From IMG/VR virus record IMGVR_UViG_3300025120_000074, positions 1 through 53,030 of that record: a DNA stretch of 53,030 nt. One strand, written 5' to 3'. This document shows positions 1-53,030 of this stretch, in pieces. Within the stretch, counting starts at the first letter, position 1. Each line of letters starts with the position of its first letter. Origin of the DNA: a virus. A program made the translations under genes and the position numbers. Below the pieces are notes generated by a model, which did not search any database, was not told the origin of the DNA, and was given only the letters and a program-made list of their open reading frames with translations.

Positions 1-7
1 GTCACTA

Positions 8-35
8 GTTATACTCATAAAATGTTATTTGTCAA
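8..35 (-). promoter_or_regulatory. Sigma70-like promoter for the capsid gene (leftward)
   Basis: Read leftward, TTGACA (35-30), a 16-base spacer and TATAAC (13-8) follow the scaffold gene stop directly. The spacer ends in GAG and the -10 is followed by TAGT. The same layout occurs at 15848-15875 and 29867-29894. It points off the window towards the gene whose 3' end is at 52840-53030, if the map is circular. The promoter match is seen; the target is inferred. Confidence 0.75.
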
Positions 36-39
36 CACT

Positions 40-942
40 TTATCTTCTATTTCCTGATAAATCATAAATCATTTTACCAGAACGTATTGCTGTATTAATT
101 TTGTCTACGTTAGCAGCGTACTGTGTATCAGACATTCTTTCTATTTCAGACTCTTTTATTGTATCTGCCATCTCTTCAGCATCTACACTTGTCTTAGAAC
201 CCTTGTTTACTAACGACGCAGCATCTTTTGCTTTACTTTTCTTAGCACTTGGACTAAGCCCATTATCAATTTTATATAAATCCAAGACACGAATAACTGA
301 TGCAGCATCATCTGTATTTTCATACAAAGCGTTTTGAACCCATTTAGGTTGTACTTCAACCCAATTATGAAATTCATCTGAGTCACGGAGTTTATCAAAG
401 TCTTTATGCGATTCCCTAATGTCATTTTCTGCACGACTCCTTGTTGCTTCTGACTTAGCTTTACTTAATTCTTCTAACTGTATATTAGCCTTATCAAATA
501 ATTGTTGAGCTTTCTTTTCAGCTATAGTCTCAACTATTCCTGCTACATCAGGATATTCTTTTGCCCATGCAGCTATGTCTTCATCAGACTTAGGTGGTAC
601 AAGTTTTTTAGTAGACGTTACTTGACTTTCAAGTTCTTTTATTTTAGCATCAAACTCTTTTTCTTTTGCAGCAAGATGTCTTCTAACATCGCCATATCTC
701 GTTTTAAAAGATTTTTCTTCTTCAGTAAGAGCCTCTTCTGGTACTCTAGTTTCTTCTCTTGCTTCACTTGAAGAGGTTTCTTGAGCTTCTTCTGTTCCTT
801 CTTGGACTCTCTCTCCTTGCTCTTTAGCAATGAGTTCCTTAAGTTCCTGCTCTTCTCTTGCAATTTTTTCTTTGCTACTTGTCCTTGTTCTTGACATGTA
901 ACCTGCATCTTTAGTTTTTTCAATTTGTCCTAGTTCTGGCAT
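40..942 (-). CDS. Capsid assembly scaffolding protein
   Basis: This 300-residue, highly charged protein is rich in Glu and Lys and predicted to be largely helical, with coiled-coil-like stretches around residues 25-60 and 75-110. That composition fits phage scaffolding proteins, which organise capsid subunits into the prohead and then leave. Its place fits too: it follows the portal and two large virion genes and lies directly before a promoter and the presumed capsid gene. An alternative ATG at residue 16 is possible. There is no catalytic motif. The call rests on composition and gene order, so a related minor head protein is the main alternative. Confidence 0.8.
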   Translation of the reverse strand: MPELGQIEKTKDAGYMSRTRTSSKEKIAREEQELKELIAKEQGERVQEGTEEAQETSSSEAREETRVPEEALTEEEKSFKTRYGDVRRHLAAKEKEFDAKIKELESQVTSTKKLVPPKSDEDIAAWAKEYPDVAGIVETIAEKKAQQLFDKANIQLEELSKAKSEATRSRAENDIRESHKDFDKLRDSDEFHNWVEVQPKWVQNALYENTDDAASVIRVLDLYKIDNGLSPSAKKSKAKDAASLVNKGSKTSVDAEEMADTIKESEIERMSDTQYAANVDKINTAIRSGKMIYDLSGNRR

Positions 943-987
943 TTATTTTCCTTTGCTTGGGGTCAACTACTGTTGAGTAGCCAATTA

Positions 988-3135
988 TCATTTACTTGCT
1001 AAACCCTTACCTCTGGGTTTCTTTGGTTTACGTTTTGGTTTGGTTAATAATCCTCCTTTATTTAATACTCCAAAAGCATCTACTTTATCAGCACCTACAA
1101 ATTTTTCTTGTGCTTCTGAACCTGTTCCACTTGTTGCTTGATACTTATTGCCTTGCAACCCTATATTTTGTTTTGAAAGTGCTTTTAAATTATCTACAGT
1201 TTTTTGACTTTTATCTTCAGATTCTTTTGAACTACCAGAAGATACAAATTTTGGTAATGGAGATGAACTTGCTACTGCACCTGAAACTTCAGCAGCAGTG
1301 CTAGGATTTAATAAAGCTTTAAATACACTACCTATACCTTCAAACACATCTTTAATTATTGTAAGTGCTGATCCAAATAAACCAAAACCTAGTGTACTAG
1401 CAAGACCTTCTAATGCATCAGGATTATCTTTGTCATTAATAATTGCATTAATATCATCTGCAGAAACATCTTTTCCTGTAGCAGATTTTATTTCAGCAGG
1501 AATAAGTGCTACTCGTTTAGATAGAGGTAGATTATAATAGTCTGTAAAATTTAAATCTATTCCTTCTACTTTTTCTAAACGACCAAAAGAAGTTTTTAAA
1601 GCATTGTAGTTTTTATTTGTTATTAAAGCACCACCTAAATCTTCTCTTGCAATTTTTTCTGGTTCAGGTTTAGGGTCTCTATCTTTTTTAGTTTGTACTA
1701 CATTTTGTGCAGGTAGTTGTTCTATTGGAAGATAACCTTCATCAAGATACCTTTGAAAAGCAGGATTTACTACATCGTTTGTAAATGGTATTTGCATTGT
1801 TTTTCTTGTAACAGGGTCTGCAAATGTTTTGTAAGTTATTATAGCATTATTGTTTGGAAGATTTGATGCAGCAGTTTGTGCTGCTGTTGTTCCACTTACA
1901 TTACCATATCTAAAACCTTGAAGTGGATCAGTTATTAAAGCAGTAGCTGCTTTATTTTTTATACCTGTTTCAAGAGATTTAACATCTCCTGCAACATTGT
2001 AGCCACCTATGTAACCACCTTTTGCAGCACCTGTTATTTTTCTAATCATGTCTTCTTCTTCAGAGGATAACTCTTCTTCTCCTGAACTAGTAATCATTGC
2101 TACAGCTACAGGCTCACCACCTATACGTCCATTACGTTCCATATTAGCTAAACCTATCTTAGCATTAGTACGTAAATCTTCAAAAAACTTTACTCCATAA
2201 AACCTTACCACATCAGCAGGTACAACATACTCACCCTCACTAAGTTGTGCAGGTATGTCATCTCTAACCTCTTCTGCTAGAGAACCAGAAGGTACATCAT
2301 TACCACTTACAGGGTCTTTGGTTGTACCATCATCCTTAAGACCGCCTTCTTCCATAAAAGCCATATTCATTTGTTGTTTCATTGCTGTACCACCCTTATT
2401 AAATTCTTTACCTGTGTTTTTTGTAAACATATAACCCTGTTGACCTGCTAATCTATCACCCTCTAATATATTTTTATATATTTTTTCACCTTCTTTACCA
2501 CGTAATTTTATGTTTGATAAAATATCTATAGGTACATATTCATGTCCTAAATCTTTTAATGCAGCAATTCTATGAGCACCTTCATGTCCAATGTTAAGTA
2601 ATGCACTTCCTTTTTTAGGTACGTCTACATGTAAAAAAGGAGGAGCTAGTTTTTTCCCACTTTGTATTGCTGATTTTAAAGACTCTATACGGTCAATACC
2701 CATACTACTTGAGCCATCTCCTGCTGAAATTCTTCTTCTATTAGGAAATAATTTTTCAGCTTCTTCTATAGGAACAAGGACTGTTTTTACATAGCTATCC
2801 CTTCCTTCAATTCCCCTACCAAAATCCATAGGAGGAGTTTCTATTTGTGAACCTACTAAACCCATAGGATTATCTGTTTTATTTTTAGAAAATAACTTTA
2901 ATGTTTTTTGAATACCCTTACTTGCTATTTTACCAACAGGTGTTACTCCTGCTAGTGCTAAACCTGCATCTATAGCTGCTTGACTGTAGTTGCCTGTTAG
3001 TAATGACTTTCCAATATCTGCAATATCAATTAGAGTACCTGTTACAGGAGCATTACGCACTACATTTTTTATTCTTTTAAAAGTTTTTTCACTTTTAAAT
3101 GGGTTAGAACTAAATGCTTTTTCTGTTTCAGACAT
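988..3135 (-). CDS. Large virion-associated protein with ParB-like segment
   Basis: This 715-residue protein lies between the scaffold gene and another giant protein. Residues about 120-200 read like a ParB/sulfiredoxin-type fold: a 'V.IEEAEKL' strand, 'IDRIESLKSAIQSGKKL', and then a 'GHEGAHRIAAL' loop in the place of the usual G-x-HR-x-AA motif. A stretch near residue 290, 'SEGEYVVPADVV' followed by 'YGVKFFEDLR', is one I associate with marine phage virion proteins. The C-terminus is basic (KPKRKPKK). NKGG motifs occur near residues 245 and 695. It is probably a structural or ejected protein. Whether the ParB-like part cuts or binds nucleotide is unknown. Confidence 0.6.
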   Translation of the reverse strand: MSETEKAFSSNPFKSEKTFKRIKNVVRNAPVTGTLIDIADIGKSLLTGNYSQAAIDAGLALAGVTPVGKIASKGIQKTLKLFSKNKTDNPMGLVGSQIETPPMDFGRGIEGRDSYVKTVLVPIEEAEKLFPNRRRISAGDGSSSMGIDRIESLKSAIQSGKKLAPPFLHVDVPKKGSALLNIGHEGAHRIAALKDLGHEYVPIDILSNIKLRGKEGEKIYKNILEGDRLAGQQGYMFTKNTGKEFNKGGTAMKQQMNMAFMEEGGLKDDGTTKDPVSGNDVPSGSLAEEVRDDIPAQLSEGEYVVPADVVRFYGVKFFEDLRTNAKIGLANMERNGRIGGEPVAVAMITSSGEEELSSEEEDMIRKITGAAKGGYIGGYNVAGDVKSLETGIKNKAATALITDPLQGFRYGNVSGTTAAQTAASNLPNNNAIITYKTFADPVTRKTMQIPFTNDVVNPAFQRYLDEGYLPIEQLPAQNVVQTKKDRDPKPEPEKIAREDLGGALITNKNYNALKTSFGRLEKVEGIDLNFTDYYNLPLSKRVALIPAEIKSATGKDVSADDINAIINDKDNPDALEGLASTLGFGLFGSALTIIKDVFEGIGSVFKALLNPSTAAEVSGAVASSSPLPKFVSSGSSKESEDKSQKTVDNLKALSKQNIGLQGNKYQATSGTGSEAQEKFVGADKVDAFGVLNKGGLLTKPKRKPKKPRGKGLASK

Positions 3136-3153
3136 TTATATTTACCTGTTGTT

Positions 3154-6100
3154 TCATGCTACAAAACCGCCCTGTGCCATACCTACTCTTGTTTCATTTA
3201 GTTCTACATCATTTAATATTTCACTAATGTCAATAATTTTTGCAGCTTCTTTTTTATCTCCAACATTATTTTTAAGAAATTTTTCAAAATTATTTACTAA
3301 GTTGTTTTCGTATTCACCACCTTGTCCATCTCTTAATAACTCATAAGCTTGTTGTACTTTTTGAAATTCTTTACGATCTACTTTAATAGGTTGATTTTCA
3401 TATTCTAAATCTCCATTATAAGCTTTTATTTTACCTCTTGATTTTTTTACAAGATTAGCTACTGCTTCATCAAAAAATTTACCGTATATATCTTTAAATA
3501 ATTGATCGGTAGGTGCAAGTTTCATATCAAAACTACCGTCCCCTGTTTCTAAAAATTCTTCAAAGGTTGTTAATCCAGTTGCTGAATTTTGAGTACGTAC
3601 TGTCACAATTGATTGTGGTATATATATATTTGGATCATAATACTTCTGTTTACCATCTGAATCAACTGCAAGTTCTCCAATTTTATCTGTATTAAAACCT
3701 ATTTTATTATCTATATACAGTTTTTCTAAATCACCTGTATTTGTTTTATCTCTTGAACGAGCCAACATTTCTGTATTAGGTAAAACTATTCGTTTTACAC
3801 CACGTTTTTTTGCATCTAAAATTAAAGCAGATAAACTATATTCTAAAATTTGTTGTATATTTTTAATAGGATAACTGGGATTACCTTCTATAAAATCTTC
3901 AGATTTTTTTCTTATTGCTTCATAAACTTTATTTATACCTAATTGTTTAACAAGTACTATTTCACCATCAACCATTTTTACTTGTACATTTTTATTTGTT
4001 CCAATATTTTTTATTATTTTTCCAAAGCCATCTTTTTTATTGTCTATACCATCTTGAAGTTCTGTAACAATATTTAAAAAACTATCTCCATTTTCTTTTT
4101 TCTTTTTAACAATATTTAATAAATTTTGTGGCAGAGAAAAAATTTTTCTGCCTTCTTCTAATATACTTTCTAAATCAGGGTTATCTAAATCATCCATAAA
4201 TTGTTTTTGAATTGCATCAAATTGTAATTCATCAATAACTGCTACATCACCATTAATAGTATAACGTGAATGAGCTAATTGATCTTCACCAAAACCATGT
4301 AAAAGTCTTGGGTCATAAAATTTTCTAGAATCATCAGGAATACCATATTTTTTTATATTGTTAATATCTCCTGCTGTTCTTTCTATTAATTGTCTTTCTA
4401 TTAAATAAGCTAAAAAACTTTTTGTTTCTTCTATTGTTTTTGGATAATTAAGTTGTTGATCTAAAAATAAATTTTGCATACTTGATTCTGCATTAAAGGT
4501 TGTATTAAAACTTTTTAATATTTCTTCTTTAGAAATATACTGATCAGAATAAGGCAATCTTACTTCTTTACTATCATCTCTATAAAAATTTTTCCAAAAA
4601 GTATCTCGCCATTGTGCATTAATTTTATTTTTTGCTCCTGTTACTCTAGTAGTAGTTTCGTTTTCTGTTCCCTCATTAAATATTTTTTTAAAACTTCTAA
4701 AATCTATTTCTTTAGATAATGATCCATCTAAAGTTTTAAATGGTCCTATATCCATTATAAGTGACCTAAGTAAATTATCGTGTACTAATCCACTAAAAGG
4801 AGGAGGTTTTCCATAATCTCCTTGTTCAAAATAATCTGGATTAGTTCTATAAGTATAAGTTTGCCCTGAGTTTTTTAAAATAAATTCATCTGATGGTTTA
4901 TTTGTAGTCTTAAAAAGAAAAGAATATTCAGGTTTTAAATTAAGTTTTTTTACATTAATTAGATAGTTTTTAATTTTACGAGGGGAATAAAAACTAATAG
5001 GATTATTATCTGAATCTATTATATCTATTTGTCTAGATAATTCAACTCTATCTTCTATATCTTCTATTGTACTTGGCTGTCTTACAACAATTTCTACGTA
5101 GCCATTAATTTTTGGAGATTTGAGATTCGTATTTGAATTAGTTTTTAAACCAAGCTCAACCTGTCTTTGTACACTAGCAAATTGAGGTCTTGCCCGATTA
5201 GTTTTATAACGATTAAAAGGAAAAATAGGGTAAGTTCCTTCTTGCATTGCAACTTCTGCAGAATCAATATCAAGAGATTCAGCTTCTTTTTTTTGTTGTA
5301 CTATAGCAGAAGTTTTACCAAAACCAGATTTTGAATCTGAATAAACATCTACCTCAAAATTAATACCTAAAGAATTAGGTTCTGATCTTTGAAGTTTTTT
5401 ATTTATAAAATTAAAATACTCTTGATTTAAATAGTTTAAATAAACTTCTTTATTAGGTATAATTAAAGGTCTAGTGTTTTGTCCAGTTTCATCAAATAGT
5501 TCAATTCTGTATCCACCAAGTTCTTCATCAAACTGAGCATCTTGTATTTGTTTATTAAACTGTAAAATATAACTTTCTACAGTTTTAGGTTCTAAAGGAT
5601 CTATATATGATGCTATTATTCTTTCTTCATCTATAGGAATAATACCATTATCTTCAAAAAATTTAGCACTTAATCCATCTTCACTAAAAATGTAATCTGC
5701 ATCAACACTTTTTAAAATTGCTTTATTATCTTCAGGTATATTTTTTATATAGTTATATAGAGTCGAGGGTAGTATAAGTTCAGATGTAAAATCAGTTGTA
5801 GGAAAATTACGCAGTGCTTCTACAGTAGGACTAAATGTTGTTATACCACTTCGTGTACCTAAATCATATATATCAAGATTTATTGGGTTTGTATTTATAT
5901 CTAATATTTTTTTATCATCAAAATTTACGTAAGGTAAAACTGGACCACCATCTAATTTAATTGGTTTTCCAAAAACAGGTACTGTTGTTTCTGCAATGGT
6001 ATTATATTCATCTATTTTTTGTACTGTTAATGCAGGGGTTGTTGTTACAAGATTATCATAAACATTTTTAAAAATTTCTTTATTATATTTTTCTTCTGTT

Positions 6101-6627
6101 TGTGGAATTACTTTTAATGATTTTGTAGTTAAACTTGCTAAAGGTACTACCTCAGATGCAATTAATAAATCTCCAAGAACACCTTCTTTTGCTTGATTTA
6201 ATTGTTCCCATGTTGCTTCTTCTTTATTTACATCAAATTTTTCAAAGAGTCTTTCATCTAAACTTTTTGTAAATATATCTCTAGCACTCTTATATATTTC
6301 TGTACCATAGTTTATTGTGCCTTGTACTGGACCTGTTCCACCAAATATTTCAGGTGTAAGAAAATCTTTACCGCCTTCATAAACACTTGAAATTACTTGT
6401 TGTCCAAATTCAACTGGGTCTTCTTTAATTATTTTAATAAGGTTTTCACCTGCTGAAGTAAAGTTATTATCTAATCCAAGTAAATTATCAACAGCTAACT
6501 CACCGTAGCTAAGTGGTTCTTTAACATAAGTATCACCAGTTGCTATAGCTTTTTGAATGGCTGCTTCTGTATCACTATCTTGACTAAAAATTACACCACT
6601 GTTATTTGATAATTTACTCAGTGCCAT
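3154..6627 (-). CDS. Giant virion protein with phage polyvalent-type domain
   Basis: This 1157-residue protein belongs to the left virion operon between the portal side and the ParB-like protein. Around residues 775-800 is 'QLAHSRYTINGDVAVIDELQ', resembling the 'LAHSRF...LFIEEIQSDWH' signature of large phage polyvalent or internal proteins. A partner segment near 940 ('KKRGVKRIVLPNTEMLARSR') matches the second half of that signature. The rest is AT-rich and unrecognised, and the C-terminus ends in a short GG motif (MAQGGFVA). Such proteins are generally packaged and delivered with the DNA. Its enzymatic role, if any, is not visible. Confidence is high that the gene is real and moderate for the domain. 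Confidence 0.6.
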   Translation of the reverse strand: MALSKLSNNSGVIFSQDSDTEAAIQKAIATGDTYVKEPLSYGELAVDNLLGLDNNFTSAGENLIKIIKEDPVEFGQQVISSVYEGGKDFLTPEIFGGTGPVQGTINYGTEIYKSARDIFTKSLDERLFEKFDVNKEEATWEQLNQAKEGVLGDLLIASEVVPLASLTTKSLKVIPQTEEKYNKEIFKNVYDNLVTTTPALTVQKIDEYNTIAETTVPVFGKPIKLDGGPVLPYVNFDDKKILDINTNPINLDIYDLGTRSGITTFSPTVEALRNFPTTDFTSELILPSTLYNYIKNIPEDNKAILKSVDADYIFSEDGLSAKFFEDNGIIPIDEERIIASYIDPLEPKTVESYILQFNKQIQDAQFDEELGGYRIELFDETGQNTRPLIIPNKEVYLNYLNQEYFNFINKKLQRSEPNSLGINFEVDVYSDSKSGFGKTSAIVQQKKEAESLDIDSAEVAMQEGTYPIFPFNRYKTNRARPQFASVQRQVELGLKTNSNTNLKSPKINGYVEIVVRQPSTIEDIEDRVELSRQIDIIDSDNNPISFYSPRKIKNYLINVKKLNLKPEYSFLFKTTNKPSDEFILKNSGQTYTYRTNPDYFEQGDYGKPPPFSGLVHDNLLRSLIMDIGPFKTLDGSLSKEIDFRSFKKIFNEGTENETTTRVTGAKNKINAQWRDTFWKNFYRDDSKEVRLPYSDQYISKEEILKSFNTTFNAESSMQNLFLDQQLNYPKTIEETKSFLAYLIERQLIERTAGDINNIKKYGIPDDSRKFYDPRLLHGFGEDQLAHSRYTINGDVAVIDELQFDAIQKQFMDDLDNPDLESILEEGRKIFSLPQNLLNIVKKKKENGDSFLNIVTELQDGIDNKKDGFGKIIKNIGTNKNVQVKMVDGEIVLVKQLGINKVYEAIRKKSEDFIEGNPSYPIKNIQQILEYSLSALILDAKKRGVKRIVLPNTEMLARSRDKTNTGDLEKLYIDNKIGFNTDKIGELAVDSDGKQKYYDPNIYIPQSIVTVRTQNSATGLTTFEEFLETGDGSFDMKLAPTDQLFKDIYGKFFDEAVANLVKKSRGKIKAYNGDLEYENQPIKVDRKEFQKVQQAYELLRDGQGGEYENNLVNNFEKFLKNNVGDKKEAAKIIDISEILNDVELNETRVGMAQGGFVA

Positions 6628-6808
6628 TCATTTCATCCCTAAGATATTTAAGTCTGCGTAGTGCAGAGATTGAACCCTGTGCTTTATAGAGAGTATGTAT
6701 ATCGTCTGCTTGTTCCATTGCACTGTGATGTATTGCAATAGTATGATTTAAGTATTGTACAAAGTTATCCCACAGTTCTTTATTGTTGACTAACTGTTTT
6801 AAGTTCAT
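6614..6808 (-). CDS. Small phage protein downstream of portal
   Basis: This 64-residue helical, acidic-to-neutral protein overlaps the portal stop by 4 bases and the next large gene by 14 bases, so translation is probably coupled. It holds a His-rich segment (HTIAIHHSAMEQ) and a 'SALRRLKYLRDEMNG' helix. I do not know a function. Position suggests a head or neck accessory protein, and small helical proteins here are common in marine podoviruses. Confidence 0.65.
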   Translation of the reverse strand: MNLKQLVNNKELWDNFVQYLNHTIAIHHSAMEQADDIHTLYKAQGSISALRRLKYLRDEMNGTE

Positions 6809-8916
6809 TGCACAGAACCACTGTTAGCAGAAAACCCTTGCTCATCAGGAGTAGGCACTGAACCTGTTCCTATGTTTCCACCACCTGATCCCTGAGTGTC
6901 TTGTACTTGTCCACCTACAGGAGCTTGTCCTTGTGGTGGTGGTTGACCCTGTGGTTGTTGAGGTGGAGGTGGTGGTGGATTTTGTTCTTGAAATTTCTTA
7001 AGTATCTCAGCCTGTACTGCAGCCTGACTCATTGAGTTAGCTACCTTATCAGGGTCTAAGTCCATGCTCTTAGCAATCTCTCTAACTAAGTAGTCCATTC
7101 GTGCAAAGGGAGCTAGTGCAGGATTAGATACAGTTTGCATAAATTGCATGAGTCTTTGACTACGTACTTCGTTAGCCATTAAACTTTCTGTACCCTGTGC
7201 CTTAACTTCAAGATCACCTTTTATCTCAGGGTCAAAGTCAAACTGCATGTTAAAACTAAAGAAGGCTTTACCCAGTGGTCCTAGTAAGTAGTCATCTACA
7301 TTCTTAATAACACTCCGTATAGAACCATTAGCAGCATTCATAAGCATAGAGATACCAGAGGCTGTTCTACCTACTCCTGTTACACCTGTTTGTCCATGTG
7401 CAAATGATGCAAGTCCTGTACTCTCATCTGACAGTTGTCTAGCCTTATCAAACATCTGCATATTTTCATTAGAAACATTAGGAAACTTAGTTCCAAAAAT
7501 ACCTTGTCCAGGTGCTCCTCCCTGTCTTCTAAATACTTTTCCAGGGTATACACTTAAGTCTTGTCCAGGTACTAAGTTAGTTTCATCTACTTCTATTAAT
7601 AGATTACCTGACAGTGCAGCATTGTCTACAGACATACGCATAAACCCATTCATTAATGTCTGAGTATCATCCATGTTTTCTGCAATACCCACACCAAATA
7701 TACTGTATGGGTTCATTTCATAGGGTGTAGCATAGTAAGGTAAATAGGCAGGAGTAAATGGATTCATAACTAAACGTAGTACATTGTTGTTACATACCCA
7801 CACGTTAACACTAACTTGCTCTACATCTTTTAACTCATCAGGGATATCTACATCATGCTGTTCAATAACTTCTTTGTCAACAAATCCCCAGAACTCTAGG
7901 ATTTCAAAACGCTCTGCTCTGTCTTCTTCAGCGTTGTCTTCCATGACATGTTCCCACCACTCCTTATTGTACATCTCTCCTTCTGCAAGAGATTTATCAA
8001 TAGCATTGGCACGAAAGAATGGTCTACGTTTAAGAGCACGTAATTGAGAACGTGACATCTTATGTCTTTCTATAACATACTCTGCTTCATCCATATTATT
8101 TGCGTCAGGATCAGGATAAAAATTCCATACAGATACATTAGAAGTTTGTGGTACTGTTTTAAAAATAGGAGTGTACACACCCTCATCATCCCAATTAGGA
8201 TACTCTTTGTCTACAGCAAATGGTCCTTTCATAATGCCAGTACCAAAGAGTGCAGCTTCAAATGCAGCAGAACGTAACTGCTTCTTAGCATTTGACTCTT
8301 CTAGTTGGTCATGTATCTTCTTCTCCATCTTCTTAGCTGCAACCATAGCAGGATGAAAGTTTACAGAGGTAGGACTACCAGTAGATTTAAACTCAATATC
8401 ATCCTCAACTGCACTCAGATCGTCTGTAAGTGGTCCTACACGCTCGTTAAACTCTGGCATAGTCTCACCTGCCAGAAGTTGTGGAGCGTCTGTAGCACCT
8501 GTTTCTGTTTCTCCTGTGGCTTCTTTAAGTTGAGCATTAGTTTCTAGACTAACTGTATCTTCTACTCCATCAGGTAAAACTGTAGGGTTAATACTAAGAG
8601 GAAACTTATTACTACCAAATAAAACTTCTACAAGTTGTCCGTAGGCTGCAAGTACTTTTGTTTTTGTAACTTTAACAAATACTCTTGATTTTTCTGTAGA
8701 TGTAAATTGAACCTCTGGGCTATATAAACCACGGTAGTTACGATAGCCTTGTATCCACCTTTCCTCATCACCTCTCCTAGCTGTTTCAGCCTTACGATAT
8801 TTACCCTTAACAAACTTTACAATATCTCCTACGTTTTCATCTGAATAAGAATCTTCTTCCATATCTTCAATAGCAACTACTTGTTCAGAGTCTGCAGTTA
8901 TATTATCTTCTTCCAT
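6805..8916 (-). CDS. Portal (head-to-tail connector) protein
   Basis: This 703-residue protein immediately follows the large terminase (9-base gap), the standard position for a portal. Portals form the dodecameric ring at the capsid vertex through which DNA is packaged and ejected. Typical portal features include an acidic N-terminus, a 'VKFVKGKYRKAETAR' opening helix, 'WNFYPDPDANNMDEAEYVIE' in the core near residue 260, and a segment near 540 with 'GRTASGISMLMNAANGSI'. The last 70 residues are rich in Pro, Gln and Gly, including a run of six prolines, which is an unusual flexible tail that may contact internal proteins. The family call is firm. Confidence 0.9.
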   Translation of the reverse strand: MEEDNITADSEQVVAIEDMEEDSYSDENVGDIVKFVKGKYRKAETARRGDEERWIQGYRNYRGLYSPEVQFTSTEKSRVFVKVTKTKVLAAYGQLVEVLFGSNKFPLSINPTVLPDGVEDTVSLETNAQLKEATGETETGATDAPQLLAGETMPEFNERVGPLTDDLSAVEDDIEFKSTGSPTSVNFHPAMVAAKKMEKKIHDQLEESNAKKQLRSAAFEAALFGTGIMKGPFAVDKEYPNWDDEGVYTPIFKTVPQTSNVSVWNFYPDPDANNMDEAEYVIERHKMSRSQLRALKRRPFFRANAIDKSLAEGEMYNKEWWEHVMEDNAEEDRAERFEILEFWGFVDKEVIEQHDVDIPDELKDVEQVSVNVWVCNNNVLRLVMNPFTPAYLPYYATPYEMNPYSIFGVGIAENMDDTQTLMNGFMRMSVDNAALSGNLLIEVDETNLVPGQDLSVYPGKVFRRQGGAPGQGIFGTKFPNVSNENMQMFDKARQLSDESTGLASFAHGQTGVTGVGRTASGISMLMNAANGSIRSVIKNVDDYLLGPLGKAFFSFNMQFDFDPEIKGDLEVKAQGTESLMANEVRSQRLMQFMQTVSNPALAPFARMDYLVREIAKSMDLDPDKVANSMSQAAVQAEILKKFQEQNPPPPPPQQPQGQPPPQGQAPVGGQVQDTQGSGGGNIGTGSVPTPDEQGFSANSGSVQ

Positions 8917-8925
8917 ATTATATCC

Positions 8926-10458
8926 TTAATATCCAAATGTTGCATCAGCAGCTTGAAAACCAGTGCGTTGACTTGCAGGGTCAAAATCAAATAAACTGCT
9001 TCTTGGTCTTGTCATTATTCCATATCTTAAAGCATCGTATAGGTGATCTTCAGAATGAGTGTCAACATCTTCAGAGTTATTCTTATCTAGTGGTATAGAC
9101 GGTAGTTGAGAAGTTGTTTGGACACACGAATTAAAAAATACTATTCTTGGTTCTTCTGTAAACTCATCAACTTGTAATCGTCTGTGTACTTCGTTTTTAC
9201 CTGCTATTCTTGACCCTCTACTCCTATCTGCAGGTCTCCAACGACAACCCTTTAATATCATTTGTTCTGCTAGTGATGGTCCTGTATCTCCACGTTTATG
9301 CCAGAGTGACGAATCAAGAACACCATATCTAATTTTTTCTCCATCCTCTGCTTCTAGTATTATATCTGCTAAGTCTGCAGCAGTAACCTTAGACACGTAC
9401 AACTCCCTGTAGACAACTAGTTGTTCTGATGGGCTGACGGCAAACCATAAGACTCCTGTGTGGCTTCCGTATCCGTAGTCACAGGCACGAAACCTAGACC
9501 AACTATGGGGTATATCATAAGGTTCAATAACATGGATATTCCTGTTCCATTCTGGAAAAGCAGCCCCCTCATTAACATCCCAGTTTCCTTCTAATAATTG
9601 TTTCCGTTGGTGTTCAGGTAGTGATAATAAGTTGGCTTCATACATCCCATCGTCAGCTAAGTAAGGATTGTCAAACAATGTAGCAGGTATAAACCTACGT
9701 TTAAATAATGGCTCTCCTTCACGACTGTGACCTTTAGGCATCTTTAAGGTTTCACCTGTTGCAATGTCTGTAGCCCAGAATGATTCCCCATGTGGGGCAG
9801 GTTCTATAAACATTTTCTTAACCCAACTGTGTCCATTTCCACCTGGGTTTGAAGTAGCTCTCTGATATAAGTCTAAGCCACTTCCTTTTGTAGTACGCAG
9901 TCTTGACCTCATATAGTCAAATGGGTATGGACTTGCCCACTGCGTTAACTCGTCAAATCCTATCCAACTAAAAGCCTGTCCTTGGTATCGTGTAACATCA
10001 TCATCTCTATCTAAGTAGGACAACCAGAGTGTTGCTCCTGATGGTGCTACCCAAGTCTTGTCTCTTTCCATAAACTTTATATTTGGTATTGCCTGTGGGT
10101 AGAGTTGTTTGGATACTGATATAAGTTCTCTTAGTTCTTCTGTTGTCTTTCTTACAAGTAGCCCACGGAAATGTGGGTTGTTGAGGTATCTAACAGGGTC
10201 TGCTAACATTGCATAACTCTTACCACCACCTGCACTGCCACCATATAATACTTCTCGTTCACTGGCTGAAAGAAACTCTGTCTGTGGTCCTTTGTTTGGT
10301 TGAAAGATTACTCCCTGTGCTTTTTCTACTTCTATTGGTTCTGGTTTAACTTGGGGATAAACTTTCTGTTCTTCCACCAATTCTTTTTTCTTCAAGCTTT
10401 TCCGCTTTCTCAAGGGCTTCTTTGTACCTTTGAGCAAGGTAGCGTTGCGTTGAAGCAT
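8926..10458 (-). CDS. terL: Terminase large subunit (packaging ATPase and nuclease)
   Basis: The DNA-packaging motor has an N-terminal ATPase with Walker A 'GGSAGGGKS' about 75 residues from the start, Walker B 'WIGFDEL' near residue 165, and a C-terminal RNase H-like nuclease starting at 'RACDYGYGSHTG'. It packages DNA through the portal encoded just downstream. The longest frame begins at a TTG (10479). I use the ATG at 10458, giving 510 residues. Both starts lie inside the upstream gene (10346-10756), an out-of-frame overlap over 100 bases long, so an internal GTG near 10378 is also possible. Function is secure and the start is not. Confidence 0.93.
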   Translation of the reverse strand: MLQRNATLLKGTKKPLRKRKSLKKKELVEEQKVYPQVKPEPIEVEKAQGVIFQPNKGPQTEFLSASEREVLYGGSAGGGKSYAMLADPVRYLNNPHFRGLLVRKTTEELRELISVSKQLYPQAIPNIKFMERDKTWVAPSGATLWLSYLDRDDDVTRYQGQAFSWIGFDELTQWASPYPFDYMRSRLRTTKGSGLDLYQRATSNPGGNGHSWVKKMFIEPAPHGESFWATDIATGETLKMPKGHSREGEPLFKRRFIPATLFDNPYLADDGMYEANLLSLPEHQRKQLLEGNWDVNEGAAFPEWNRNIHVIEPYDIPHSWSRFRACDYGYGSHTGVLWFAVSPSEQLVVYRELYVSKVTAADLADIILEAEDGEKIRYGVLDSSLWHKRGDTGPSLAEQMILKGCRWRPADRSRGSRIAGKNEVHRRLQVDEFTEEPRIVFFNSCVQTTSQLPSIPLDKNNSEDVDTHSEDHLYDALRYGIMTRPRSSLFDFDPASQRTGFQAADATFGY

Positions 10459-10756
10459 CTGTTTTACGTTTTTGCTCAAGCTTTACTCTTTTCATTAGAC
10501 CAACGTGAGATATGTATCTCCCTGATTCTGTGCTCAACCAATTTGCTACATCCCTGTAACTGTACTGTTTAAGAAACTTCTTTGCCTTTTGTAGTAACTC
10601 TAACTCATTTTCAATAGGTAAGAGCATATCTCTATCTTCCTCATCCTGTGTATATCCAAAGGGTATAATCCTACCTACCCTTATTACAGGTTGCCAATCA
10701 AAACCTAACTCAGTTTTGTCAGGCACTGGAAGTTTCCAATCCTTACTCGTCTTCAT
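10346..10756 (-). CDS. Helical DNA-binding-like protein between terminase genes
   Basis: This 136-residue protein has a central 'YSYRDVANWLSTESGRYISH' segment that reads like a helix-turn-helix of the resolvase or recombinase type, followed by a long Lys/Glu-rich helix. It overlaps the small terminase by 14 bases and the start of terL by more than 100. Position between the two terminase genes suggests an accessory packaging or DNA-recognition role, which is inference. The C-terminal 40 residues share their DNA with the basic N-terminus of TerL in another frame. Confidence 0.65.
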   Translation of the reverse strand: MKTSKDWKLPVPDKTELGFDWQPVIRVGRIIPFGYTQDEEDRDMLLPIENELELLQKAKKFLKQYSYRDVANWLSTESGRYISHVGLMKRVKLEQKRKTDASTQRYLAQRYKEALEKAEKLEEKRIGGRTESLSPS

Positions 10757-11111
10757 CTTTTTTCGGTGGTAATATAAATAAAGGGCTTGATGATGTTACT
10801 TCAACTTTATCAGTCTTAGTAAAACCACCACGATCTAGTATATCTTTTGCTGCTGTCATCTTTTCTTTATTACCTAAATCTGTTGGGCTACTCATTACTT
10901 CATACATAGAGTATGCAGCCTTAGTTGCTGTAGAAGAAATAAACTTTTTAGTTATGTCTGCAATTTCATCCTGTAAAACATTTGTAATAGAAGAAGTAGC
11001 TACCGTATCAGCATAACCTGCAAGTTTACGTGCTGTTGCAGGATTACCCCTAGCTTCTTCAAATAAAACATCCAGAAACTTTTGTTGCTTTTCTGTTAGA
11101 TTTCTACTCAT
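10743..11111 (-). CDS. Terminase small subunit (probable)
   Basis: This 122-residue protein has an N-terminal 'LTEKQQKFLDVLFEEARGN' and 'ARKLAGYADT', the usual opening of phage small terminases and related helix-turn-helix proteins. It then has a helical middle and an acidic C-terminus. It sits upstream of terL with only one gene between. Small subunits recognise the packaging site and load the large subunit. The start ATG overlaps the -10 of a perfect consensus promoter (11110-11138), so this gene is probably translated from an upstream transcript, with AAGGATATG acting as ribosome site. Confidence 0.8.
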   Translation of the reverse strand: MSRNLTEKQQKFLDVLFEEARGNPATARKLAGYADTVATSSITNVLQDEIADITKKFISSTATKAAYSMYEVMSSPTDLGNKEKMTAAKDILDRGGFTKTDKVEVTSSSPLFILPPKKDEDE

Positions 11112-11138
11112 TATATCATATCCTTACTGACTTGTCAA
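11110..11138 (-). promoter_or_regulatory. Perfect consensus sigma70 promoter inside the packaging operon
   Basis: Leftward TTGACA (11138-11133), a 17-base spacer and TATAAT (11115-11110) match the bacterial consensus at all twelve positions. The -10 overlaps the ATG of the small terminase gene, so an RNA started here lacks that start codon and would serve the genes from 10756 leftward. Confidence 0.7.
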
Positions 11139-11322
11139 TACATTTATACTGTATTGTGTGTGGAGCAGGAAGACTAGGTGTCATTTGTTTTACAAACGCT
11201 CCTACCATTTTTCTACATTCTTGTTGTGTTATTGCCATTTCTTGTGGATTAAACATCTTACAATCTACAGATTGGTCTATAGGTGATAGTAAACATATTG
11301 TAACTAACGGCAAAAACATCAA
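11116..11322 (-). CDS. Small exported protein in the lysis cluster
   Basis: This 68-residue protein starts with a short hydrophobic segment (MFLPLVTICLLSP) that could be a signal peptide, followed by a polar domain with four cysteines in all. It overlaps the M15 peptidase gene by 4 bases and is expressed after it. Placement next to an endolysin and holin suggests a spanin-like or envelope role, but it lacks a clear lipobox and I do not recognise the family. Confidence 0.55.
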   Translation of the reverse strand: MMFLPLVTICLLSPIDQSVDCKMFNPQEMAITQQECRKMVGAFVKQMTPSLPAPHTIQYKCIDKSVRI

Positions 11323-11771
11323 CTCAATTCAAAGTGTGGACCATCAATAAATGGTCTTCTACCTTGTCCTCTTCTAAGATCAACATACGCATTCATAGCA
11401 TCTTCCATAGTACCACTCCACTGACGCATATCATCTATCTGCCAAGCTGCACCCCAACGTATACCTACGTCCTCAAGCTTTGCAGCTTCCTTCATAGCGT
11501 CAGCAATGTCATCATAGACATTGAGTTCCCATGAAGCCCTCCCACCAATATATGCCATTAAGTCTACAGCTAGTCCTTCCAGATGCTTTGACTTCATGGT
11601 TTGTGAAGCTCCTTTAGCTACTAGTGCTTCCTGCTCTTCTATGGTACGCATACCACAGATAACGCCAAAGTCTATCTTCGTAAGTTCTATAGCTTTCTTA
11701 ACTACACGTACCATGTCTGCATTAACACCGTCTAGTCTATCTTGGCTTCGTTGTGAGAGAGTGAATCCCAT
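11319..11771 (-). CDS. M15-type peptidoglycan peptidase (endolysin)
   Basis: This 150-residue zinc peptidase belongs to the VanY/CwlK-like M15 group, which cleaves L-Ala-D-Glu or D-Ala-D-Ala bonds in peptidoglycan. The zinc motif is visible as 'SKHLEGLAVD' (His63, Asp70) and 'PHFEL' (His146) at the C-terminus, with the conserved 'CGMRTIEEQ' opening. There is no signal peptide, so it would need the neighbouring holin (11913-12314) to reach the wall. The start ATG overlaps the stop of a small zinc-ribbon gene (TAATG). A second wall hydrolase is encoded at 23163-23582 in the replication module. Confidence 0.9.
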   Translation of the reverse strand: MGFTLSQRSQDRLDGVNADMVRVVKKAIELTKIDFGVICGMRTIEEQEALVAKGASQTMKSKHLEGLAVDLMAYIGGRASWELNVYDDIADAMKEAAKLEDVGIRWGAAWQIDDMRQWSGTMEDAMNAYVDLRRGQGRRPFIDGPHFELS

Positions 11772-11941
11772 TATATATCCTTTTTGTTTTGTAGTCGTTC
11801 TCTGTCTGCTTTTTCTTTACAGGGTAAACAAACACTATTCATCTCTATAAATTTTTGTTGTCTTGTATAAACTGTATATATTAATAAAGGTTCACTACAT
11901 ACAAGACAGTATTTATTTAGTAATTCCTTTTTGTTTTTCAT
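11771..11941 (-). CDS. Small CxxC/CxxC protein in the lysis cluster
   Basis: This 56-residue reading frame fills the gap between the holin and peptidase genes. It has two cysteine pairs, 'YCLVC' and 'CLPC', 27 residues apart, which suggests a zinc ribbon, and a Lys/Arg-rich C-terminus. It begins at an ATG inside the holin gene (29-base overlap) and its stop overlaps the peptidase ATG. No family is recognised. The four spaced cysteines and the tight coupling argue that it is real. Confidence 0.6.
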   Translation of the reverse strand: MKNKKELLNKYCLVCSEPLLIYTVYTRQQKFIEMNSVCLPCKEKADRERLQNKKDI

Positions 11942-12314
11942 AGGTTCTTAACCCACCTAGTCCTAACATACCCATCAGGACTGTCATCAAACTTCCCATA
12001 TCAAACTCAGGTATAGGTGGTATGTCCACTCCTGCTAATGATACACCAAATAAAATTAAAGGGGATAGAATAAAATGATACAGCAAAGCTATACCACATA
12101 TCCAACCAACAAAAGGTCTCCAACCGCCTTTAAATAAACTTCCACTTGCAGCTTCCGCTTTGTTTACTTCTACCTGTGCCAGTGCCAACTGTTGTGCATG
12201 TTGGTCTGACATGGTAGCAATCTCATGGGCTAGTCTAGCCTTCTCATCAGCATCAGGTACTACCTTGTCTAAGATACTTGATACTGGTCCTATGAGAGAA
12301 GCTATAATGCTCAT
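11913..12314 (-). CDS. Holin of the gene-transfer-agent (3TM) type
   Basis: This 133-residue protein resembles the 'holin of 3TMs, for gene-transfer release' family. It has an amphipathic N-terminal helix ('VSSILDKVVPDADEKARLAHE'), then 'GWRPFVGWICGIALLYHFIL' and further hydrophobic segments to about residue 120, ending in 'GLGGLRTYEKQKG'. It would make membrane lesions that release the M15 peptidase encoded next to it. The family is common in alphaproteobacterial prophages and gene transfer agents, which supports such a host. Confidence 0.88.
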   Translation of the reverse strand: MSIIASLIGPVSSILDKVVPDADEKARLAHEIATMSDQHAQQLALAQVEVNKAEAASGSLFKGGWRPFVGWICGIALLYHFILSPLILFGVSLAGVDIPPIPEFDMGSLMTVLMGMLGLGGLRTYEKQKGITK

Positions 12315-12523
12315 TACTTTTTCTTACCTTTAATAACACCACCCTTATTAAAGTTATCAATATATTCCATACCACCATTAACATACTGTCCTGCTAGTCT
12401 TACAAGACTTTTAGCAAGAGGTGATTTAGAATCTAAAGTTTTATGGATTCTGCGTAATCGTTTTAAACCTTTTATATCAGTTGCATTCATATCTTTTTTT
12501 AAAGCTGCATCATATCTAGTCAT
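12314..12523 (-). CDS. Small basic protein ending in an NKGG tail
   Basis: This 69-residue helical basic protein ends in 'NFNKGGVIKGKKK'. Its stop and the holin start share a base, so it is part of the same transcript. The NKGG tail recurs in several virion genes here (988-3135, 13051-13233, 15089-15283, 38614-41724). Function is unknown, and a minor virion component is the best guess. Confidence 0.6.
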   Translation of the reverse strand: MTRYDAALKKDMNATDIKGLKRLRRIHKTLDSKSPLAKSLVRLAGQYVNGGMEYIDNFNKGGVIKGKKK

Positions 12524-12529
12524 ATCTAA

Positions 12530-12772
12530 TCACCCACATTTACAGTCGGGGTTGTTACACCCTTTGCCTTTTACAGATGACTTAGTACCATTAACATAGA
12601 TACCAAACCATGCTGCACCTGCCCCCACAACGACAGAAACAAACCCTGCCTGTGCGTTGTTAGGGTCTGTTAAATTCATAAACCAATTACACGTTTGATA
12701 AAACACTATCATATAAGATAGTATTAACATACGTGGCACTATTCTCCAAGCTGATAGTTTTTCTGGTGTCAT
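12530..12772 (-). CDS. Small two-span membrane protein (holin-like)
   Basis: This 80-residue protein has two hydrophobic segments (residues about 14-34 and 42-60, the latter with 'SVVVGAGAAWFGIYV') and a cysteine-rich tail 'CNNPDCKCG'. Similar small proteins are frequent beside lysis genes in marine phages and some are annotated as putative holins. It could cooperate with the GTA-type holin or act as its regulator. Confidence is high for membrane location and low for role. Confidence 0.65.
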   Translation of the reverse strand: MTPEKLSAWRIVPRMLILSYMIVFYQTCNWFMNLTDPNNAQAGFVSVVVGAGAAWFGIYVNGTKSSVKGKGCNNPDCKCG

Positions 12773-12799
12773 TTCTTGCCCCCTAAATAATTTACGGTA

Positions 12800-13051
12800 C
12801 TACCTGTATCTAGCCGTCTTCTTAGCCACCTTTTTGGGTTGGGCAACATGTTGTTTGCCCTTACCCTTACCCAATCTCTTAGCCTTACTGGTTGCAGCAT
12901 ATTCAGAGGAAGATAGATTCTTGATAGCATTAGCAGGAAGGTAACGCTCACCAGTTGCTTTTGAACCCTGCGTAGAAGGTTTACCACTCTTGGTTCTCCA
13001 CTTTTGTTTACCCCAATCCTTAAGACTCTTCTGAGACTTTGCGAGTGCCAT
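12800..13051 (-). CDS. Conserved basic phage protein (83 aa)
   Basis: The protein is strongly basic: 'SLKDWGKQKWRTKSGKPS', then 'GERYLPANAIKNLSSSEYAA', then a KGKGK tail. This pattern recurs in small basic proteins of marine phages near head genes. The composition suggests contact with packaged DNA, but no function is known to me. A longer overlapping frame on the same strand (12769-12987) has no such pattern and is rejected. Confidence 0.7.
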   Translation of the reverse strand: MALAKSQKSLKDWGKQKWRTKSGKPSTQGSKATGERYLPANAIKNLSSSEYAATSKAKRLGKGKGKQHVAQPKKVAKKTARYR

Positions 13052-13233
13052 TACTTCTTTTTCTTCTTTACAGCACCACCTTTAGCCATGCCCTTCTTCT
13101 TCATTGCACCGCCTTTAGCCATACCTTTCTTCTTCATCATGCCACCCTTATTCATCTTACCCTTACCGTCTGCAGCAAAAGCAGGAATCATCTTACCATT
13201 TTTTTTAACCATCGGTAGTTTTTTTGCAGCCAT
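13051..13233 (-). CDS. Lys/Gly-repeat protein with KKKGMAKGGAM units
   Basis: This 60-residue protein is made of Lys, Gly, Met and Ala. Its C-terminal half contains two 11-residue repeats (KKKGMAKGGAM type) and ends in five lysines. I start it at 'MAAKKLPMVKKNG', ten codons inside the longest frame, because the upstream part overlaps the preceding gene. The charge suggests DNA or RNA binding inside the virion. A related protein lies at 15089-15283. Confidence 0.65.
   Translation of the reverse strand: MAAKKLPMVKKNGKMIPAFAADGKGKMNKGGMMKKKGMAKGGAMKKKGMAKGGAVKKKKK
13076..13141. repeat. 33-bp tandem repeat, two units plus partial third
   Basis: Units at 13076-13108 and 13109-13141 differ by a few bases and encode the 11-residue Lys/Gly repeats of the gene at 13051-13233. 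A degenerate third unit begins at 13142. Slippage would change the length by whole repeats without breaking the frame. Confidence 0.75.
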
Positions 13234-13234
13234 C

Positions 13235-13912
13235 TTATTTCTCCTCATTATATAAGTTATCAAATACTCGTTCAGTATTCCAGACGTAATCAGTTTCTAG
13301 TTTAGAATGAAACACATGTTGGTTGGGTCTAAAGTCTGGTGCTCCTTCTCCTGTTTCAAACCATGCAGGGTGCGTTACTCTCACTCTGTTATTGGGTAAC
13401 GCAACAATGTTACCTGTGTACTTACCTGCGTCCATTAACTCTAGCACATGACTTTGTTTGTGTTGTGCAGGGTCATCAGCTATTTCACTGTCTGTGTAGT
13501 CTACAGTAAAGTAATACTTAGCAGGGTAAAATTCTCCATCAACTTTAGCAATCCACGGTGCAGGAGTTGCTCTATTTAAAACATACACAGAGTGGTCATG
13601 TGACATACAATCCCAAGGTTGTGCTGCATATACTGGCAGTGGTTCTGCCCATTCTTCTACAGGTGTATCTCCAACCAAAGCTGTAATAGGCAACCTAGCC
13701 CACATTGCTCCACCATGTATGTTTGGTTCATCTGTACTATCTGACTCACAACCTGTGAAGATAACTTGAAAACTCAAACATCTGTTTGGCATACTCGTTA
13801 CTGCTATTACCATACAGTGTAAAAATTCACCATGGTACTGTTCAAAATTACACGTATACTCTCGTCTTACCCATGCCTTGAAGTATGGGATGTTGCTTTG
13901 TAAGTAGGGCAT
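13235..13912 (-). CDS. Conserved phage protein of unknown function (225 aa)
   Basis: The N-terminus 'MPYLQSNIPYFKAWVRREY' followed by 'HGEFLHCMVIAVTSMPNRCL' is a pattern I associate with a conserved marine phage protein. Later segments include 'GAMWARLPITALVG', 'WDCMSHDHSVYVL' and 'YYFTVDY'. It appears to be a mostly beta, soluble, acidic protein. No enzyme motif is recognised. It overlaps the upstream basic gene by one base and is probably a virion or virion-assembly protein. Confidence 0.65.
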   Translation of the reverse strand: MPYLQSNIPYFKAWVRREYTCNFEQYHGEFLHCMVIAVTSMPNRCLSFQVIFTGCESDSTDEPNIHGGAMWARLPITALVGDTPVEEWAEPLPVYAAQPWDCMSHDHSVYVLNRATPAPWIAKVDGEFYPAKYYFTVDYTDSEIADDPAQHKQSHVLELMDAGKYTGNIVALPNNRVRVTHPAWFETGEGAPDFRPNQHVFHSKLETDYVWNTERVFDNLYNEEK

Positions 13913-14208
13913 TAAGCATTTTCCTTTTCCTTTTGCTTTCTCAACTGAAGCTTTGCTTGTTTTGCAAGTCTCACAACTTCAGTCTTACCCATAACTTTAG
14001 CACGTTGTTCCATCACTGTCAAGATTTGAATTTTCCTAGCGTAAGATTTTTTAATCCTCTTGACTTTTGCGATTGTTTCTTTAGCATCTTTTACAGTAGC
14101 AAACTTTATACTCACTGTATCTTTTGGATTCTCATCTGTGTACAGTCTTCTGCCACTACCTTTAGGTTTTTTACCAGTTCCTTTTAGAGGGTCTTTTTTC
14201 TTTGTCAC
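13912..14208 (-). CDS. Conserved basic phage protein (98 aa)
   Basis: The N-terminus is very basic ('KKPKGSGRRLYTDENPKDT'), followed by helices 'VKDAKETIAKVKRIKKSYARK' in part and 'QRAKVMGKTEVVRLAKQAK'. The pattern recurs in small marine phage proteins from the same neighbourhood. A DNA-interacting minor virion protein is plausible. It is part of the run of basic genes from 12314 to 15593. Confidence 0.65.
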   Translation of the reverse strand: MTKKKDPLKGTGKKPKGSGRRLYTDENPKDTVSIKFATVKDAKETIAKVKRIKKSYARKIQILTVMEQRAKVMGKTEVVRLAKQAKLQLRKQKEKENA

Positions 14209-14210
14209 AG

Positions 14211-14336
14211 TTATTTAGCTTTTTTACTTGTTATGCCTTTTAAAACTTTGGCTTGACCTGCGTGTAACTTAGAAGCTTTATTTAAACCCTTAATAACTTT
14301 TTTAACTTTCTTTTTACTTTGATTAGTTAATGCCAT
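14211..14336 (-). CDS. 41-residue Lys-rich protein
   Basis: This short frame begins 'MALTNQSKKKVKKVIKGLNK' and is over a quarter lysine. It fits exactly between its neighbours, its ATG sharing a base with the upstream stop (TAATG) and its own stop 2 bases before the next gene. That spacing supports it being translated. Function is unknown; composition resembles the other basic proteins here. Confidence 0.5.
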   Translation of the reverse strand: MALTNQSKKKVKKVIKGLNKASKLHAGQAKVLKGITSKKAK

Positions 14337-14500
14337 TATTTATAACCCCCACCCTTGGCTTTATATTGTTTGGCAACCATCTGGGCTTTACGTGCAGACC
14401 ATTGACCTGCACCTCCACCCTTAGAACTTGCTTTAACCTTGGCAACTAAGTTTTTACGCATAGTTGGTTTCGTGTAATTCTTAGCTGCATTTACTACCAT
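14336..14500 (-). CDS. 54-residue basic protein with GQWSARKAQM motif
   Basis: The sequence includes 'YTKPTMRKNLVAKVKASSKG', a GGG turn, and 'GQWSARKAQMVAKQYKAKGG', a signature I have seen in small phage proteins of marine origin. It is strongly positively charged and has two KGGG clusters. It sits tightly between two other small genes. It is probably a nucleic-acid-associated minor protein, with function not established. Confidence 0.65.
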   Translation of the reverse strand: MVVNAAKNYTKPTMRKNLVAKVKASSKGGGAGQWSARKAQMVAKQYKAKGGGYK

Positions 14501-14656
14501 TTATTTTATCCCATAAACTCTTGCATATATTTCACTGCGTCCTATACCTAAGTCTTGCAGTTCTCTATCACTAAATCTATATAACTCACCCATTGCTGCT
14601 CTACGTGCTCTGGCTTCTTGTGATCGTTTAAACCATTCCTTTAGTATCTTAATCAT
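14501..14656 (-). CDS. DUF1127 family protein
   Basis: This 51-residue protein carries the DUF1127 signature: an Arg-rich helix 'WFKRSQEARARRAAM' followed by 'FSDRELQDLGIGRSEIYARV'. DUF1127 proteins are small and abundant in Alphaproteobacteria, where members affect RNA turnover and phosphate or carbon regulation. A strong ribosome site (AGGAGG) lies 8 bases before the ATG, and an extended -10 promoter lies upstream at 14689-14697. A phage copy may alter host regulation during infection. Domain call is good; role is inference. Confidence 0.8.
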   Translation of the reverse strand: MIKILKEWFKRSQEARARRAAMGELYRFSDRELQDLGIGRSEIYARVYGIK

Positions 14657-14688
14657 TGTACTACCTCCTGTGTTTTGTGTACGAGGTA

Positions 14689-14697
14689 GTTATACCA
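14689..14697 (-). promoter_or_regulatory. Extended -10 promoter upstream of the DUF1127 gene
   Basis: Leftward TG-G-TATAAC (14697-14689) forms an extended -10 element about 32 bases before the DUF1127 start codon. No good -35 is present. A 6-bp hairpin (14707-14724, CTATCT/AGATAG) lies just upstream and may end the preceding transcript. Confidence 0.45.
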
Positions 14698-14737
14698 TAT
14701 CTACTCCTATCTTACTATAGATAGTTATGCATTTCCG

Positions 14738-15088
14738 TTATGCAGTTGTTGTCTTAGGTACTTCAACTAAAGAAGCTATCACATGTAATCTGTTAGCTGT
14801 GGCTGCAGTCACTTTTAAAATATCTCCTGAAACTAAAATTAAATCGCTGGTTAATAATTCTACTGTACCGTTAGCTCCCACTGCCTTAACTTTAAATACA
14901 CTAAAAACAGAACTACCATTTGTGATAGTTACTGTTATAGTGTCAGCATTGCCTGTATCCTCAGACACCAGTATAGAAGATACAAAGGTTGTCATCAGGG
15001 GTGGACAGGTATAGAATGTAGTTGCAGTAGCTGTGGTTAAATCTACTTTAACATTCTTATAACGTGAGGTGCTAAGTACGTTAGCCAT
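14738..15088 (-). CDS. Small beta-sandwich virion-type protein
   Basis: This 116-residue protein has alternating hydrophobic and polar strands, Thr/Val-rich, for example 'TITVTITNGSSVFSVFKVKA' and 'VELLTSDLILVSGDILKV'. The layout resembles the protein at 46850-47215 (121 aa) in the tail region: both open with MAN, have a strand-rich centre and a 'G.LELLSG..I' type turn. I infer related jelly-roll-like folds used on the virion surface or at fibre junctions. Nothing catalytic is visible. Confidence 0.6.
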   Translation of the reverse strand: MANVLSTSRYKNVKVDLTTATATTFYTCPPLMTTFVSSILVSEDTGNADTITVTITNGSSVFSVFKVKAVGANGTVELLTSDLILVSGDILKVTAATANRLHVIASLVEVPKTTTA

Positions 15089-15283
15089 TTATTTTTTACG
15101 TGCCATACCGCCACCATAAAACATCCCTGTCTTACGCAGGTCTGTCATACCACCTTTAGCATAACCCTTTTTCTTTTTACTCATGCCACCCTTATTCATA
15201 GCCATACCAGTAGTAGGGTTGATTTTCTTTTGATCCATGGGCATCATGCCACCCATTGAGTATCCTTTTTTCTTCATTTTCAT
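15089..15283 (-). CDS. Lys/Gly/Met-rich KGG protein
   Basis: This 64-residue protein has recurring blocks 'KKKGYSMGGMM', 'MNKGGMSKKKKGYAKGGM' and 'FYGGGMARKK'. It is the second KGG-repeat protein of the left arm, the other being at 13051-13233. It starts at 15283 or, two codons later, at the next Met. Low complexity and strong positive charge fit nucleic-acid contact or a packaging tag, but function is unknown. Confidence 0.6.
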   Translation of the reverse strand: MKMKKKGYSMGGMMPMDQKKINPTTGMAMNKGGMSKKKKGYAKGGMTDLRKTGMFYGGGMARKK

Positions 15284-15293
15284 TTTGGTTCTC

Positions 15294-15593
15294 CTACCAT
15301 TTGACTTTATCTGCCCAGTATGCAGCAGACATTTTTCCCTTTTTAATATTCTTAGCGTGTCTCGCCTTGAATGATTTACGCTTTGCTTTCATTCGTGCTG
15401 ACTCTCCTGCTTTAGGACTTCCTGCAGTTTCAGCACCCTTCTCTCCAAATTTAATTAGCTTGTACTTGCCACCCTCACTTGCCATCACAACGTGAGACTT
15501 GCCACTTGGATCATCCCTAAGTCTCTTAGGTTTGTTGACACCCTCAAGTCCATACTTCTTCATCAGCGTTTTGACTCGTTCAGGTATCGCCAT
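15294..15593 (-). CDS. DUF5872-like conserved basic protein
   Basis: This 99-residue protein carries 'GKSHVVMASEGGKYKLIKFG' and 'KAGESARMKAKRKSFKARHA', then 'KGKMSAAYWADKVKW', a pattern I associate with the DUF5872 family of aquatic phage and giant virus proteins. It is very basic and probably binds nucleic acid or sits in the virion. It overlaps the first gene of the operon by 14 bases. Family recognition is from memory of the motif. Confidence 0.7.
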   Translation of the reverse strand: MAIPERVKTLMKKYGLEGVNKPKRLRDDPSGKSHVVMASEGGKYKLIKFGEKGAETAGSPKAGESARMKAKRKSFKARHAKNIKKGKMSAAYWADKVKW

Positions 15594-15840
15594 AGTGTTC
15601 TCTCTTCATGTGTGGCTTGTAAACATCCCTAGCTTCTAGCATACCCTCAAGATACATAGCTCTTTCTACGTGATCCAGTGTGTACAGTACTCCAGTGTCA
15701 AGTTGAATCTTCTTTCTAACATAGAATACGTCAGAACGAGGGATGTGGCATCTTCTAAGTCTTACTTCATCTTCATCTGCTAGTGCGTGATAGAACTCTT
15801 CTATTACATTATCACTAATGTAAGTTTTAATTTTGGACAT
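15580..15840 (-). CDS. First gene of the left virion operon (unknown)
   Basis: This 86-residue protein begins 'MSKIKTYISDNVIEEFYHAL'. A longer frame starts at 15888, but that start lies upstream of the promoter at 15848-15875, so I use the ATG at 15840. That ATG is only 7 bases after the -10, so the mRNA would be leaderless or nearly so. The protein is charged and mixed alpha/beta, with 'DVFYVRKKIQLDTGVLYTLD' in the middle. No family is recognised. Confidence 0.65.
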   Translation of the reverse strand: MSKIKTYISDNVIEEFYHALADEDEVRLRRCHIPRSDVFYVRKKIQLDTGVLYTLDHVERAMYLEGMLEARDVYKPHMKREHYGDT

Positions 15841-15847
15841 GGTACTA

Positions 15848-15875
15848 GTTATACTCCTAAAGTTTCTTTTGTCAA
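15848..15875 (-). promoter_or_regulatory. Sigma70-like promoter of the left virion operon
   Basis: Leftward TTGACA (15875-15870), 16-base spacer, TATAAC (15853-15848), with AGGAG directly before the -10 and TAGTACC after. It matches the promoter at 8-35 in both hexamers, in spacer length and in 11 of 16 spacer bases, so the two are probably paralogous copies. Confidence 0.8.
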
Positions 15876-15922
15876 CAAGAAACGACAATAAATCTCCCCC
15901 ATCTCTAAAATATATTTTCGTT

Positions 15923-16012
15923 ACATTAAGTATACCTTATGTTCTTTAAGTATATACTTATAGGTGGAGGAGATTAGGTATACTTAATGTTACATTAAGT
16001 TACTTTAAGTAT
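15923..16012. repeat. Cluster of TTAAGTATA operator-like repeats
   Basis: Four copies of the core TTAAGTATA occur here (15926, 15946, 15979 reversed, 16005), plus near matches such as ACATTAAGTT at 15992. One forms a perfect 14-bp palindrome, TAAGTATATACTTA, at 15947-15960. The array lies directly downstream of the -10 at 16013-16018, where a bound regulator would block or modulate leftward transcription. The same repeat recurs at 17202, 17551 and 21430-21520. Integrase arm sites or replication iterons are alternatives. Confidence 0.7.
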
Positions 16013-16040
16013 ATTATACCACGATTATACATTATGTCAA
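16013..16040 (-). promoter_or_regulatory. Consensus leftward promoter abutting the repeat array
   Basis: Leftward TTGACA (16040-16035), a 16-base spacer and TATAAT (16018-16013) match the consensus hexamers perfectly. The start site would fall inside the first repeat (16002-16012). It reads into the second promoter at 15848-15875 and the left virion operon, giving that operon a regulated upstream promoter and an internal one. Confidence 0.75.
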
Positions 16041-16204
16041 GCATTAATTTAACTAATATGTAACAAATATAGGTTTTTCACAGTGTATTTCCCAGAGTTG
16101 TTCTTAACATTGCCCCCAGTTGTACATTATGTGGCTGAGAGGCTCTAGGTTGTTCACTGAGTGGGGTCTGGGAGTTATTACATCGTATCATACCTAACGT
16201 ATCT

Positions 16205-16224
16205 ATTCCCTCCTCAGAGGGGAT
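16205..16224. terminator. 8-bp hairpin, possible terminator
   Basis: ATTCCCTC (16205-16212) pairs with GAGGGGAT (16217-16224) around a CTCA loop with one G-T pair. It is the most GC-rich hairpin of the region but lacks a strong T-run on either side, so termination is uncertain. Confidence 0.4.
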
Positions 16225-16240
16225 TTACAAGATGCTCTGT

Positions 16241-16307
16241 GTATTCTGCATAAATGCCTAAAAAATAGGCAATATAATACAACTGCACGTTTTGTATGCA
16301 GAAATAC
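16241..16307. other. Nested double hairpin in the control region
   Basis: An outer stem, TTCTGCATA with TATGCAGAA (16244-16252 and 16295-16303) extended by GTAT/ATAC with a bulge, encloses an inner hairpin TGCCTA/TAGGCA (16255-16260 and 16266-16271) with a five-A loop. It could be a structured RNA or a protein-binding cruciform. No gene is seen here. Confidence 0.45.
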
Positions 16308-16791
16308 AATGTAGTTAACACTCTGTTTCCCCCTTCTCTGGCAGAGTATGTACATAGTATCTACGTAGGGTAGGGTGGCTCATGCAACCCAGTAGTAAAA
16401 ATACCACAGTGATGCAACATATTGTAGCTTTCAGGTAACACGTGCAGCTAAACCATTGATTTTAAACAATATCTTATACAATAATACATTCTATTACGTG
16501 TAAGTTATTGATTTTACTGGTAGTTTTACAGCCATTGCACGAATTTTGAAGTATTCAAGTATAATTTTTTTGTCGCATATATATAGTCATAAAAATAATT
16601 TAAAAAAAAATAAAAATAATTCTTTACATATCTATTTTTTTAAATTAGAACTGTACTCAACAAACAAAAACATTTTAATAACCGCTAAGGCAATCTTTAA
16701 AATAAGTTAGTTTGTTAAGACTAAACTAAAAACTTTCATTTAGTATAAAAATGTGAATTATAAGACTAAACACTAAGACTAAAATTAATAC

Positions 16792-16821
16792 TTGACTAAC
16801 AATACGAATTAAGATTACGAT
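16792..16821 (+). promoter_or_regulatory. Weak rightward promoter before the candidate RNA
   Basis: TTGACT (16792-16797), an 18-base spacer and TACGAT (16816-16821) form a plausible but weak sigma70 promoter. It would transcribe a small hairpin (CTTGTA/TACAAG, 16865-16883) and the structured element at 16988-17125. Confidence 0.4.
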
Positions 16822-16987
16822 ATAAACAAGCGGTAAGAAAGCGGTAGGTTAGAAATAAAAAGATCTTGTATAGACGCTACAAGCCACTCTCTAAGTGATA
16901 TTAGAAAAGGTACACGCCATTTATTGATTTTGTGGAAACACATGGGCTAACTTTAACGCAATCCTTACGATTGTATTAGGTGTCTTA

Positions 16988-17125
16988 AAAGGATAATGGT
17001 AAACGTAAAGAGCTAAGGTCAATCAGTCTTTACTACCACAGTGCGAGGGATAATTAAGCCACGCTGTTGTCTATCATAGTTATGGTAACACTATGACAAG
17101 GCTAGTCCAACAGACGTTATCCTTT
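16988..17125 (+). ncRNA. Candidate structured non-coding RNA
   Basis: Four mutually compatible helices can be drawn: P1 AAAGGATAATG (16988-16998) with CGTTATCCTTT (17115-17125), 11 bp with one G-U; P2 GTAAAG (17005-17010) with CTTTAC (17028-17033); P3 CTGTTG (17064-17069) with CAACAG (17108-17113); and P4 TCATAGT (17074-17080) with ACTATGA (17090-17096) inside P3. No open frame of note covers the element. It matches no RNA family I recognise (not tRNA or tmRNA, no cobalamin riboswitch box). Strand is uncertain because the helices also form on the complement. Confidence 0.45.
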
Positions 17126-17159
17126 AGGTGAATATATAAGCCTATAAATAATGATTAGA

Positions 17160-17197
17160 GGGTGCAAGGCATAGTGATATGATGACAACTTGCATCC
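17160..17197 (+). other. 9-bp hairpin overlapping a promoter -35
   Basis: GGGTGCAAG (17160-17168) pairs with CTTGCATCC (17189-17197), with one G-T pair and a 20-base loop. Its right arm contains the TTGCAT -35 of the promoter at 17190-17219. It may end the candidate RNA transcript or present a binding site. Confidence 0.45.
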
Positions 17198-17219
17198 TAT
17201 AGTTTAAATTAAGTATAAC
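17190..17219 (+). promoter_or_regulatory. Rightward early promoter with operator-overlapped -10
   Basis: TTGCAT (17190-17195), an 18-base spacer and TATAAC (17214-17219). The -10 lies inside the TTAAGTATAACC repeat, so a regulator bound there would compete directly with polymerase. It reads into the early gene cluster. The SSB promoter (27689-27718) has the same TTGCAT and 18-base spacing. Confidence 0.6.
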
Positions 17220-17223
17220 CTCT
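17202..17223 (+). repeat. Left copy of a perfect 22-bp inverted repeat
   Basis: The 22 bases, with core TTAAGTATAACC, are an exact reverse complement of 17551-17572. The two copies bracket the small gene at 17246-17524. They share the TTAAGTATA core with the arrays at 15923-16012 and 21430-21520. Confidence 0.85.
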
Positions 17224-17245
17224 CAAACTTATGATTGGAAATATT

Positions 17246-17524
17246 ATGAATATACTACAAAAATTTAGCGTAAAAATGATTACTAAAAGAACAAGTAGAA
17301 GTCTAAGTAAGCAAGGTCAAAAGCCTGTTTACTTTAACACCCATAAAAATATTAAGGATAGATGGGGTAGCTATATTACTTCTGGTGGTGTGAGTGATAA
17401 GGCTTTTCTTGCACTATGTATGGGTGATCAAACGTCATACTTTCCACTTGAAAGTGTGGCAAAAAAGACACCATTTAAAAACAATGCAAAGACAAGAATT
17501 AATTTTGTACAGCATAAACAATAA
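17246..17524 (+). CDS. Basic small protein flanked by operator copies; candidate regulator
   Basis: This 92-residue basic protein begins 'MNILQKFSVKMITKRTSRSL'. An in-frame ATG at 17231 would lie within about 5 bases of the predicted transcription start, so the ATG at 17246, with a weak GGAA ribosome site, is preferred. It has no recognised domain. The gene is bracketed by exact inverted copies of the 22-bp repeat, as expected if its product binds them and controls itself, so it is a candidate for the regulator of the TTAAGTATA sites. That is inference from position; no helix-turn-helix is obvious. Confidence 0.55.
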   Translation: MNILQKFSVKMITKRTSRSLSKQGQKPVYFNTHKNIKDRWGSYITSGGVSDKAFLALCMGDQTSYFPLESVAKKTPFKNNAKTRINFVQHKQ

Positions 17525-17550
17525 TAACTTGACAACTATTTAAATTTAAT

Positions 17551-17572
17551 AGAGGTTATACTTAATTTAAAC
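17551..17572 (-). repeat. Right copy of the 22-bp inverted repeat
   Basis: This is the exact reverse complement of 17202-17223. It lies between the small basic gene and the next gene at 17585, with a TTGACA at 17529-17534 upstream whose spacing to TATACT (17557) is 22 bases, too long for a normal promoter. Confidence 0.85.
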
Positions 17573-17584
17573 AAGAGGTGTAAT

Positions 17585-17755
17585 ATGACATATACAATAT
17601 TTTTAATTATAGGTATTGATAGAAGTGTGGGTGACGTACAAGAAAGCGTATACGCTGTTTACCATGATTCAGATGATATTGGTGGTGATATACAAGACGC
17701 AATTAATGAGGGTTGGGATGATGTCCAACTTGTAACAAGAGAAGTTGAGGTGTAA
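17585..17755 (+). CDS. Small acidic early protein (56 aa)
   Basis: This short frame starts after a good ribosome site (AAGAGGTG) and begins 'MTYTIFLIIGIDRSVGDVQE'. It is acidic in its second half ('SDDIGGDIQDAINEGWDD') and predicted alpha/beta. The stop lies one base before the next start. No family is recognised. Its place in the early run suggests a host-takeover or regulatory role. Confidence 0.6.
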   Translation: MTYTIFLIIGIDRSVGDVQESVYAVYHDSDDIGGDIQDAINEGWDDVQLVTREVEV

Positions 17756-17756
17756 C

Positions 17757-18353
17757 ATGACTGTAAAAAATAGAAATAATATTGAGAGGGTGTTTAACTT
17801 AAGAACACCAGAAGAAGAAAAAGATGGTGTGACATGGTATGCACTAGCACAAGCAGATGCCAGACGCATGGCAATCTATTACAGCATACCCTTAACTACT
17901 GCGGTGGGTGTCATTGCGTCACTATCACCTAACAATAAATGGGAACGCAATGTAATAAATGCTAAGGATTTAATAGAGGGATACTTGAACGGAGAACACA
18001 AGGAAAGTATCAAAGTTAGCACCTACCATGCAATGAAAGACAAGGCATGGTCTATGCTTGAGGATATGTTAGAGACTGATGAGGATATATTGACTAGGCT
18101 TAATGGGCAAAAAATCAAGAGTTTTTACGAGTGTATCATGGGATATGATGCCTGTTGTATAGATGGACATGCCTATAATATTTGGAGATATGAGAGGGTA
18201 GGATTAACCACAGATAAAACCAACATAGGCAAGAAATTATACGCAGAAATACAAGGTGATTATGTGAGGGTAGCTAAGAAATTAGATATGAAAGCCTACG
18301 AATTACAAGCAATAACTTGGGTAGCATGGAGAAGAATACATGGCATTACGTAA
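17757..18353 (+). CDS. Helix-hairpin-helix (glycosylase-fold)-like phage protein
   Basis: This 198-residue protein starts at the ATG at 17757, after GAGG; an upstream TTG at 17745 overlaps the previous gene. The order 'VGVIASLSPNNKWERN', 'NGQKIKSFYECIMG', 'CCIDGHAYNIW' and 'ELQAITWVAWRRIHG' recalls the HhH-GPD DNA glycosylase layout, with 'C.DGHA' where glycosylases have 'vD.Hv'. Similar proteins of unknown function occur in many phages. A role in base modification or DNA binding is possible but the catalytic residues are not clear. It overlaps the next small gene by 14 bases. Confidence 0.6.
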   Translation: MTVKNRNNIERVFNLRTPEEEKDGVTWYALAQADARRMAIYYSIPLTTAVGVIASLSPNNKWERNVINAKDLIEGYLNGEHKESIKVSTYHAMKDKAWSMLEDMLETDEDILTRLNGQKIKSFYECIMGYDACCIDGHAYNIWRYERVGLTTDKTNIGKKLYAEIQGDYVRVAKKLDMKAYELQAITWVAWRRIHGIT

Positions 18354-18513
18354 AGAAAGATTCTGGAGTGTAGTACTATTAGATAAGGAACGCTTAGATG
18401 GTAGCTATATCTATCTAAAAGTTAAGGCTAATACTAAGGCTGATGTACTACATACATTTCTAGATTACTATGAGATAGTAGACGTAAACTTATTTAATGT
18501 GAGGGTAATATAA
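18340..18513 (+). CDS. Small early protein (57 aa)
   Basis: The frame begins 'MALRKERFWSVVLLDKERLD' and has an alpha/beta pattern. It overlaps the upstream gene by 14 bases and its stop shares a base with the next ATG (TAATG), a coupling that supports translation. Function is unknown. Confidence 0.6.
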   Translation: MALRKERFWSVVLLDKERLDGSYIYLKVKANTKADVLHTFLDYYEIVDVNLFNVRVI

Positions 18514-18791
18514 TGGCAACAATGGGTGAGATACAGACACGCAATAGGATTAAGATTGCTGTCTTTGCATACGCTTATGAGTTTAAGAATGATAGCCTTG
18601 TAAGTGACGCAGAGTTTGATGAGTTAGCTAAAGAGGTGAAGGCAGGTTTAGATATTGGTACAGGTAATGATAAGCTTGATGACTTCTTTGCTAAAGAATT
18701 TGTTACTGATAGTGGAATGTGGATACATAGACACCCAGAATTACACAAGGTGTGTGATATGTACCACACAATATGGAAGGATGAAGTGTGA
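18513..18791 (+). CDS. Small early protein with ligase-N-terminal-like helix (92 aa)
   Basis: The segment 'AYEFKNDSLVSDAEFDELAK' resembles the 'YY..D.P.ISDAEYD.L' helix of NAD-dependent DNA ligase adenylation domains, but nothing else of a ligase is present and the protein is too short. It ends 'CDMYHTIWKDEV'. Comparable short proteins occur in phage early regions without known function. Confidence 0.6.
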   Translation: MATMGEIQTRNRIKIAVFAYAYEFKNDSLVSDAEFDELAKEVKAGLDIGTGNDKLDDFFAKEFVTDSGMWIHRHPELHKVCDMYHTIWKDEV

Positions 18792-18796
18792 CAATT

Positions 18797-18907
18797 ATGG
18801 AACTATACATGGTAATTTTTATAACAGTATTATTATTTTGGAGTGGATGCTTGACAGGTTATATCATAGGTGCTAGACCTTGGGATAGAAGGAGATTTAA
18901 ACGATGA
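18797..18907 (+). CDS. 36-residue single-span membrane peptide
   Basis: The frame begins 'MELYMVIFITVLLFWSGCLT' and continues 'GYIIGARPWDRRRFKR', that is one transmembrane helix followed by a basic tail predicted to face the cytoplasm. Its stop overlaps the next start (ATGA). It is one of four small membrane proteins or peptides in the early and lysis regions. Function is unknown. Confidence 0.5.
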   Translation: MELYMVIFITVLLFWSGCLTGYIIGARPWDRRRFKR

Positions 18908-19227
18908 AAGCATTTTTAATTGACCCAGAACTGAGGGTAATAAAAGAAGTAGAATATAGTGGAGACTATAGAGAAATCTATGCTCTAACAGGGTGTAAAA
19001 CTTTTGATGTCGTTGGGATACCATTTGGTTCTGATGGCATCTACGTAGATGATGAAGGGTTATACGCTGATGTGATGCACAAGTGGGAGTTTAACTTGCA
19101 CCACCAACCACCTATAAAGCTAGTCAATAGAGGGCTAGTGCTAGGGTGTGATGATGAGGGTGACAGCATAGAACCTGTAATAAGTCTGGATATGCTACAA
19201 CATTTTGTAACGTGGGATTGGAGTTGA
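18904..19227 (+). CDS. DUF3846-like early protein
   Basis: This 107-residue protein opens 'MKAFLIDPELRVIKEVEYSG' and contains 'EIYALTGCKTFDVV' and 'IYVDDEGLYAD', the usual signature of the DUF3846 group found in phages and plasmids. It is acidic and predicted alpha/beta. The biochemical role of the family is not known to me. ATGA overlap with the previous gene indicates coupled translation. Confidence 0.7.
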   Translation: MKAFLIDPELRVIKEVEYSGDYREIYALTGCKTFDVVGIPFGSDGIYVDDEGLYADVMHKWEFNLHHQPPIKLVNRGLVLGCDDEGDSIEPVISLDMLQHFVTWDWS

Positions 19228-19228
19228 T

Positions 19229-19450
19229 ATGATTATCACAAAGACAAGCACGATGACAGGTCAAACTAACACTATGGAGTTAGATGTAACGCAACAACAG
19301 ATTGAGCAATGGGAAGGAGGTATGCTCATTCAAAACGCTATGCCTAACTTAACAACAGAAGAGAGGGAGTTTATCATGTCTGGTATAACATCAAGTGAGT
19401 GGGCTGTAGCCTATGGAGATATGGAAGAGGTGTATGATGAGGATAGATAG
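19229..19450 (+). CDS. Conserved short phage protein (73 aa)
   Basis: The segments 'MTGQTNTMELDVTQQQIEQW', 'GGMLIQNAMPNLTTEEREFI' and 'GITSSEWAVAYG' form a pattern recurring in short proteins of many T7-like and marine phages. It is acidic and mostly helical. No function is established. It overlaps the next small gene in another frame. Confidence 0.7.
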   Translation: MIITKTSTMTGQTNTMELDVTQQQIEQWEGGMLIQNAMPNLTTEEREFIMSGITSSEWAVAYGDMEEVYDEDR

Positions 19451-19607
19451 TGGAATAGATAGAGCTTGGGAAGGTTATTGGTTGACACTCAAAGGATTAA
19501 CGAGTAAAGAAGTAGAAGATATAAACACACTAGTAGAAGCATACAAAAAAATAAAGGGGATTAAAGATGGCTATACCACACTTAAAAATAACAGAGACTA
19601 TGCGTAA
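19434..19607 (+). CDS. Small early protein (57 aa)
   Basis: The longest frame starts at 19413, but the two adjacent ATGs at 19434 and 19437 follow a GAAGAGG ribosome site, so I start it there. The protein is helical ('WEGYWLTLKGLTSKEVEDIN') with a basic C-terminus. It overlaps the neighbours by 17 and 41 bases. No family is recognised. Confidence 0.5.
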   Translation: MMRIDSGIDRAWEGYWLTLKGLTSKEVEDINTLVEAYKKIKGIKDGYTTLKNNRDYA

Positions 19608-19926
19608 CAAGTATTATGCTGACGCTAAGAATGAGGTAATAGATTTTTTTGAGATTGATATGAACTTATGGGGAAGTAACCCTTTGTATTATGTAGGTTG
19701 TTATGGTCATCTTGACATGGATGATGTACTCATTAAGTTCTACAAGACAGCCAGAGGTGACAAGCGTATGTCCATACCCAAGCTACGTAAAGTTACAGAG
19801 GCAGGTGACTACGTATGGTTTACTGAAGCTAAAGACGGTGAGACTATCTACTACAATATACACATAGGCAAGGAGCTACCCTTTGATAGCGAACAGTATG
19901 AGCAACTACAGCAGAGGTTTGGCTGA
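19567..19926 (+). CDS. Early protein of unknown function (119 aa)
   Basis: This protein begins 'MAIPHLKITETMRNKYYADA' and contains 'YYVGCYGHLDMDDVLIKFYK' and 'GDYVWFTEAKDGETIYYNIH', suggesting an alpha helix followed by a beta sheet. The ribosome site GGGG lies about 10 bases before the ATG. Its stop overlaps the next ATG. Nothing catalytic is recognised. Confidence 0.6.
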   Translation: MAIPHLKITETMRNKYYADAKNEVIDFFEIDMNLWGSNPLYYVGCYGHLDMDDVLIKFYKTARGDKRMSIPKLRKVTEAGDYVWFTEAKDGETIYYNIHIGKELPFDSEQYEQLQQRFG

Positions 19927-20099
19927 TGGCATTAGATTATAGATGGTACAAGAAAGACTTAGAAGCTATGCGTACATTAACTAAAAGCACTATGCCTTTG
20001 GTTAAGCTATGTAAAGATGATGAAGAACTCAAGGCATACAAGGAAGTAAGTAAGGGTATGCGAGGCATAAAGAATATTGAATTTAAAAAAGGAGAATGA
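19926..20099 (+). CDS. Small basic early protein (57 aa)
   Basis: The frame begins 'MALDYRWYKKDLEAMRTLTK' and is lysine-rich and helical throughout. It shares a base with the upstream stop (TGATG) and overlaps the next start by 4 bases (ATGA). The tight packing supports a real gene. Function is unknown. Confidence 0.55.
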   Translation: MALDYRWYKKDLEAMRTLTKSTMPLVKLCKDDEELKAYKEVSKGMRGIKNIEFKKGE

Positions 20100-20470
20100 C
20101 AATGGCTAACACAGACAAGAGATACCAGAAGAGTACCACACCCATCCTAGATGATGAGGATAACCATTCGTCACACCATTTAGTTCAAGCACTGTGGTTA
20201 CAGAGGCAACCTGATTGGCAAGAGGGTGTAACGTGGGAAGATTGCGATGAAGATGTACAAGGCAGATACTACGATGAACGCAGAGAGCAATGTCAGATAC
20301 GCACTACAGCTAAGTGGGATGCACTATCTGAAGATAGCAGACGTATGCAAATAGAATCCTACAACAATACCGTAGATGCGTTAGACAAGATGATGCACGT
20401 AATGTATGGCTTGCAACATCCTATACCAGAGAGCATACGTAAGATAGCGTGTAAGGAGTTTGAGTGGTGA
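20096..20470 (+). CDS. Acidic early protein (124 aa)
   Basis: This protein begins 'MTMANTDKRYQKSTTPILDD'; the second Met (20102) is an alternative start. It is rich in Asp, Glu, Trp and Gln ('LWLQRQPDWQEGVTWEDCDE') and appears helical after residue 70. No family is recognised. A host-interaction role typical of acidic early phage proteins is possible. Confidence 0.6.
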   Translation: MTMANTDKRYQKSTTPILDDEDNHSSHHLVQALWLQRQPDWQEGVTWEDCDEDVQGRYYDERREQCQIRTTAKWDALSEDSRRMQIESYNNTVDALDKMMHVMYGLQHPIPESIRKIACKEFEW

Positions 20471-20598
20471 TGAACAAGGTACACCCACTAGAGGTACACA
20501 TCTGTATAGGCATAGCTTTAGTCATTGCCTGTATAGAGTATTGGCTTAATCAAATAGGTATGAGTGGCTTCACTTATGCTTTAATAGTAGGAGACTAA
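20470..20598 (+). CDS. 42-residue single-span membrane peptide
   Basis: The frame encodes 'HICIGIALVIACIEYWL' as one transmembrane helix. It shares one base with the previous stop and ends one base before the next start, so it sits in the coupled chain of early genes. Function is unknown. Confidence 0.5.
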   Translation: MNKVHPLEVHICIGIALVIACIEYWLNQIGMSGFTYALIVGD

Positions 20599-20599
20599 T

Positions 20600-20803
20600 A
20601 TGTTTTTTGAGAATGAATTACCCATGAACCATGAGCCTAGCTTAGACTACATAGCACAGGCTTGGGCAACTTACGATGTAGAAGGTGGTGAGACATTAAA
20701 TTTTGACCACGCATATGAAATGTCATGGTCTGCACTTGAATCTGAATTAGAATTTGAGGGATTAAAGATGACTACTGAGTGGTGGGATAGAGGTAGAACA
20801 TGA
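20600..20803 (+). CDS. Acidic early protein (67 aa)
   Basis: This protein is rich in Glu, Trp and Tyr, for example 'ALESELEFEGLKMTTEWWDR'. A GGAG ribosome site precedes it, and its stop overlaps the next ATG by four bases. No family is recognised. Confidence 0.6.
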   Translation: MFFENELPMNHEPSLDYIAQAWATYDVEGGETLNFDHAYEMSWSALESELEFEGLKMTTEWWDRGRT

Positions 20804-20997
20804 AACCATACCACAACGAGGGCTTCTTTAAGGCAGCACTGCTAGTAATCTTTCTACTTGTACCTCTGCCCTACATCATAGGCTACCTAGCGTGGGGAGA
20901 TCCTTGGGTAGCAACATACAAAGAGATGTTTCACCCTGACAGATGCAGGTATGAGGACAACAAACATAATGTAATAGATAACTGTGAGAAGGAGTAA
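20800..20997 (+). CDS. Small membrane protein with export-type helix (65 aa)
   Basis: A hydrophobic helix, 'AALLVIFLLVPLPYIIGYLA', spans residues about 8-27 and is followed by a charged domain with two cysteines ('DRCRYEDNKHNVIDNCEKE'). It could be a signal-anchored protein with a periplasmic disulfide-bonded tail. It lies in the early cluster. Superinfection exclusion is one possibility but nothing here proves it. Confidence 0.6.
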   Translation: MKPYHNEGFFKAALLVIFLLVPLPYIIGYLAWGDPWVATYKEMFHPDRCRYEDNKHNVIDNCEKE

Positions 20998-21000
20998 CAG

Positions 21001-21186
21001 ATGGTAGCATGGATGCCAAGCCCAGTGTATAACTATGCTGTAGAGTATGAGGGTGTAAGTTTTAATGACTCTGGTGTGAACACTAGGGTGAGGTCTATAT
21101 ATTTGTACGCAACTAGTGAGCTACACATTAAGCAGATACTAGGTGACTACAAAGTTTTAACAATAGAAAAGTATGAAGGGAAGTAA
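21001..21186 (+). CDS. Early protein of unknown function (61 aa)
   Basis: The protein begins 'MVAWMPSPVYNYAVEYEGVS' and looks beta-rich with aromatic residues. It follows an AAGGAG ribosome site. It ends just before the next gene's ATG at 21188. No family is recognised. Confidence 0.55.
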   Translation: MVAWMPSPVYNYAVEYEGVSFNDSGVNTRVRSIYLYATSELHIKQILGDYKVLTIEKYEGK

Positions 21187-21187
21187 G

Positions 21188-21382
21188 ATGTATCACATAA
21201 CGATAGAAAGAAATGATGAGGTAGTAGAGGATTGGCATGGCAAGATATTCTCTGATGAGATAGGTAAGGCTGACAGTATGACTAAGAGTGGTGACACACT
21301 GACTGTTGTATGGTCACTGGAATGTCTTGATGGGTATGAGGATACAGATGAAGTGTTGTATCAAAGACACATTGATAAATAA
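21188..21382 (+). CDS. Last small early protein (64 aa)
   Basis: The longest frame begins at 21173, inside the previous gene, but the ATG at 21188 has a GGGAAGTAAG ribosome site and is preferred. The protein begins 'MYHITIERNDEVVEDWHGKI' and is acidic with a beta-rich pattern. It is the last gene before the integrase promoter. Function is unknown. Confidence 0.55.
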   Translation: MYHITIERNDEVVEDWHGKIFSDEIGKADSMTKSGDTLTVVWSLECLDGYEDTDEVLYQRHIDK

Positions 21383-21398
21383 AAATATATTATCAGGG

Positions 21399-21428
21399 TT
21401 GTCACACTTCTGTAAGTGACTGTATAAT
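21399..21428 (+). promoter_or_regulatory. Integrase or replication module promoter
   Basis: TTGTCA (21399-21404), an 18-base spacer containing a small bulged hairpin (CACTT/AAGTG), and a perfect TATAAT (21423-21428). Repeats of the TTAAGTATA family begin one base after the -10, as at the leftward promoter 16013-16040. It reads into the leader peptide, integrase and replication genes. Confidence 0.7.
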
Positions 21429-21429
21429 T

Positions 21430-21520
21430 ACATTAAGTATACTTTAAGTAAGACATTAACTCCTACAACTTAAAGAAAGATAAAACTTTATGTATACTTT
21501 ATGTAAACTTTAAGTATAAC
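21430..21520 (+). repeat. 11-bp phased operator-like repeats upstream of integrase
   Basis: Two groups of tandem 11-mers: ACATTAAGTAT and ACTTTAAGTAA (21430-21451), then ACTTTATGTAT, ACTTTATGTAA and ACTTTAAGTAT (21485-21517). An AAGTATACTT palindrome spans 21435-21444. The 11-base period puts the sites on one face of the helix. They could be operators or integrase arm-type sites. The sharing with a region 5.5 kb away, at another promoter, favours operators. Confidence 0.75.
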
Positions 21521-21544
21521 TAGGGTCTTTGTATCCAAGAGGAG

Positions 21545-21622
21545 ATGAAGATGCTAGGTAAAGATGATGATCCATGTGATGAGATGATGCCACCTATACC
21601 AAAAAAGAAAGAAGAGAAATGA
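21545..21622 (+). CDS. 25-residue leader peptide coupled to integrase
   Basis: After AAGAGGAG, a short frame starts 'MKMLGKDDDPCDEMMPPIPK' and ends KKEEK, and its stop overlaps the integrase ATG (ATGA). The strong ribosome site belongs to this peptide, and integrase has none of its own beyond the coding A/G-rich end. Integrase is therefore probably made by translational coupling. Confidence 0.55.
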   Translation: MKMLGKDDDPCDEMMPPIPKKKEEK

Positions 21623-22704
21623 AATATACGACTAAGGTAAAACTTAAGGATGGCTCTGCTGTCTATCGTTTTAATCCACCCAATGATGCTAAGTCAGCAG
21701 GTGTTGTATCACCTAAGACTTTCCACGATGGGAGACAGGCGAGACATGAAGTACCAAAGCTTGTAAAGATTGTTGATGACTTCAGAAAGGGTAACATACT
21801 TGTTGGTACTCTAGGTGTTAAGAGTAACCTAAGACAGGTGACAGCACACTACCTTAACACTGGACAGTTTAATTCTTTGTCGTCAAGGACTAGGAAGACC
21901 TACGAGTATGGCTTTGCAAAGATCAATAGCACTAAGCTGTTTGCTAGGGAGTTAGGTGACATAACTGTCAAGGCTGTCACATCTGCTCACTGCACAGAAC
22001 TCTATGAGATTTGGGTTAGGAACGTGAGTGTTGACCATGCTAACCAACTGTCAAGAATCTTCTCAGTCCTATTAAACTTCTGTCGTTCCATTGAACTGAT
22101 AGACACCAACCCAATGTCTAGGGTTAAGAAGCGTTCACACACACCTCGCTCTGTAGTATGGACTAAGCCACAGGTAGAGCTATTCATTGAGACTGCCTTC
22201 TCTCAATTTAAGTGGAGAAACATTGGACTACTGGCACTCCTTGCCTACGAGTGGGGACAAAGACCCATTGACATTACTCTACTTGAGTGGTCTAGCATAG
22301 ATTTTGATAAGAAGATGGTAACAATCAAGCAGACTAAGCGTGGTGCTACAGTAATGTTACCCATTGAGGATAAGATAATGGAGCTTATGGTACAACAGTT
22401 AGGTGATTGGGATTGGCAGAAGTATGTTATACCTCACCAGAGACCTTCAGATGGGGCATACAGACCTATACCATCAGGTCAGGTATCTACCCTAGCAAAT
22501 GAGGTTAAGGCTGAGTGTGGGCTACCTTCAGACCTACATATGGGAGACCTACGTAAGACTGCCATCACTGAGTTAATTGAGAGTGGAGTTGATGCACTGG
22601 CAATCATGCACGTAACAGGGCATAAAAATGTACAGAGTCTTAACCCATACAACAAACACAACTATGAGACTGCAAAGTCTGCACTAGATATAAGGAGAGG
22701 GTGA
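21619..22704 (+). CDS. int: Tyrosine recombinase / integrase
   Basis: This 361-residue site-specific recombinase would insert or excise phage DNA. The catalytic C-terminal domain shows Arg215 in 'EWGQRPIDITLLEW', a lysine in 'VTIKQTKRGA', Arg312 in 'GDLRKTAITEL', His335 in 'VTGHKNV' and nucleophile Tyr344 in 'NPYNKH'. The first His of the HxxR box is replaced by Gly309, though His307 lies two residues earlier. The N-terminal half has a core-binding domain. It is preceded by 11-bp repeats and coupled to a leader peptide. No attP core or tRNA fragment could be recognised nearby. Confidence 0.92.
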   Translation: MKYTTKVKLKDGSAVYRFNPPNDAKSAGVVSPKTFHDGRQARHEVPKLVKIVDDFRKGNILVGTLGVKSNLRQVTAHYLNTGQFNSLSSRTRKTYEYGFAKINSTKLFARELGDITVKAVTSAHCTELYEIWVRNVSVDHANQLSRIFSVLLNFCRSIELIDTNPMSRVKKRSHTPRSVVWTKPQVELFIETAFSQFKWRNIGLLALLAYEWGQRPIDITLLEWSSIDFDKKMVTIKQTKRGATVMLPIEDKIMELMVQQLGDWDWQKYVIPHQRPSDGAYRPIPSGQVSTLANEVKAECGLPSDLHMGDLRKTAITELIESGVDALAIMHVTGHKNVQSLNPYNKHNYETAKSALDIRRG

Positions 22705-23163
22705 TTGGCAAAGTATCAAACTTATATTAATAAAGAAGAAGCAATAGAGTTAGGTTTACCAGACCTAAGAGGCACAGTAAATAAAAAAGGTTATAAATTT
22801 TTACACTACGCTATGTCTAGACTTAGTGGTAAGGTATGCACAGTATACGAGAACCCTAACTTTAGATCAAATAAGTGCAGTACTGCAAGAAGAAAAAGAA
22901 AAACATTAAGGGAGTTTACAACTAGGGTTAAGATGAGGTTTGGTTGCAGAGAATGTGGGTATAAAAAACACCCTGCTGCTTTACATTTTAATCATTTAAA
23001 TCAAGAAACAAAATCTACAAATGTAAGTAGGATTTCAACTTGGATGAAGCTTAAAAATGAAATTAGAAAATGTGAAATTCTTTGTGCTAATTGTCATGCT
23101 ATACACAGCGTAGAAAATAAACACCACTTAAAATTTAACCACACTATACATGAGGAAACATAA
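22705..23163 (+). CDS. HNH endonuclease
   Basis: This 152-residue protein starts at TTG (22705), supported by AGGAGAGGG directly upstream and by lack of an early ATG. It has the zinc-bound HNH layout 'CRECGYKKHPAALHFNHL' followed by 'CEILCANCHAIHS', with two CxxC pairs and the central H-N residues. Such enzymes nick or cut DNA and are often mobile between phage genes. Its insertion between integrase and a wall hydrolase, with an ATG overlap at the end, fits a homing or packaging-associated nuclease. Confidence 0.85.
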   Translation: MAKYQTYINKEEAIELGLPDLRGTVNKKGYKFLHYAMSRLSGKVCTVYENPNFRSNKCSTARRKRKTLREFTTRVKMRFGCRECGYKKHPAALHFNHLNQETKSTNVSRISTWMKLKNEIRKCEILCANCHAIHSVENKHHLKFNHTIHEET

Positions 23164-23582
23164 TGTTTACAACAGCACTCGTATGTTTAGCAATGAACGT
23201 ATACTGGGAAGCTAGGTCACAATCTACAGCAGGTCAAATTGCTGTGGCACAGGTTGTAATCAACAGGGTAAATGATAAAAGATACCCTGACAACGTGTGT
23301 GATGTCGTTACACAGGCAGTAAGACATTCGGGTAGTGACCTACCTGTAAGGCATAAGTGCCAGTTCTCATGGTATTGTGACGGTCTGAAGGACAATCCTA
23401 CTGACGATTCAGCTTGGGCAAAGGCACTGCTTGTGGCTGTAACTGTACATGACGGTAAGACTATTGATATGTTAGAGGGTGCAACACACTACCACTCCAC
23501 CTCTGTGTATCCTGATTGGGCAAGCACAAAGACAAGGACATCAAGGATAGATGACCACATATTTTATAGATGGGAGAAGTAG
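23163..23582 (+). CDS. SleB/CwlJ-type cell wall hydrolase
   Basis: This 139-residue protein matches the Hydrolase_2 (SleB) domain: 'LAMNVYWEARSQSTAGQIAV' with the catalytic Glu16, 'VINRVNDKRYPDNVCDVV', 'CQFSWYCDG' and 'THYHSTSVYPDW'. The family cleaves peptidoglycan glycan strands (lytic transglycosylase activity). It has no clear signal peptide. It lies in the rightward replication module rather than with the holin, so it may act at a different time from the M15 endolysin (11319-11771). Confidence 0.9.
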   Translation: MFTTALVCLAMNVYWEARSQSTAGQIAVAQVVINRVNDKRYPDNVCDVVTQAVRHSGSDLPVRHKCQFSWYCDGLKDNPTDDSAWAKALLVAVTVHDGKTIDMLEGATHYHSTSVYPDWASTKTRTSRIDDHIFYRWEK

Positions 23583-24251
23583 ATGATTAAAGTAACTTAT
23601 ATGGAACATATGGGGTCTGACCTGAGTGTAGTAAATGCAGCAAGGGTTAGCTTCAACAACTGGTCTAACTCATTTGATATGAGTAAAGAAAGAAACATTA
23701 AGCTTATCAAGTACTTAGCTAAACACAAACACATGTCACCCTTTGGTCATTGCTTTGCTAAATTTCATGTACGTGCCCCTATCTTTGTAGCTAGGCAGTT
23801 GGTCAAGCATAAGTTCCTACGTTGGAATGAGATGAGTAGGAGATACGTAGACACTACACCTAACTGGTACAGACCAGACATGAATGATGAGAACACTGCA
23901 CTCTGGAGAAAGCAAACAAAAGATAAGAAGCAGGGCAGTGGTGGTGTATTAGAATCTGAAACAGAACAGAGCCTTGCCAACTTTGAGTTGAACCATGTAA
24001 TTGCTGAAGCTATGCAAGCCTATCAGAGACTATTAGAGATGGGTGTGTGTGAGGAACAGGCACGTATGGTGTTACCTTTATGTCACATGACTGAATGGTA
24101 TTGGTCTGGTAGTCTTGACGCATTCGCTGACATGTGTATACTTCGATGTGCAGAAGATGCTCAAGTAGAAAGCAGAATGGTAGCAGACGATATTAGTAGA
24201 GAGATGGGAAAGTTATTCCCTGTATCATGGAAGGAATTAATGAATGAGTGA
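23583..24251 (+). CDS. thyX: Flavin-dependent thymidylate synthase
   Basis: This 222-residue ThyX methylates dUMP to dTMP using FAD, NADPH and methylene-THF, supplying thymidine for phage DNA. The 'SPFGHCFAKFHVRAPIFVAR' core and the signature region 'KHKFLRWNEMSRRYVD' (about residues 74-89) are present. Compared with the usual RHRxxSxNExSxRY, both Arg are Lys and the first Ser is Arg, a variant motif. The C-terminal 'MCILRCAEDAQVESR' Arg box is intact. It overlaps the primase-helicase start by 8 bases, tying nucleotide supply to replication. Confidence 0.92.
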   Translation: MIKVTYMEHMGSDLSVVNAARVSFNNWSNSFDMSKERNIKLIKYLAKHKHMSPFGHCFAKFHVRAPIFVARQLVKHKFLRWNEMSRRYVDTTPNWYRPDMNDENTALWRKQTKDKKQGSGGVLESETEQSLANFELNHVIAEAMQAYQRLLEMGVCEEQARMVLPLCHMTEWYWSGSLDAFADMCILRCAEDAQVESRMVADDISREMGKLFPVSWKELMNE

Positions 24252-25845
24252 TAACCCACATCAGGCATGTCCATTTGAAGACTGTGGATCATCAGATGCA
24301 TTCAACTGGAATGACGATGGGTATGGATTCTGTCACAGTTGTGGGGAATCTTACCCTACTAAAAAGAGAATAGGCATATTTGATTGGGTAAGAGAGAGCT
24401 ACCCTGTAAAACAGAAGGTGAATGTAATGCAAGTAGAAGTTAAAGGTATGACGTTTGATAACATCAGGGGTATCAACCCAGATGTATGCAAACTGTATGG
24501 CATACAGGTACAGACAGGTGCAAACGGTGAGCCTGTAAGGTATGCATACAAGTACCCACACACCGTCAAGTACAGAGACTTCAACGATAAGTCTAAGACT
24601 TGGATTAAAGACAGGGGTGTAGGTATGAATCACCTATTTGGACCTGAGTTTAACTCCAACTCTTCCAACAAGATATACATAACAGAGGGAGAGTTTGATG
24701 CTGCAAGTCTCTACCAGATACTAGGTCAGAAATACTTTGTGAAGTCACTACCTTCTGCATCTATTGGTGAGAAGTTTATCAAGCAGAATTATGATTACCT
24801 CAACTCTTTCAAGGAAATAATCTACGCAGGGGAACTTGATGATGCAGGTAAGCGTAGTGCAGAGAAGATATATGAAGCCTTCCCTGCTAAGTTATACTTT
24901 GTACCTATGTCCAAGCACAAGGATGCTAACGAGTTCTTGATGGCAGGTGATAGTGAGGCACTCAAGTGGACTGCATTGAAACCACAACGCTACTCACCTG
25001 ACAACTTCTTTTGTTCTGATGAGGAAGTTGAACAGGCGATAAGGACTGAGAGTCCATACCAGTACACACCAACAGGTCACACAGGACTTGACGATAAGAT
25101 CAGGGGCATTGTCAAGGGTGGCTTAACTTTTCTCAAAGCACCAAGGGGTACAGGTAAGACAGAGGTGATACGATACTTTGAGACAGGGCTACTGTCTAAC
25201 CCTGATACACGCATAGCCCTGCTACACATGGAAGAGATGAAGTCTACAACCTACAGAGCAATGGCAACGTACAACCTTGGTGTTAATGTTAGGACTGAGG
25301 ACGATGCAAAGGAGAATGGTATCTCTGAGGATGACGTAGTGGCTGCTGCTAAGTTAGCTACACAGGGTGAGCGTACCATAGTCTTTGAGATGAGGTCACA
25401 TGATGATCCACTCAAGCTACTAGAGTACACTAGACTTGCAGCTACTGTCTACGGTGCAGAGTACATCTTTGTAGACCACGTTCAAAGACTAGCCTACCTC
25501 AGTCAGGCAGGTGTAGATGGTGCTACCTCAGTACTCACATCACTTGGAGCTAGGATGGCACAGCTATCTAAGGAGTTGAACATAGGTGTGGTATTAATAT
25601 CACAGGTTAATGATGATGGACGTACCAAATATGCATCATCTCTTGAAGAAGAAGCAATCATTTGTATAAAGATTGAAAGAGATGTTGACAGTGATGATGA
25701 ATTAGTTCAGAATACAACTAACTTTATTGTTGATAAGAACAGACCCTTTGCAAAGTTGGGTAAGGCAGGTAGTGTTTACTATGATCCTGAGACTACGTTG
25801 CTTACTGAAGAGTCAGGGGGTACAGAAGATAGGATGGTTGCATGA
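24244..25845 (+). CDS. DNA primase-helicase (T7 gp4-like)
   Basis: This 533-residue bifunctional replisome protein has an N-terminal zinc site (Cys9, Cys14, Cys30, Cys33). A TOPRIM primase follows with 'YITEGEFDAASLYQIL' and 'ELDDAGKRSAEKI'. The C-terminal RecA-like hexameric helicase has Walker A 'APRGTGKTEV' (about 299-308), Walker B 'YIFVDHVQRL' and 'VVLISQVND'. It unwinds the fork and primes lagging-strand synthesis, working with the polymerase encoded immediately downstream with a 4-base overlap. All main motifs are present. Confidence 0.93.
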   Translation: MSDNPHQACPFEDCGSSDAFNWNDDGYGFCHSCGESYPTKKRIGIFDWVRESYPVKQKVNVMQVEVKGMTFDNIRGINPDVCKLYGIQVQTGANGEPVRYAYKYPHTVKYRDFNDKSKTWIKDRGVGMNHLFGPEFNSNSSNKIYITEGEFDAASLYQILGQKYFVKSLPSASIGEKFIKQNYDYLNSFKEIIYAGELDDAGKRSAEKIYEAFPAKLYFVPMSKHKDANEFLMAGDSEALKWTALKPQRYSPDNFFCSDEEVEQAIRTESPYQYTPTGHTGLDDKIRGIVKGGLTFLKAPRGTGKTEVIRYFETGLLSNPDTRIALLHMEEMKSTTYRAMATYNLGVNVRTEDDAKENGISEDDVVAAAKLATQGERTIVFEMRSHDDPLKLLEYTRLAATVYGAEYIFVDHVQRLAYLSQAGVDGATSVLTSLGARMAQLSKELNIGVVLISQVNDDGRTKYASSLEEEAIICIKIERDVDSDDELVQNTTNFIVDKNRPFAKLGKAGSVYYDPETTLLTEESGGTEDRMVA

Positions 25846-27683
25846 TAATATTTGACGCAGAAGCAGATGGTTTACTTGATCGTGCCACTAAGATACACTG
25901 CTTCTCTTACTTAGATGGAGAAGAACTAAAGACACTGCATCACTATGATGACATGAGGCATCTGTTAGTAAATGCAAAAGGTTTGCTAGGTCACAACATT
26001 ATTCGCTACGATGTACCACTCTTGAATAAGATACTTGGTATTAAGATTACAGCTAGGTTATTTGATACACTTCCTATGTCGTGGGTACTCAATCCACTAC
26101 GCAGTAAGCATGGCTTGGATAGTTTCTTCCCTGACTTTGGTATTGAGAAACCTAAGATAGATGATTGGCACAACCTATCACCGACTGACTACGCTCACAG
26201 ATGTGAACAGGATGTACTGATTACACAAGCCTTGTGGAACAATCTACTGAAAAGATTTATGTTTCTCTACAAGGACAAGGTAAAGCTAGACAAGTTCTTT
26301 CGTTACCTTGAGTTCAAGATGGACTGTGCTAATGAAGCAGAGCAACAGGGTTGGAAGTTAGACACTGACTTGGCAATCAGTTGTGTTGATAAGATAACTA
26401 AGCTACAGGAAGAGAAGGTAGCAGAACTTATAGAGGTTATGCCCATGCGTAAGCTGACTAAGGTACAGACTAAACCTAAAGTTTGCCACAAGAAGGATGG
26501 CTCACTGTCTGCTCATGGTGCAAGATGGTTTGGTTTACTAGATGAGTATGGACTACCAGACGGTTACAACGGTGATGTTACAGTGACTAAGGGTGCAGAA
26601 GAAGCTAACCCTAACTCCACTGAACAGGTAAAAGATTGGTTAACTTCTTTAGGTTGGAAGCCATGTACATACAAGTACAATAAGAACAAGGAGACAGGTG
26701 AAGAGAAGAAGGTATCACAGATACGAAAGAATGGTGAGCTAACCAAGTCAGTACGTTTACTTATCAAAGACAGCCCTGCTGTTGAGGTACTTGATGGTCT
26801 GACAATACTCCAACACCGCCTCAGTATATTCAAAGGCTTTGTTGAGTGTGAACATGATGGTTACGTAAGAGCAGAGATAGATGGACTAACCAACACACTA
26901 CGCTTTAAGCATAAGAAACCATTGGTTAATTTACCTAGTGTGGACAAGCCTTGGGGTAGAGAGATACGCAGTTGCTTGGTTGCACCAGAAGGTTACACAC
27001 TCTGTGGTGCTGACATGACATCACTTGAAGATACAACTAAGAGACACTATATGAAACCCTATGACCCTGAGTATGTAGAGGAAATGTCAAGAGATGGCTT
27101 TGACCCACACCTTGACCTTGCTAAACATGCAGGTGTGATTACACAGGGTGATATAGACAAGCATGTGAGTGGAGAGAAGGACTTGAAGCCACTGCGTAAG
27201 AACTTTAAGGTGGTTAACTATTCTGCAACTTACGGTGTTGGTGCAGCAAAACTATCAAGAGAAACAGGTATGTCAGTGCAGGAATCACAGAAGTTACTTG
27301 ACGCATACTGGCAACGTAACTGGTCAGTCAAACAGTTTGCTGAAGAACAGAATGTTAGAGAGATAGGTGGTGAGATGTGGATACAGAACCCTGTGAGTAA
27401 GTTCTGGCACAGCCTACGGTACAAGAAGGATGCCTTCTCCACCATCAACCAAAGCACAGGTTCTTATTGCTTTGATAAGTGGGTAGCATTCTACCGTATC
27501 AAGAGGTCAAACATTGTGGGTCAGTTCCACGATGAAAGTATTAACGTAGTTAGAAAAGGAGAAGAGCAACAGCATACAAGTGTACTGAGTTGGGCTATCA
27601 CTAAGTTGAATGAACAACTCAAGTTAAATGTACAGTTAGGTATTGATGTACAGTATGGAAAAAACTATGCAGAAATACATTAA
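25842..27683 (+). CDS. polA: Family A DNA polymerase with 3'-5' exonuclease
   Basis: This 613-residue replicative polymerase is T7-like in scale. Exonuclease motifs: 'DAEADG' (Asp5, Glu7), 'GHNIIRYDVPLL', and 'YAHRCEQDVLITQALW'. Polymerase motifs: A 'CGADMTSLED' (Asp391), B 'RKNFKVVNYSATYG' and C 'QFHDESINVV' (Asp564). Aligning motif B to E. coli Pol I puts Tyr460 at position 762, the state found in T7 and linked to virulent phages. Motif A is unusual: 'MTSLEDTTKRHY' replaces the common 'SxxELR'. The segment between domains (about 190-310) is long, but no DnaJ zinc finger is visible in it. Confidence 0.93.
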   Translation: MIIFDAEADGLLDRATKIHCFSYLDGEELKTLHHYDDMRHLLVNAKGLLGHNIIRYDVPLLNKILGIKITARLFDTLPMSWVLNPLRSKHGLDSFFPDFGIEKPKIDDWHNLSPTDYAHRCEQDVLITQALWNNLLKRFMFLYKDKVKLDKFFRYLEFKMDCANEAEQQGWKLDTDLAISCVDKITKLQEEKVAELIEVMPMRKLTKVQTKPKVCHKKDGSLSAHGARWFGLLDEYGLPDGYNGDVTVTKGAEEANPNSTEQVKDWLTSLGWKPCTYKYNKNKETGEEKKVSQIRKNGELTKSVRLLIKDSPAVEVLDGLTILQHRLSIFKGFVECEHDGYVRAEIDGLTNTLRFKHKKPLVNLPSVDKPWGREIRSCLVAPEGYTLCGADMTSLEDTTKRHYMKPYDPEYVEEMSRDGFDPHLDLAKHAGVITQGDIDKHVSGEKDLKPLRKNFKVVNYSATYGVGAAKLSRETGMSVQESQKLLDAYWQRNWSVKQFAEEQNVREIGGEMWIQNPVSKFWHSLRYKKDAFSTINQSTGSYCFDKWVAFYRIKRSNIVGQFHDESINVVRKGEEQQHTSVLSWAITKLNEQLKLNVQLGIDVQYGKNYAEIH

Positions 27684-27688
27684 AGTAC

Positions 27689-27718
27689 TTGCATTATAAT
27701 TATTAATCGTGTTAGAAT
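27689..27718 (+). promoter_or_regulatory. Promoter for the SSB gene
   Basis: TTGCAT (27689-27694), 18-base spacer and TAGAAT (27713-27718), followed by AGGAG before the ATG at 27747. It is one of the few gaps in the replication module, so extra transcription of SSB, a protein needed in quantity, is plausible. Confidence 0.5.
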
Positions 27719-27746
27719 AAACTTTCAATAAATTAGGAGACTAAAA

Positions 27747-28280
27747 ATGGCTACAAGAAAAGTAATATTAACTGGAATAGGTGAGTGGGCAAAGGTTTTT
27801 GAAGAGAACCGTGACACTAAAGGCTATGAAGGTGCATACGAAGTGTGTGATGGAGCGTGTACCATTGACATGATACTTGATGATGACAACATGAAGAGGT
27901 TGACAGCATCTAGGTCTATGAAGAAGGGAACACCAGACCCTGAAGGTAGAGGAACTAAGGTTAGACTTGTACGTAAGTTTGATACTGGTAGGGATTGGGA
28001 TAGTGGTGCTCCTGTAGTGACCAAGGCTGATGGTACTAGGTGGAACTACGATGAAGATGGTACGATTGGTAATGGTTCTACCATCCAAGTTACCCTCTCT
28101 GTCTACGACACTAGCCGTAAAGCTATTGTAGGTACACGACTAGACAGGGTAAAGGTTATAGATCATGTGGAGTACATTGCTCCTGATGATGTAGATGAGG
28201 TAGTTCCACCACATTCACCACCACCTCTGACTCAAGTCACAGCAGGGAGCAGAGAAAATGCGGAAGAAATACTCTTCTAA
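27747..28280 (+). CDS. Single-stranded DNA-binding protein (gp2.5-like)
   Basis: This 177-residue protein has a beta-rich, OB-fold-like body ('IQVTLSVYDTSRKAIVGTRL', 'RVKVIDHVEYIAP') and an acidic stretch ('DDVDEVVPPHSPPP'). It ends close to a Phe, as in T7 gp2.5, whose C-terminal Phe contacts the polymerase and helicase; here the last residues are AEEILF. Place directly after polymerase and size agree. It likely coats single strands at the fork. It has its own promoter and is followed by a strong hairpin. Confidence 0.8.
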   Translation: MATRKVILTGIGEWAKVFEENRDTKGYEGAYEVCDGACTIDMILDDDNMKRLTASRSMKKGTPDPEGRGTKVRLVRKFDTGRDWDSGAPVVTKADGTRWNYDEDGTIGNGSTIQVTLSVYDTSRKAIVGTRLDRVKVIDHVEYIAPDDVDEVVPPHSPPPLTQVTAGSRENAEEILF

Positions 28281-28398
28281 ACCCAGAAACCTTGAGGCTA
28301 AAGAACTTTGGACAACCAAGTATAGCCTCAAGGTTATCCCTCTTAAGATCAAGAAGCTCTTTAGAAAAAGAAAACATAAGTTAGGACTTAAAGAATGA
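28258..28398 (+). CDS. 46-residue highly basic peptide
   Basis: The frame begins 'MRKKYSSKPRNLEAKELWTT' and ends with a Lys/Arg-rich stretch. It overlaps the SSB gene by 23 bases in another frame and the next gene by four bases (ATGA), which favours translation. However, it is crossed by a perfect 13-bp hairpin (28288-28335), so it may instead be a non-coding spacer with a chance frame. Confidence 0.4.
   Translation: MRKKYSSKPRNLEAKELWTTKYSLKVIPLKIKKLFRKRKHKLGLKE
28288..28335 (+). terminator. Strong 13-bp hairpin after the SSB gene
   Basis: AACCTTGAGGCTA (28288-28300) and TAGCCTCAAGGTT (28323-28335) are perfect complements with a 22-base loop that can form a further TTGG/CCAA stem. It begins 7 bases after the SSB stop. 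There is no T-run, so it may be an RNA-stabilising or processing hairpin, or an attenuator, rather than a simple terminator. Confidence 0.6.
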
Positions 28399-29249
28399 AA
28401 ACAATAAAGACTCTTGTAAAAGATATGTACAAAACCTTAGAGGGTAAGGGTGAGTGGAATGAAATACGCAGTAAGACTTTGGCTGATGGCATCTCTGTTC
28501 TATCTAATCAACGTTTCAGTAAACCTCAAGAACCCAGAGGTTATCTATCTCTTTCTTCTATTGGTACTCCTTGTAAACGTAAGCTCTGGTACAAGGTAAA
28601 CAAGTCAGGAGAGGGAGAGAGCCTAACACCTAACACTCTACTAAAGTTCTTCTACGGTGATATGATAGAGGAGTTGATACTAGAACTAGCGAAAGCCAGT
28701 GGGCATGACATAAAAGGGCAGCAAGATAGACTCAATGTTCATGGTATCAAGGGGCATAGAGATGCAGTGATTGATGGTATGACAGTAGATGTTAAGTCCT
28801 GTAGCACCTACGCATTTAAAAAGTTTAAGGAAGGAAAACTTAGAGATGATGATCCATTTGGATATATATCACAGCTTAGTTCCTACGTCTACGCAGGTAA
28901 GGATGACCCACTTGTTACTGACAAAACACATGGAGCTTTTTTGGCAGTTGACAAACAGAATGGACATATTTGTTTGGATGTATATGATTTTACTGAGGAG
29001 TTAAAGACTAAACAAAAAGAAATGTTAGCAGCAGCAGAAATGGTTAAGAACGACATTCCAGAAGAAAGAATAGATGCTGTACCACAGTCTAAGACAAGCC
29101 CCAATACAAAGCTAAGTATGCAGTGCAGCTACTGTGAATACAAGTATCTTTGTTGGGATGAGGTGAGAACATTCATCTACTCCTATGGACCTGAGTATTT
29201 AATTAATGTCGTTAATGAACCTAAAGTACCAGAGGTGTTCCATGACTAA
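28395..29249 (+). CDS. Cas4/RecB-like Fe-S exonuclease
   Basis: This 284-residue PD-(D/E)xK nuclease has 'GHRDAVIDGMTVDVKSCSTY' as the active-site core and 'GYISQLSSYVYAG' as the following QxxxY motif. Four cysteines sit as in Cas4 and AddB iron-sulfur nucleases: Cys60 ('TPCKRKLWY') and Cys244, Cys247, Cys253 ('QCSYCEYKYLCW'). In T7-like phages this slot is filled by the gp6 exonuclease, so roles in recombination, primer removal or host DNA breakdown are likely. The fold and cluster are supported by sequence; the exact role is inferred. Confidence 0.85.
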   Translation: MKTIKTLVKDMYKTLEGKGEWNEIRSKTLADGISVLSNQRFSKPQEPRGYLSLSSIGTPCKRKLWYKVNKSGEGESLTPNTLLKFFYGDMIEELILELAKASGHDIKGQQDRLNVHGIKGHRDAVIDGMTVDVKSCSTYAFKKFKEGKLRDDDPFGYISQLSSYVYAGKDDPLVTDKTHGAFLAVDKQNGHICLDVYDFTEELKTKQKEMLAAAEMVKNDIPEERIDAVPQSKTSPNTKLSMQCSYCEYKYLCWDEVRTFIYSYGPEYLINVVNEPKVPEVFHD

Positions 29250-29598
29250 GACTAGGACAGGTAAGGCAAAGGGTAGGCTAGGTCAACAAGAAGTTAGGGA
29301 TACACTACTTAAAACTTTTTATGAATTACACCCTGACGATATAAAGAGTACAGTTATGGGAGATACAGGAGAAGATATACAACTCTCTCCTGCTGCTAGA
29401 AGACTTATACCACTGTCTATAGAAGTTAAAAGACGTAAGGAAGGTATGAAAACTGCATACGGTTACATAGAACAGGCAGCTAAACATAATACAGGAGAGC
29501 CTGTAGTATTCTTTAGGTCAGACAGAAAGCCTTGGATAGTTATGGTAGGTATGGAACACTATATGGATTTGATTAGAACTTGGGGAGTTAGTAAATGA
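29242..29598 (+). CDS. PDDEXK endonuclease (phage resolvase-like)
   Basis: I start this 118-residue protein at the ATG at 29242, after AGAGGTG; the longer frame overlaps the previous gene further. 'KGRLGQQEVRDTLLKTF' is followed by 'GDTGEDIQLSPAARRLIPLS', 'IEVKRRKEG' and 'YIEQAAKHNTGEPVVFFRSD', a small nuclease layout with D, ExK and Q residues. It sits where T7-like phages carry the Holliday junction resolvase. The family is a common small phage nuclease, though substrate is not proven. Confidence 0.8.
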   Translation: MTKTRTGKAKGRLGQQEVRDTLLKTFYELHPDDIKSTVMGDTGEDIQLSPAARRLIPLSIEVKRRKEGMKTAYGYIEQAAKHNTGEPVVFFRSDRKPWIVMVGMEHYMDLIRTWGVSK

Positions 29599-29870
29599 GT
29601 ACTGTAAAGATATGGGCTGTTACTGAAGGTCCAAAATCTATAGATGAAGTAGACTATGATGATAACTTTGCAGAGGATCATCCAGAAGGTTGTAATTATT
29701 TTACTGTGTGCAAGGTAGAAAAAAATGGTAAGCTTGAAGACCATGAGTTTTGGTTTCCTACACTGACCAACGCTCACGAATTTAAAAACTATATAGACTC
29801 TCATATGGAAGCTGTTGAGTTAGATGATGAGGGTATATTAGACTATCAAAATTATGGAAATATAAATTGA
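29595..29870 (+). CDS. Acidic protein of unknown function (91 aa)
   Basis: The protein is acidic and aromatic, with segments 'VDYDDNFAEDHPEGCNYF' and 'HEFWFPTLTNAHEFKNYIDS'. It overlaps the nuclease stop by four bases. Its end overlaps the -35 of the promoter at 29867-29894. No family is recognised. Confidence 0.6.
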   Translation: MSTVKIWAVTEGPKSIDEVDYDDNFAEDHPEGCNYFTVCKVEKNGKLEDHEFWFPTLTNAHEFKNYIDSHMEAVELDDEGILDYQNYGNIN

Positions 29871-29894
29871 CATTTAAAGTATATGGAGTATAAC
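29867..29894 (+). promoter_or_regulatory. Internal promoter for MazG and ribonucleotide reductase
   Basis: TTGACA (29867-29872), 16-base spacer ending in GGAG, TATAAC (29889-29894), then TA. It is the third copy of the promoter type at 8-35 and 15848-15875. The -10 ends two bases before the ATG of the gene at 29896, so the RNA begins inside that gene and mainly serves MazG, NrdJ and DUF3310. Confidence 0.7.
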
Positions 29895-29895
29895 T

Positions 29896-30126
29896 ATGGG
29901 TTTACGTTATGAGATATTGATGACGATAGATATTGAACCTACTGCAAACTTCTTAGAAGTAGAGGGGGTTAGTGATTTTAATGTTATAAAAGAAACAATA
30001 CAGTCAGCACTGTATGATTTAGATGATGTAGATATAGAAGATTTAGATGTAACAAGGAGATTAGATGAAATATACAATGAAGATTTACAGTCAGGAAGTA
30101 GAAAAATTAATTATAACAGAGCCTAG
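29896..30126 (+). CDS. Acidic protein of unknown function (76 aa)
   Basis: The protein begins 'MGLRYEILMTIDIEPTANFL' and is strongly acidic ('DLDDVDIEDLDVTRRLDEIY'). The GGAG seven bases before the ATG can act as ribosome site only on RNA coming from upstream, because the local promoter starts transcription after it. It overlaps the MazG gene by 62 bases. No family is recognised. Confidence 0.6.
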   Translation: MGLRYEILMTIDIEPTANFLEVEGVSDFNVIKETIQSALYDLDDVDIEDLDVTRRLDEIYNEDLQSGSRKINYNRA

Positions 30127-30382
30127 AAATAGGTTGTTAGAAAATACATTAGGTCTTGGAGAGGAAGCAGGTGAGGTACTTGGTAAGATCAAGAAGCTTG
30201 TCAGAGACAAAACTTATTCTAAAGAAGAAATTATTAAGGAACTAGGTGACTGTCTCTTTTATGTCACTGCTATAGCAAACTATCTAGGTGATGACTTACA
30301 GGCTGTAGCAGATGCTAACATGGCTAAGTTAAAAGATAGAAAGAAGAGAGATGTAATCCAAGGGTCAGGAGATAATAGATGA
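30065..30382 (+). CDS. mazG: MazG-like nucleotide pyrophosphohydrolase
   Basis: This 105-residue protein carries the MazG helical metal motif: 'LGEEAGEVLGKIKKLV' (EExxE) followed by 'ELGDCLFYVTAIANYLG' (ExxD). Such enzymes hydrolyse NTPs or dNTPs to monophosphates and in marine phages are thought to tune nucleotide pools or host stress signals. The start has an AAGGAGA ribosome site inside the previous gene. It overlaps the reductase gene by 4 bases, linking two nucleotide-metabolism functions. Confidence 0.9.
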   Translation: MKYTMKIYSQEVEKLIITEPRNRLLENTLGLGEEAGEVLGKIKKLVRDKTYSKEEIIKELGDCLFYVTAIANYLGDDLQAVADANMAKLKDRKKRDVIQGSGDNR

Positions 30383-32304
30383 ACAACATGTTACCATCAG
30401 ACTACCAAAACTTTATAGCTACATCACGTTATGCACGATGGCTAGACGATGAAGGACGTAGAGAAACGTGGAGTGAAACTGTGTCACGCTACGTAAACTA
30501 TATGCATGACAAGGTTAAGTTCTCTAAGGAAGACAAGTCTGAGATTGAACAGGCTATCTTAGGGCTAGATGTTATGCCAAGCATGAGAGCCTTGATGAGT
30601 GCAGGTACAGCTTTAGAGAGAGACAACACAGCAGGATACAACTGTAGCTACCTACCAGTAGATGACCCTAAGTCTTTTGATGAGGCTATGTACATCCTAC
30701 TGTGTGGTACAGGTGTAGGCTTCTCAGTTGAGCGTCAGTACATTGACAAGCTACCTGAGATACCAGAGAAGATGTTCAAAAGCGACACTACAATAGTTGT
30801 TAAGGACAGCAAGGAAGGTTGGGCTAAGTCACTACGTATGCTGATAGCGTTACTGTACGCAGGAGAGATACCCTCTTACGATGTCAGCAAAGTTAGACCT
30901 GCAGGAGCTAGGCTTAAAACATTTGGTGGCAGAGCCAGTGGTCCTGCACCTCTCGTAGACCTATTCAAGTTTACTATCAACCTGTTCAACAACAATGCAG
31001 GTAAGAAGCTCACAAGCTATGACTGCCACTCTCTTATGTGTAAGATAGGTGAGGTTGTGGTTGTGGGTGGTGTACGTAGGTCAGCTATGATTAGCCTGAG
31101 TAACCTCTCAGACATACGTATGAGACAGGCTAAGTCTGGACAGTGGTGGGATACTGCACCTCACATGGCACTCTCTAACAACTCTGTTAGCTACACAGAC
31201 AAGCCTGACGCAGAGACATTCATGCGTGAGTGGACATCTCTGATTGAATCTAAGTCTGGTGAACGTGGTATCTTCAATAGAGTAGCTGCTAAGAAACAGG
31301 CTGCTAAGAATGGAAGGAGAGATGCTGACCATGAGTTTGGCTGTAACCCCTGTTCAGAAATAATATTACGTCCATACCAATTTTGTAATCTTACTGAGGT
31401 AATCATACGAGCTACAGATACCTTGGCTGACTTAAAACGTAAGGTACGTATAGCTACTATCTTGGGTACAGCACAGGCTACACTCACTAAGTTCCCTTAC
31501 TTGCGTAAGATATGGAGTACAAACACAGAGGAAGAAAGACTACTAGGTGTATCTCTTACAGGTATTATGGACAATCAGTTGACCAATGGCAGACAGGAGT
31601 TCATATCACATGAAGGAAAGTTGAGTACTATACTACCTAGATTAAAACAGGAAGCTGTAGATACAAATAAAGAGTATGCTAAGAAATGGAAGATACCTCA
31701 GTCAGTAGCTATCACCTGTGTTAAACCATCAGGTACAGTGTCACAACTCTGTGACAGTGCGAGTGGCATACATGCTAGACACAGCAACTACTACATCAGG
31801 ACTGTACGTGGTGACAACAAAGACCCACTGACACAGTTTATGATTGACCAAGGTATACCTAGTGAGCCTGACGTAATGAAGCCTGATGCTACTACAGTGT
31901 TTAGTTTTCCTATGCAGTCACCTGAAGGTTCAGTCACACGTAATGACATGACAGCTATCCAACAACTACGAATGTGGATGGCATATCAAGAGCATTGGTG
32001 TGAGCATAAACCTAGCTGTACTGTAACAGTACGTGACCACGAATGGGTAGAGGTAGGTGCATATGTTTACAATCACTTTGATGCAATGTCAGGTGTATCA
32101 TTCTTGCCACACTCTGACCATGTTTATCAACAAGCACCATATCAAGACTGTACTAAAGAAGAGTATGATGTTATGATTAAGTCTACTAACACCAACATAA
32201 ATTGGGATAGACTGATGGACTATGAGAAGGAAGATACTACATCAGGCAGTCAAACTTTTGCTTGTAGTGGTGACACCTGTGAAATTGTAGACATAGGGGC
32301 ATAG
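30379..32304 (+). CDS. nrdJ: Class II (B12-dependent) ribonucleotide reductase
   Basis: This 641-residue adenosylcobalamin-dependent reductase makes dNTPs (or dNDPs) from ribonucleotides. Visible are the N-terminal redox Cys89 ('AGYNCSYLP'), the 'LCGTGVGFSVE' loop, the radical-site motif 'NPCSE' with Cys325, 'KPSGTVSQLCDSASGIH', and the C-terminal pair Cys629/Cys634 ('FACSGDTC') that is re-reduced by the host. No small radical-generating subunit gene lies nearby, as expected for class II. The host must have or import B12. No cobalamin riboswitch box was seen upstream. Confidence 0.93.
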   Translation: MNNMLPSDYQNFIATSRYARWLDDEGRRETWSETVSRYVNYMHDKVKFSKEDKSEIEQAILGLDVMPSMRALMSAGTALERDNTAGYNCSYLPVDDPKSFDEAMYILLCGTGVGFSVERQYIDKLPEIPEKMFKSDTTIVVKDSKEGWAKSLRMLIALLYAGEIPSYDVSKVRPAGARLKTFGGRASGPAPLVDLFKFTINLFNNNAGKKLTSYDCHSLMCKIGEVVVVGGVRRSAMISLSNLSDIRMRQAKSGQWWDTAPHMALSNNSVSYTDKPDAETFMREWTSLIESKSGERGIFNRVAAKKQAAKNGRRDADHEFGCNPCSEIILRPYQFCNLTEVIIRATDTLADLKRKVRIATILGTAQATLTKFPYLRKIWSTNTEEERLLGVSLTGIMDNQLTNGRQEFISHEGKLSTILPRLKQEAVDTNKEYAKKWKIPQSVAITCVKPSGTVSQLCDSASGIHARHSNYYIRTVRGDNKDPLTQFMIDQGIPSEPDVMKPDATTVFSFPMQSPEGSVTRNDMTAIQQLRMWMAYQEHWCEHKPSCTVTVRDHEWVEVGAYVYNHFDAMSGVSFLPHSDHVYQQAPYQDCTKEEYDVMIKSTNTNINWDRLMDYEKEDTTSGSQTFACSGDTCEIVDIGA

Positions 32305-32305
32305 T

Positions 32306-32677
32306 ATGACAGTATTTAAGTGGGGGATAGAGATGTGTTCCATGTGTGGTTATCTTCTTGATGACAACATGGAATGCCCTGAGTGTGAAATATGTAATGG
32401 AGATAAAATGAATAAGCAAATGACAGCAGAGAATGTATTTAAAACTAACAACTTTGACACAGTAACGAAACCAATTCACTACAATCAGAGTGGCATAGAG
32501 TGTATTGATGCTATCAATGCAATGACTAACACAATGAATGGTACGTCAGCTTACATGGCAGGTAATGTCTTGAAGTATGTATGGAGACATGAGTATAAGA
32601 ATGGACTAGAAGATTTGGAGAAGGCACAAGTGTACTTGGGGTGGTTGATAGAGAACTACAAGAAGGTACACAAGTAG
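32306..32677 (+). CDS. DUF3310 protein with N-terminal cysteine cluster
   Basis: The C-terminal 75 residues match the DUF3310 nucleotide-kinase-like phage domain: 'KPIHYNQSGIECIDAINAM', 'GNVLKYVWRHEYKNGLEDL' and 'AQVYLGWLIENYKK'. The N-terminus adds 'CSMCGYLLDDNMECPECEIC', five cysteines that could bind zinc, which is unusual for this short family. A second start at 32333 (after GGGGGATAG) is possible. It is the last gene of the rightward unit. The family's biochemical function is not known to me. Confidence 0.8.
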   Translation: MTVFKWGIEMCSMCGYLLDDNMECPECEICNGDKMNKQMTAENVFKTNNFDTVTKPIHYNQSGIECIDAINAMTNTMNGTSAYMAGNVLKYVWRHEYKNGLEDLEKAQVYLGWLIENYKKVHK

Positions 32678-32691
32678 TTAGTCTATTGTGT
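32668..32691. terminator. Bidirectional hairpin terminator at the convergence point
   Basis: ACACAA-(G)-TAG (32668-32677) pairs with CTATTGTGT (32683-32691): nine base pairs, one bulge and a TTAGT loop. The stem contains both stop codons, TAG of the DUF3310 gene and, on the other strand, TAG of the giant virion gene, which pair with each other. It is the only place where the two transcription units meet head-on. Confidence 0.65.
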
Positions 32692-35600
32692 TGCTATATT
32701 TTGCAAACCTAAACTAATTGTTTCATATTCTTTCATATAATAAAGTATATTTTGTAGTACTTGTACAGCATCTTCTCTTTTTAGAATAGCATCCATATCA
32801 TCTTCAAGACCTAGAAACTTAAGTGCAAAATCTCTTTTTACTTTTGAACCCTTAGTCACATCCCTAAGTAAACTGAGACTTGGTGGTGTTTGTGCATTTA
32901 ATATTTCTAAAGTTCTTTTCTTTAATTCTTCCTTAAGCCCACCCTTACCAAGTATAATTTCTCTCTTCTGATCTAAATCTAATTTACCAAAAGTAGGATA
33001 CTTTTTTAAAGTTTCTATAGCTAACTCTTCAAAGATGGGTGCAGCTATAGTATTCATAGCATTTTTTACTCTAGCATCTCCTTGCCAGTTAATAAAATCC
33101 CAAGTCTTTAAACCTATTTGATTTAATAAAACTTTTCCATACGTTAATTTTTGAGAGTTTCTTGAACCTAAAAACTTTGCTAAGTCAGGACGATACTCTG
33201 TACCTGAAGTAATACTTCCTTTAAGTTCAGGTTTTTCATACATCTCTGAGTAAGGTATCTCCATATCAAATATGTTAAGTCTATCCTCTGGTATTAGACC
33301 CTCTATATATTTTGTAGCAGTGTTATAATTAATTGCACCCTGTTTTAAATCAAAGTTTGTATGATTACCATTTAAAACATTTGCAACTGTACTAGCAGGT
33401 TCAAATCCTCTTGATGCACCTTGAGCAATTCTAGCAAAAAGAATTGGAAGTCTATCTAAAAGAAATTCTGTTCCACTATCTACCCTACCATCTGCAATAT
33501 CTTTCATCGTAGTACCTAGTGCTTTATATAATCTATCTACCTGTCGTATAGCTGATCCACCTAATTGTAATCCTAGTTCTTCAACTAACTCAAAGGGTAT
33601 GTTTTTAGGATTAAAATTTTGTGCAAAGTATTCTTCGTAATCAGCTACAGTATTTAACTTACTTAAATCTTGTTTTAAATTTCTACCATCTCCAGATAAA
33701 CCATGTGCAATCATCTGTGCAATCAACTGTCCTTGATTTATATTCCAATCAAATTGAGAATCATCTAAACTACCATCTGGTCTAATATTTTCATTATAAG
33801 CTCTACCCTCAGTAACTTTATTTATAGCAGAGTTTGTACCCACAACAGTAAATAAACCAACTGTACCCCAACCTGCCATAGTTTTTCCTATAACTGCTGT
33901 AGCTTCTTGTGTTACAGGGTCTAACTTTTTTCTTAATGCTTTGTGAGACATGTATCTTATAGCTTGTATACCTGATGTATCTGCAAAGGTAGCAAGAACA
34001 GTATTCATAAAACTTCCAAAGGGTATCCCAAAACCTACAACTGTTTTATTAGTAGCATATTCTAAACCTTTAGCTAGTTCTAACATTATAGTCGAACCAT
34101 GTTTAGTTTTTAGTGTACTCCAATTAACAGAAGCAGTTTGCATTTTTGTTCTGTGAGCACTTTTTTCTAACAACTGCATAAATTTTGGTGTCATCATTTC
34201 TACAGCAATATCATCTCTGTCAAAAAATTTTGAAGGAGAAACTCCATATGTCTTCATAATATTAGAGTTTACATTATTACCAAAAGCCCATAGTTTAGTT
34301 AGCTCATCTTGAAGTCTAACTAAGGCTACAGTTTGCATGAGTTTAGTACCGCCATCTACTATATTAATAAATGTATCTTCACCTGGAAATAACTTAGATT
34401 TGTCATCCATGTTATACAATGTTTTAGAATCAAAAGCACCACCATCTCCACTTATGTCTCTAAACAACTGTCTTTTAAAGTGTGGAATTCTTTCTAGTAT
34501 ATCTCTAGAAAACTTTATTTCTAAGTCTGGTGTAAAAACAGAAACACCTCTTCTTATAGCACCAAGAAAATTACCATACATTTGATTGTGATAATATTCT
34601 GGTGCTTTTACACCATCAATTATTTTGTTAGGGTCAAATGTTTTATAAAAAAGTGACTGACTCATATTTAAAACAGAGGTATTAATTTCTGAAGCTGCAT
34701 CTAATATAGTAAGAGCTTTAAAACCTTTTATGTTTGAACCTGTTGTTGCAGGGTGAGAGGTTAGTAATCTTTTAAATATTGATAAAGCCCACTGCATTCT
34801 TGCAGGACTAGTATCTAAACCACCGTCATTTAGTAATACCTTTAAAGCATCTTCTGGATCACCTATTTGAGTATTTAATTTAAAGAAAGCTTGAGAAGAT
34901 ATGTTTTGAATTGCACCTGCTTCAGATGCTGTTGATATAAATCGAGCACCCATTCTTTTAGCGAGAGTTCCTTTTGTATCTTTTTGTGTTAGTCTAAGTG
35001 GTCTGCCAGTTTTATCTTCAAACTTCTTAACAATCCTTTCAAGTACTTCTTCTGGTAGATATTCAATAGTTTCTGCTAAAATACCACTTACTTTTTTATC
35101 TTGTAACATCTCTTTATGAAATAAAAATCCTGCTTCTTGTAATACAGAAACATAACCTTTAGTAATAACTTTACCTTTTTCATCTACGGTGTCAGTAAAA
35201 AATTCTTTAAAAAATCTTTTAGTGTTTATTAAATCTAATTCAAAAGGGTCATATGATTTTTCATTTTTTAATAATACAATAGCTTTTTCTTTTGCTTCTT
35301 CCCAACTCTTTAATTTAGATGGATCACCTACAATATTACCAAAGTTTTCATCTACATATTTAATCATTTGTGGGATAAACGGCTTAACCTTATCGTCTAT
35401 AAGTTGTTTAGCTTTTTTACCACTTACTTTTATCTTATTGTCTATATCAACATAACCTAGCCAACTATCTTTTAAACCATCTGATCTTCTTAATTCCTTA
35501 AGACTTTGATTAGTTGCTATGTATGCAGGTATAACCATAGTCGCTAAGGCAGATAACATTACTCTACTCTTATCAATTTCTTTTTGATTACCTACATTAA

Positions 35601-36708
35601 TTAATTGTGATTGCTCTCCAATATCTAAAGCAATATTCATAACTAAGTCTGGTAGAGAATAAGTACCTGCTGCTAAGATAGACTCTCTTCTACCTACAGA
35701 TTTTAAAACATTTTGCCTAGCAACTTTTACAGGTACTCCCTTAGTTAACATAGTTTTATAGTAACCCTGCATTAACTTTGTTACACCTGCAGCAGCAGCT
35801 TTTTGTCCTGCTCCAAAGAGTACTTTACCTACTCCAAGAGTTACTATATTAAGAGGATCATGTACAGCAGACCTACTATAATCCCAGAGTGCATCTCCCA
35901 TTTCTCCCCAAGAACCACGACCAGTTATAGCATTATCCATTTTAGACCAGAGATGATAAGCTCCACCCATCTGACCTTTTTCTTTTTCATCAGCGTATAA
36001 ACCTGCAATAAGTTCATTAGCTACAGTCACAGAGTTTAATGAATTAAAAAGTCTCATCCAATTTTTATAATTTTCATAGAGTTCTTCTTTACCCATGTTT
36101 GCATAGTCTCTACTATTACCACCCATAGGAGCACCTGCTAATGCAGTTGTATACCCTGCAAGTTTACTTACTAGTGTAGGAGAAAATCTAGCCTGTAATC
36201 CTGAACGTATAGTCTCTACAAAAACTTCATCATTAAGTAAATCTTCTTTAGTCAAAGTGCCTTGATAATAATCTTCTTGAATTAAAGGTCTATCAACAAT
36301 AGGATCACCTACTTCAATGTCACTACCTCTAATATTTACAGTTTCTGCTGTACCCCTACCACTGAATGCACGACTTCTTGCTTTATTATTTATGTACTCT
36401 GGTAAATTTATTACATTATTTTTACTGCCTATAGTAGTTAAAGAAGGTGCATTTATAGGTACTATATTACTAAAGTCAATATTACCTACAGGTATATTAC
36501 TAGTATCTATTACTCCACCATAATCAATAGGGGGTGGAGCAGAGTTTTTTAAATAGTCAGTAATGACACCAGTAGGATAATCTTTTTTAATCTCAGGTGC
36601 ATCCACTATAAAATCTGAAGTAGGTTCAATAACAACTTCTTCATTGTCAATAACAAACTCTTCTACATTATTTAAATTAATATTACCTACAGGATAATTC
36701 TCTGCCAT
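32683..36708 (-). CDS. Giant internal virion (ejection) protein
   Basis: This 1341-residue protein, the largest product, is in the place where T7-like phages keep gp15/gp16-type internal core proteins, which are ejected with the DNA and form a channel across the envelope. Helical regions alternate with short hydrophobic stretches (for example 'LSALATMVIPAYIAT' and 'GWGTVGLFTVVGTNSAI'). I see no lysozyme or transglycosylase motif. The N-terminal 130 residues contain repeated 'YPVGNINL / IPVGNIDF / YPTGVITD' blocks. It is the last gene of the leftward virion unit. Role is inferred from size and context. Confidence 0.65.
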   Translation of the reverse strand: MAENYPVGNINLNNVEEFVIDNEEVVIEPTSDFIVDAPEIKKDYPTGVITDYLKNSAPPPIDYGGVIDTSNIPVGNIDFSNIVPINAPSLTTIGSKNNVINLPEYINNKARSRAFSGRGTAETVNIRGSDIEVGDPIVDRPLIQEDYYQGTLTKEDLLNDEVFVETIRSGLQARFSPTLVSKLAGYTTALAGAPMGGNSRDYANMGKEELYENYKNWMRLFNSLNSVTVANELIAGLYADEKEKGQMGGAYHLWSKMDNAITGRGSWGEMGDALWDYSRSAVHDPLNIVTLGVGKVLFGAGQKAAAAGVTKLMQGYYKTMLTKGVPVKVARQNVLKSVGRRESILAAGTYSLPDLVMNIALDIGEQSQLINVGNQKEIDKSRVMLSALATMVIPAYIATNQSLKELRRSDGLKDSWLGYVDIDNKIKVSGKKAKQLIDDKVKPFIPQMIKYVDENFGNIVGDPSKLKSWEEAKEKAIVLLKNEKSYDPFELDLINTKRFFKEFFTDTVDEKGKVITKGYVSVLQEAGFLFHKEMLQDKKVSGILAETIEYLPEEVLERIVKKFEDKTGRPLRLTQKDTKGTLAKRMGARFISTASEAGAIQNISSQAFFKLNTQIGDPEDALKVLLNDGGLDTSPARMQWALSIFKRLLTSHPATTGSNIKGFKALTILDAASEINTSVLNMSQSLFYKTFDPNKIIDGVKAPEYYHNQMYGNFLGAIRRGVSVFTPDLEIKFSRDILERIPHFKRQLFRDISGDGGAFDSKTLYNMDDKSKLFPGEDTFINIVDGGTKLMQTVALVRLQDELTKLWAFGNNVNSNIMKTYGVSPSKFFDRDDIAVEMMTPKFMQLLEKSAHRTKMQTASVNWSTLKTKHGSTIMLELAKGLEYATNKTVVGFGIPFGSFMNTVLATFADTSGIQAIRYMSHKALRKKLDPVTQEATAVIGKTMAGWGTVGLFTVVGTNSAINKVTEGRAYNENIRPDGSLDDSQFDWNINQGQLIAQMIAHGLSGDGRNLKQDLSKLNTVADYEEYFAQNFNPKNIPFELVEELGLQLGGSAIRQVDRLYKALGTTMKDIADGRVDSGTEFLLDRLPILFARIAQGASRGFEPASTVANVLNGNHTNFDLKQGAINYNTATKYIEGLIPEDRLNIFDMEIPYSEMYEKPELKGSITSGTEYRPDLAKFLGSRNSQKLTYGKVLLNQIGLKTWDFINWQGDARVKNAMNTIAAPIFEELAIETLKKYPTFGKLDLDQKREIILGKGGLKEELKKRTLEILNAQTPPSLSLLRDVTKGSKVKRDFALKFLGLEDDMDAILKREDAVQVLQNILYYMKEYETISLGLQNIATQ

Positions 36709-36723
36709 ATAATTTACCTTCTA

Positions 36724-37863
36724 TTATCTATTAAAAGCAGGTGTTGTAAATACAGTATTACCATCATCATCTGCTTGAGATTCAGGAACTCTAACTCGTT
36801 GACCTTCTCTAACCATACCTATCTTATATAGATACTCTAAAAATGATAAGCTTGGTACAAATAATATAGCATCGGGTATTGTTAAATTTATATCAGGGTT
36901 TGTATTTGGGAATTTAAATTGAGAAAACGCTTGTTTCTGTTGTTCATAAAAACTATCTGTGCCATAAAGTTCATATACAAGTTTATTACCTTTTTGAACA
37001 GTACCAATATTTTTAATCTGTAAATTTCTTTTACGCATCCAAGCTTCTAGTTCGTTTTCTGCATCAGAAAAAGGTTTACCTTCTCTTCTTTTTCTTTCAA
37101 AACTTGCTAAAGTATTACCTATCATATTTGATTCATAATCAATTCTATTTTCAATTTGATTAAAAATATTTGTTTTTATTTGATTAAGTTTCTCTGGACC
37201 TATTAGTGGTCTCTTAGGATTAACAGTACCTATATTTATCATAGTAGTTATTTTATTAAATAAACTAGAATCTTCTAATTGTTTTCTAACTTTATCTCCT
37301 GCTGTTCCAACTAAAGAATCTACAAGTCCTTGTACACCACTAAAGTCTAGTTCAACTTCATTAGTAACTAATTTATTTAAAATATCTGTTATTTGATTTG
37401 TATTAAGAACATAGTCTCCAGTATTTTTAATATTAGCTGCTTCTAAAGTTCTAATAAAATCATGTAAAGTTTTCCCTGTATCTTTATGTAAATTTGTTTT
37501 TGCTAATAGTTCTGCAGCTTTAGGTTTAAAGTCTTCGTATTCGTTTAGTATTATACCAAAATATTCTTTGTTTGTTTTTAGATCAGTACTAGTACCAGTT
37601 CCAGTTCCAGTTCCAGTTCCAGTTCCAGTTCTAGTACCAGTATTGCTAATAAGACCTGCTTTTCTTAGTTCTCCAAGAGCATCTACTACATTTTTATTTG
37701 TTTGATAATCTATAGTTTGTTCTAGAGTTTTTAACTGAAGATCATAAGTTTTTTGTTTAAACTCTGAAGCTTCTTCCTGTAACTTAAAGGCTTGGTCATA
37801 TCTTTCCTGTTCCTTAAGTTCCTTAGAGTAGTCTTCTAATCCTTGCCATCTAAACCATCCCAT
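36724..37863 (-). CDS. Virion protein with Gly-Thr repeat linker
   Basis: This 379-residue protein has a charged helical N-terminus ('EYSKELKEQERYDQ'-like), a Gly-Thr dipeptide repeat near residues 74-92 encoded by a hexamer repeat, and a helical body. It overlaps the upstream gene by a base. It is probably an internal or neck virion component. The repeat likely acts as a flexible linker whose length can vary by slippage. No family is recognised. Confidence 0.6.
   Translation of the reverse strand: MGWFRWQGLEDYSKELKEQERYDQAFKLQEEASEFKQKTYDLQLKTLEQTIDYQTNKNVVDALGELRKAGLISNTGTRTGTGTGTGTGTGTSTDLKTNKEYFGIILNEYEDFKPKAAELLAKTNLHKDTGKTLHDFIRTLEAANIKNTGDYVLNTNQITDILNKLVTNEVELDFSGVQGLVDSLVGTAGDKVRKQLEDSSLFNKITTMINIGTVNPKRPLIGPEKLNQIKTNIFNQIENRIDYESNMIGNTLASFERKRREGKPFSDAENELEAWMRKRNLQIKNIGTVQKGNKLVYELYGTDSFYEQQKQAFSQFKFPNTNPDINLTIPDAILFVPSLSFLEYLYKIGMVREGQRVRVPESQADDDGNTVFTTPAFNR
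37585..37644. repeat. Hexanucleotide microsatellite (AGTTCC)n
   Basis: Ten consecutive six-base units of AGTTCC type, five of them identical (37597-37626), lie in frame within the gene at 36724-37863 and encode alternating Gly and Thr. Copy-number change would keep the frame. Confidence 0.85.
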
Positions 37864-38399
37864 TAAACTACCCTTTCCATTAAGCCTTGTTCTTTTGGTA
37901 ATGGTTCTTCTGCTACAACAGGCTCTTCTAATTGAGTAACTTCTGTTTCTTCTGTAGGTGTATCATAATTTACATTACCACTAGCAATATCTTTTTGTAC
38001 TTCTCTTATTATTTTTTGAGCCTCTGCACTAATTCTAGATTTCTTTATTATATCTTTTTCTTTTCTATTATCTATCCCCTCATCATACTCTATACCTGCA
38101 GCTTCAACAAGACCTTTTATTGCTTCATGCAATACAGGAGCTATGATTATACTTATATCAATAGAATGTAAACCTTCTGCTACAGCACTTCTAAGTAAAC
38201 CCTCATTTAAAGTTTTTATATCTACACCCTGTTGAACAAAATGTATGATATCTTCTACAGCATCTGGATCATTTAAATTTTGTAAGTGTATTTTTAAAGC
38301 TTCTTCAGGGTCTGAAGTTTGTGGGGGTCTTTCATAAGCAGCACCTTTAGGGGGAGCAGTTAAAGATTGACCTGGGATAGGACGATCAAACTGAGCCAT
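37863..38399 (-). CDS. Virion-region protein of unknown function (178 aa)
   Basis: This acidic, mostly helical protein begins 'MAQFDRPIPGQSLTAPPKG' and ends in a Glu/Pro-rich tail ('TEETEVTQLEEPVVAEEPLP'). The middle has 'AVAEGLHSIDISIIIAPVLH', a helical hydrophobic segment. It overlaps both neighbours by a few bases. It may be a chaperone or an internal virion component. No family is recognised. Confidence 0.6.
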   Translation of the reverse strand: MAQFDRPIPGQSLTAPPKGAAYERPPQTSDPEEALKIHLQNLNDPDAVEDIIHFVQQGVDIKTLNEGLLRSAVAEGLHSIDISIIIAPVLHEAIKGLVEAAGIEYDEGIDNRKEKDIIKKSRISAEAQKIIREVQKDIASGNVNYDTPTEETEVTQLEEPVVAEEPLPKEQGLMERVV

Positions 38400-38610
38400 C
38401 TAACATCTCCTTTAGTTTTAAATTTTTTCTTACAACATTTGTAAAAGCGTCCTGTTGAAATGTATCAAGACTAGGTTTTTCTTCTACCTTTTCTTTTTTA
38501 TTAGGTTTATTAAACAAAGAATCTTTAGGTGGTGTAGGAGTTGTTTTATTTAAGTACTCCCCACTCCTCAATTCTAACAATCTTTTTTCGTACTGTAAAG
38601 ACATTACCAT
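38386..38610 (-). CDS. Small charged protein (74 aa)
   Basis: The protein is Lys/Glu-rich with a Pro/Lys linker ('PTPPKDSLFNKPNKKEKVEE') and a C-terminal helix. It lies between two virion genes, overlapping the downstream one by 14 bases. Function is unknown; an assembly accessory is possible. Confidence 0.55.
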   Translation of the reverse strand: MVMSLQYEKRLLELRSGEYLNKTTPTPPKDSLFNKPNKKEKVEEKPSLDTFQQDAFTNVVRKNLKLKEMLDGSV

Positions 38611-38613
38611 TTT

Positions 38614-41600
38614 TTAGTCACTCCCAATATTTAAAAATCCATCATCGCCAAATATATTTAAACCTTTATTACCAAACAACATCCTTGCAAAGAAGCCAGT
38701 CTTAGCTGCACCCTCTGCAGCATCTGCTTGTTCTCTCACACCCTCTAAACTTTTATCTCCAAGGAGAAGGCGAGTAGACCTTTCAAGAGCACTCTCAGAT
38801 TGAGCAACAGCAAACTGCATAAGGTCTCTTTCTCTCTGCCATATCTGGTCAAGTACTTTATTTGACAACCCATTAACTTGTTTAGCATATTCAAAGTTAG
38901 ACTGATTAGCTGCAGCAGTATTCATTGTAGTAGAATCTTGTCTCCACTTAGCATTAGCCTGTGCTATTACTGCATACTGTTGAGCATTAAACATCTCTCT
39001 CTGGTTTTGTATCTCAGAGTTATACTTAGTCATGGCATTAGCTTCATTAGCATTAAATTGTTTCATTGCATTAGTTTGAGAAGAGTTAAACTGACTAACT
39101 TGTGAAGCCATAGATATCATAAACTGGTCACGTTGATTTTCATTTGTAGCATTAAATTGTGCCATAGCATTTTCTGCTGCTGCATCTGTAAGTATAGAGT
39201 TAGCTAGTGTCTGCTGTTTAAACATCTCCATCTGCTGACTGTTAGCTAAGTTAGTCATGTCCATCTGTAAAAAGTTTTGTGCATTCTGAACTGCAGCCTG
39301 TTGTAAGTTACTAAGGTTAGCCATATCTAAGTTAGCCAGTGATGCAGCTTCAGCCATAACTACAGCCTGACTGTTACTAAGATTAGCTAGGTCTACTGTC
39401 TGTGCCATACGTGCATTCTCTAATGCTATTTGTTGGTCAGCACTAAAGTTCATGTTAGCTATTTCACTAACCTTAGATGCATTGATAACTTTAGCTTGAA
39501 AGTCTTGGTCAAACTCTATCTGTAAAAACTTAGCACGTTGCTCACCCTTAAACAATGCCATCTGTTGTTTGTTACCTGCATCTATCTGGGCTATAGGTAG
39601 TGCAGCTTCCATAGCAGCCTGTATAACTGCCTGACCTGCCATTGATGAAGCACCTAGTCCTCTAGCAGCTAGTATTTGATTTGCTTTACGCATACTTCCT
39701 GCTGCCCATGCAGGTGTATTACCACCCTCAAACTGATCCATAAGAGTTGATAGTTCATCTTGAACAGATGCTGCTGCTATTTCACCTGTACCAAAAGCAT
39801 CGCCTACTTTAGTCTGATCTACTGCACTACCTGATACTAACTCACTACCCTTATACATAATGTTTCCATCAGCATCTTTAATAGTTTCACCCTTATCATC
39901 TTTTAAAGGTTCTCTTGTTTCCTGTAGTGTACGAGTAGGAGCATCCTGTACAGTCTGTGCTTTGTCATCATACGTAAGTTTACCTTCTGCATCTAATACA
40001 GGTGTACCATCAGGATTTAATATAGGTTGACCTAACTGTGCAGCCTGTACATCTGATACACTTGTACCTGCAGCCTGTTGACCTGTTATGGTAGCTGCAT
40101 CAGACAATGCTGTTTGCATTTTAATTTGTTGTTTATAGATTGGCATATCATTACTATCTACAATAGGTTTACCTTCACCATCTGTTGCAGGTATAGGTCT
40201 TCCTCTACCATCTAATACATTTTCCATAACAGGTTTACCATCTTTACCTATGACAGGTTGAGATGTGTACTCACTTGTAGCAGGAGCAAAAGACATTTGG
40301 TTTATATCAGTTTGAGTACCAACAGCAGTAGCAGGATTATATTCAGTTTGTATATTTCTTCCTGTAGGATTACCATCTTTATCATATTCAGGAGTTAAGT
40401 TAGTAGGTAAATTAGCTTGAGTAACTTCTTGAACTTGAGCTATTTGATTTGCATCAACAATAGGAGCGACAGGTAGTGCTTGACCTGTGTTAGCACCCAT
40501 AACTGTACCTGCAGCATTAGGGTCTACATTAGCTACAGGAGCAGCAGCTATAGCACCTGCAGGATTTACAAATGCCTGTGCTTGAGCATCACTCTGTGCC
40601 TGTGCAATTTGTTCAGCGGTAAGATTAGCAGCACCAGTTTGAATAGGTTTGTTTACATTATATCCACCTTCTTGATAACCTTGAACATACATACCTTGTG
40701 CAGCGGTGGCTACAGGAGAATAACCTTGTGGAATAGGTTGTTGTGCTTTACCATCTATAAAAGTAATATACTGTATCATACCTTGTCTATTTTGATATTG
40801 ACGCTGTTCTATTTTACCTGCAAAATCTCCTGTACCTGCAGCCTGTTGTTCAGCTACAGTCTGTGGTTGCATATAAGATTGCTGTGCAAGACCTCTCTGT
40901 GTAAAATCTGCAGCTTGATTTACAAATTGATTTTCATAAGTAGGGATTCCAACTTCTGTTGTACCTATACTATCTGTTACAGGTTCATAGGGTACAGAAG
41001 GTTCAAAAGGAGTAGTGGTAGGAGTATAAGCAGGTACATCAGTACCTGTAACTGTTGGTCCAGTATAAGCAGGTTCTTCTTCTACAACAGGTGTTTCTTC
41101 AATTATTTCAAAAGGAAGTTCTTCTTCTTCTACTACTGAAGGAGATGGAATAAGACTAGCTACATAAACTTCTCCCCTGTCTGTTAATATTTTAGCATCT
41201 TCTTGGTCTATGTCTCCATCATTATCAGCATCTTTCATTGCATCAAGTCGAGCAGAACCTTTTGCATCAGCTATACTTGGTGTTGTTAAAATAAAGTTAT
41301 TTTCTTCAGGTGGTGATCCTACAACACTTGTTCCTGAAACAGGTATAACTCCATCAAATTGAGACAACTCATCTGCAGTAAAATTACCGCTACCATCTGT
41401 ATCAAACATAGTAGCTGTTGCTCTAGGTATCATTGTGTTATCACTAAGTTTAACCCAATTTAAATTCATTAATTGAGCTTCTTTAGCAGGATCATTGGAT
41501 ACATCTATAGTGTAAACTTCTTCTCCACCTGACCAAGAAGTTACACCTAAACCACCTGTATTAAATCCTTTAATTACACCACCTTTATTTGAACCTACTA

Positions 41601-41724
41601 CACCTAATCCAATACCTCCGCTTGCACTAGAGGCTAGAATTTGTCTTATTTGTGCCATACTACTAGGTTTAAAACCAAACTTTGCTTCAACTAATCTTGC
41701 AGCTTCTGGAAATTTCATTGCCAT
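38614..41724 (-). CDS. Large internal virion protein with paired EF-hands
   Basis: This 1036-residue protein has an N-terminal NKGG motif (residues 46-49) and two canonical EF-hand loops: 'DTDGSGNFTADE' (108-119) and 'DADNDGDIDQED' (165-176). Residues about 400-640 hold repeated DxxG-type blocks ('GKDGKPVMEN', 'NPDGTPVLDAEGK', 'DADGNIMYKG'). Residues about 700-950 form a long Ala/Gln/Asn-rich helical tract with 'ANLSNSQ / ANLSNLQ / TNLANSQ' repeats, likely a coiled coil. It probably belongs to the internal core or tail tube. Calcium binding is predicted from the loops only. Confidence 0.65.
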   Translation of the reverse strand: MAMKFPEAARLVEAKFGFKPSSMAQIRQILASSASGGIGLGVVGSNKGGVIKGFNTGGLGVTSWSGGEEVYTIDVSNDPAKEAQLMNLNWVKLSDNTMIPRATATMFDTDGSGNFTADELSQFDGVIPVSGTSVVGSPPEENNFILTTPSIADAKGSARLDAMKDADNDGDIDQEDAKILTDRGEVYVASLIPSPSVVEEEELPFEIIEETPVVEEEPAYTGPTVTGTDVPAYTPTTTPFEPSVPYEPVTDSIGTTEVGIPTYENQFVNQAADFTQRGLAQQSYMQPQTVAEQQAAGTGDFAGKIEQRQYQNRQGMIQYITFIDGKAQQPIPQGYSPVATAAQGMYVQGYQEGGYNVNKPIQTGAANLTAEQIAQAQSDAQAQAFVNPAGAIAAAPVANVDPNAAGTVMGANTGQALPVAPIVDANQIAQVQEVTQANLPTNLTPEYDKDGNPTGRNIQTEYNPATAVGTQTDINQMSFAPATSEYTSQPVIGKDGKPVMENVLDGRGRPIPATDGEGKPIVDSNDMPIYKQQIKMQTALSDAATITGQQAAGTSVSDVQAAQLGQPILNPDGTPVLDAEGKLTYDDKAQTVQDAPTRTLQETREPLKDDKGETIKDADGNIMYKGSELVSGSAVDQTKVGDAFGTGEIAAASVQDELSTLMDQFEGGNTPAWAAGSMRKANQILAARGLGASSMAGQAVIQAAMEAALPIAQIDAGNKQQMALFKGEQRAKFLQIEFDQDFQAKVINASKVSEIANMNFSADQQIALENARMAQTVDLANLSNSQAVVMAEAASLANLDMANLSNLQQAAVQNAQNFLQMDMTNLANSQQMEMFKQQTLANSILTDAAAENAMAQFNATNENQRDQFMISMASQVSQFNSSQTNAMKQFNANEANAMTKYNSEIQNQREMFNAQQYAVIAQANAKWRQDSTTMNTAAANQSNFEYAKQVNGLSNKVLDQIWQRERDLMQFAVAQSESALERSTRLLLGDKSLEGVREQADAAEGAAKTGFFARMLFGNKGLNIFGDDGFLNIGSD

Positions 41725-41729
41725 GTATT

Positions 41730-41960
41730 CTATTCCTTGCTCAATACTCTATCTAATTTATCTTCTACTCTGTGCAGTGCATCAACAACTAACTTCATGT
41801 CATCTCTCATCTCTTTACGAGTAGCGTAGTCTTCTCTTGTCCTGTTGAGTAGTATGTCTACACGTTTAACTTCACTCATAAGACTTCTGAATGTCCAAAA
41901 GGCAGGTGCTATTATAAGCGTTAAGACTACATTCCAAAATATTATTGGGCTTATTTCCAT
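41730..41960 (-). CDS. Small membrane-anchored coiled-coil protein
   Basis: This 76-residue protein has one N-terminal transmembrane helix ('IIFWNVVLTLIIAPAFWTF') and a charged heptad-like tail ('DDMKLVVDALHRVEDKLDRV'). Such proteins are frequent in phage genomes and may act as spanin-like or holin-accessory factors. The next gene also encodes a membrane protein, so the pair could form a second lysis or injection-related set inside the tail operon. Confidence 0.6.
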   Translation of the reverse strand: MEISPIIFWNVVLTLIIAPAFWTFRSLMSEVKRVDILLNRTREDYATRKEMRDDMKLVVDALHRVEDKLDRVLSKE

Positions 41961-41961
41961 A

Positions 41962-42390
41962 CTACTGTATCTCCTGTAAATACTTAGCTAAGAATACCAT
42001 ACCTACTAAACCACCTGCAAATACAAGGACACCAAATGCTATAGACAGTCCATTCATTATCTGATTACGTCTTTTAATTGATGCATACTTAGATTGTATG
42101 TCTCTCTCTGTAGCCTGTGCTCTCATGCGTTTAAATGTAGCTACACCCTTTGACCCTCTAGTTTCCCATATGACCTGCTCCAGTTGCTTCTCCATATCCA
42201 GTGCCTTCTCATAGGCAATGTAGTCAGAGAGTGGGTCATTTTTATTACCAGACTTCTGTGCTTCCTTTGTTCCATCAATGAAATCAAAAACCTTGTTGAG
42301 GTCTTTGCCCATAGCTGAAAGGTCTTTCCCTAAAGCAATACCCTTTTTAAGAGCAGTGAATGAGACTAGGGCTATACTAATAGGGTCTAT
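41962..42390 (-). CDS. C-terminally membrane-anchored protein with probable ATA start
   Basis: The ATG-initiated form (42312) has 116 residues, but the frame stays open for 26 more codons to the upstream gene's stop, encoding 'DPISIALVSFTALKKGIALG', an N-terminus I associate with related phage proteins. Within it the only start-like codon with a ribosome site is ATA at 42390, seven bases after AGGAG. I therefore annotate 142 residues with an ATA start. The C-terminus has one membrane helix ('IAFGVLVFAGGLVGMVFLA'). Function is unknown. Confidence 0.55.
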   Translation of the reverse strand: MDPISIALVSFTALKKGIALGKDLSAMGKDLNKVFDFIDGTKEAQKSGNKNDPLSDYIAYEKALDMEKQLEQVIWETRGSKGVATFKRMRAQATERDIQSKYASIKRRNQIMNGLSIAFGVLVFAGGLVGMVFLAKYLQEIQ

Positions 42391-42402
42391 GGTCTTGCTC
42401 CT

Positions 42403-42645
42403 TTAGTTCGCTATTGCATTTTCTAAAGCTACGTCCTCTGCTTCAGATGTAGTGAGTGAGGATATTAGTTTAGTTGTAGCAAACTGCAGTGCCATCTGTG
42501 CTTGGTCTAGCTCAAACTTCATGGACTCTGTTTTATTCTGTAGGTTGCGTATCTGACGTATGCAGTATGTCTGCTCTTGGTTGAGGTCAGACTCTTTGTA
42601 CTCTTTACCGTCTATGTTTATTACTTTTGATTCTTGTTGTGTCAT
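42403..42645 (-). CDS. DUF6447-like small protein
   Basis: This 80-residue protein starts with 'VINIDGKEYKESDLNQEQ', then a helical part with heptad features ('IRNLQNKTESMKFELDQAQM'). The opening resembles the DUF6447 group of short phage proteins. It lies between tail fibre genes and membrane-protein genes. Role is unknown. Confidence 0.6.
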   Translation of the reverse strand: MTQQESKVINIDGKEYKESDLNQEQTYCIRQIRNLQNKTESMKFELDQAQMALQFATTKLISSLTTSEAEDVALENAIAN

Positions 42646-42659
42646 GTTTGTTTCCTTAT

Positions 42660-42848
42660 TTAATCAGCATCAGCTATGGTTAATGTACCTGCGTCTATCT
42701 TTGCTTGTATATCATCTGGTAAACTATCTTTGTTAGCTCGTAACCAATCTTGAAATATATTATCTATTCCAATGCAAGTTCTTTTATTATCACTGCTAAT
42801 ATATGTAATTTCATCGCTGCTTGTTTTACCTAATACTGAATAGCTCAT
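42660..42848 (-). CDS. Small tail-region protein (62 aa)
   Basis: I start this at the ATG at 42848, which overlaps the stop of the tail fibre gene (ATGA), rather than the longer frame inside it. The protein begins 'MSYSVLGKTSSDEITYISSD' and ends in an acidic stretch. It may be a fibre chaperone or attachment subunit. No family is recognised. Confidence 0.55.
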   Translation of the reverse strand: MSYSVLGKTSSDEITYISSDNKRTCIGIDNIFQDWLRANKDSLPDDIQAKIDAGTLTIADAD

Positions 42849-43936
42849 AGTTCTGCACTCCACGCTAAAAAGGCTGTGCCATTAAGACTTCGACATTCTA
42901 CTGCTTGACCTGTTGTTAATCCTGAGCCAACTGTAAAAACAGTTGAACCACTGTCAATCGTTGCTCTATCAAAACTTGGCACAGCACTGCAAGCTGTACT
43001 TGTAGAAGCATGAGCAATTCTATAATGTGCAGCCGTACCATTTTGTTCTACCGCAGTAGGGTCTGCTCTCATTGTTACAGGGTAGTGTGTTACCCCTACA
43101 GCTACAGTTGCACTACCATTAAAGCCTAAACAAAAGGTATCATTTAAAGCAAGTGGTCCTGTTTTATAATAATACCGTTGGCACTCTTCTAAATCCTGTG
43201 CAAAAGTTTTATGCTCAAAGGGTGTAGCTGACGAACCGACTTCCAGTTGCAACCCAGTCATAAAGAAGGTACGGTTTGTGCTGTCAAAGAAAGATGAGAT
43301 ACCTGCACGCCTAGTTGCATTATCTGACATTGCCCCCCATGCTGTAGAGTTTAAAGTGCCTCCTGTATAAGTTGAACCACTATGAAGTCCTATAATTATA
43401 TTTAAACTAACAGCATTGTCATCATCAAATGCACCAGTAGTATCAGCAGGAAAAATTAATTCTATTCTATTCCAAGACGTAGTTACAGAAAAAAGTTTTG
43501 TTATTTGTCTGGTATTATCTGAATCAAACAATTCACAAGCGTATGTAGCAGAGGCATTACCTTTCACATAAAAACTTACTGCAAATTGTTCTGCATCTGC
43601 TGTGCCTTTTTTAAATCTTTGTAGATTTTGACCTTCTATTCTATGGTCTATAGTTAATTGCTCACTTGCTGCAATAGATGTGTCTGCTGTGGTACAGTCT
43701 AACTTTAAACAATTAGCAAAACCACTTGGACCATCAGCCGTTTGTGTCATTGTAAAACGCCCTGCACTTGTAGCATTAATATTTACTAAAAATCTATCTA
43801 AGGTAAAATACCCATCTGCAGTTCCCAAGCCTGTCACTGACACACTGCGTTGTGCCACATTCATCGCCCCATTTATGACCATGTTACGGTTTGGTGTAGC
43901 AGCACCGTTGTCGGCTAGTTGTCTAGCTTTGCTCAT
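42845..43936 (-). CDS. Tail fibre / receptor-binding protein
   Basis: This 363-residue beta-rich protein begins 'MSKARQLADNGAATPNRNMV' with 'NGAMNVAQRS', a common phage fibre opening. It has a jelly-roll-like centre ('AVSFYVKGNASATYACELFD') and the signature 'LQLEVGSSATPFEHKTFAQD' followed by 'ECQRYYYK', typical of host-recognition domains. It is likely part of the adsorption apparatus. It overlaps the small genes on both sides by 4 bases. Confidence 0.8.
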   Translation of the reverse strand: MSKARQLADNGAATPNRNMVINGAMNVAQRSVSVTGLGTADGYFTLDRFLVNINATSAGRFTMTQTADGPSGFANCLKLDCTTADTSIAASEQLTIDHRIEGQNLQRFKKGTADAEQFAVSFYVKGNASATYACELFDSDNTRQITKLFSVTTSWNRIELIFPADTTGAFDDDNAVSLNIIIGLHSGSTYTGGTLNSTAWGAMSDNATRRAGISSFFDSTNRTFFMTGLQLEVGSSATPFEHKTFAQDLEECQRYYYKTGPLALNDTFCLGFNGSATVAVGVTHYPVTMRADPTAVEQNGTAAHYRIAHASTSTACSAVPSFDRATIDSGSTVFTVGSGLTTGQAVECRSLNGTAFLAWSAEL

Positions 43937-44217
43937 GCGTCATCCCTCGCTTTACGATTTTTGTAATCATCCCTAGCTACTACTAATTTAATAAAGTCAG
44001 CTTGATTGCTAGGTATACTGTCAGTAAAACTGTCATCGTTCATTAGCTTGGTAGTCCACTCCTGTTGCATCCTTGTCCAACAGTTGTTTATTTTACCTGT
44101 GACTGCACCTGCAATCCAAGCATCTAGCCCTGCCATATCTGTATCTGTGTACAGGTCATTCGCTAAGATTTTTTGTTGGTCATCTGTAAGTGTGACCGTG
44201 TAAGTATGATTTGCCAT
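43933..44217 (-). CDS. Tail fibre-associated small protein (94 aa)
   Basis: The protein begins 'MANHTYTVTLTDDQQKILAN' and has helices 'AGLDAWIAGAVTGKINNCWT' and 'QADFIKLVVARDDYKNRKAR'. It lies between two fibre genes and overlaps the downstream one. An assembly or attachment role is suggested by position only. Confidence 0.6.
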   Translation of the reverse strand: MANHTYTVTLTDDQQKILANDLYTDTDMAGLDAWIAGAVTGKINNCWTRMQQEWTTKLMNDDSFTDSIPSNQADFIKLVVARDDYKNRKARDDA

Positions 44218-44255
44218 TTTTAAACTCCTTTATGTTTGCTTATTTCAGCGTTGGC

Positions 44256-45338
44256 TTAACAGGCTAAGAAACCTGAAAAAAATGATTCTATCCCAATATC
44301 CGTCTGTGCTGTACCAGAGGCTTGAACAATACGCACAATAGCTGTATCACCTGCATCCATGTCAGCAAGTGTAGAAATACTCATTGTATATAGAGCATTA
44401 TCTTGTCCAAAATCAGGGTCAAAGTCAAACGTATAACCCCTGTTACTTGTATCTAAACTTAAATGATAACTAGTGCTTGCTGAATCTATATTTTCTAATC
44501 TTACATTTACGTCTAACTGATACTTGCCAGTTATAGGTGCAGTAAAAGTATTAGATGCAAAGTCAGCATTTTGGTCAAATATTTCTGTTCCAAAAACTAC
44601 CACAACAGCAGCATTGACAGCAAAATTTGTTTGGTCTGAAGCAGGTATAGCTTGAAACGCAGGTTGTAGTGGCTTGGTGACTGCACCTGTTGTGTCTATG
44701 TTCATAGCTACTTTATTTGTGGCAGTTACAAACGCAAATTTCTGGTCTGTGAGCAGTGATACTAACCCACTTGCGTGTGCAATTGAAAAAGTCCCAGTTA
44801 TCGCATCAGAAAAACTAGCACTAACCACGCCATGATTATTCCCTGATGCTGTATCAATAGCCCCACGTATTGCTAACGAACCAAAGAAGGCAGGATTATT
44901 CGATTTAATACCAATAGCATCATTCCCACCATCCACAAACAGCATGTTGGCATTGCCATTAGACTCCACTCTAAAGTCTACATCTGCGGAATCCTCGTTA
45001 AACACAGCACCACTTGCAACATTTAAAGTTCCACCTATACTAAAATCACTATTTACGTTTCCATCAAACACACTAAACACATCGTACACTACCACCTCAA
45101 CCACATCATTCGCTGACATAGCTGAGAGAGAACCAATCGTGTTGGCTGTAGTTGTTACATAGTCTGTACCTGCTACAAGCGTTACACCGTTGAGTGACAC
45201 ATCTACGAACTCACCGTCACTGAATATCAGTGTGTTGGAGTTATCGTCTGAGCCAGTTACGGATGTAGCACCTGATGCAACAGTGTAGTAATACCTAGCT
45301 CTTACGGCTTGCGTAGGTGACCTTCCTAAATATGGCAT
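44256..45338 (-). CDS. Tail fibre protein (360 aa)
   Basis: This beta-rich protein opens with 'MPYLGRSPTQAVRARYYYTV', a fibre N-terminus like that of the gene at 45673-46848 (MPYVGREANS). It includes 'FVDVSLNGVTLVAGTDYVTT' and 'DVVEVVVYDVFSVFDG', then a block 'DFRVESNGNANMLFVDGG' shared with the neighbouring fibre, and a C1q/TNF-like C-terminal part ('FTAPITGKYQLDVNVRLENI', 'YHLSLDTSN') that probably binds receptor as a trimer. Confidence 0.8.
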   Translation of the reverse strand: MPYLGRSPTQAVRARYYYTVASGATSVTGSDDNSNTLIFSDGEFVDVSLNGVTLVAGTDYVTTTANTIGSLSAMSANDVVEVVVYDVFSVFDGNVNSDFSIGGTLNVASGAVFNEDSADVDFRVESNGNANMLFVDGGNDAIGIKSNNPAFFGSLAIRGAIDTASGNNHGVVSASFSDAITGTFSIAHASGLVSLLTDQKFAFVTATNKVAMNIDTTGAVTKPLQPAFQAIPASDQTNFAVNAAVVVVFGTEIFDQNADFASNTFTAPITGKYQLDVNVRLENIDSASTSYHLSLDTSNRGYTFDFDPDFGQDNALYTMSISTLADMDAGDTAIVRIVQASGTAQTDIGIESFFSGFLAC

Positions 45339-45349
45339 TTATGTTTCTC

Positions 45350-45658
45350 CTATGCTTCCTGTGCTGCTTTGTAAGCTGTCTTAACTGCATCTGTCCAAGC
45401 TGCATTACAGATGGCTTGTACGCTTGCGTCTTCACCTGAGATGTCTGTAGCTGTGTGCGTCCACTTGTTATCAACTTCACTTTTTGCTGAATTGAATGGA
45501 GTTAAAGCATGACGATGAAAGTTTCTTGTAAGTTCTTTTTTAGAACCATCAGCTTGCTCTTCCAAAATTATAGTCGCTTGCCTGACTTGTATTCCCCAAG
45601 TATTAACGACTTCTATCTTATCGTATTCTGTTGTTTTAGTTATATCACCATTTGCCAT
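45350..45658 (-). CDS. Tail-region protein of unknown function (102 aa)
   Basis: This acidic protein begins 'MANGDITKTTEYDKIEVVNT' and contains 'GIQVRQATIILEEQADGSKK' and 'FHRHALTPFNSAKSEVDNKW'. It lies between two fibre genes. Small proteins in such places often chaperone fibres. No family is recognised. Confidence 0.6.
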   Translation of the reverse strand: MANGDITKTTEYDKIEVVNTWGIQVRQATIILEEQADGSKKELTRNFHRHALTPFNSAKSEVDNKWTHTATDISGEDASVQAICNAAWTDAVKTAYKAAQEA

Positions 45659-45672
45659 TTTTTACTCCTTAA

Positions 45673-46848
45673 TTAATCTGCTGCTATATATGTTATATGG
45701 ACATCATAAACATTTCCTGAAGCACTCACGGAAGCTAGGTGAGTGTAATTTTGACCAGAACCACTACCACCACCGAATGAAATTACATCTGCGGTAGTTG
45801 CATTTACGTTAGGTGAAAAAGCATGATGCTGACTTGATGCACTAAAACCATTAAATTGTCGTATCATCATCGTTCCAGATAAATTATTAGTAGAATTTTT
45901 TACTGTAAAAGGTAATCCAGAAATTTGCCTATTTCCATTCAATGCAGTGGTAATTTCTGTCCACTGAATGAAACCTGATAATTTTACAAGGTTTCCTATT
46001 TTGGTATAGTAACCTACGTTACCTGAACCTGGTGTAGCTACTCCTGCTGTACTAGCAGTAATACGTGGTGTCCAAGTACCTTCTTCATAGTCATGCAACG
46101 TGTTTGCATCTGTGTTACTTGTAGCTCCAAGCACAATGCCCTTACCTGCTGTGGAAAAGAATATGTCACCTGTTTCAACATCAATGTCACCACCAGAAGT
46201 GATTGTTGCTCTTGCAGAACCTGCTGTATAAAATATAAATTTATCAGCACCGTGGTCATATTCAAACGCTCCACGAAACGGTGATGCTGTATTATCAGCA
46301 AATTGTATTCTTCCACCACTATCTGTGCCAGAAGCAATAGTCATTCCATTATTGCCAGAGGTTGTACCAATTACAAGGTTGTCAACAAGAGAGCCATAAT
46401 CAGCAGGATTGTTATTCCCAATGCCAACAGCATCATTACCTGCATCAACAAAAAGCATATTAGCATTGCCGTTACTCTCAACACGGAAGTCTACGTCAGC
46501 AGAACCATCATTAAATACTGTTTCAGACCCACTAAAAAGAACAGAATTATTAATAGAAGGGTTTCCATCGTTGGCAGACAAAACAACTTCTAATTGCCCT
46601 GCCGTAGACGCATCTGCACCATACGCTCTTATTTGACTTTTTGTAGAACTTTCTTGACTTAAAACTATTGAACTTGTTTTATGTGATGCGTTTTGTCCAG
46701 TTGAAACAACAGGTGCAGCAACAGTTGTTGTGCCTGTTACAGTTAAATCACCACCAATCGTAGCGTCATCTGTTACCGTTAAGTCATCGCTAACTGTTAC
46801 ATCTACTACGGTAGTAAATGAGTTAGCTTCTCTTCCTACGTAGGGCAT
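45673..46848 (-). CDS. Tail fibre protein, paralogous to the neighbour (391 aa)
   Basis: The N-terminus 'MPYVGREANSFTTVVDVTVS' is followed by 'DATIGGDLTVTGTTTV' beta repeats, and then the block 'DFRVESNGNANMLFVDAG' with 'NDAVGIGNNNP', shared with the fibre at 44256-45338. The C-terminus ('GNLVKLSGFIQWTEITTALN', 'SFGGGSGSGQNYTHLASVSA') differs and is a phage-fibre receptor domain type. The pair looks like duplicated stems with different tips, giving two host-binding specificities. Confidence 0.8.
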   Translation of the reverse strand: MPYVGREANSFTTVVDVTVSDDLTVTDDATIGGDLTVTGTTTVAAPVVSTGQNASHKTSSIVLSQESSTKSQIRAYGADASTAGQLEVVLSANDGNPSINNSVLFSGSETVFNDGSADVDFRVESNGNANMLFVDAGNDAVGIGNNNPADYGSLVDNLVIGTTSGNNGMTIASGTDSGGRIQFADNTASPFRGAFEYDHGADKFIFYTAGSARATITSGGDIDVETGDIFFSTAGKGIVLGATSNTDANTLHDYEEGTWTPRITASTAGVATPGSGNVGYYTKIGNLVKLSGFIQWTEITTALNGNRQISGLPFTVKNSTNNLSGTMMIRQFNGFSASSQHHAFSPNVNATTADVISFGGGSGSGQNYTHLASVSASGNVYDVHITYIAAD

Positions 46849-46849
46849 A

Positions 46850-47215
46850 TTATGTTATCTCCATAATTGAAAGTGTACCACTCAGTTTATCCGCTACAGA
46901 GCAATCAATCGTAATCTGGTCTGTAGTTTCAAGTACAACTTTATTTCCTGACATTAGTTCTAGTGAGCCACCTACAGGTACAGGTGCATTCTTAATAATC
47001 ACACTTGTTCCATTTGCTGTGTTGTTTGTTACTGCTCTATTAGCTGTATCACTGACTAAGTTTACAGTAGCATTTACAGTTGCAGTATGTATGTTTGTTA
47101 GTATTAAGCCTAGCACAACTGTAGTTGTACCTGACGCTGCAGTATACATTACATACGGTGTTCCTGCACTGGCAGGTTCTGCTGCAAAGTTTACTACCTT
47201 AAAAGTATTAGCCAT
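46850..47215 (-). CDS. Small beta-sandwich tail-region protein (121 aa)
   Basis: This Thr/Val/Ala-rich protein, 'MANTFKVVNFAAEPASAGTP', has strands such as 'TTTVVLGLILTNIHTATVNA' and 'VPVGGSLELMSGNKVVLETT'. It resembles the protein at 14738-15088 in size and strand layout. I infer a jelly-roll-like decoration or fibre-linker role. It sits between two fibre genes. Confidence 0.6.
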   Translation of the reverse strand: MANTFKVVNFAAEPASAGTPYVMYTAASGTTTVVLGLILTNIHTATVNATVNLVSDTANRAVTNNTANGTSVIIKNAPVPVGGSLELMSGNKVVLETTDQITIDCSVADKLSGTLSIMEIT

Positions 47216-47227
47216 TTGTTTCTCCTA

Positions 47228-49909
47228 TTATCCTAACGCTATAGCTAATGCCGTAGCTTCTTCCTGTATGAGTGGTGTTAAATATGTCTTTAATGTAGCC
47301 AATGTTTCCTGTACCATTGTGCCGTTATCGTTTACTATAATTCTATCTGCATCTGCAAGTGTGCCACCTGTAGCACTTGTGTTACCATCTACTATGTTTA
47401 ACTCTGCTGCAGTAGATGTAATAGCTGCACCTGCTATCTGAAGTGTAGTAGCATTTACCTCACCACTTGACCCATATATAACAGCTTTACTATTAACTAT
47501 AGTACCTGCACTTGAACCATCTACTAAGTTTAACTCTGCACCTGTAGATGTAATAGCTGTACTTGCGTAGTTTAAATTACCTGCAGCTATAACAACTTCA
47601 CCTGTACCTTTAGGTGTAATAGTAATGTCTACGTTAGTTTCACCTGCTGCTCCTATAATAGGTCCATTGCCTGTAGAAGCATTAGTTATTTCTAACTCAT
47701 TAACTGCACTACCTGTAACTTGAAACCTTAATAATTCATTTCCATTAGGGTCTTTTATAAATCCATTGTCTGCAATTACAGGAGCAGTAAGTGTTTTATT
47801 AGTTAGTGTCTTAGTACTAGCTGCAAAGTATGTGTCTAATAGGTCTACATCTAAATACTTAGCTGCTGTAGCTGATGTATCAAATACTAACACACCGTCA
47901 TTATTAGCTACTGCAGTACTTGTGTCTACACTAATAGCAGAGTTATCCGCTACTGTATTTAGTTCTGCACCTGTAGCATTTAGTCCTGTTACGTTTCTGT
48001 TGTCATCTACATATGCCTTAACGGATTGTTGTGTAGGTACAAGTGTAGCACTGTTACTGTCCATTCCATCTTCATCTACAAATGCAGTAATGTTTATAGT
48101 ACCGTCACTTAGTGTGCCATATGTTACTGTACCTGTAGTAGTTATAGCGGATGAGCCATTATCTATTGAACCAAACCCACTTGTAATACTACCACTATTC
48201 ATTGCCCCTGTCAAGACAATATTTTGACCTACATAAGTTTGTAAGTCTGTTAGAGCTACCTGCTTCATAGTTCCTGCGTCATTGACTACAAATCTGTCAG
48301 CGTCTACTAAGGTTGTACTGGTAGCGGATGTGTCACCATCTATAATGTTTATCTCAGCAGCAGTAGAAGTTACACCGTCAAGTATGTTTAATTCTGCTGC
48401 AGTAGAGGTTACACCATCTAAGATGTTTAACTCAGCAGGAGTAGATGTAATGGCTGTGTTACTCGCTGCTGCCAACAATGGAATAGTACCACTTTGGTTG
48501 GGTAGGTTAATTGTTCTATCGGCTGTAGGGTCTACAATGGTCAATGTAGTTTCGTGGGCATCTGCTGTAGCACCCTCAAAGACTAAAGCATTCGCTGCAT
48601 TCATAGTTACTGTGTCTACAACTGTCTGTGTTCCACCTACAGTTAAGTTACCTGTAATAGTAAAGTTTCGTATGCCTGTGTAGTCTTTGCTACTATCTAG
48701 GATAACTGCCTTACTCGCTACGGCTGTACCCACTGCTGTACTGCCTATGTCTAGGGCATTAAGTTCACCTACAACTGCTGTAATACCGTCAAGGGCATTG
48801 AGTTCTGCAGCAGTAGATGTAACGGCTGTTGAGCCTAGTGTAAACTGCCCATCTGGAACTATAAGTCCTGCATCACCACCAAATATTAAGTCATCTGCTG
48901 ATGTATCCCAAAGCATAAATGCACTAGCTGTGTCACCAAAGAACTTGGTGTCATACCCTTGCCCATCTACACCTGAAGTAAATGCAGCATCTATCTGTAC
49001 TGCACCGTCAATGTCCACAGCATCTAGGTTAGTTGTACCATCTATATCAATGTCACCAGATATATCTAAGGCTGTACCTATTAATGTTTGAGTTAGAGTT
49101 ATCTGTCCATTAGAAGCTATGGTCATTGCGTCTACATCAGATGTTGAACCTATAGTCTTACCATCACCTATAATTATGTCATCTGTAAATGTAGCTATGC
49201 CAGTTACACCTAAAGTACCACCTACTGTAGAATTTCCAGTTACACCTAAAGTACCACCTACCGTTGCGTTACCTGTTTGTGTAAGTGTACCACTAATTTC
49301 TACGTTGCCATTAATATCAATAAGAGTTGAAGTAATATCTATTTCATCATCAGCAACAATCATTAAATCGCCATCATTAACAGAACTTATACTAATATTT
49401 CCATCACGGAACTGAAGTGCCATTGCAGCGTTAAGAAGAAGTCCAGTATCATGTACGTGAGTTAAAGTAACTTCATCATTTGCACCAAACTTTAATACTG
49501 CACCATCACTCTGTAAAAGAACGTCATCAGTAATAGTTAAGTCATCTCCTACATTTACATCACCTGAAAAGTGTGCATCTTTAAATTTTAATGAAGCTGT
49601 ACCTAAATCTATGTCATTAGTTGTAGTGGGTATAATACCACCGTCTTGTATTATTAGTTGTTCTGTACCTGCTATATCGAATCTAATTTTATCTTCATCA
49701 GCAGACTCTTCAACCTGTATCTTAGTGTCACCGTCAGCATCTCGCATTGCAGTTATAGGACCACCTTCTGCTGCTGTACCATCGTGTTTATGTCCTGTTG
49801 AAGCATGTAGTGCAGCAACAAGTGCATTTAATTCTGCATTAATTGGGGCAGATTTAACAGTAGTACCTGCCTGAATGTCTGCTAGATTTGTTCTTGTATA
49901 ACCTGCCAT
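47228..49909 (-). CDS. Long tail fibre with AAELNILDG repeats (893 aa)
   Basis: The N-terminus 'MAGYTRTNLADIQAGTTVKS' with 'HASTGHKHDGTAAEGGPI' is a fibre anchor that probably attaches to the tail. The shaft is built from short beta repeats 'NSTVGGTLGVTGN' and from 13-residue 'TSTAAELNILDGV' units, some in perfect succession (48345-48461). This is typical of triple-stranded beta-helical fibre shafts. The C-terminus ends 'PLIQEEATALAIALG'. It overlaps the gp12-like gene by one base. It is probably the main fibre, with later genes as tips. Confidence 0.85.
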   Translation of the reverse strand: MAGYTRTNLADIQAGTTVKSAPINAELNALVAALHASTGHKHDGTAAEGGPITAMRDADGDTKIQVEESADEDKIRFDIAGTEQLIIQDGGIIPTTTNDIDLGTASLKFKDAHFSGDVNVGDDLTITDDVLLQSDGAVLKFGANDEVTLTHVHDTGLLLNAAMALQFRDGNISISSVNDGDLMIVADDEIDITSTLIDINGNVEISGTLTQTGNATVGGTLGVTGNSTVGGTLGVTGIATFTDDIIIGDGKTIGSTSDVDAMTIASNGQITLTQTLIGTALDISGDIDIDGTTNLDAVDIDGAVQIDAAFTSGVDGQGYDTKFFGDTASAFMLWDTSADDLIFGGDAGLIVPDGQFTLGSTAVTSTAAELNALDGITAVVGELNALDIGSTAVGTAVASKAVILDSSKDYTGIRNFTITGNLTVGGTQTVVDTVTMNAANALVFEGATADAHETTLTIVDPTADRTINLPNQSGTIPLLAAASNTAITSTPAELNILDGVTSTAAELNILDGVTSTAAEINIIDGDTSATSTTLVDADRFVVNDAGTMKQVALTDLQTYVGQNIVLTGAMNSGSITSGFGSIDNGSSAITTTGTVTYGTLSDGTINITAFVDEDGMDSNSATLVPTQQSVKAYVDDNRNVTGLNATGAELNTVADNSAISVDTSTAVANNDGVLVFDTSATAAKYLDVDLLDTYFAASTKTLTNKTLTAPVIADNGFIKDPNGNELLRFQVTGSAVNELEITNASTGNGPIIGAAGETNVDITITPKGTGEVVIAAGNLNYASTAITSTGAELNLVDGSSAGTIVNSKAVIYGSSGEVNATTLQIAGAAITSTAAELNIVDGNTSATGGTLADADRIIVNDNGTMVQETLATLKTYLTPLIQEEATALAIALG
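48345..48461. repeat. 39-bp tandem repeat in the fibre gene
   Basis: Units at 48345-48383 and 48384-48422, with a third from 48423 that diverges, encode 13-residue 'TSTAAELNILDGV' blocks. Related copies recur elsewhere in the gene. Unequal recombination could change shaft length in frame. Confidence 0.75.
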
Positions 49910-52053
49910 TACCTTACATCTCCTAATCCATAAGTAATTGTGAAGCCTTGAATACTGTGGCTTGCATTTGTATCGTCTGTAACATAAGTAAGAGCCAATG
50001 CTTTACCTGAACCTGAAAAGGTTACTGATTCAACTGGTGATGGATTACCATCATAAATATCTGTTGTATCAAAAACTGCTATATTACTACCACTATCATA
50101 GAAAGCTCCAGGTGCTGTATTAATCATACTAAGGTTGTCTGGTGTACTAATATCTGTATTATCATAATCATAAGTAACTGACAAAGCTATTTCAAAGTTT
50201 CCTTCTGCACTCATATATGTTGATGTGCTGTAATAATTTTTTCTTTGTTCAGGATTATCCATATATACAAAAGGTGTTTTATAAATACTTAATATGTTAC
50301 TTGTATCAAAAGCGTCACCTGATTCTTGTTGAAATACTTTACCTGAACTAGCCCCATGTATAACAAATTCTGTTTGACCTACGTAACCACTGTCTGCACA
50401 AGTACATTCTATACCTGATATTTGACCAAACTCAAAGGAGTAGTTACCTTGAAATTCTCTTAGTGCTCCTATAATTCCTGCTGAACCTGATGTAGAAAAC
50501 ATATATCTAAACTGTGACTTAGACCTTATAATAACAGAAGATAAATTACTTAATGTTTCTCCTGTAATAATATTATTAACTGTTGACTGTATGTTTTTAG
50601 ATATTGTTTCTAAATTAACATCACCAATTTTGTTTGTACCACCAATCGGTCTAATACCATCAGGTGAAAGAAAAAGCAAATCACCACCTAATTCTACCAC
50701 ACTATCTCTTGCAAGGCAACCTAAATTTGATGTAACTGTTTCTAATCTAAAGTTAGCTGAGTTTTCACCCACTAGTCTTTTAATATTATTAGTTCCAAAT
50801 ATATAGAGTACGTTACGAAACTTTTTAATCGCTATTATTTCAAATCCTACATTTATAACTCCACCACCATTTGCAGGACTAAAATCTGTTTCTGATGTAG
50901 GAGCACTAAAATGCAAGTTACTTACTTCTGCAGGATCACCTGTTAAAAATAAATGGTTTTGAAACTCTGCAGATATAGTAGGGTCTGTTGGAGCATTAGT
51001 ATCTGTTATTTGTATATAGTTTGTTCCATCATATGTAGCTGCAGGATTAATACCATCTGTTAAAACTATTTTAGGTACACCAAAGTTAATTTTTTCAAAT
51101 CGTACTTTAGTTACCCCTGTCATCGTAGGATTAGCAGGTCTGTATTGTCCTGCACCTGAACCTACTTCTATGTTACCTGTAACTGCACCACTAGAAGCTA
51201 TCTGTGTAATTGTATTAAAAAAATTTATACTCGTTACTGTAGCATCTGCTGCAGGTCCAGTTATAATTTCTTCTAAAGTTGTACCTAAAAAATCTGTACC
51301 TGTAATAGTAAACGTAATACTTGAAACATCTCCACCTGCTGAAAATATAGTAACTTTTCTAGGTTGTTCTGCTGCAGATGTAGTAAAGTTAATTGTGTTA
51401 GATGAGTGTAATGCACCATTAATAGTTAAGTTAGCAGCCCCTGAGTTTGTTTGTGCTGCACATACACCGTTCCTATCATTAGCTATTAAGTCAGATGTTA
51501 CTTCTACCCAACCTACTCTGGTAGCTGCTCCTGTTGCTGTTGTAGCAGACTCTGATGAAACTCCAGTTATTACATTACCTGAAGCAAATACTATTGTAGG
51601 ATTAAATCCAAAGTCTACTGTTAACTCTGCAGATGCTGTAGCTTTAACTACTCCTTCTGCACTAACTGCTGTGGCATCACTTGAACTTGTTACGGCTGTT
51701 ATAGTTTCACCTACTGTAAAGTTTGTACCCTGACCAGATGTCACAGCTATTGTAAAATAAAAATTCCAATGATGAAGATAGTTAGCTGCTGAACCTTCTC
51801 TAGCTGCTAGTATCCCTTGATGTATTCCGTTAGCTACGCACACACCTAATACTGATTTACCACTTGCACCTGTAACAGTCCCCATGTTATTTGCAAAACC
51901 AGATATTCTTCTATATCCACCCTCTAGGTTAGGCTCATAGTTTACTAACTGTGTAGCTGCACCTGGAGATTCTGAACCTAGAGACAAAACATCTGATCCA
52001 GTATTTAGACCGCCTCTGCAGACAGATTTAAATGTGGAGACTGCATCTGCCAT
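49909..52053 (-). CDS. Tail tubular protein B (gp12-like nozzle)
   Basis: This 714-residue protein begins 'MADAVSTFKSVCRGGLNTGS' with 'ATQLVNYEPNLEGGYRRISG', the usual opening of phage stabilisation/nozzle proteins. Later segments include 'FLTGDPAEVSNLHFSAPTSE' and 'GCLARDSVVELGGDLLFLSP', typical of the propeller-like body of the family. It would form the distal tail tube. It lies between the gp11-like gene and the long fibre, overlapping each by a base. Size is near that of T7 gp12 (about 790 aa). Confidence 0.85.
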   Translation of the reverse strand: MADAVSTFKSVCRGGLNTGSDVLSLGSESPGAATQLVNYEPNLEGGYRRISGFANNMGTVTGASGKSVLGVCVANGIHQGILAAREGSAANYLHHWNFYFTIAVTSGQGTNFTVGETITAVTSSSDATAVSAEGVVKATASAELTVDFGFNPTIVFASGNVITGVSSESATTATGAATRVGWVEVTSDLIANDRNGVCAAQTNSGAANLTINGALHSSNTINFTTSAAEQPRKVTIFSAGGDVSSITFTITGTDFLGTTLEEIITGPAADATVTSINFFNTITQIASSGAVTGNIEVGSGAGQYRPANPTMTGVTKVRFEKINFGVPKIVLTDGINPAATYDGTNYIQITDTNAPTDPTISAEFQNHLFLTGDPAEVSNLHFSAPTSETDFSPANGGGVINVGFEIIAIKKFRNVLYIFGTNNIKRLVGENSANFRLETVTSNLGCLARDSVVELGGDLLFLSPDGIRPIGGTNKIGDVNLETISKNIQSTVNNIITGETLSNLSSVIIRSKSQFRYMFSTSGSAGIIGALREFQGNYSFEFGQISGIECTCADSGYVGQTEFVIHGASSGKVFQQESGDAFDTSNILSIYKTPFVYMDNPEQRKNYYSTSTYMSAEGNFEIALSVTYDYDNTDISTPDNLSMINTAPGAFYDSGSNIAVFDTTDIYDGNPSPVESVTFSGSGKALALTYVTDDTNASHSIQGFTITYGLGDVR

Positions 52054-52784
52054 TAAGAACTCAGACTTAACATATTAGAAGAGTAACTAGCTTTTTGAAT
52101 AACAGTAGACCTTACAGACAGTGGATCATCAAGTAGTAGTCTACGCATAGACTTAACACCCTCTTTAAATTTTTGTTGGTGTATCTGAGCACTTTGTTCA
52201 TTTGATCTAAATCTCATCATATAGACCATTGCACCATCAATAATTATAAACTTAAACCTATTAGGTATAATCATTGTATCAGTGTATGCAGATAAATCAC
52301 TTGGGAATTTGTAGTACACAAACTCAACCACATAGGCTGCATCAGGAAGAGGAGTTACACCAAATTTTTCTTCTGCTGTTTGGTATACTACACTTGGTGC
52401 TGTACGTGCTGACGTACCAGAGTTTTCTTCTATAGACTTATAAAATCTTACGTATTGTTCAAAAGGTATTACAGACAAAGCTTTAGCAGAATTGTTTGAA
52501 GAAGATAAAGCTTGTAAGTAAAATGTATCCCAATCTACACTAGCGGTGTCTGCAGGAAAATCATATGTTCCTGTACCTGCTGTAAGTGTTTGGGTAGCAG
52601 TTGTTTTTAAAAATGGAAATTGATGTCCATCCTGTAAAATTTCTCGTATTGAATTATTAATAGCATCTTTAGCTATAGCCTGAACATTCTTAGCGGTATC
52701 AAACCCATCACCTGAAGTAGGGAGAGGAACTTCATTCATCCTACGTAGTAGGTCATTTACTAAAGTTATATACGTTGTTGACAT
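52053..52784 (-). CDS. Tail tubular protein A (gp11-like adaptor)
   Basis: This 243-residue helical protein begins 'MSTTYITLVNDLLRRMNEVP' and contains 'AINNSIREILQDGHQFPFLK', 'TGTYDFPADTASVDWDTFYL' and 'YYKFPSDLSAYTDTM', the layout of gp11-like adaptors joining portal and tail tube. It is preceded by an AAGGATAG ribosome site and a hairpin after the capsid gene. Gene order capsid, gp11, gp12, fibre is that of T7-like phages. Confidence 0.85.
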   Translation of the reverse strand: MSTTYITLVNDLLRRMNEVPLPTSGDGFDTAKNVQAIAKDAINNSIREILQDGHQFPFLKTTATQTLTAGTGTYDFPADTASVDWDTFYLQALSSSNNSAKALSVIPFEQYVRFYKSIEENSGTSARTAPSVVYQTAEEKFGVTPLPDAAYVVEFVYYKFPSDLSAYTDTMIIPNRFKFIIIDGAMVYMMRFRSNEQSAQIHQQKFKEGVKSMRRLLLDDPLSVRSTVIQKASYSSNMLSLSS

Positions 52785-52807
52785 CCGCTATCCTTATATT
52801 AAGCTAA

Positions 52808-52831
52808 AGAGGGCAAGTTTCCCTGCCCCCT
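52808..52831 (-). terminator. Hairpin after the capsid gene
   Basis: GGGCA (52811-52815) and TGCCC (52824-52828) pair around a short loop, extended by G17/C22 across one mismatch. Read leftward it is GC-rich and followed by TCTTT. It lies 10 bases after the capsid stop and would partly separate capsid from tail expression. Confidence 0.45.
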
Positions 52832-52839
52832 TATTTGAT

Positions 52840-53030
52840 TTAAGCTAGTAAGTCTCTGTCAACCTCTGCTGCAATATTATCGTCTGCACCTGTATCAGAT
52901 ACATCCATCATAATTGCCCAGAAACGGAGTTTACCAAGAGTAACATCTCCTTCTGTTGCAAATTTAACAGAAATAATATCTGTACCTGCACCTGAACCAA
53001 TAACTTGTATCTGTGCAGCTTCTGTAGCAG
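52840..53030 (-). CDS. Major capsid protein, C-terminal part
   Basis: The frame is open from the window end to a TAA at 52840-52842. The last residues include 'SVKFATEGDVTLGKLRFWAI', then 'MMDVSDTGADDNIAAEVDRD' and LLA. It precedes the gp11-like gene, where T7-like phages have the capsid, and the scaffold lies on the other side of the presumed circle with a strong promoter at 8-35. The N-terminal part is not in the window, so the call rests on position and on being the only missing core gene. Confidence 0.65.
   Translation of the reverse strand, partial: ATEAAQIQVIGSGAGTDIISVKFATEGDVTLGKLRFWAIMMDVSDTGADDNIAAEVDRDLLA

Follow-up and report, generated by a model that had tools for sequence, protein, structure and literature searches.

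Two clusters of a short palindromic repeat follow directly on strong promoters in the 53,030-nt viral contig analyzed here (IMG/VR record IMGVR_UViG_3300025120_000074; hereafter, the window). With a probability of roughly 60%, we infer from the sequence that they are operator arrays through which a phage repressor acts, probably the protein encoded by the gene that opens the leftward arm. Both clusters begin 0–2 bp past the −10 element of a strong sigma70-like promoter and span +1 to about +90, and the first unit of the leftward array covers the predicted start site (Table 1). Such a location downstream of the −10 is that of a repressor. P_M leads into the integrase and replication genes; the leftward promoter, P_L, leads into an arm in which small genes come first and the genes for lysis, packaging, and structure after them. 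When the P_L array was compared with the rest of the genome, its best match was the P_M array (z 12.6), 5.4 kb away.

Table 1. Coordinates of promoters, repeat units, and associated genes in the window.
Feature	Position	Strand	Basis or detail
First gene behind P_L, conserved, 86 aa, candidate array-binding regulator	15580..15840	-	Presence pattern; position behind array
Second promoter-like site, TTGACA-16-TATAAC	15848..15875	-	Directly before the candidate regulator ATG, between array and gene
P_L array	15922..16011	.	Exact units 16001-16011, 15922-15932; one mismatch each 15991-16001, 15981-15991, 15942-15952
P_L -10 hexamer TATAAT, 16-bp spacer	16013..16018	-	Sequence and promoter scoring
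P_L -35 hexamer TTGACA	16035..16040	-	Promoter score 10.1, second best in the window
Left arm, inverted repeat	17202..17223	+	One degenerate unit 17205-17215 (one mismatch)
Right arm, inverted repeat	17551..17572	-	One degenerate unit 17559-17569 (one mismatch)
P_M -35 hexamer TTGTCA	21399..21404	+	Sequence and promoter scoring
P_M -10 hexamer TATAAT, 18-bp spacer	21423..21428	+	Sequence and promoter scoring
P_M array	21429..21516	.	Exact units 21429-21439, 21440-21450, 21495-21505; one mismatch 21484-21494, 21506-21516
Tyrosine integrase, first larger gene after P_M	21619..22704	+	100 bp behind P_M

The repeat was initially annotated by a core, TTAAGTATA, whose placement held up: eight exact copies (15926–16013, 17209, 17557, and 21433–21518) and none elsewhere in the genome, against an expectation of 1.8 (shuffle mean 1.83, largest 6; 0 of 100 shuffles reached 8). 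Its register required correction: what is repeated is a palindrome of 11 bp, TAC(A/T)5GTA (TAC-W5-GTA). All five exact genome copies of this unit (15922, 16001, 21429, 21440, and 21495) lie inside the two clusters, where five more with one mismatch adjoin them. The frequency of the 11-mer is not raised genome-wide, with 5 exact copies versus 2.3 expected and 48 versus 44.7 in the whole window when one mismatch is allowed. The signal is instead one of clustering, with 10 of these 48 units falling in two stretches, each about 100 bp long. Counting against the operator reading, only a few units are perfect and their spacing is not strictly periodic.

The same repeat family had been proposed as an operator-like set at the promoters of both arms, with the clusters beginning within a base of a consensus −10 and the site at 17214 containing the −10. 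This stands for the two clusters and is not supported for the single sites at 17.2 and 17.55 kb; at 17214, the −10-like TATAAC is paired with only a weak −35 (TTGCAT, 18 bp). The 22-bp inverted repeat at the latter sites is perfect, as described; with 93% identity, its arms can be lengthened to 28 bp. The pair, which forms no array, flanks ORF 17231–17524 and was seen in only one 97% identical contig. Sequence comparison does not support these sites as part of the array system. The product of ORF 17231–17524, earlier favored as the binder, also lost its standing: IMG/VR gives a single near-identical copy besides a weak, partial match, and none of the other array-bearing relatives compared has this orphan.

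In 129 non-redundant relatives, the leftward arm opens with the same gene, which is usually preceded by a near-consensus promoter followed by such units; promoter scores of at least 9.1 were obtained upstream of it in 75% of the 129 regions versus 1.6% of shuffles. A unique second array past a promoter-like site, 4–8 kb off, was present in 13 of the 23 genomes tested; a clear second array was not seen in the other 10. De novo motif discovery in the arrays of window-type relatives returned the palindrome ACTTAAGT, flanked by T/A. TAC-N4/5-GTA occurs 75 times versus 8.9 expected and in 26 of 28 non-redundant arrays, and array self-matching is raised at lags 11–12 (z about 4). Units are often 10–11 bp apart, approximately one helical turn, with two arrays per genome. 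Perfect 10-bp palindromes number 56 in the arrays versus 21 expected, an excess consistent with the dimeric binder suggested at the outset. In three relatives (G011, 7/7; G012, 7/7; G019, 9/9), TACT-N2-AGTA is confined to the two arrays, and all six copies of TACT-N3-AGTA in CRP-13 are likewise located there. One sub-clade of the family (L121–L155) has atypical arrays, which, like the genomes with no clear second array, speaks against the operator reading. The bases of the P_L units do not differ between the window and its 97% relative.

We regard the 86-aa protein encoded first in the leftward arm, rather than the product of ORF 17231–17524, as the best candidate for the binder. Among 352 window ORFs of at least 30 aa, it alone is present in 9 of 9 array phages and in 0 of 4 relatives scored as array-less. 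The clade of the candidate also matches the unit: TAC-N4/5-GTA goes with one clade (127 vs 17) and CAC-N4/5-GTG with the second (61 vs 1.5). As gene, array, and unit type agree along the phylogeny, this correspondence could reflect only a handful of independent events. A correlation between one residue (HIP-R/K/H-SDV) and unit type, judged by eye, is not claimed because L136 and L149 are exceptions. The protein family ('...HIPxSDVFYVR...') comprises more than 500 loci in IMG/VR, and the candidate matched no Pfam family and no significant PHROG. An early structure model from 29 sequences was poor (pLDDT 66); AlphaFold with a wider alignment gave a confident one (pLDDT 85). In a PDB search, the latter model resembled neither a solved structure nor a recognized DNA-binding fold, and a viral structure library returned only likely homologues. 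The initial annotation had noted that no known repressor is encoded, and our Pfam scan of the early and first leftward proteins agrees, with no recognizable CI/Cro-type protein and no winged-helix match.

In the proposed circuit, a small phage-encoded protein, probably a dimer, would bind 10–11-bp palindromes, often one helical turn apart, that cover the start and the initial ~90 bp of the transcripts made by host RNA polymerase from two strong promoters. Occupancy of the arrays would block or stall the polymerase, and therefore both arms may be jointly held off or toned down. Were the first P_L gene product the binder, it would repress itself. A use in lysis timing or lysogeny is conceivable. 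More tentatively, and with the odds somewhat against it, HMO-2011-type phages may share this two-array repression circuit, with a new DNA-binding family of unseen fold and a half-site that switches between TAC and CAC with the protein clade. The analysis yields named promoters, a phage-variable operator unit, and one candidate regulator gene, each of which can be tested with short DNA fragments and the 86-aa protein. Matched variants of protein and operator are also available from natural phages.

Among the alternatives, the one that survives best keeps the arrays as operators but assigns binding to another phage protein, with the first leftward gene as a linked passenger and with delayed release possible besides plain repression. 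The acidity of the candidate (slightly acidic, pI 6.2), its unmatched fold, and a linkage that follows phylogeny speak for this reading, which we consider somewhat unlikely given that no other window ORF has such a presence pattern and that, in the relatives compared, the array is immediately followed by this first gene. We find it improbable that the arrays are replication elements in which a promoter precedes A+T-rich iterons and replication starts from a primer transcribed by the host polymerase, as it does at the primary origin of T7. The phage does encode a T7-like primase-helicase as well as a family A polymerase, and each strong promoter is followed directly by an A+T-rich stretch; however, such an origin needs no conserved palindromic units, the two arrays in a genome head two operons, and many relatives have a single array. 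Searches for other elements were negative: no tRNA genes were found within the window, an Rfam search of it gave no match, and the rightward leader (16825–17230) folds no better than shuffles (z −1.2). BLASTN against phages with the intergenic region and the P_M array as queries returned only short chance matches, and the word "promoter" was not found in the papers searched on the HMO-2011-type group.

An Apl/Cox-like recombination directionality factor, with arrays at integrase/attP and at the lytic promoter serving excision and repression, is a very doubtful binder. P_M does lie 100 bp upstream of the integrase gene, and Apl of phage 186 binds repeats 10–11 bp apart at att and pR-pL, repressing both promoters (PMC7498355). 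Like the system proposed here, Apl (and Cox of P2 and Xis-type factors) is a small phage regulator with several weak sites about one turn apart, and its operators overlie a promoter start and occupy two genome locations. In contrast, the present units are palindromes rather than one-sided direct repeats, the candidate model has no winged-helix match, and in several relatives the second array stands ahead of a tRNA or of genes other than the integrase. No integrase was matched in CRP-9, CRP-13, or G015, each of which carries the two arrays; the integrase link drawn earlier is therefore not needed. Integrase arm-type sites, which lie around a core close to int and depend on an integrase, were rejected, as the arrays are 5.4 kb apart and present without an integrase.

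Least probable is binding by host CtrA (TTAA-N7-TTAA), which would tie phage transcription to host state, as reported for other Alphaproteobacteria phages. CtrA binding to phage DNA has been published, as has a divergent gap of 1,312 bp that contains 12 of these sites (PMC9437464), and the CtrA-bound arrays of vB_BsubS-Delta and others resemble the window in their A+T-rich repeats, large divergent intergenic gap, and 11-bp periodic TTAA. Each window array contains one TTAA-N7-TTAA, and window-type arrays are enriched in it (28 vs 3.2 expected), which is expected anyway because units with a TTAA center are spaced 11 bp. The site is absent from the arrays of CRP-9, CRP-13, CRP-345, and G012 and not enriched in HMO/CRP-1-type arrays (3 vs 1.9), and the central TA of the unit is its least conserved part in window-type arrays. 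Moreover, CRP-1, -2, -9, and -13 share host strain FZCC0023 yet carry different units, a difference that a host factor does not explain; therefore, the binder is probably phage-encoded. On the relatives and this same-host comparison, CtrA was rejected as a general binder.

The closest known systems include the HMO-2011-type phages, a very common ocean phage type. The window is a podovirus with an HMO-2011-type structural arm, matching these phages in structural and packaging genes and in two-arm gene order, and its portal is 63–70% identical to those of CRP-9, CRP-13, CRP-1, and HMO-2011. Podoviruses of this type (CRP-1, -2, -9, -13, -207, -345, -603, and HMO-2011) share its architecture and have promoter arrays with lineage-specific units, whereas the window has its own unit and a replication block of the CRP-9/CRP-13 kind. 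A DnaJ-like CXXCXGXG insert in the DNA polymerase is a trait of the type; the window polymerase gave no tblastn match in HMO-2011, CRP-1, or CRP-2. MetJ, Arc, and plasmid ParR bind short tandem units 8–11 bp apart cooperatively as small dimers. The window arrays are likewise short units in tandem, but no ribbon-helix-helix protein was recognized here and the candidate is all-helical by prediction. As described in one account of the mycobacteriophage immunity repressor (PMC9283540), stoperators are sites for the repressor that lie inside transcribed DNA and are able to halt polymerase. The window arrays would resemble them in placing repressor sites within transcribed DNA, while stoperators are asymmetric and genome-wide and the sites here form just two dense arrays.

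The initial annotation had marked promoters of both arms with a repeat, TTAAGTATA, and its sites stand: all 8 copies in the genome lie there, while shuffled genomes average 1.8 and never reach 8. Read base by base in both clusters, TTAAGTATA is an out-of-register part of an 11-bp palindrome, TAC-(A/T)5-GTA. All five exact genomic copies (starts 15922, 16001, 21429, 21440 and 21495) fall inside the clusters, adjoined by five one-mismatch copies; the genome total is ordinary, and the unusual feature is the clustering. These arrays, identified like everything here by computation on the sequence, follow two predicted promoters (consensus matches), P_L for the leftward arm, the window's second best sigma70-like site, and P_M for the integrase and replication genes. 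The first P_L unit (16011-16001) begins one base past the promoter match and unit 21429-21439 directly abuts P_M, so both arrays span the predicted transcription start and extend ~90 bases into the transcript.

Predicted promoters and endolysin-like genes of the window
Feature	Position	Strand	Description
P_L	16040 to 16013	minus	TTGACA-16-TATAAT
P_M	21399-21428	plus	TTGTCA-18-TATAAT
Second promoter-like site	15875-15848	minus	TTGACA-16-TATAAC
Endolysin-like gene, rightward arm	23163-23582		phrog_938
Endolysin-like gene, leftward arm	11319-11771		M15 peptidase/phrog_465

Leftward genes run from 15888 down past the window's left end and, on the other side, from its right end as far as 32683. The rightward arm spans 17231 to 32677, and the two diverge from a 1.3-kb gap. 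Rightward, early small genes are followed by integrase, HNH nuclease, endolysin-like gene, thymidylate synthase, primase-helicase and polymerase, then recombination genes, MazG and ribonucleotide reductase. The two arms carry different endolysin-like genes, one each. A stand-alone early protein (18513-18791) matches Pfam Nlig-Ia, the N-terminal domain of NAD-dependent DNA ligase, and four or five (A)GACTAAA direct repeats (16715-16800) lie directly ahead of a rightward promoter-like site at ~16793. The 22-bp inverted repeat at 17202/17551, also assigned to the operator set, is real but is not supported as a member, having one degenerate unit per arm and no good promoter; the single relative in which it was found is the 97% identical contig G003, which lacks 17576-17746, adjoining the right arm. 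The ORF between its arms, formerly the proposed binder, is an orphan.

For the first leftward gene (15580-15840, 86 aa), IMG/VR contains hundreds of relatives, and many relatives are metagenomic contigs. A near-consensus promoter (score at least 9.1) precedes this gene in 75% of 129 non-redundant upstream regions vs 1.6% of shuffled regions, and in most window-type members an array follows the -10 (e.g., TATAAT-ATACTTAAGTATATACTAGAGTATTACTAAAGTATTACTAAAGTAATACTTAAGTATTACC in L107). Unconstrained de novo search of 28 arrays returned the palindrome ACTTAAGT, flanked by T and A, and a repeat of the search by clade gave it for the window-type arrays. TAC-N4/5-GTA occurs 75 times (in 26 of the 28 arrays) vs 8.9 in shuffles, a baseline that does not model evolution, and perfect 10-bp palindromes 56 times vs 21 expected; array self-match rises at lags 11 and 12, and also 6.

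When each genome was scanned with 7-mers from its own P_L array, a single second location stood out in the window (z 12.6), CRP-9 (14.2), CRP-13 (11.3) and CRP-345 (9.2), as one did in 9 of another 14 genomes (z 8.5 to 19.5), preceded on the opposite strand by a promoter-like site. In total, 13 of 23 genomes have a second array, 4-8 kb from the first in records that are continuous across the interval or treated as circular; the 7-mer scan found no clear one in HMO-2011, CRP-1, -2, -207, -603, G013, G014 and G016-G018. TACT-N2-AGTA is confined to the two arrays in G011, G012 and G019, as are all six TACT-N3-AGTA copies in CRP-13. In the window and G010 the downstream neighbor is integrase; G015 and G019 have a tRNA there, and G006-G009, G011 and G012 have other genes. 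Because this neighbor varies, and CRP-9 and CRP-13 gave no integrase match, the second array is associated with the promoter, not with integration.

Other elements recur among the relatives. The divergent gap of L023/L024, L025/L026 and others holds two further palindrome families, TAGTTTAA-NN-TTAAACTA (CRP-9, CRP-13, G001, G002, G004, G005) and TTGTGATCACAA (CRP-1, -2, -13, -345, -603, G002), which may be operators serving the rightward promoter. Inside the structural (leftward) arm of L023, L026, L040 and L043 records, a TTGACA-16-TATAAC-TA promoter recurs with a similar leader (CRP-1 at 40787, for example).

Our preferred array binder, at a probability of roughly 0.45, is the 86-aa first-gene protein. 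Among 352 window ORFs of at least 30 aa, only 15580-15888 is present in 9/9 array phages and 0/4 relatives scored array-less, array status being judged by eye from gaps (least clearly for the Manatee Spring phage, scored positive); only the nine portal-found phages count for this concordance of gene and array, since first-gene relatives came from searches with that gene. The protein forms two clades and the operator splits in parallel: TAC-N4/5-GTA in one (127 vs 17 expected), CAC-N4/5-GTG in the other (61 vs 1.5), each clade's unit being absent or depleted in the opposite one. Such a split is expected of a protein and its target, and supports rather than proves the pairing because it also tracks phylogeny. 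The slightly acidic protein is all-helical in a confident model (pLDDT 85), with no relative found among solved structures, no Pfam family and no significant PHROG. A host protein is an unlikely binder, as phages of one strain differ in units: CRP-1, CRP-2, CRP-9 and CRP-13 share FZCC0023, hosts being taken as given in their records, and TACT-N3-AGTA, used by CRP-9 and CRP-13, is absent from CRP-1 and CRP-2 arrays. CtrA was rejected as a general binder: several arrays lack TTAA-N7-TTAA, and the unit's central TA is its least conserved part.

The second promoter-like site lies between the P_L array and the first leftward gene, 7 nt ahead of the ATG, so that the 86-aa candidate regulator could still be produced while P_L is blocked. 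TTGACA directly ahead of this ATG recurs in relatives, abutting it in nearly all HMO-2011-type members; the element could be a source of leaderless mRNA or another conserved element. Near-consensus promoters do not need an activator. We favor a cooperative dimeric repressor, which may serve timing, lysogeny or both, covering both P_L and P_M, with its sites at +1 to +90, where repressors and roadblocks are located.
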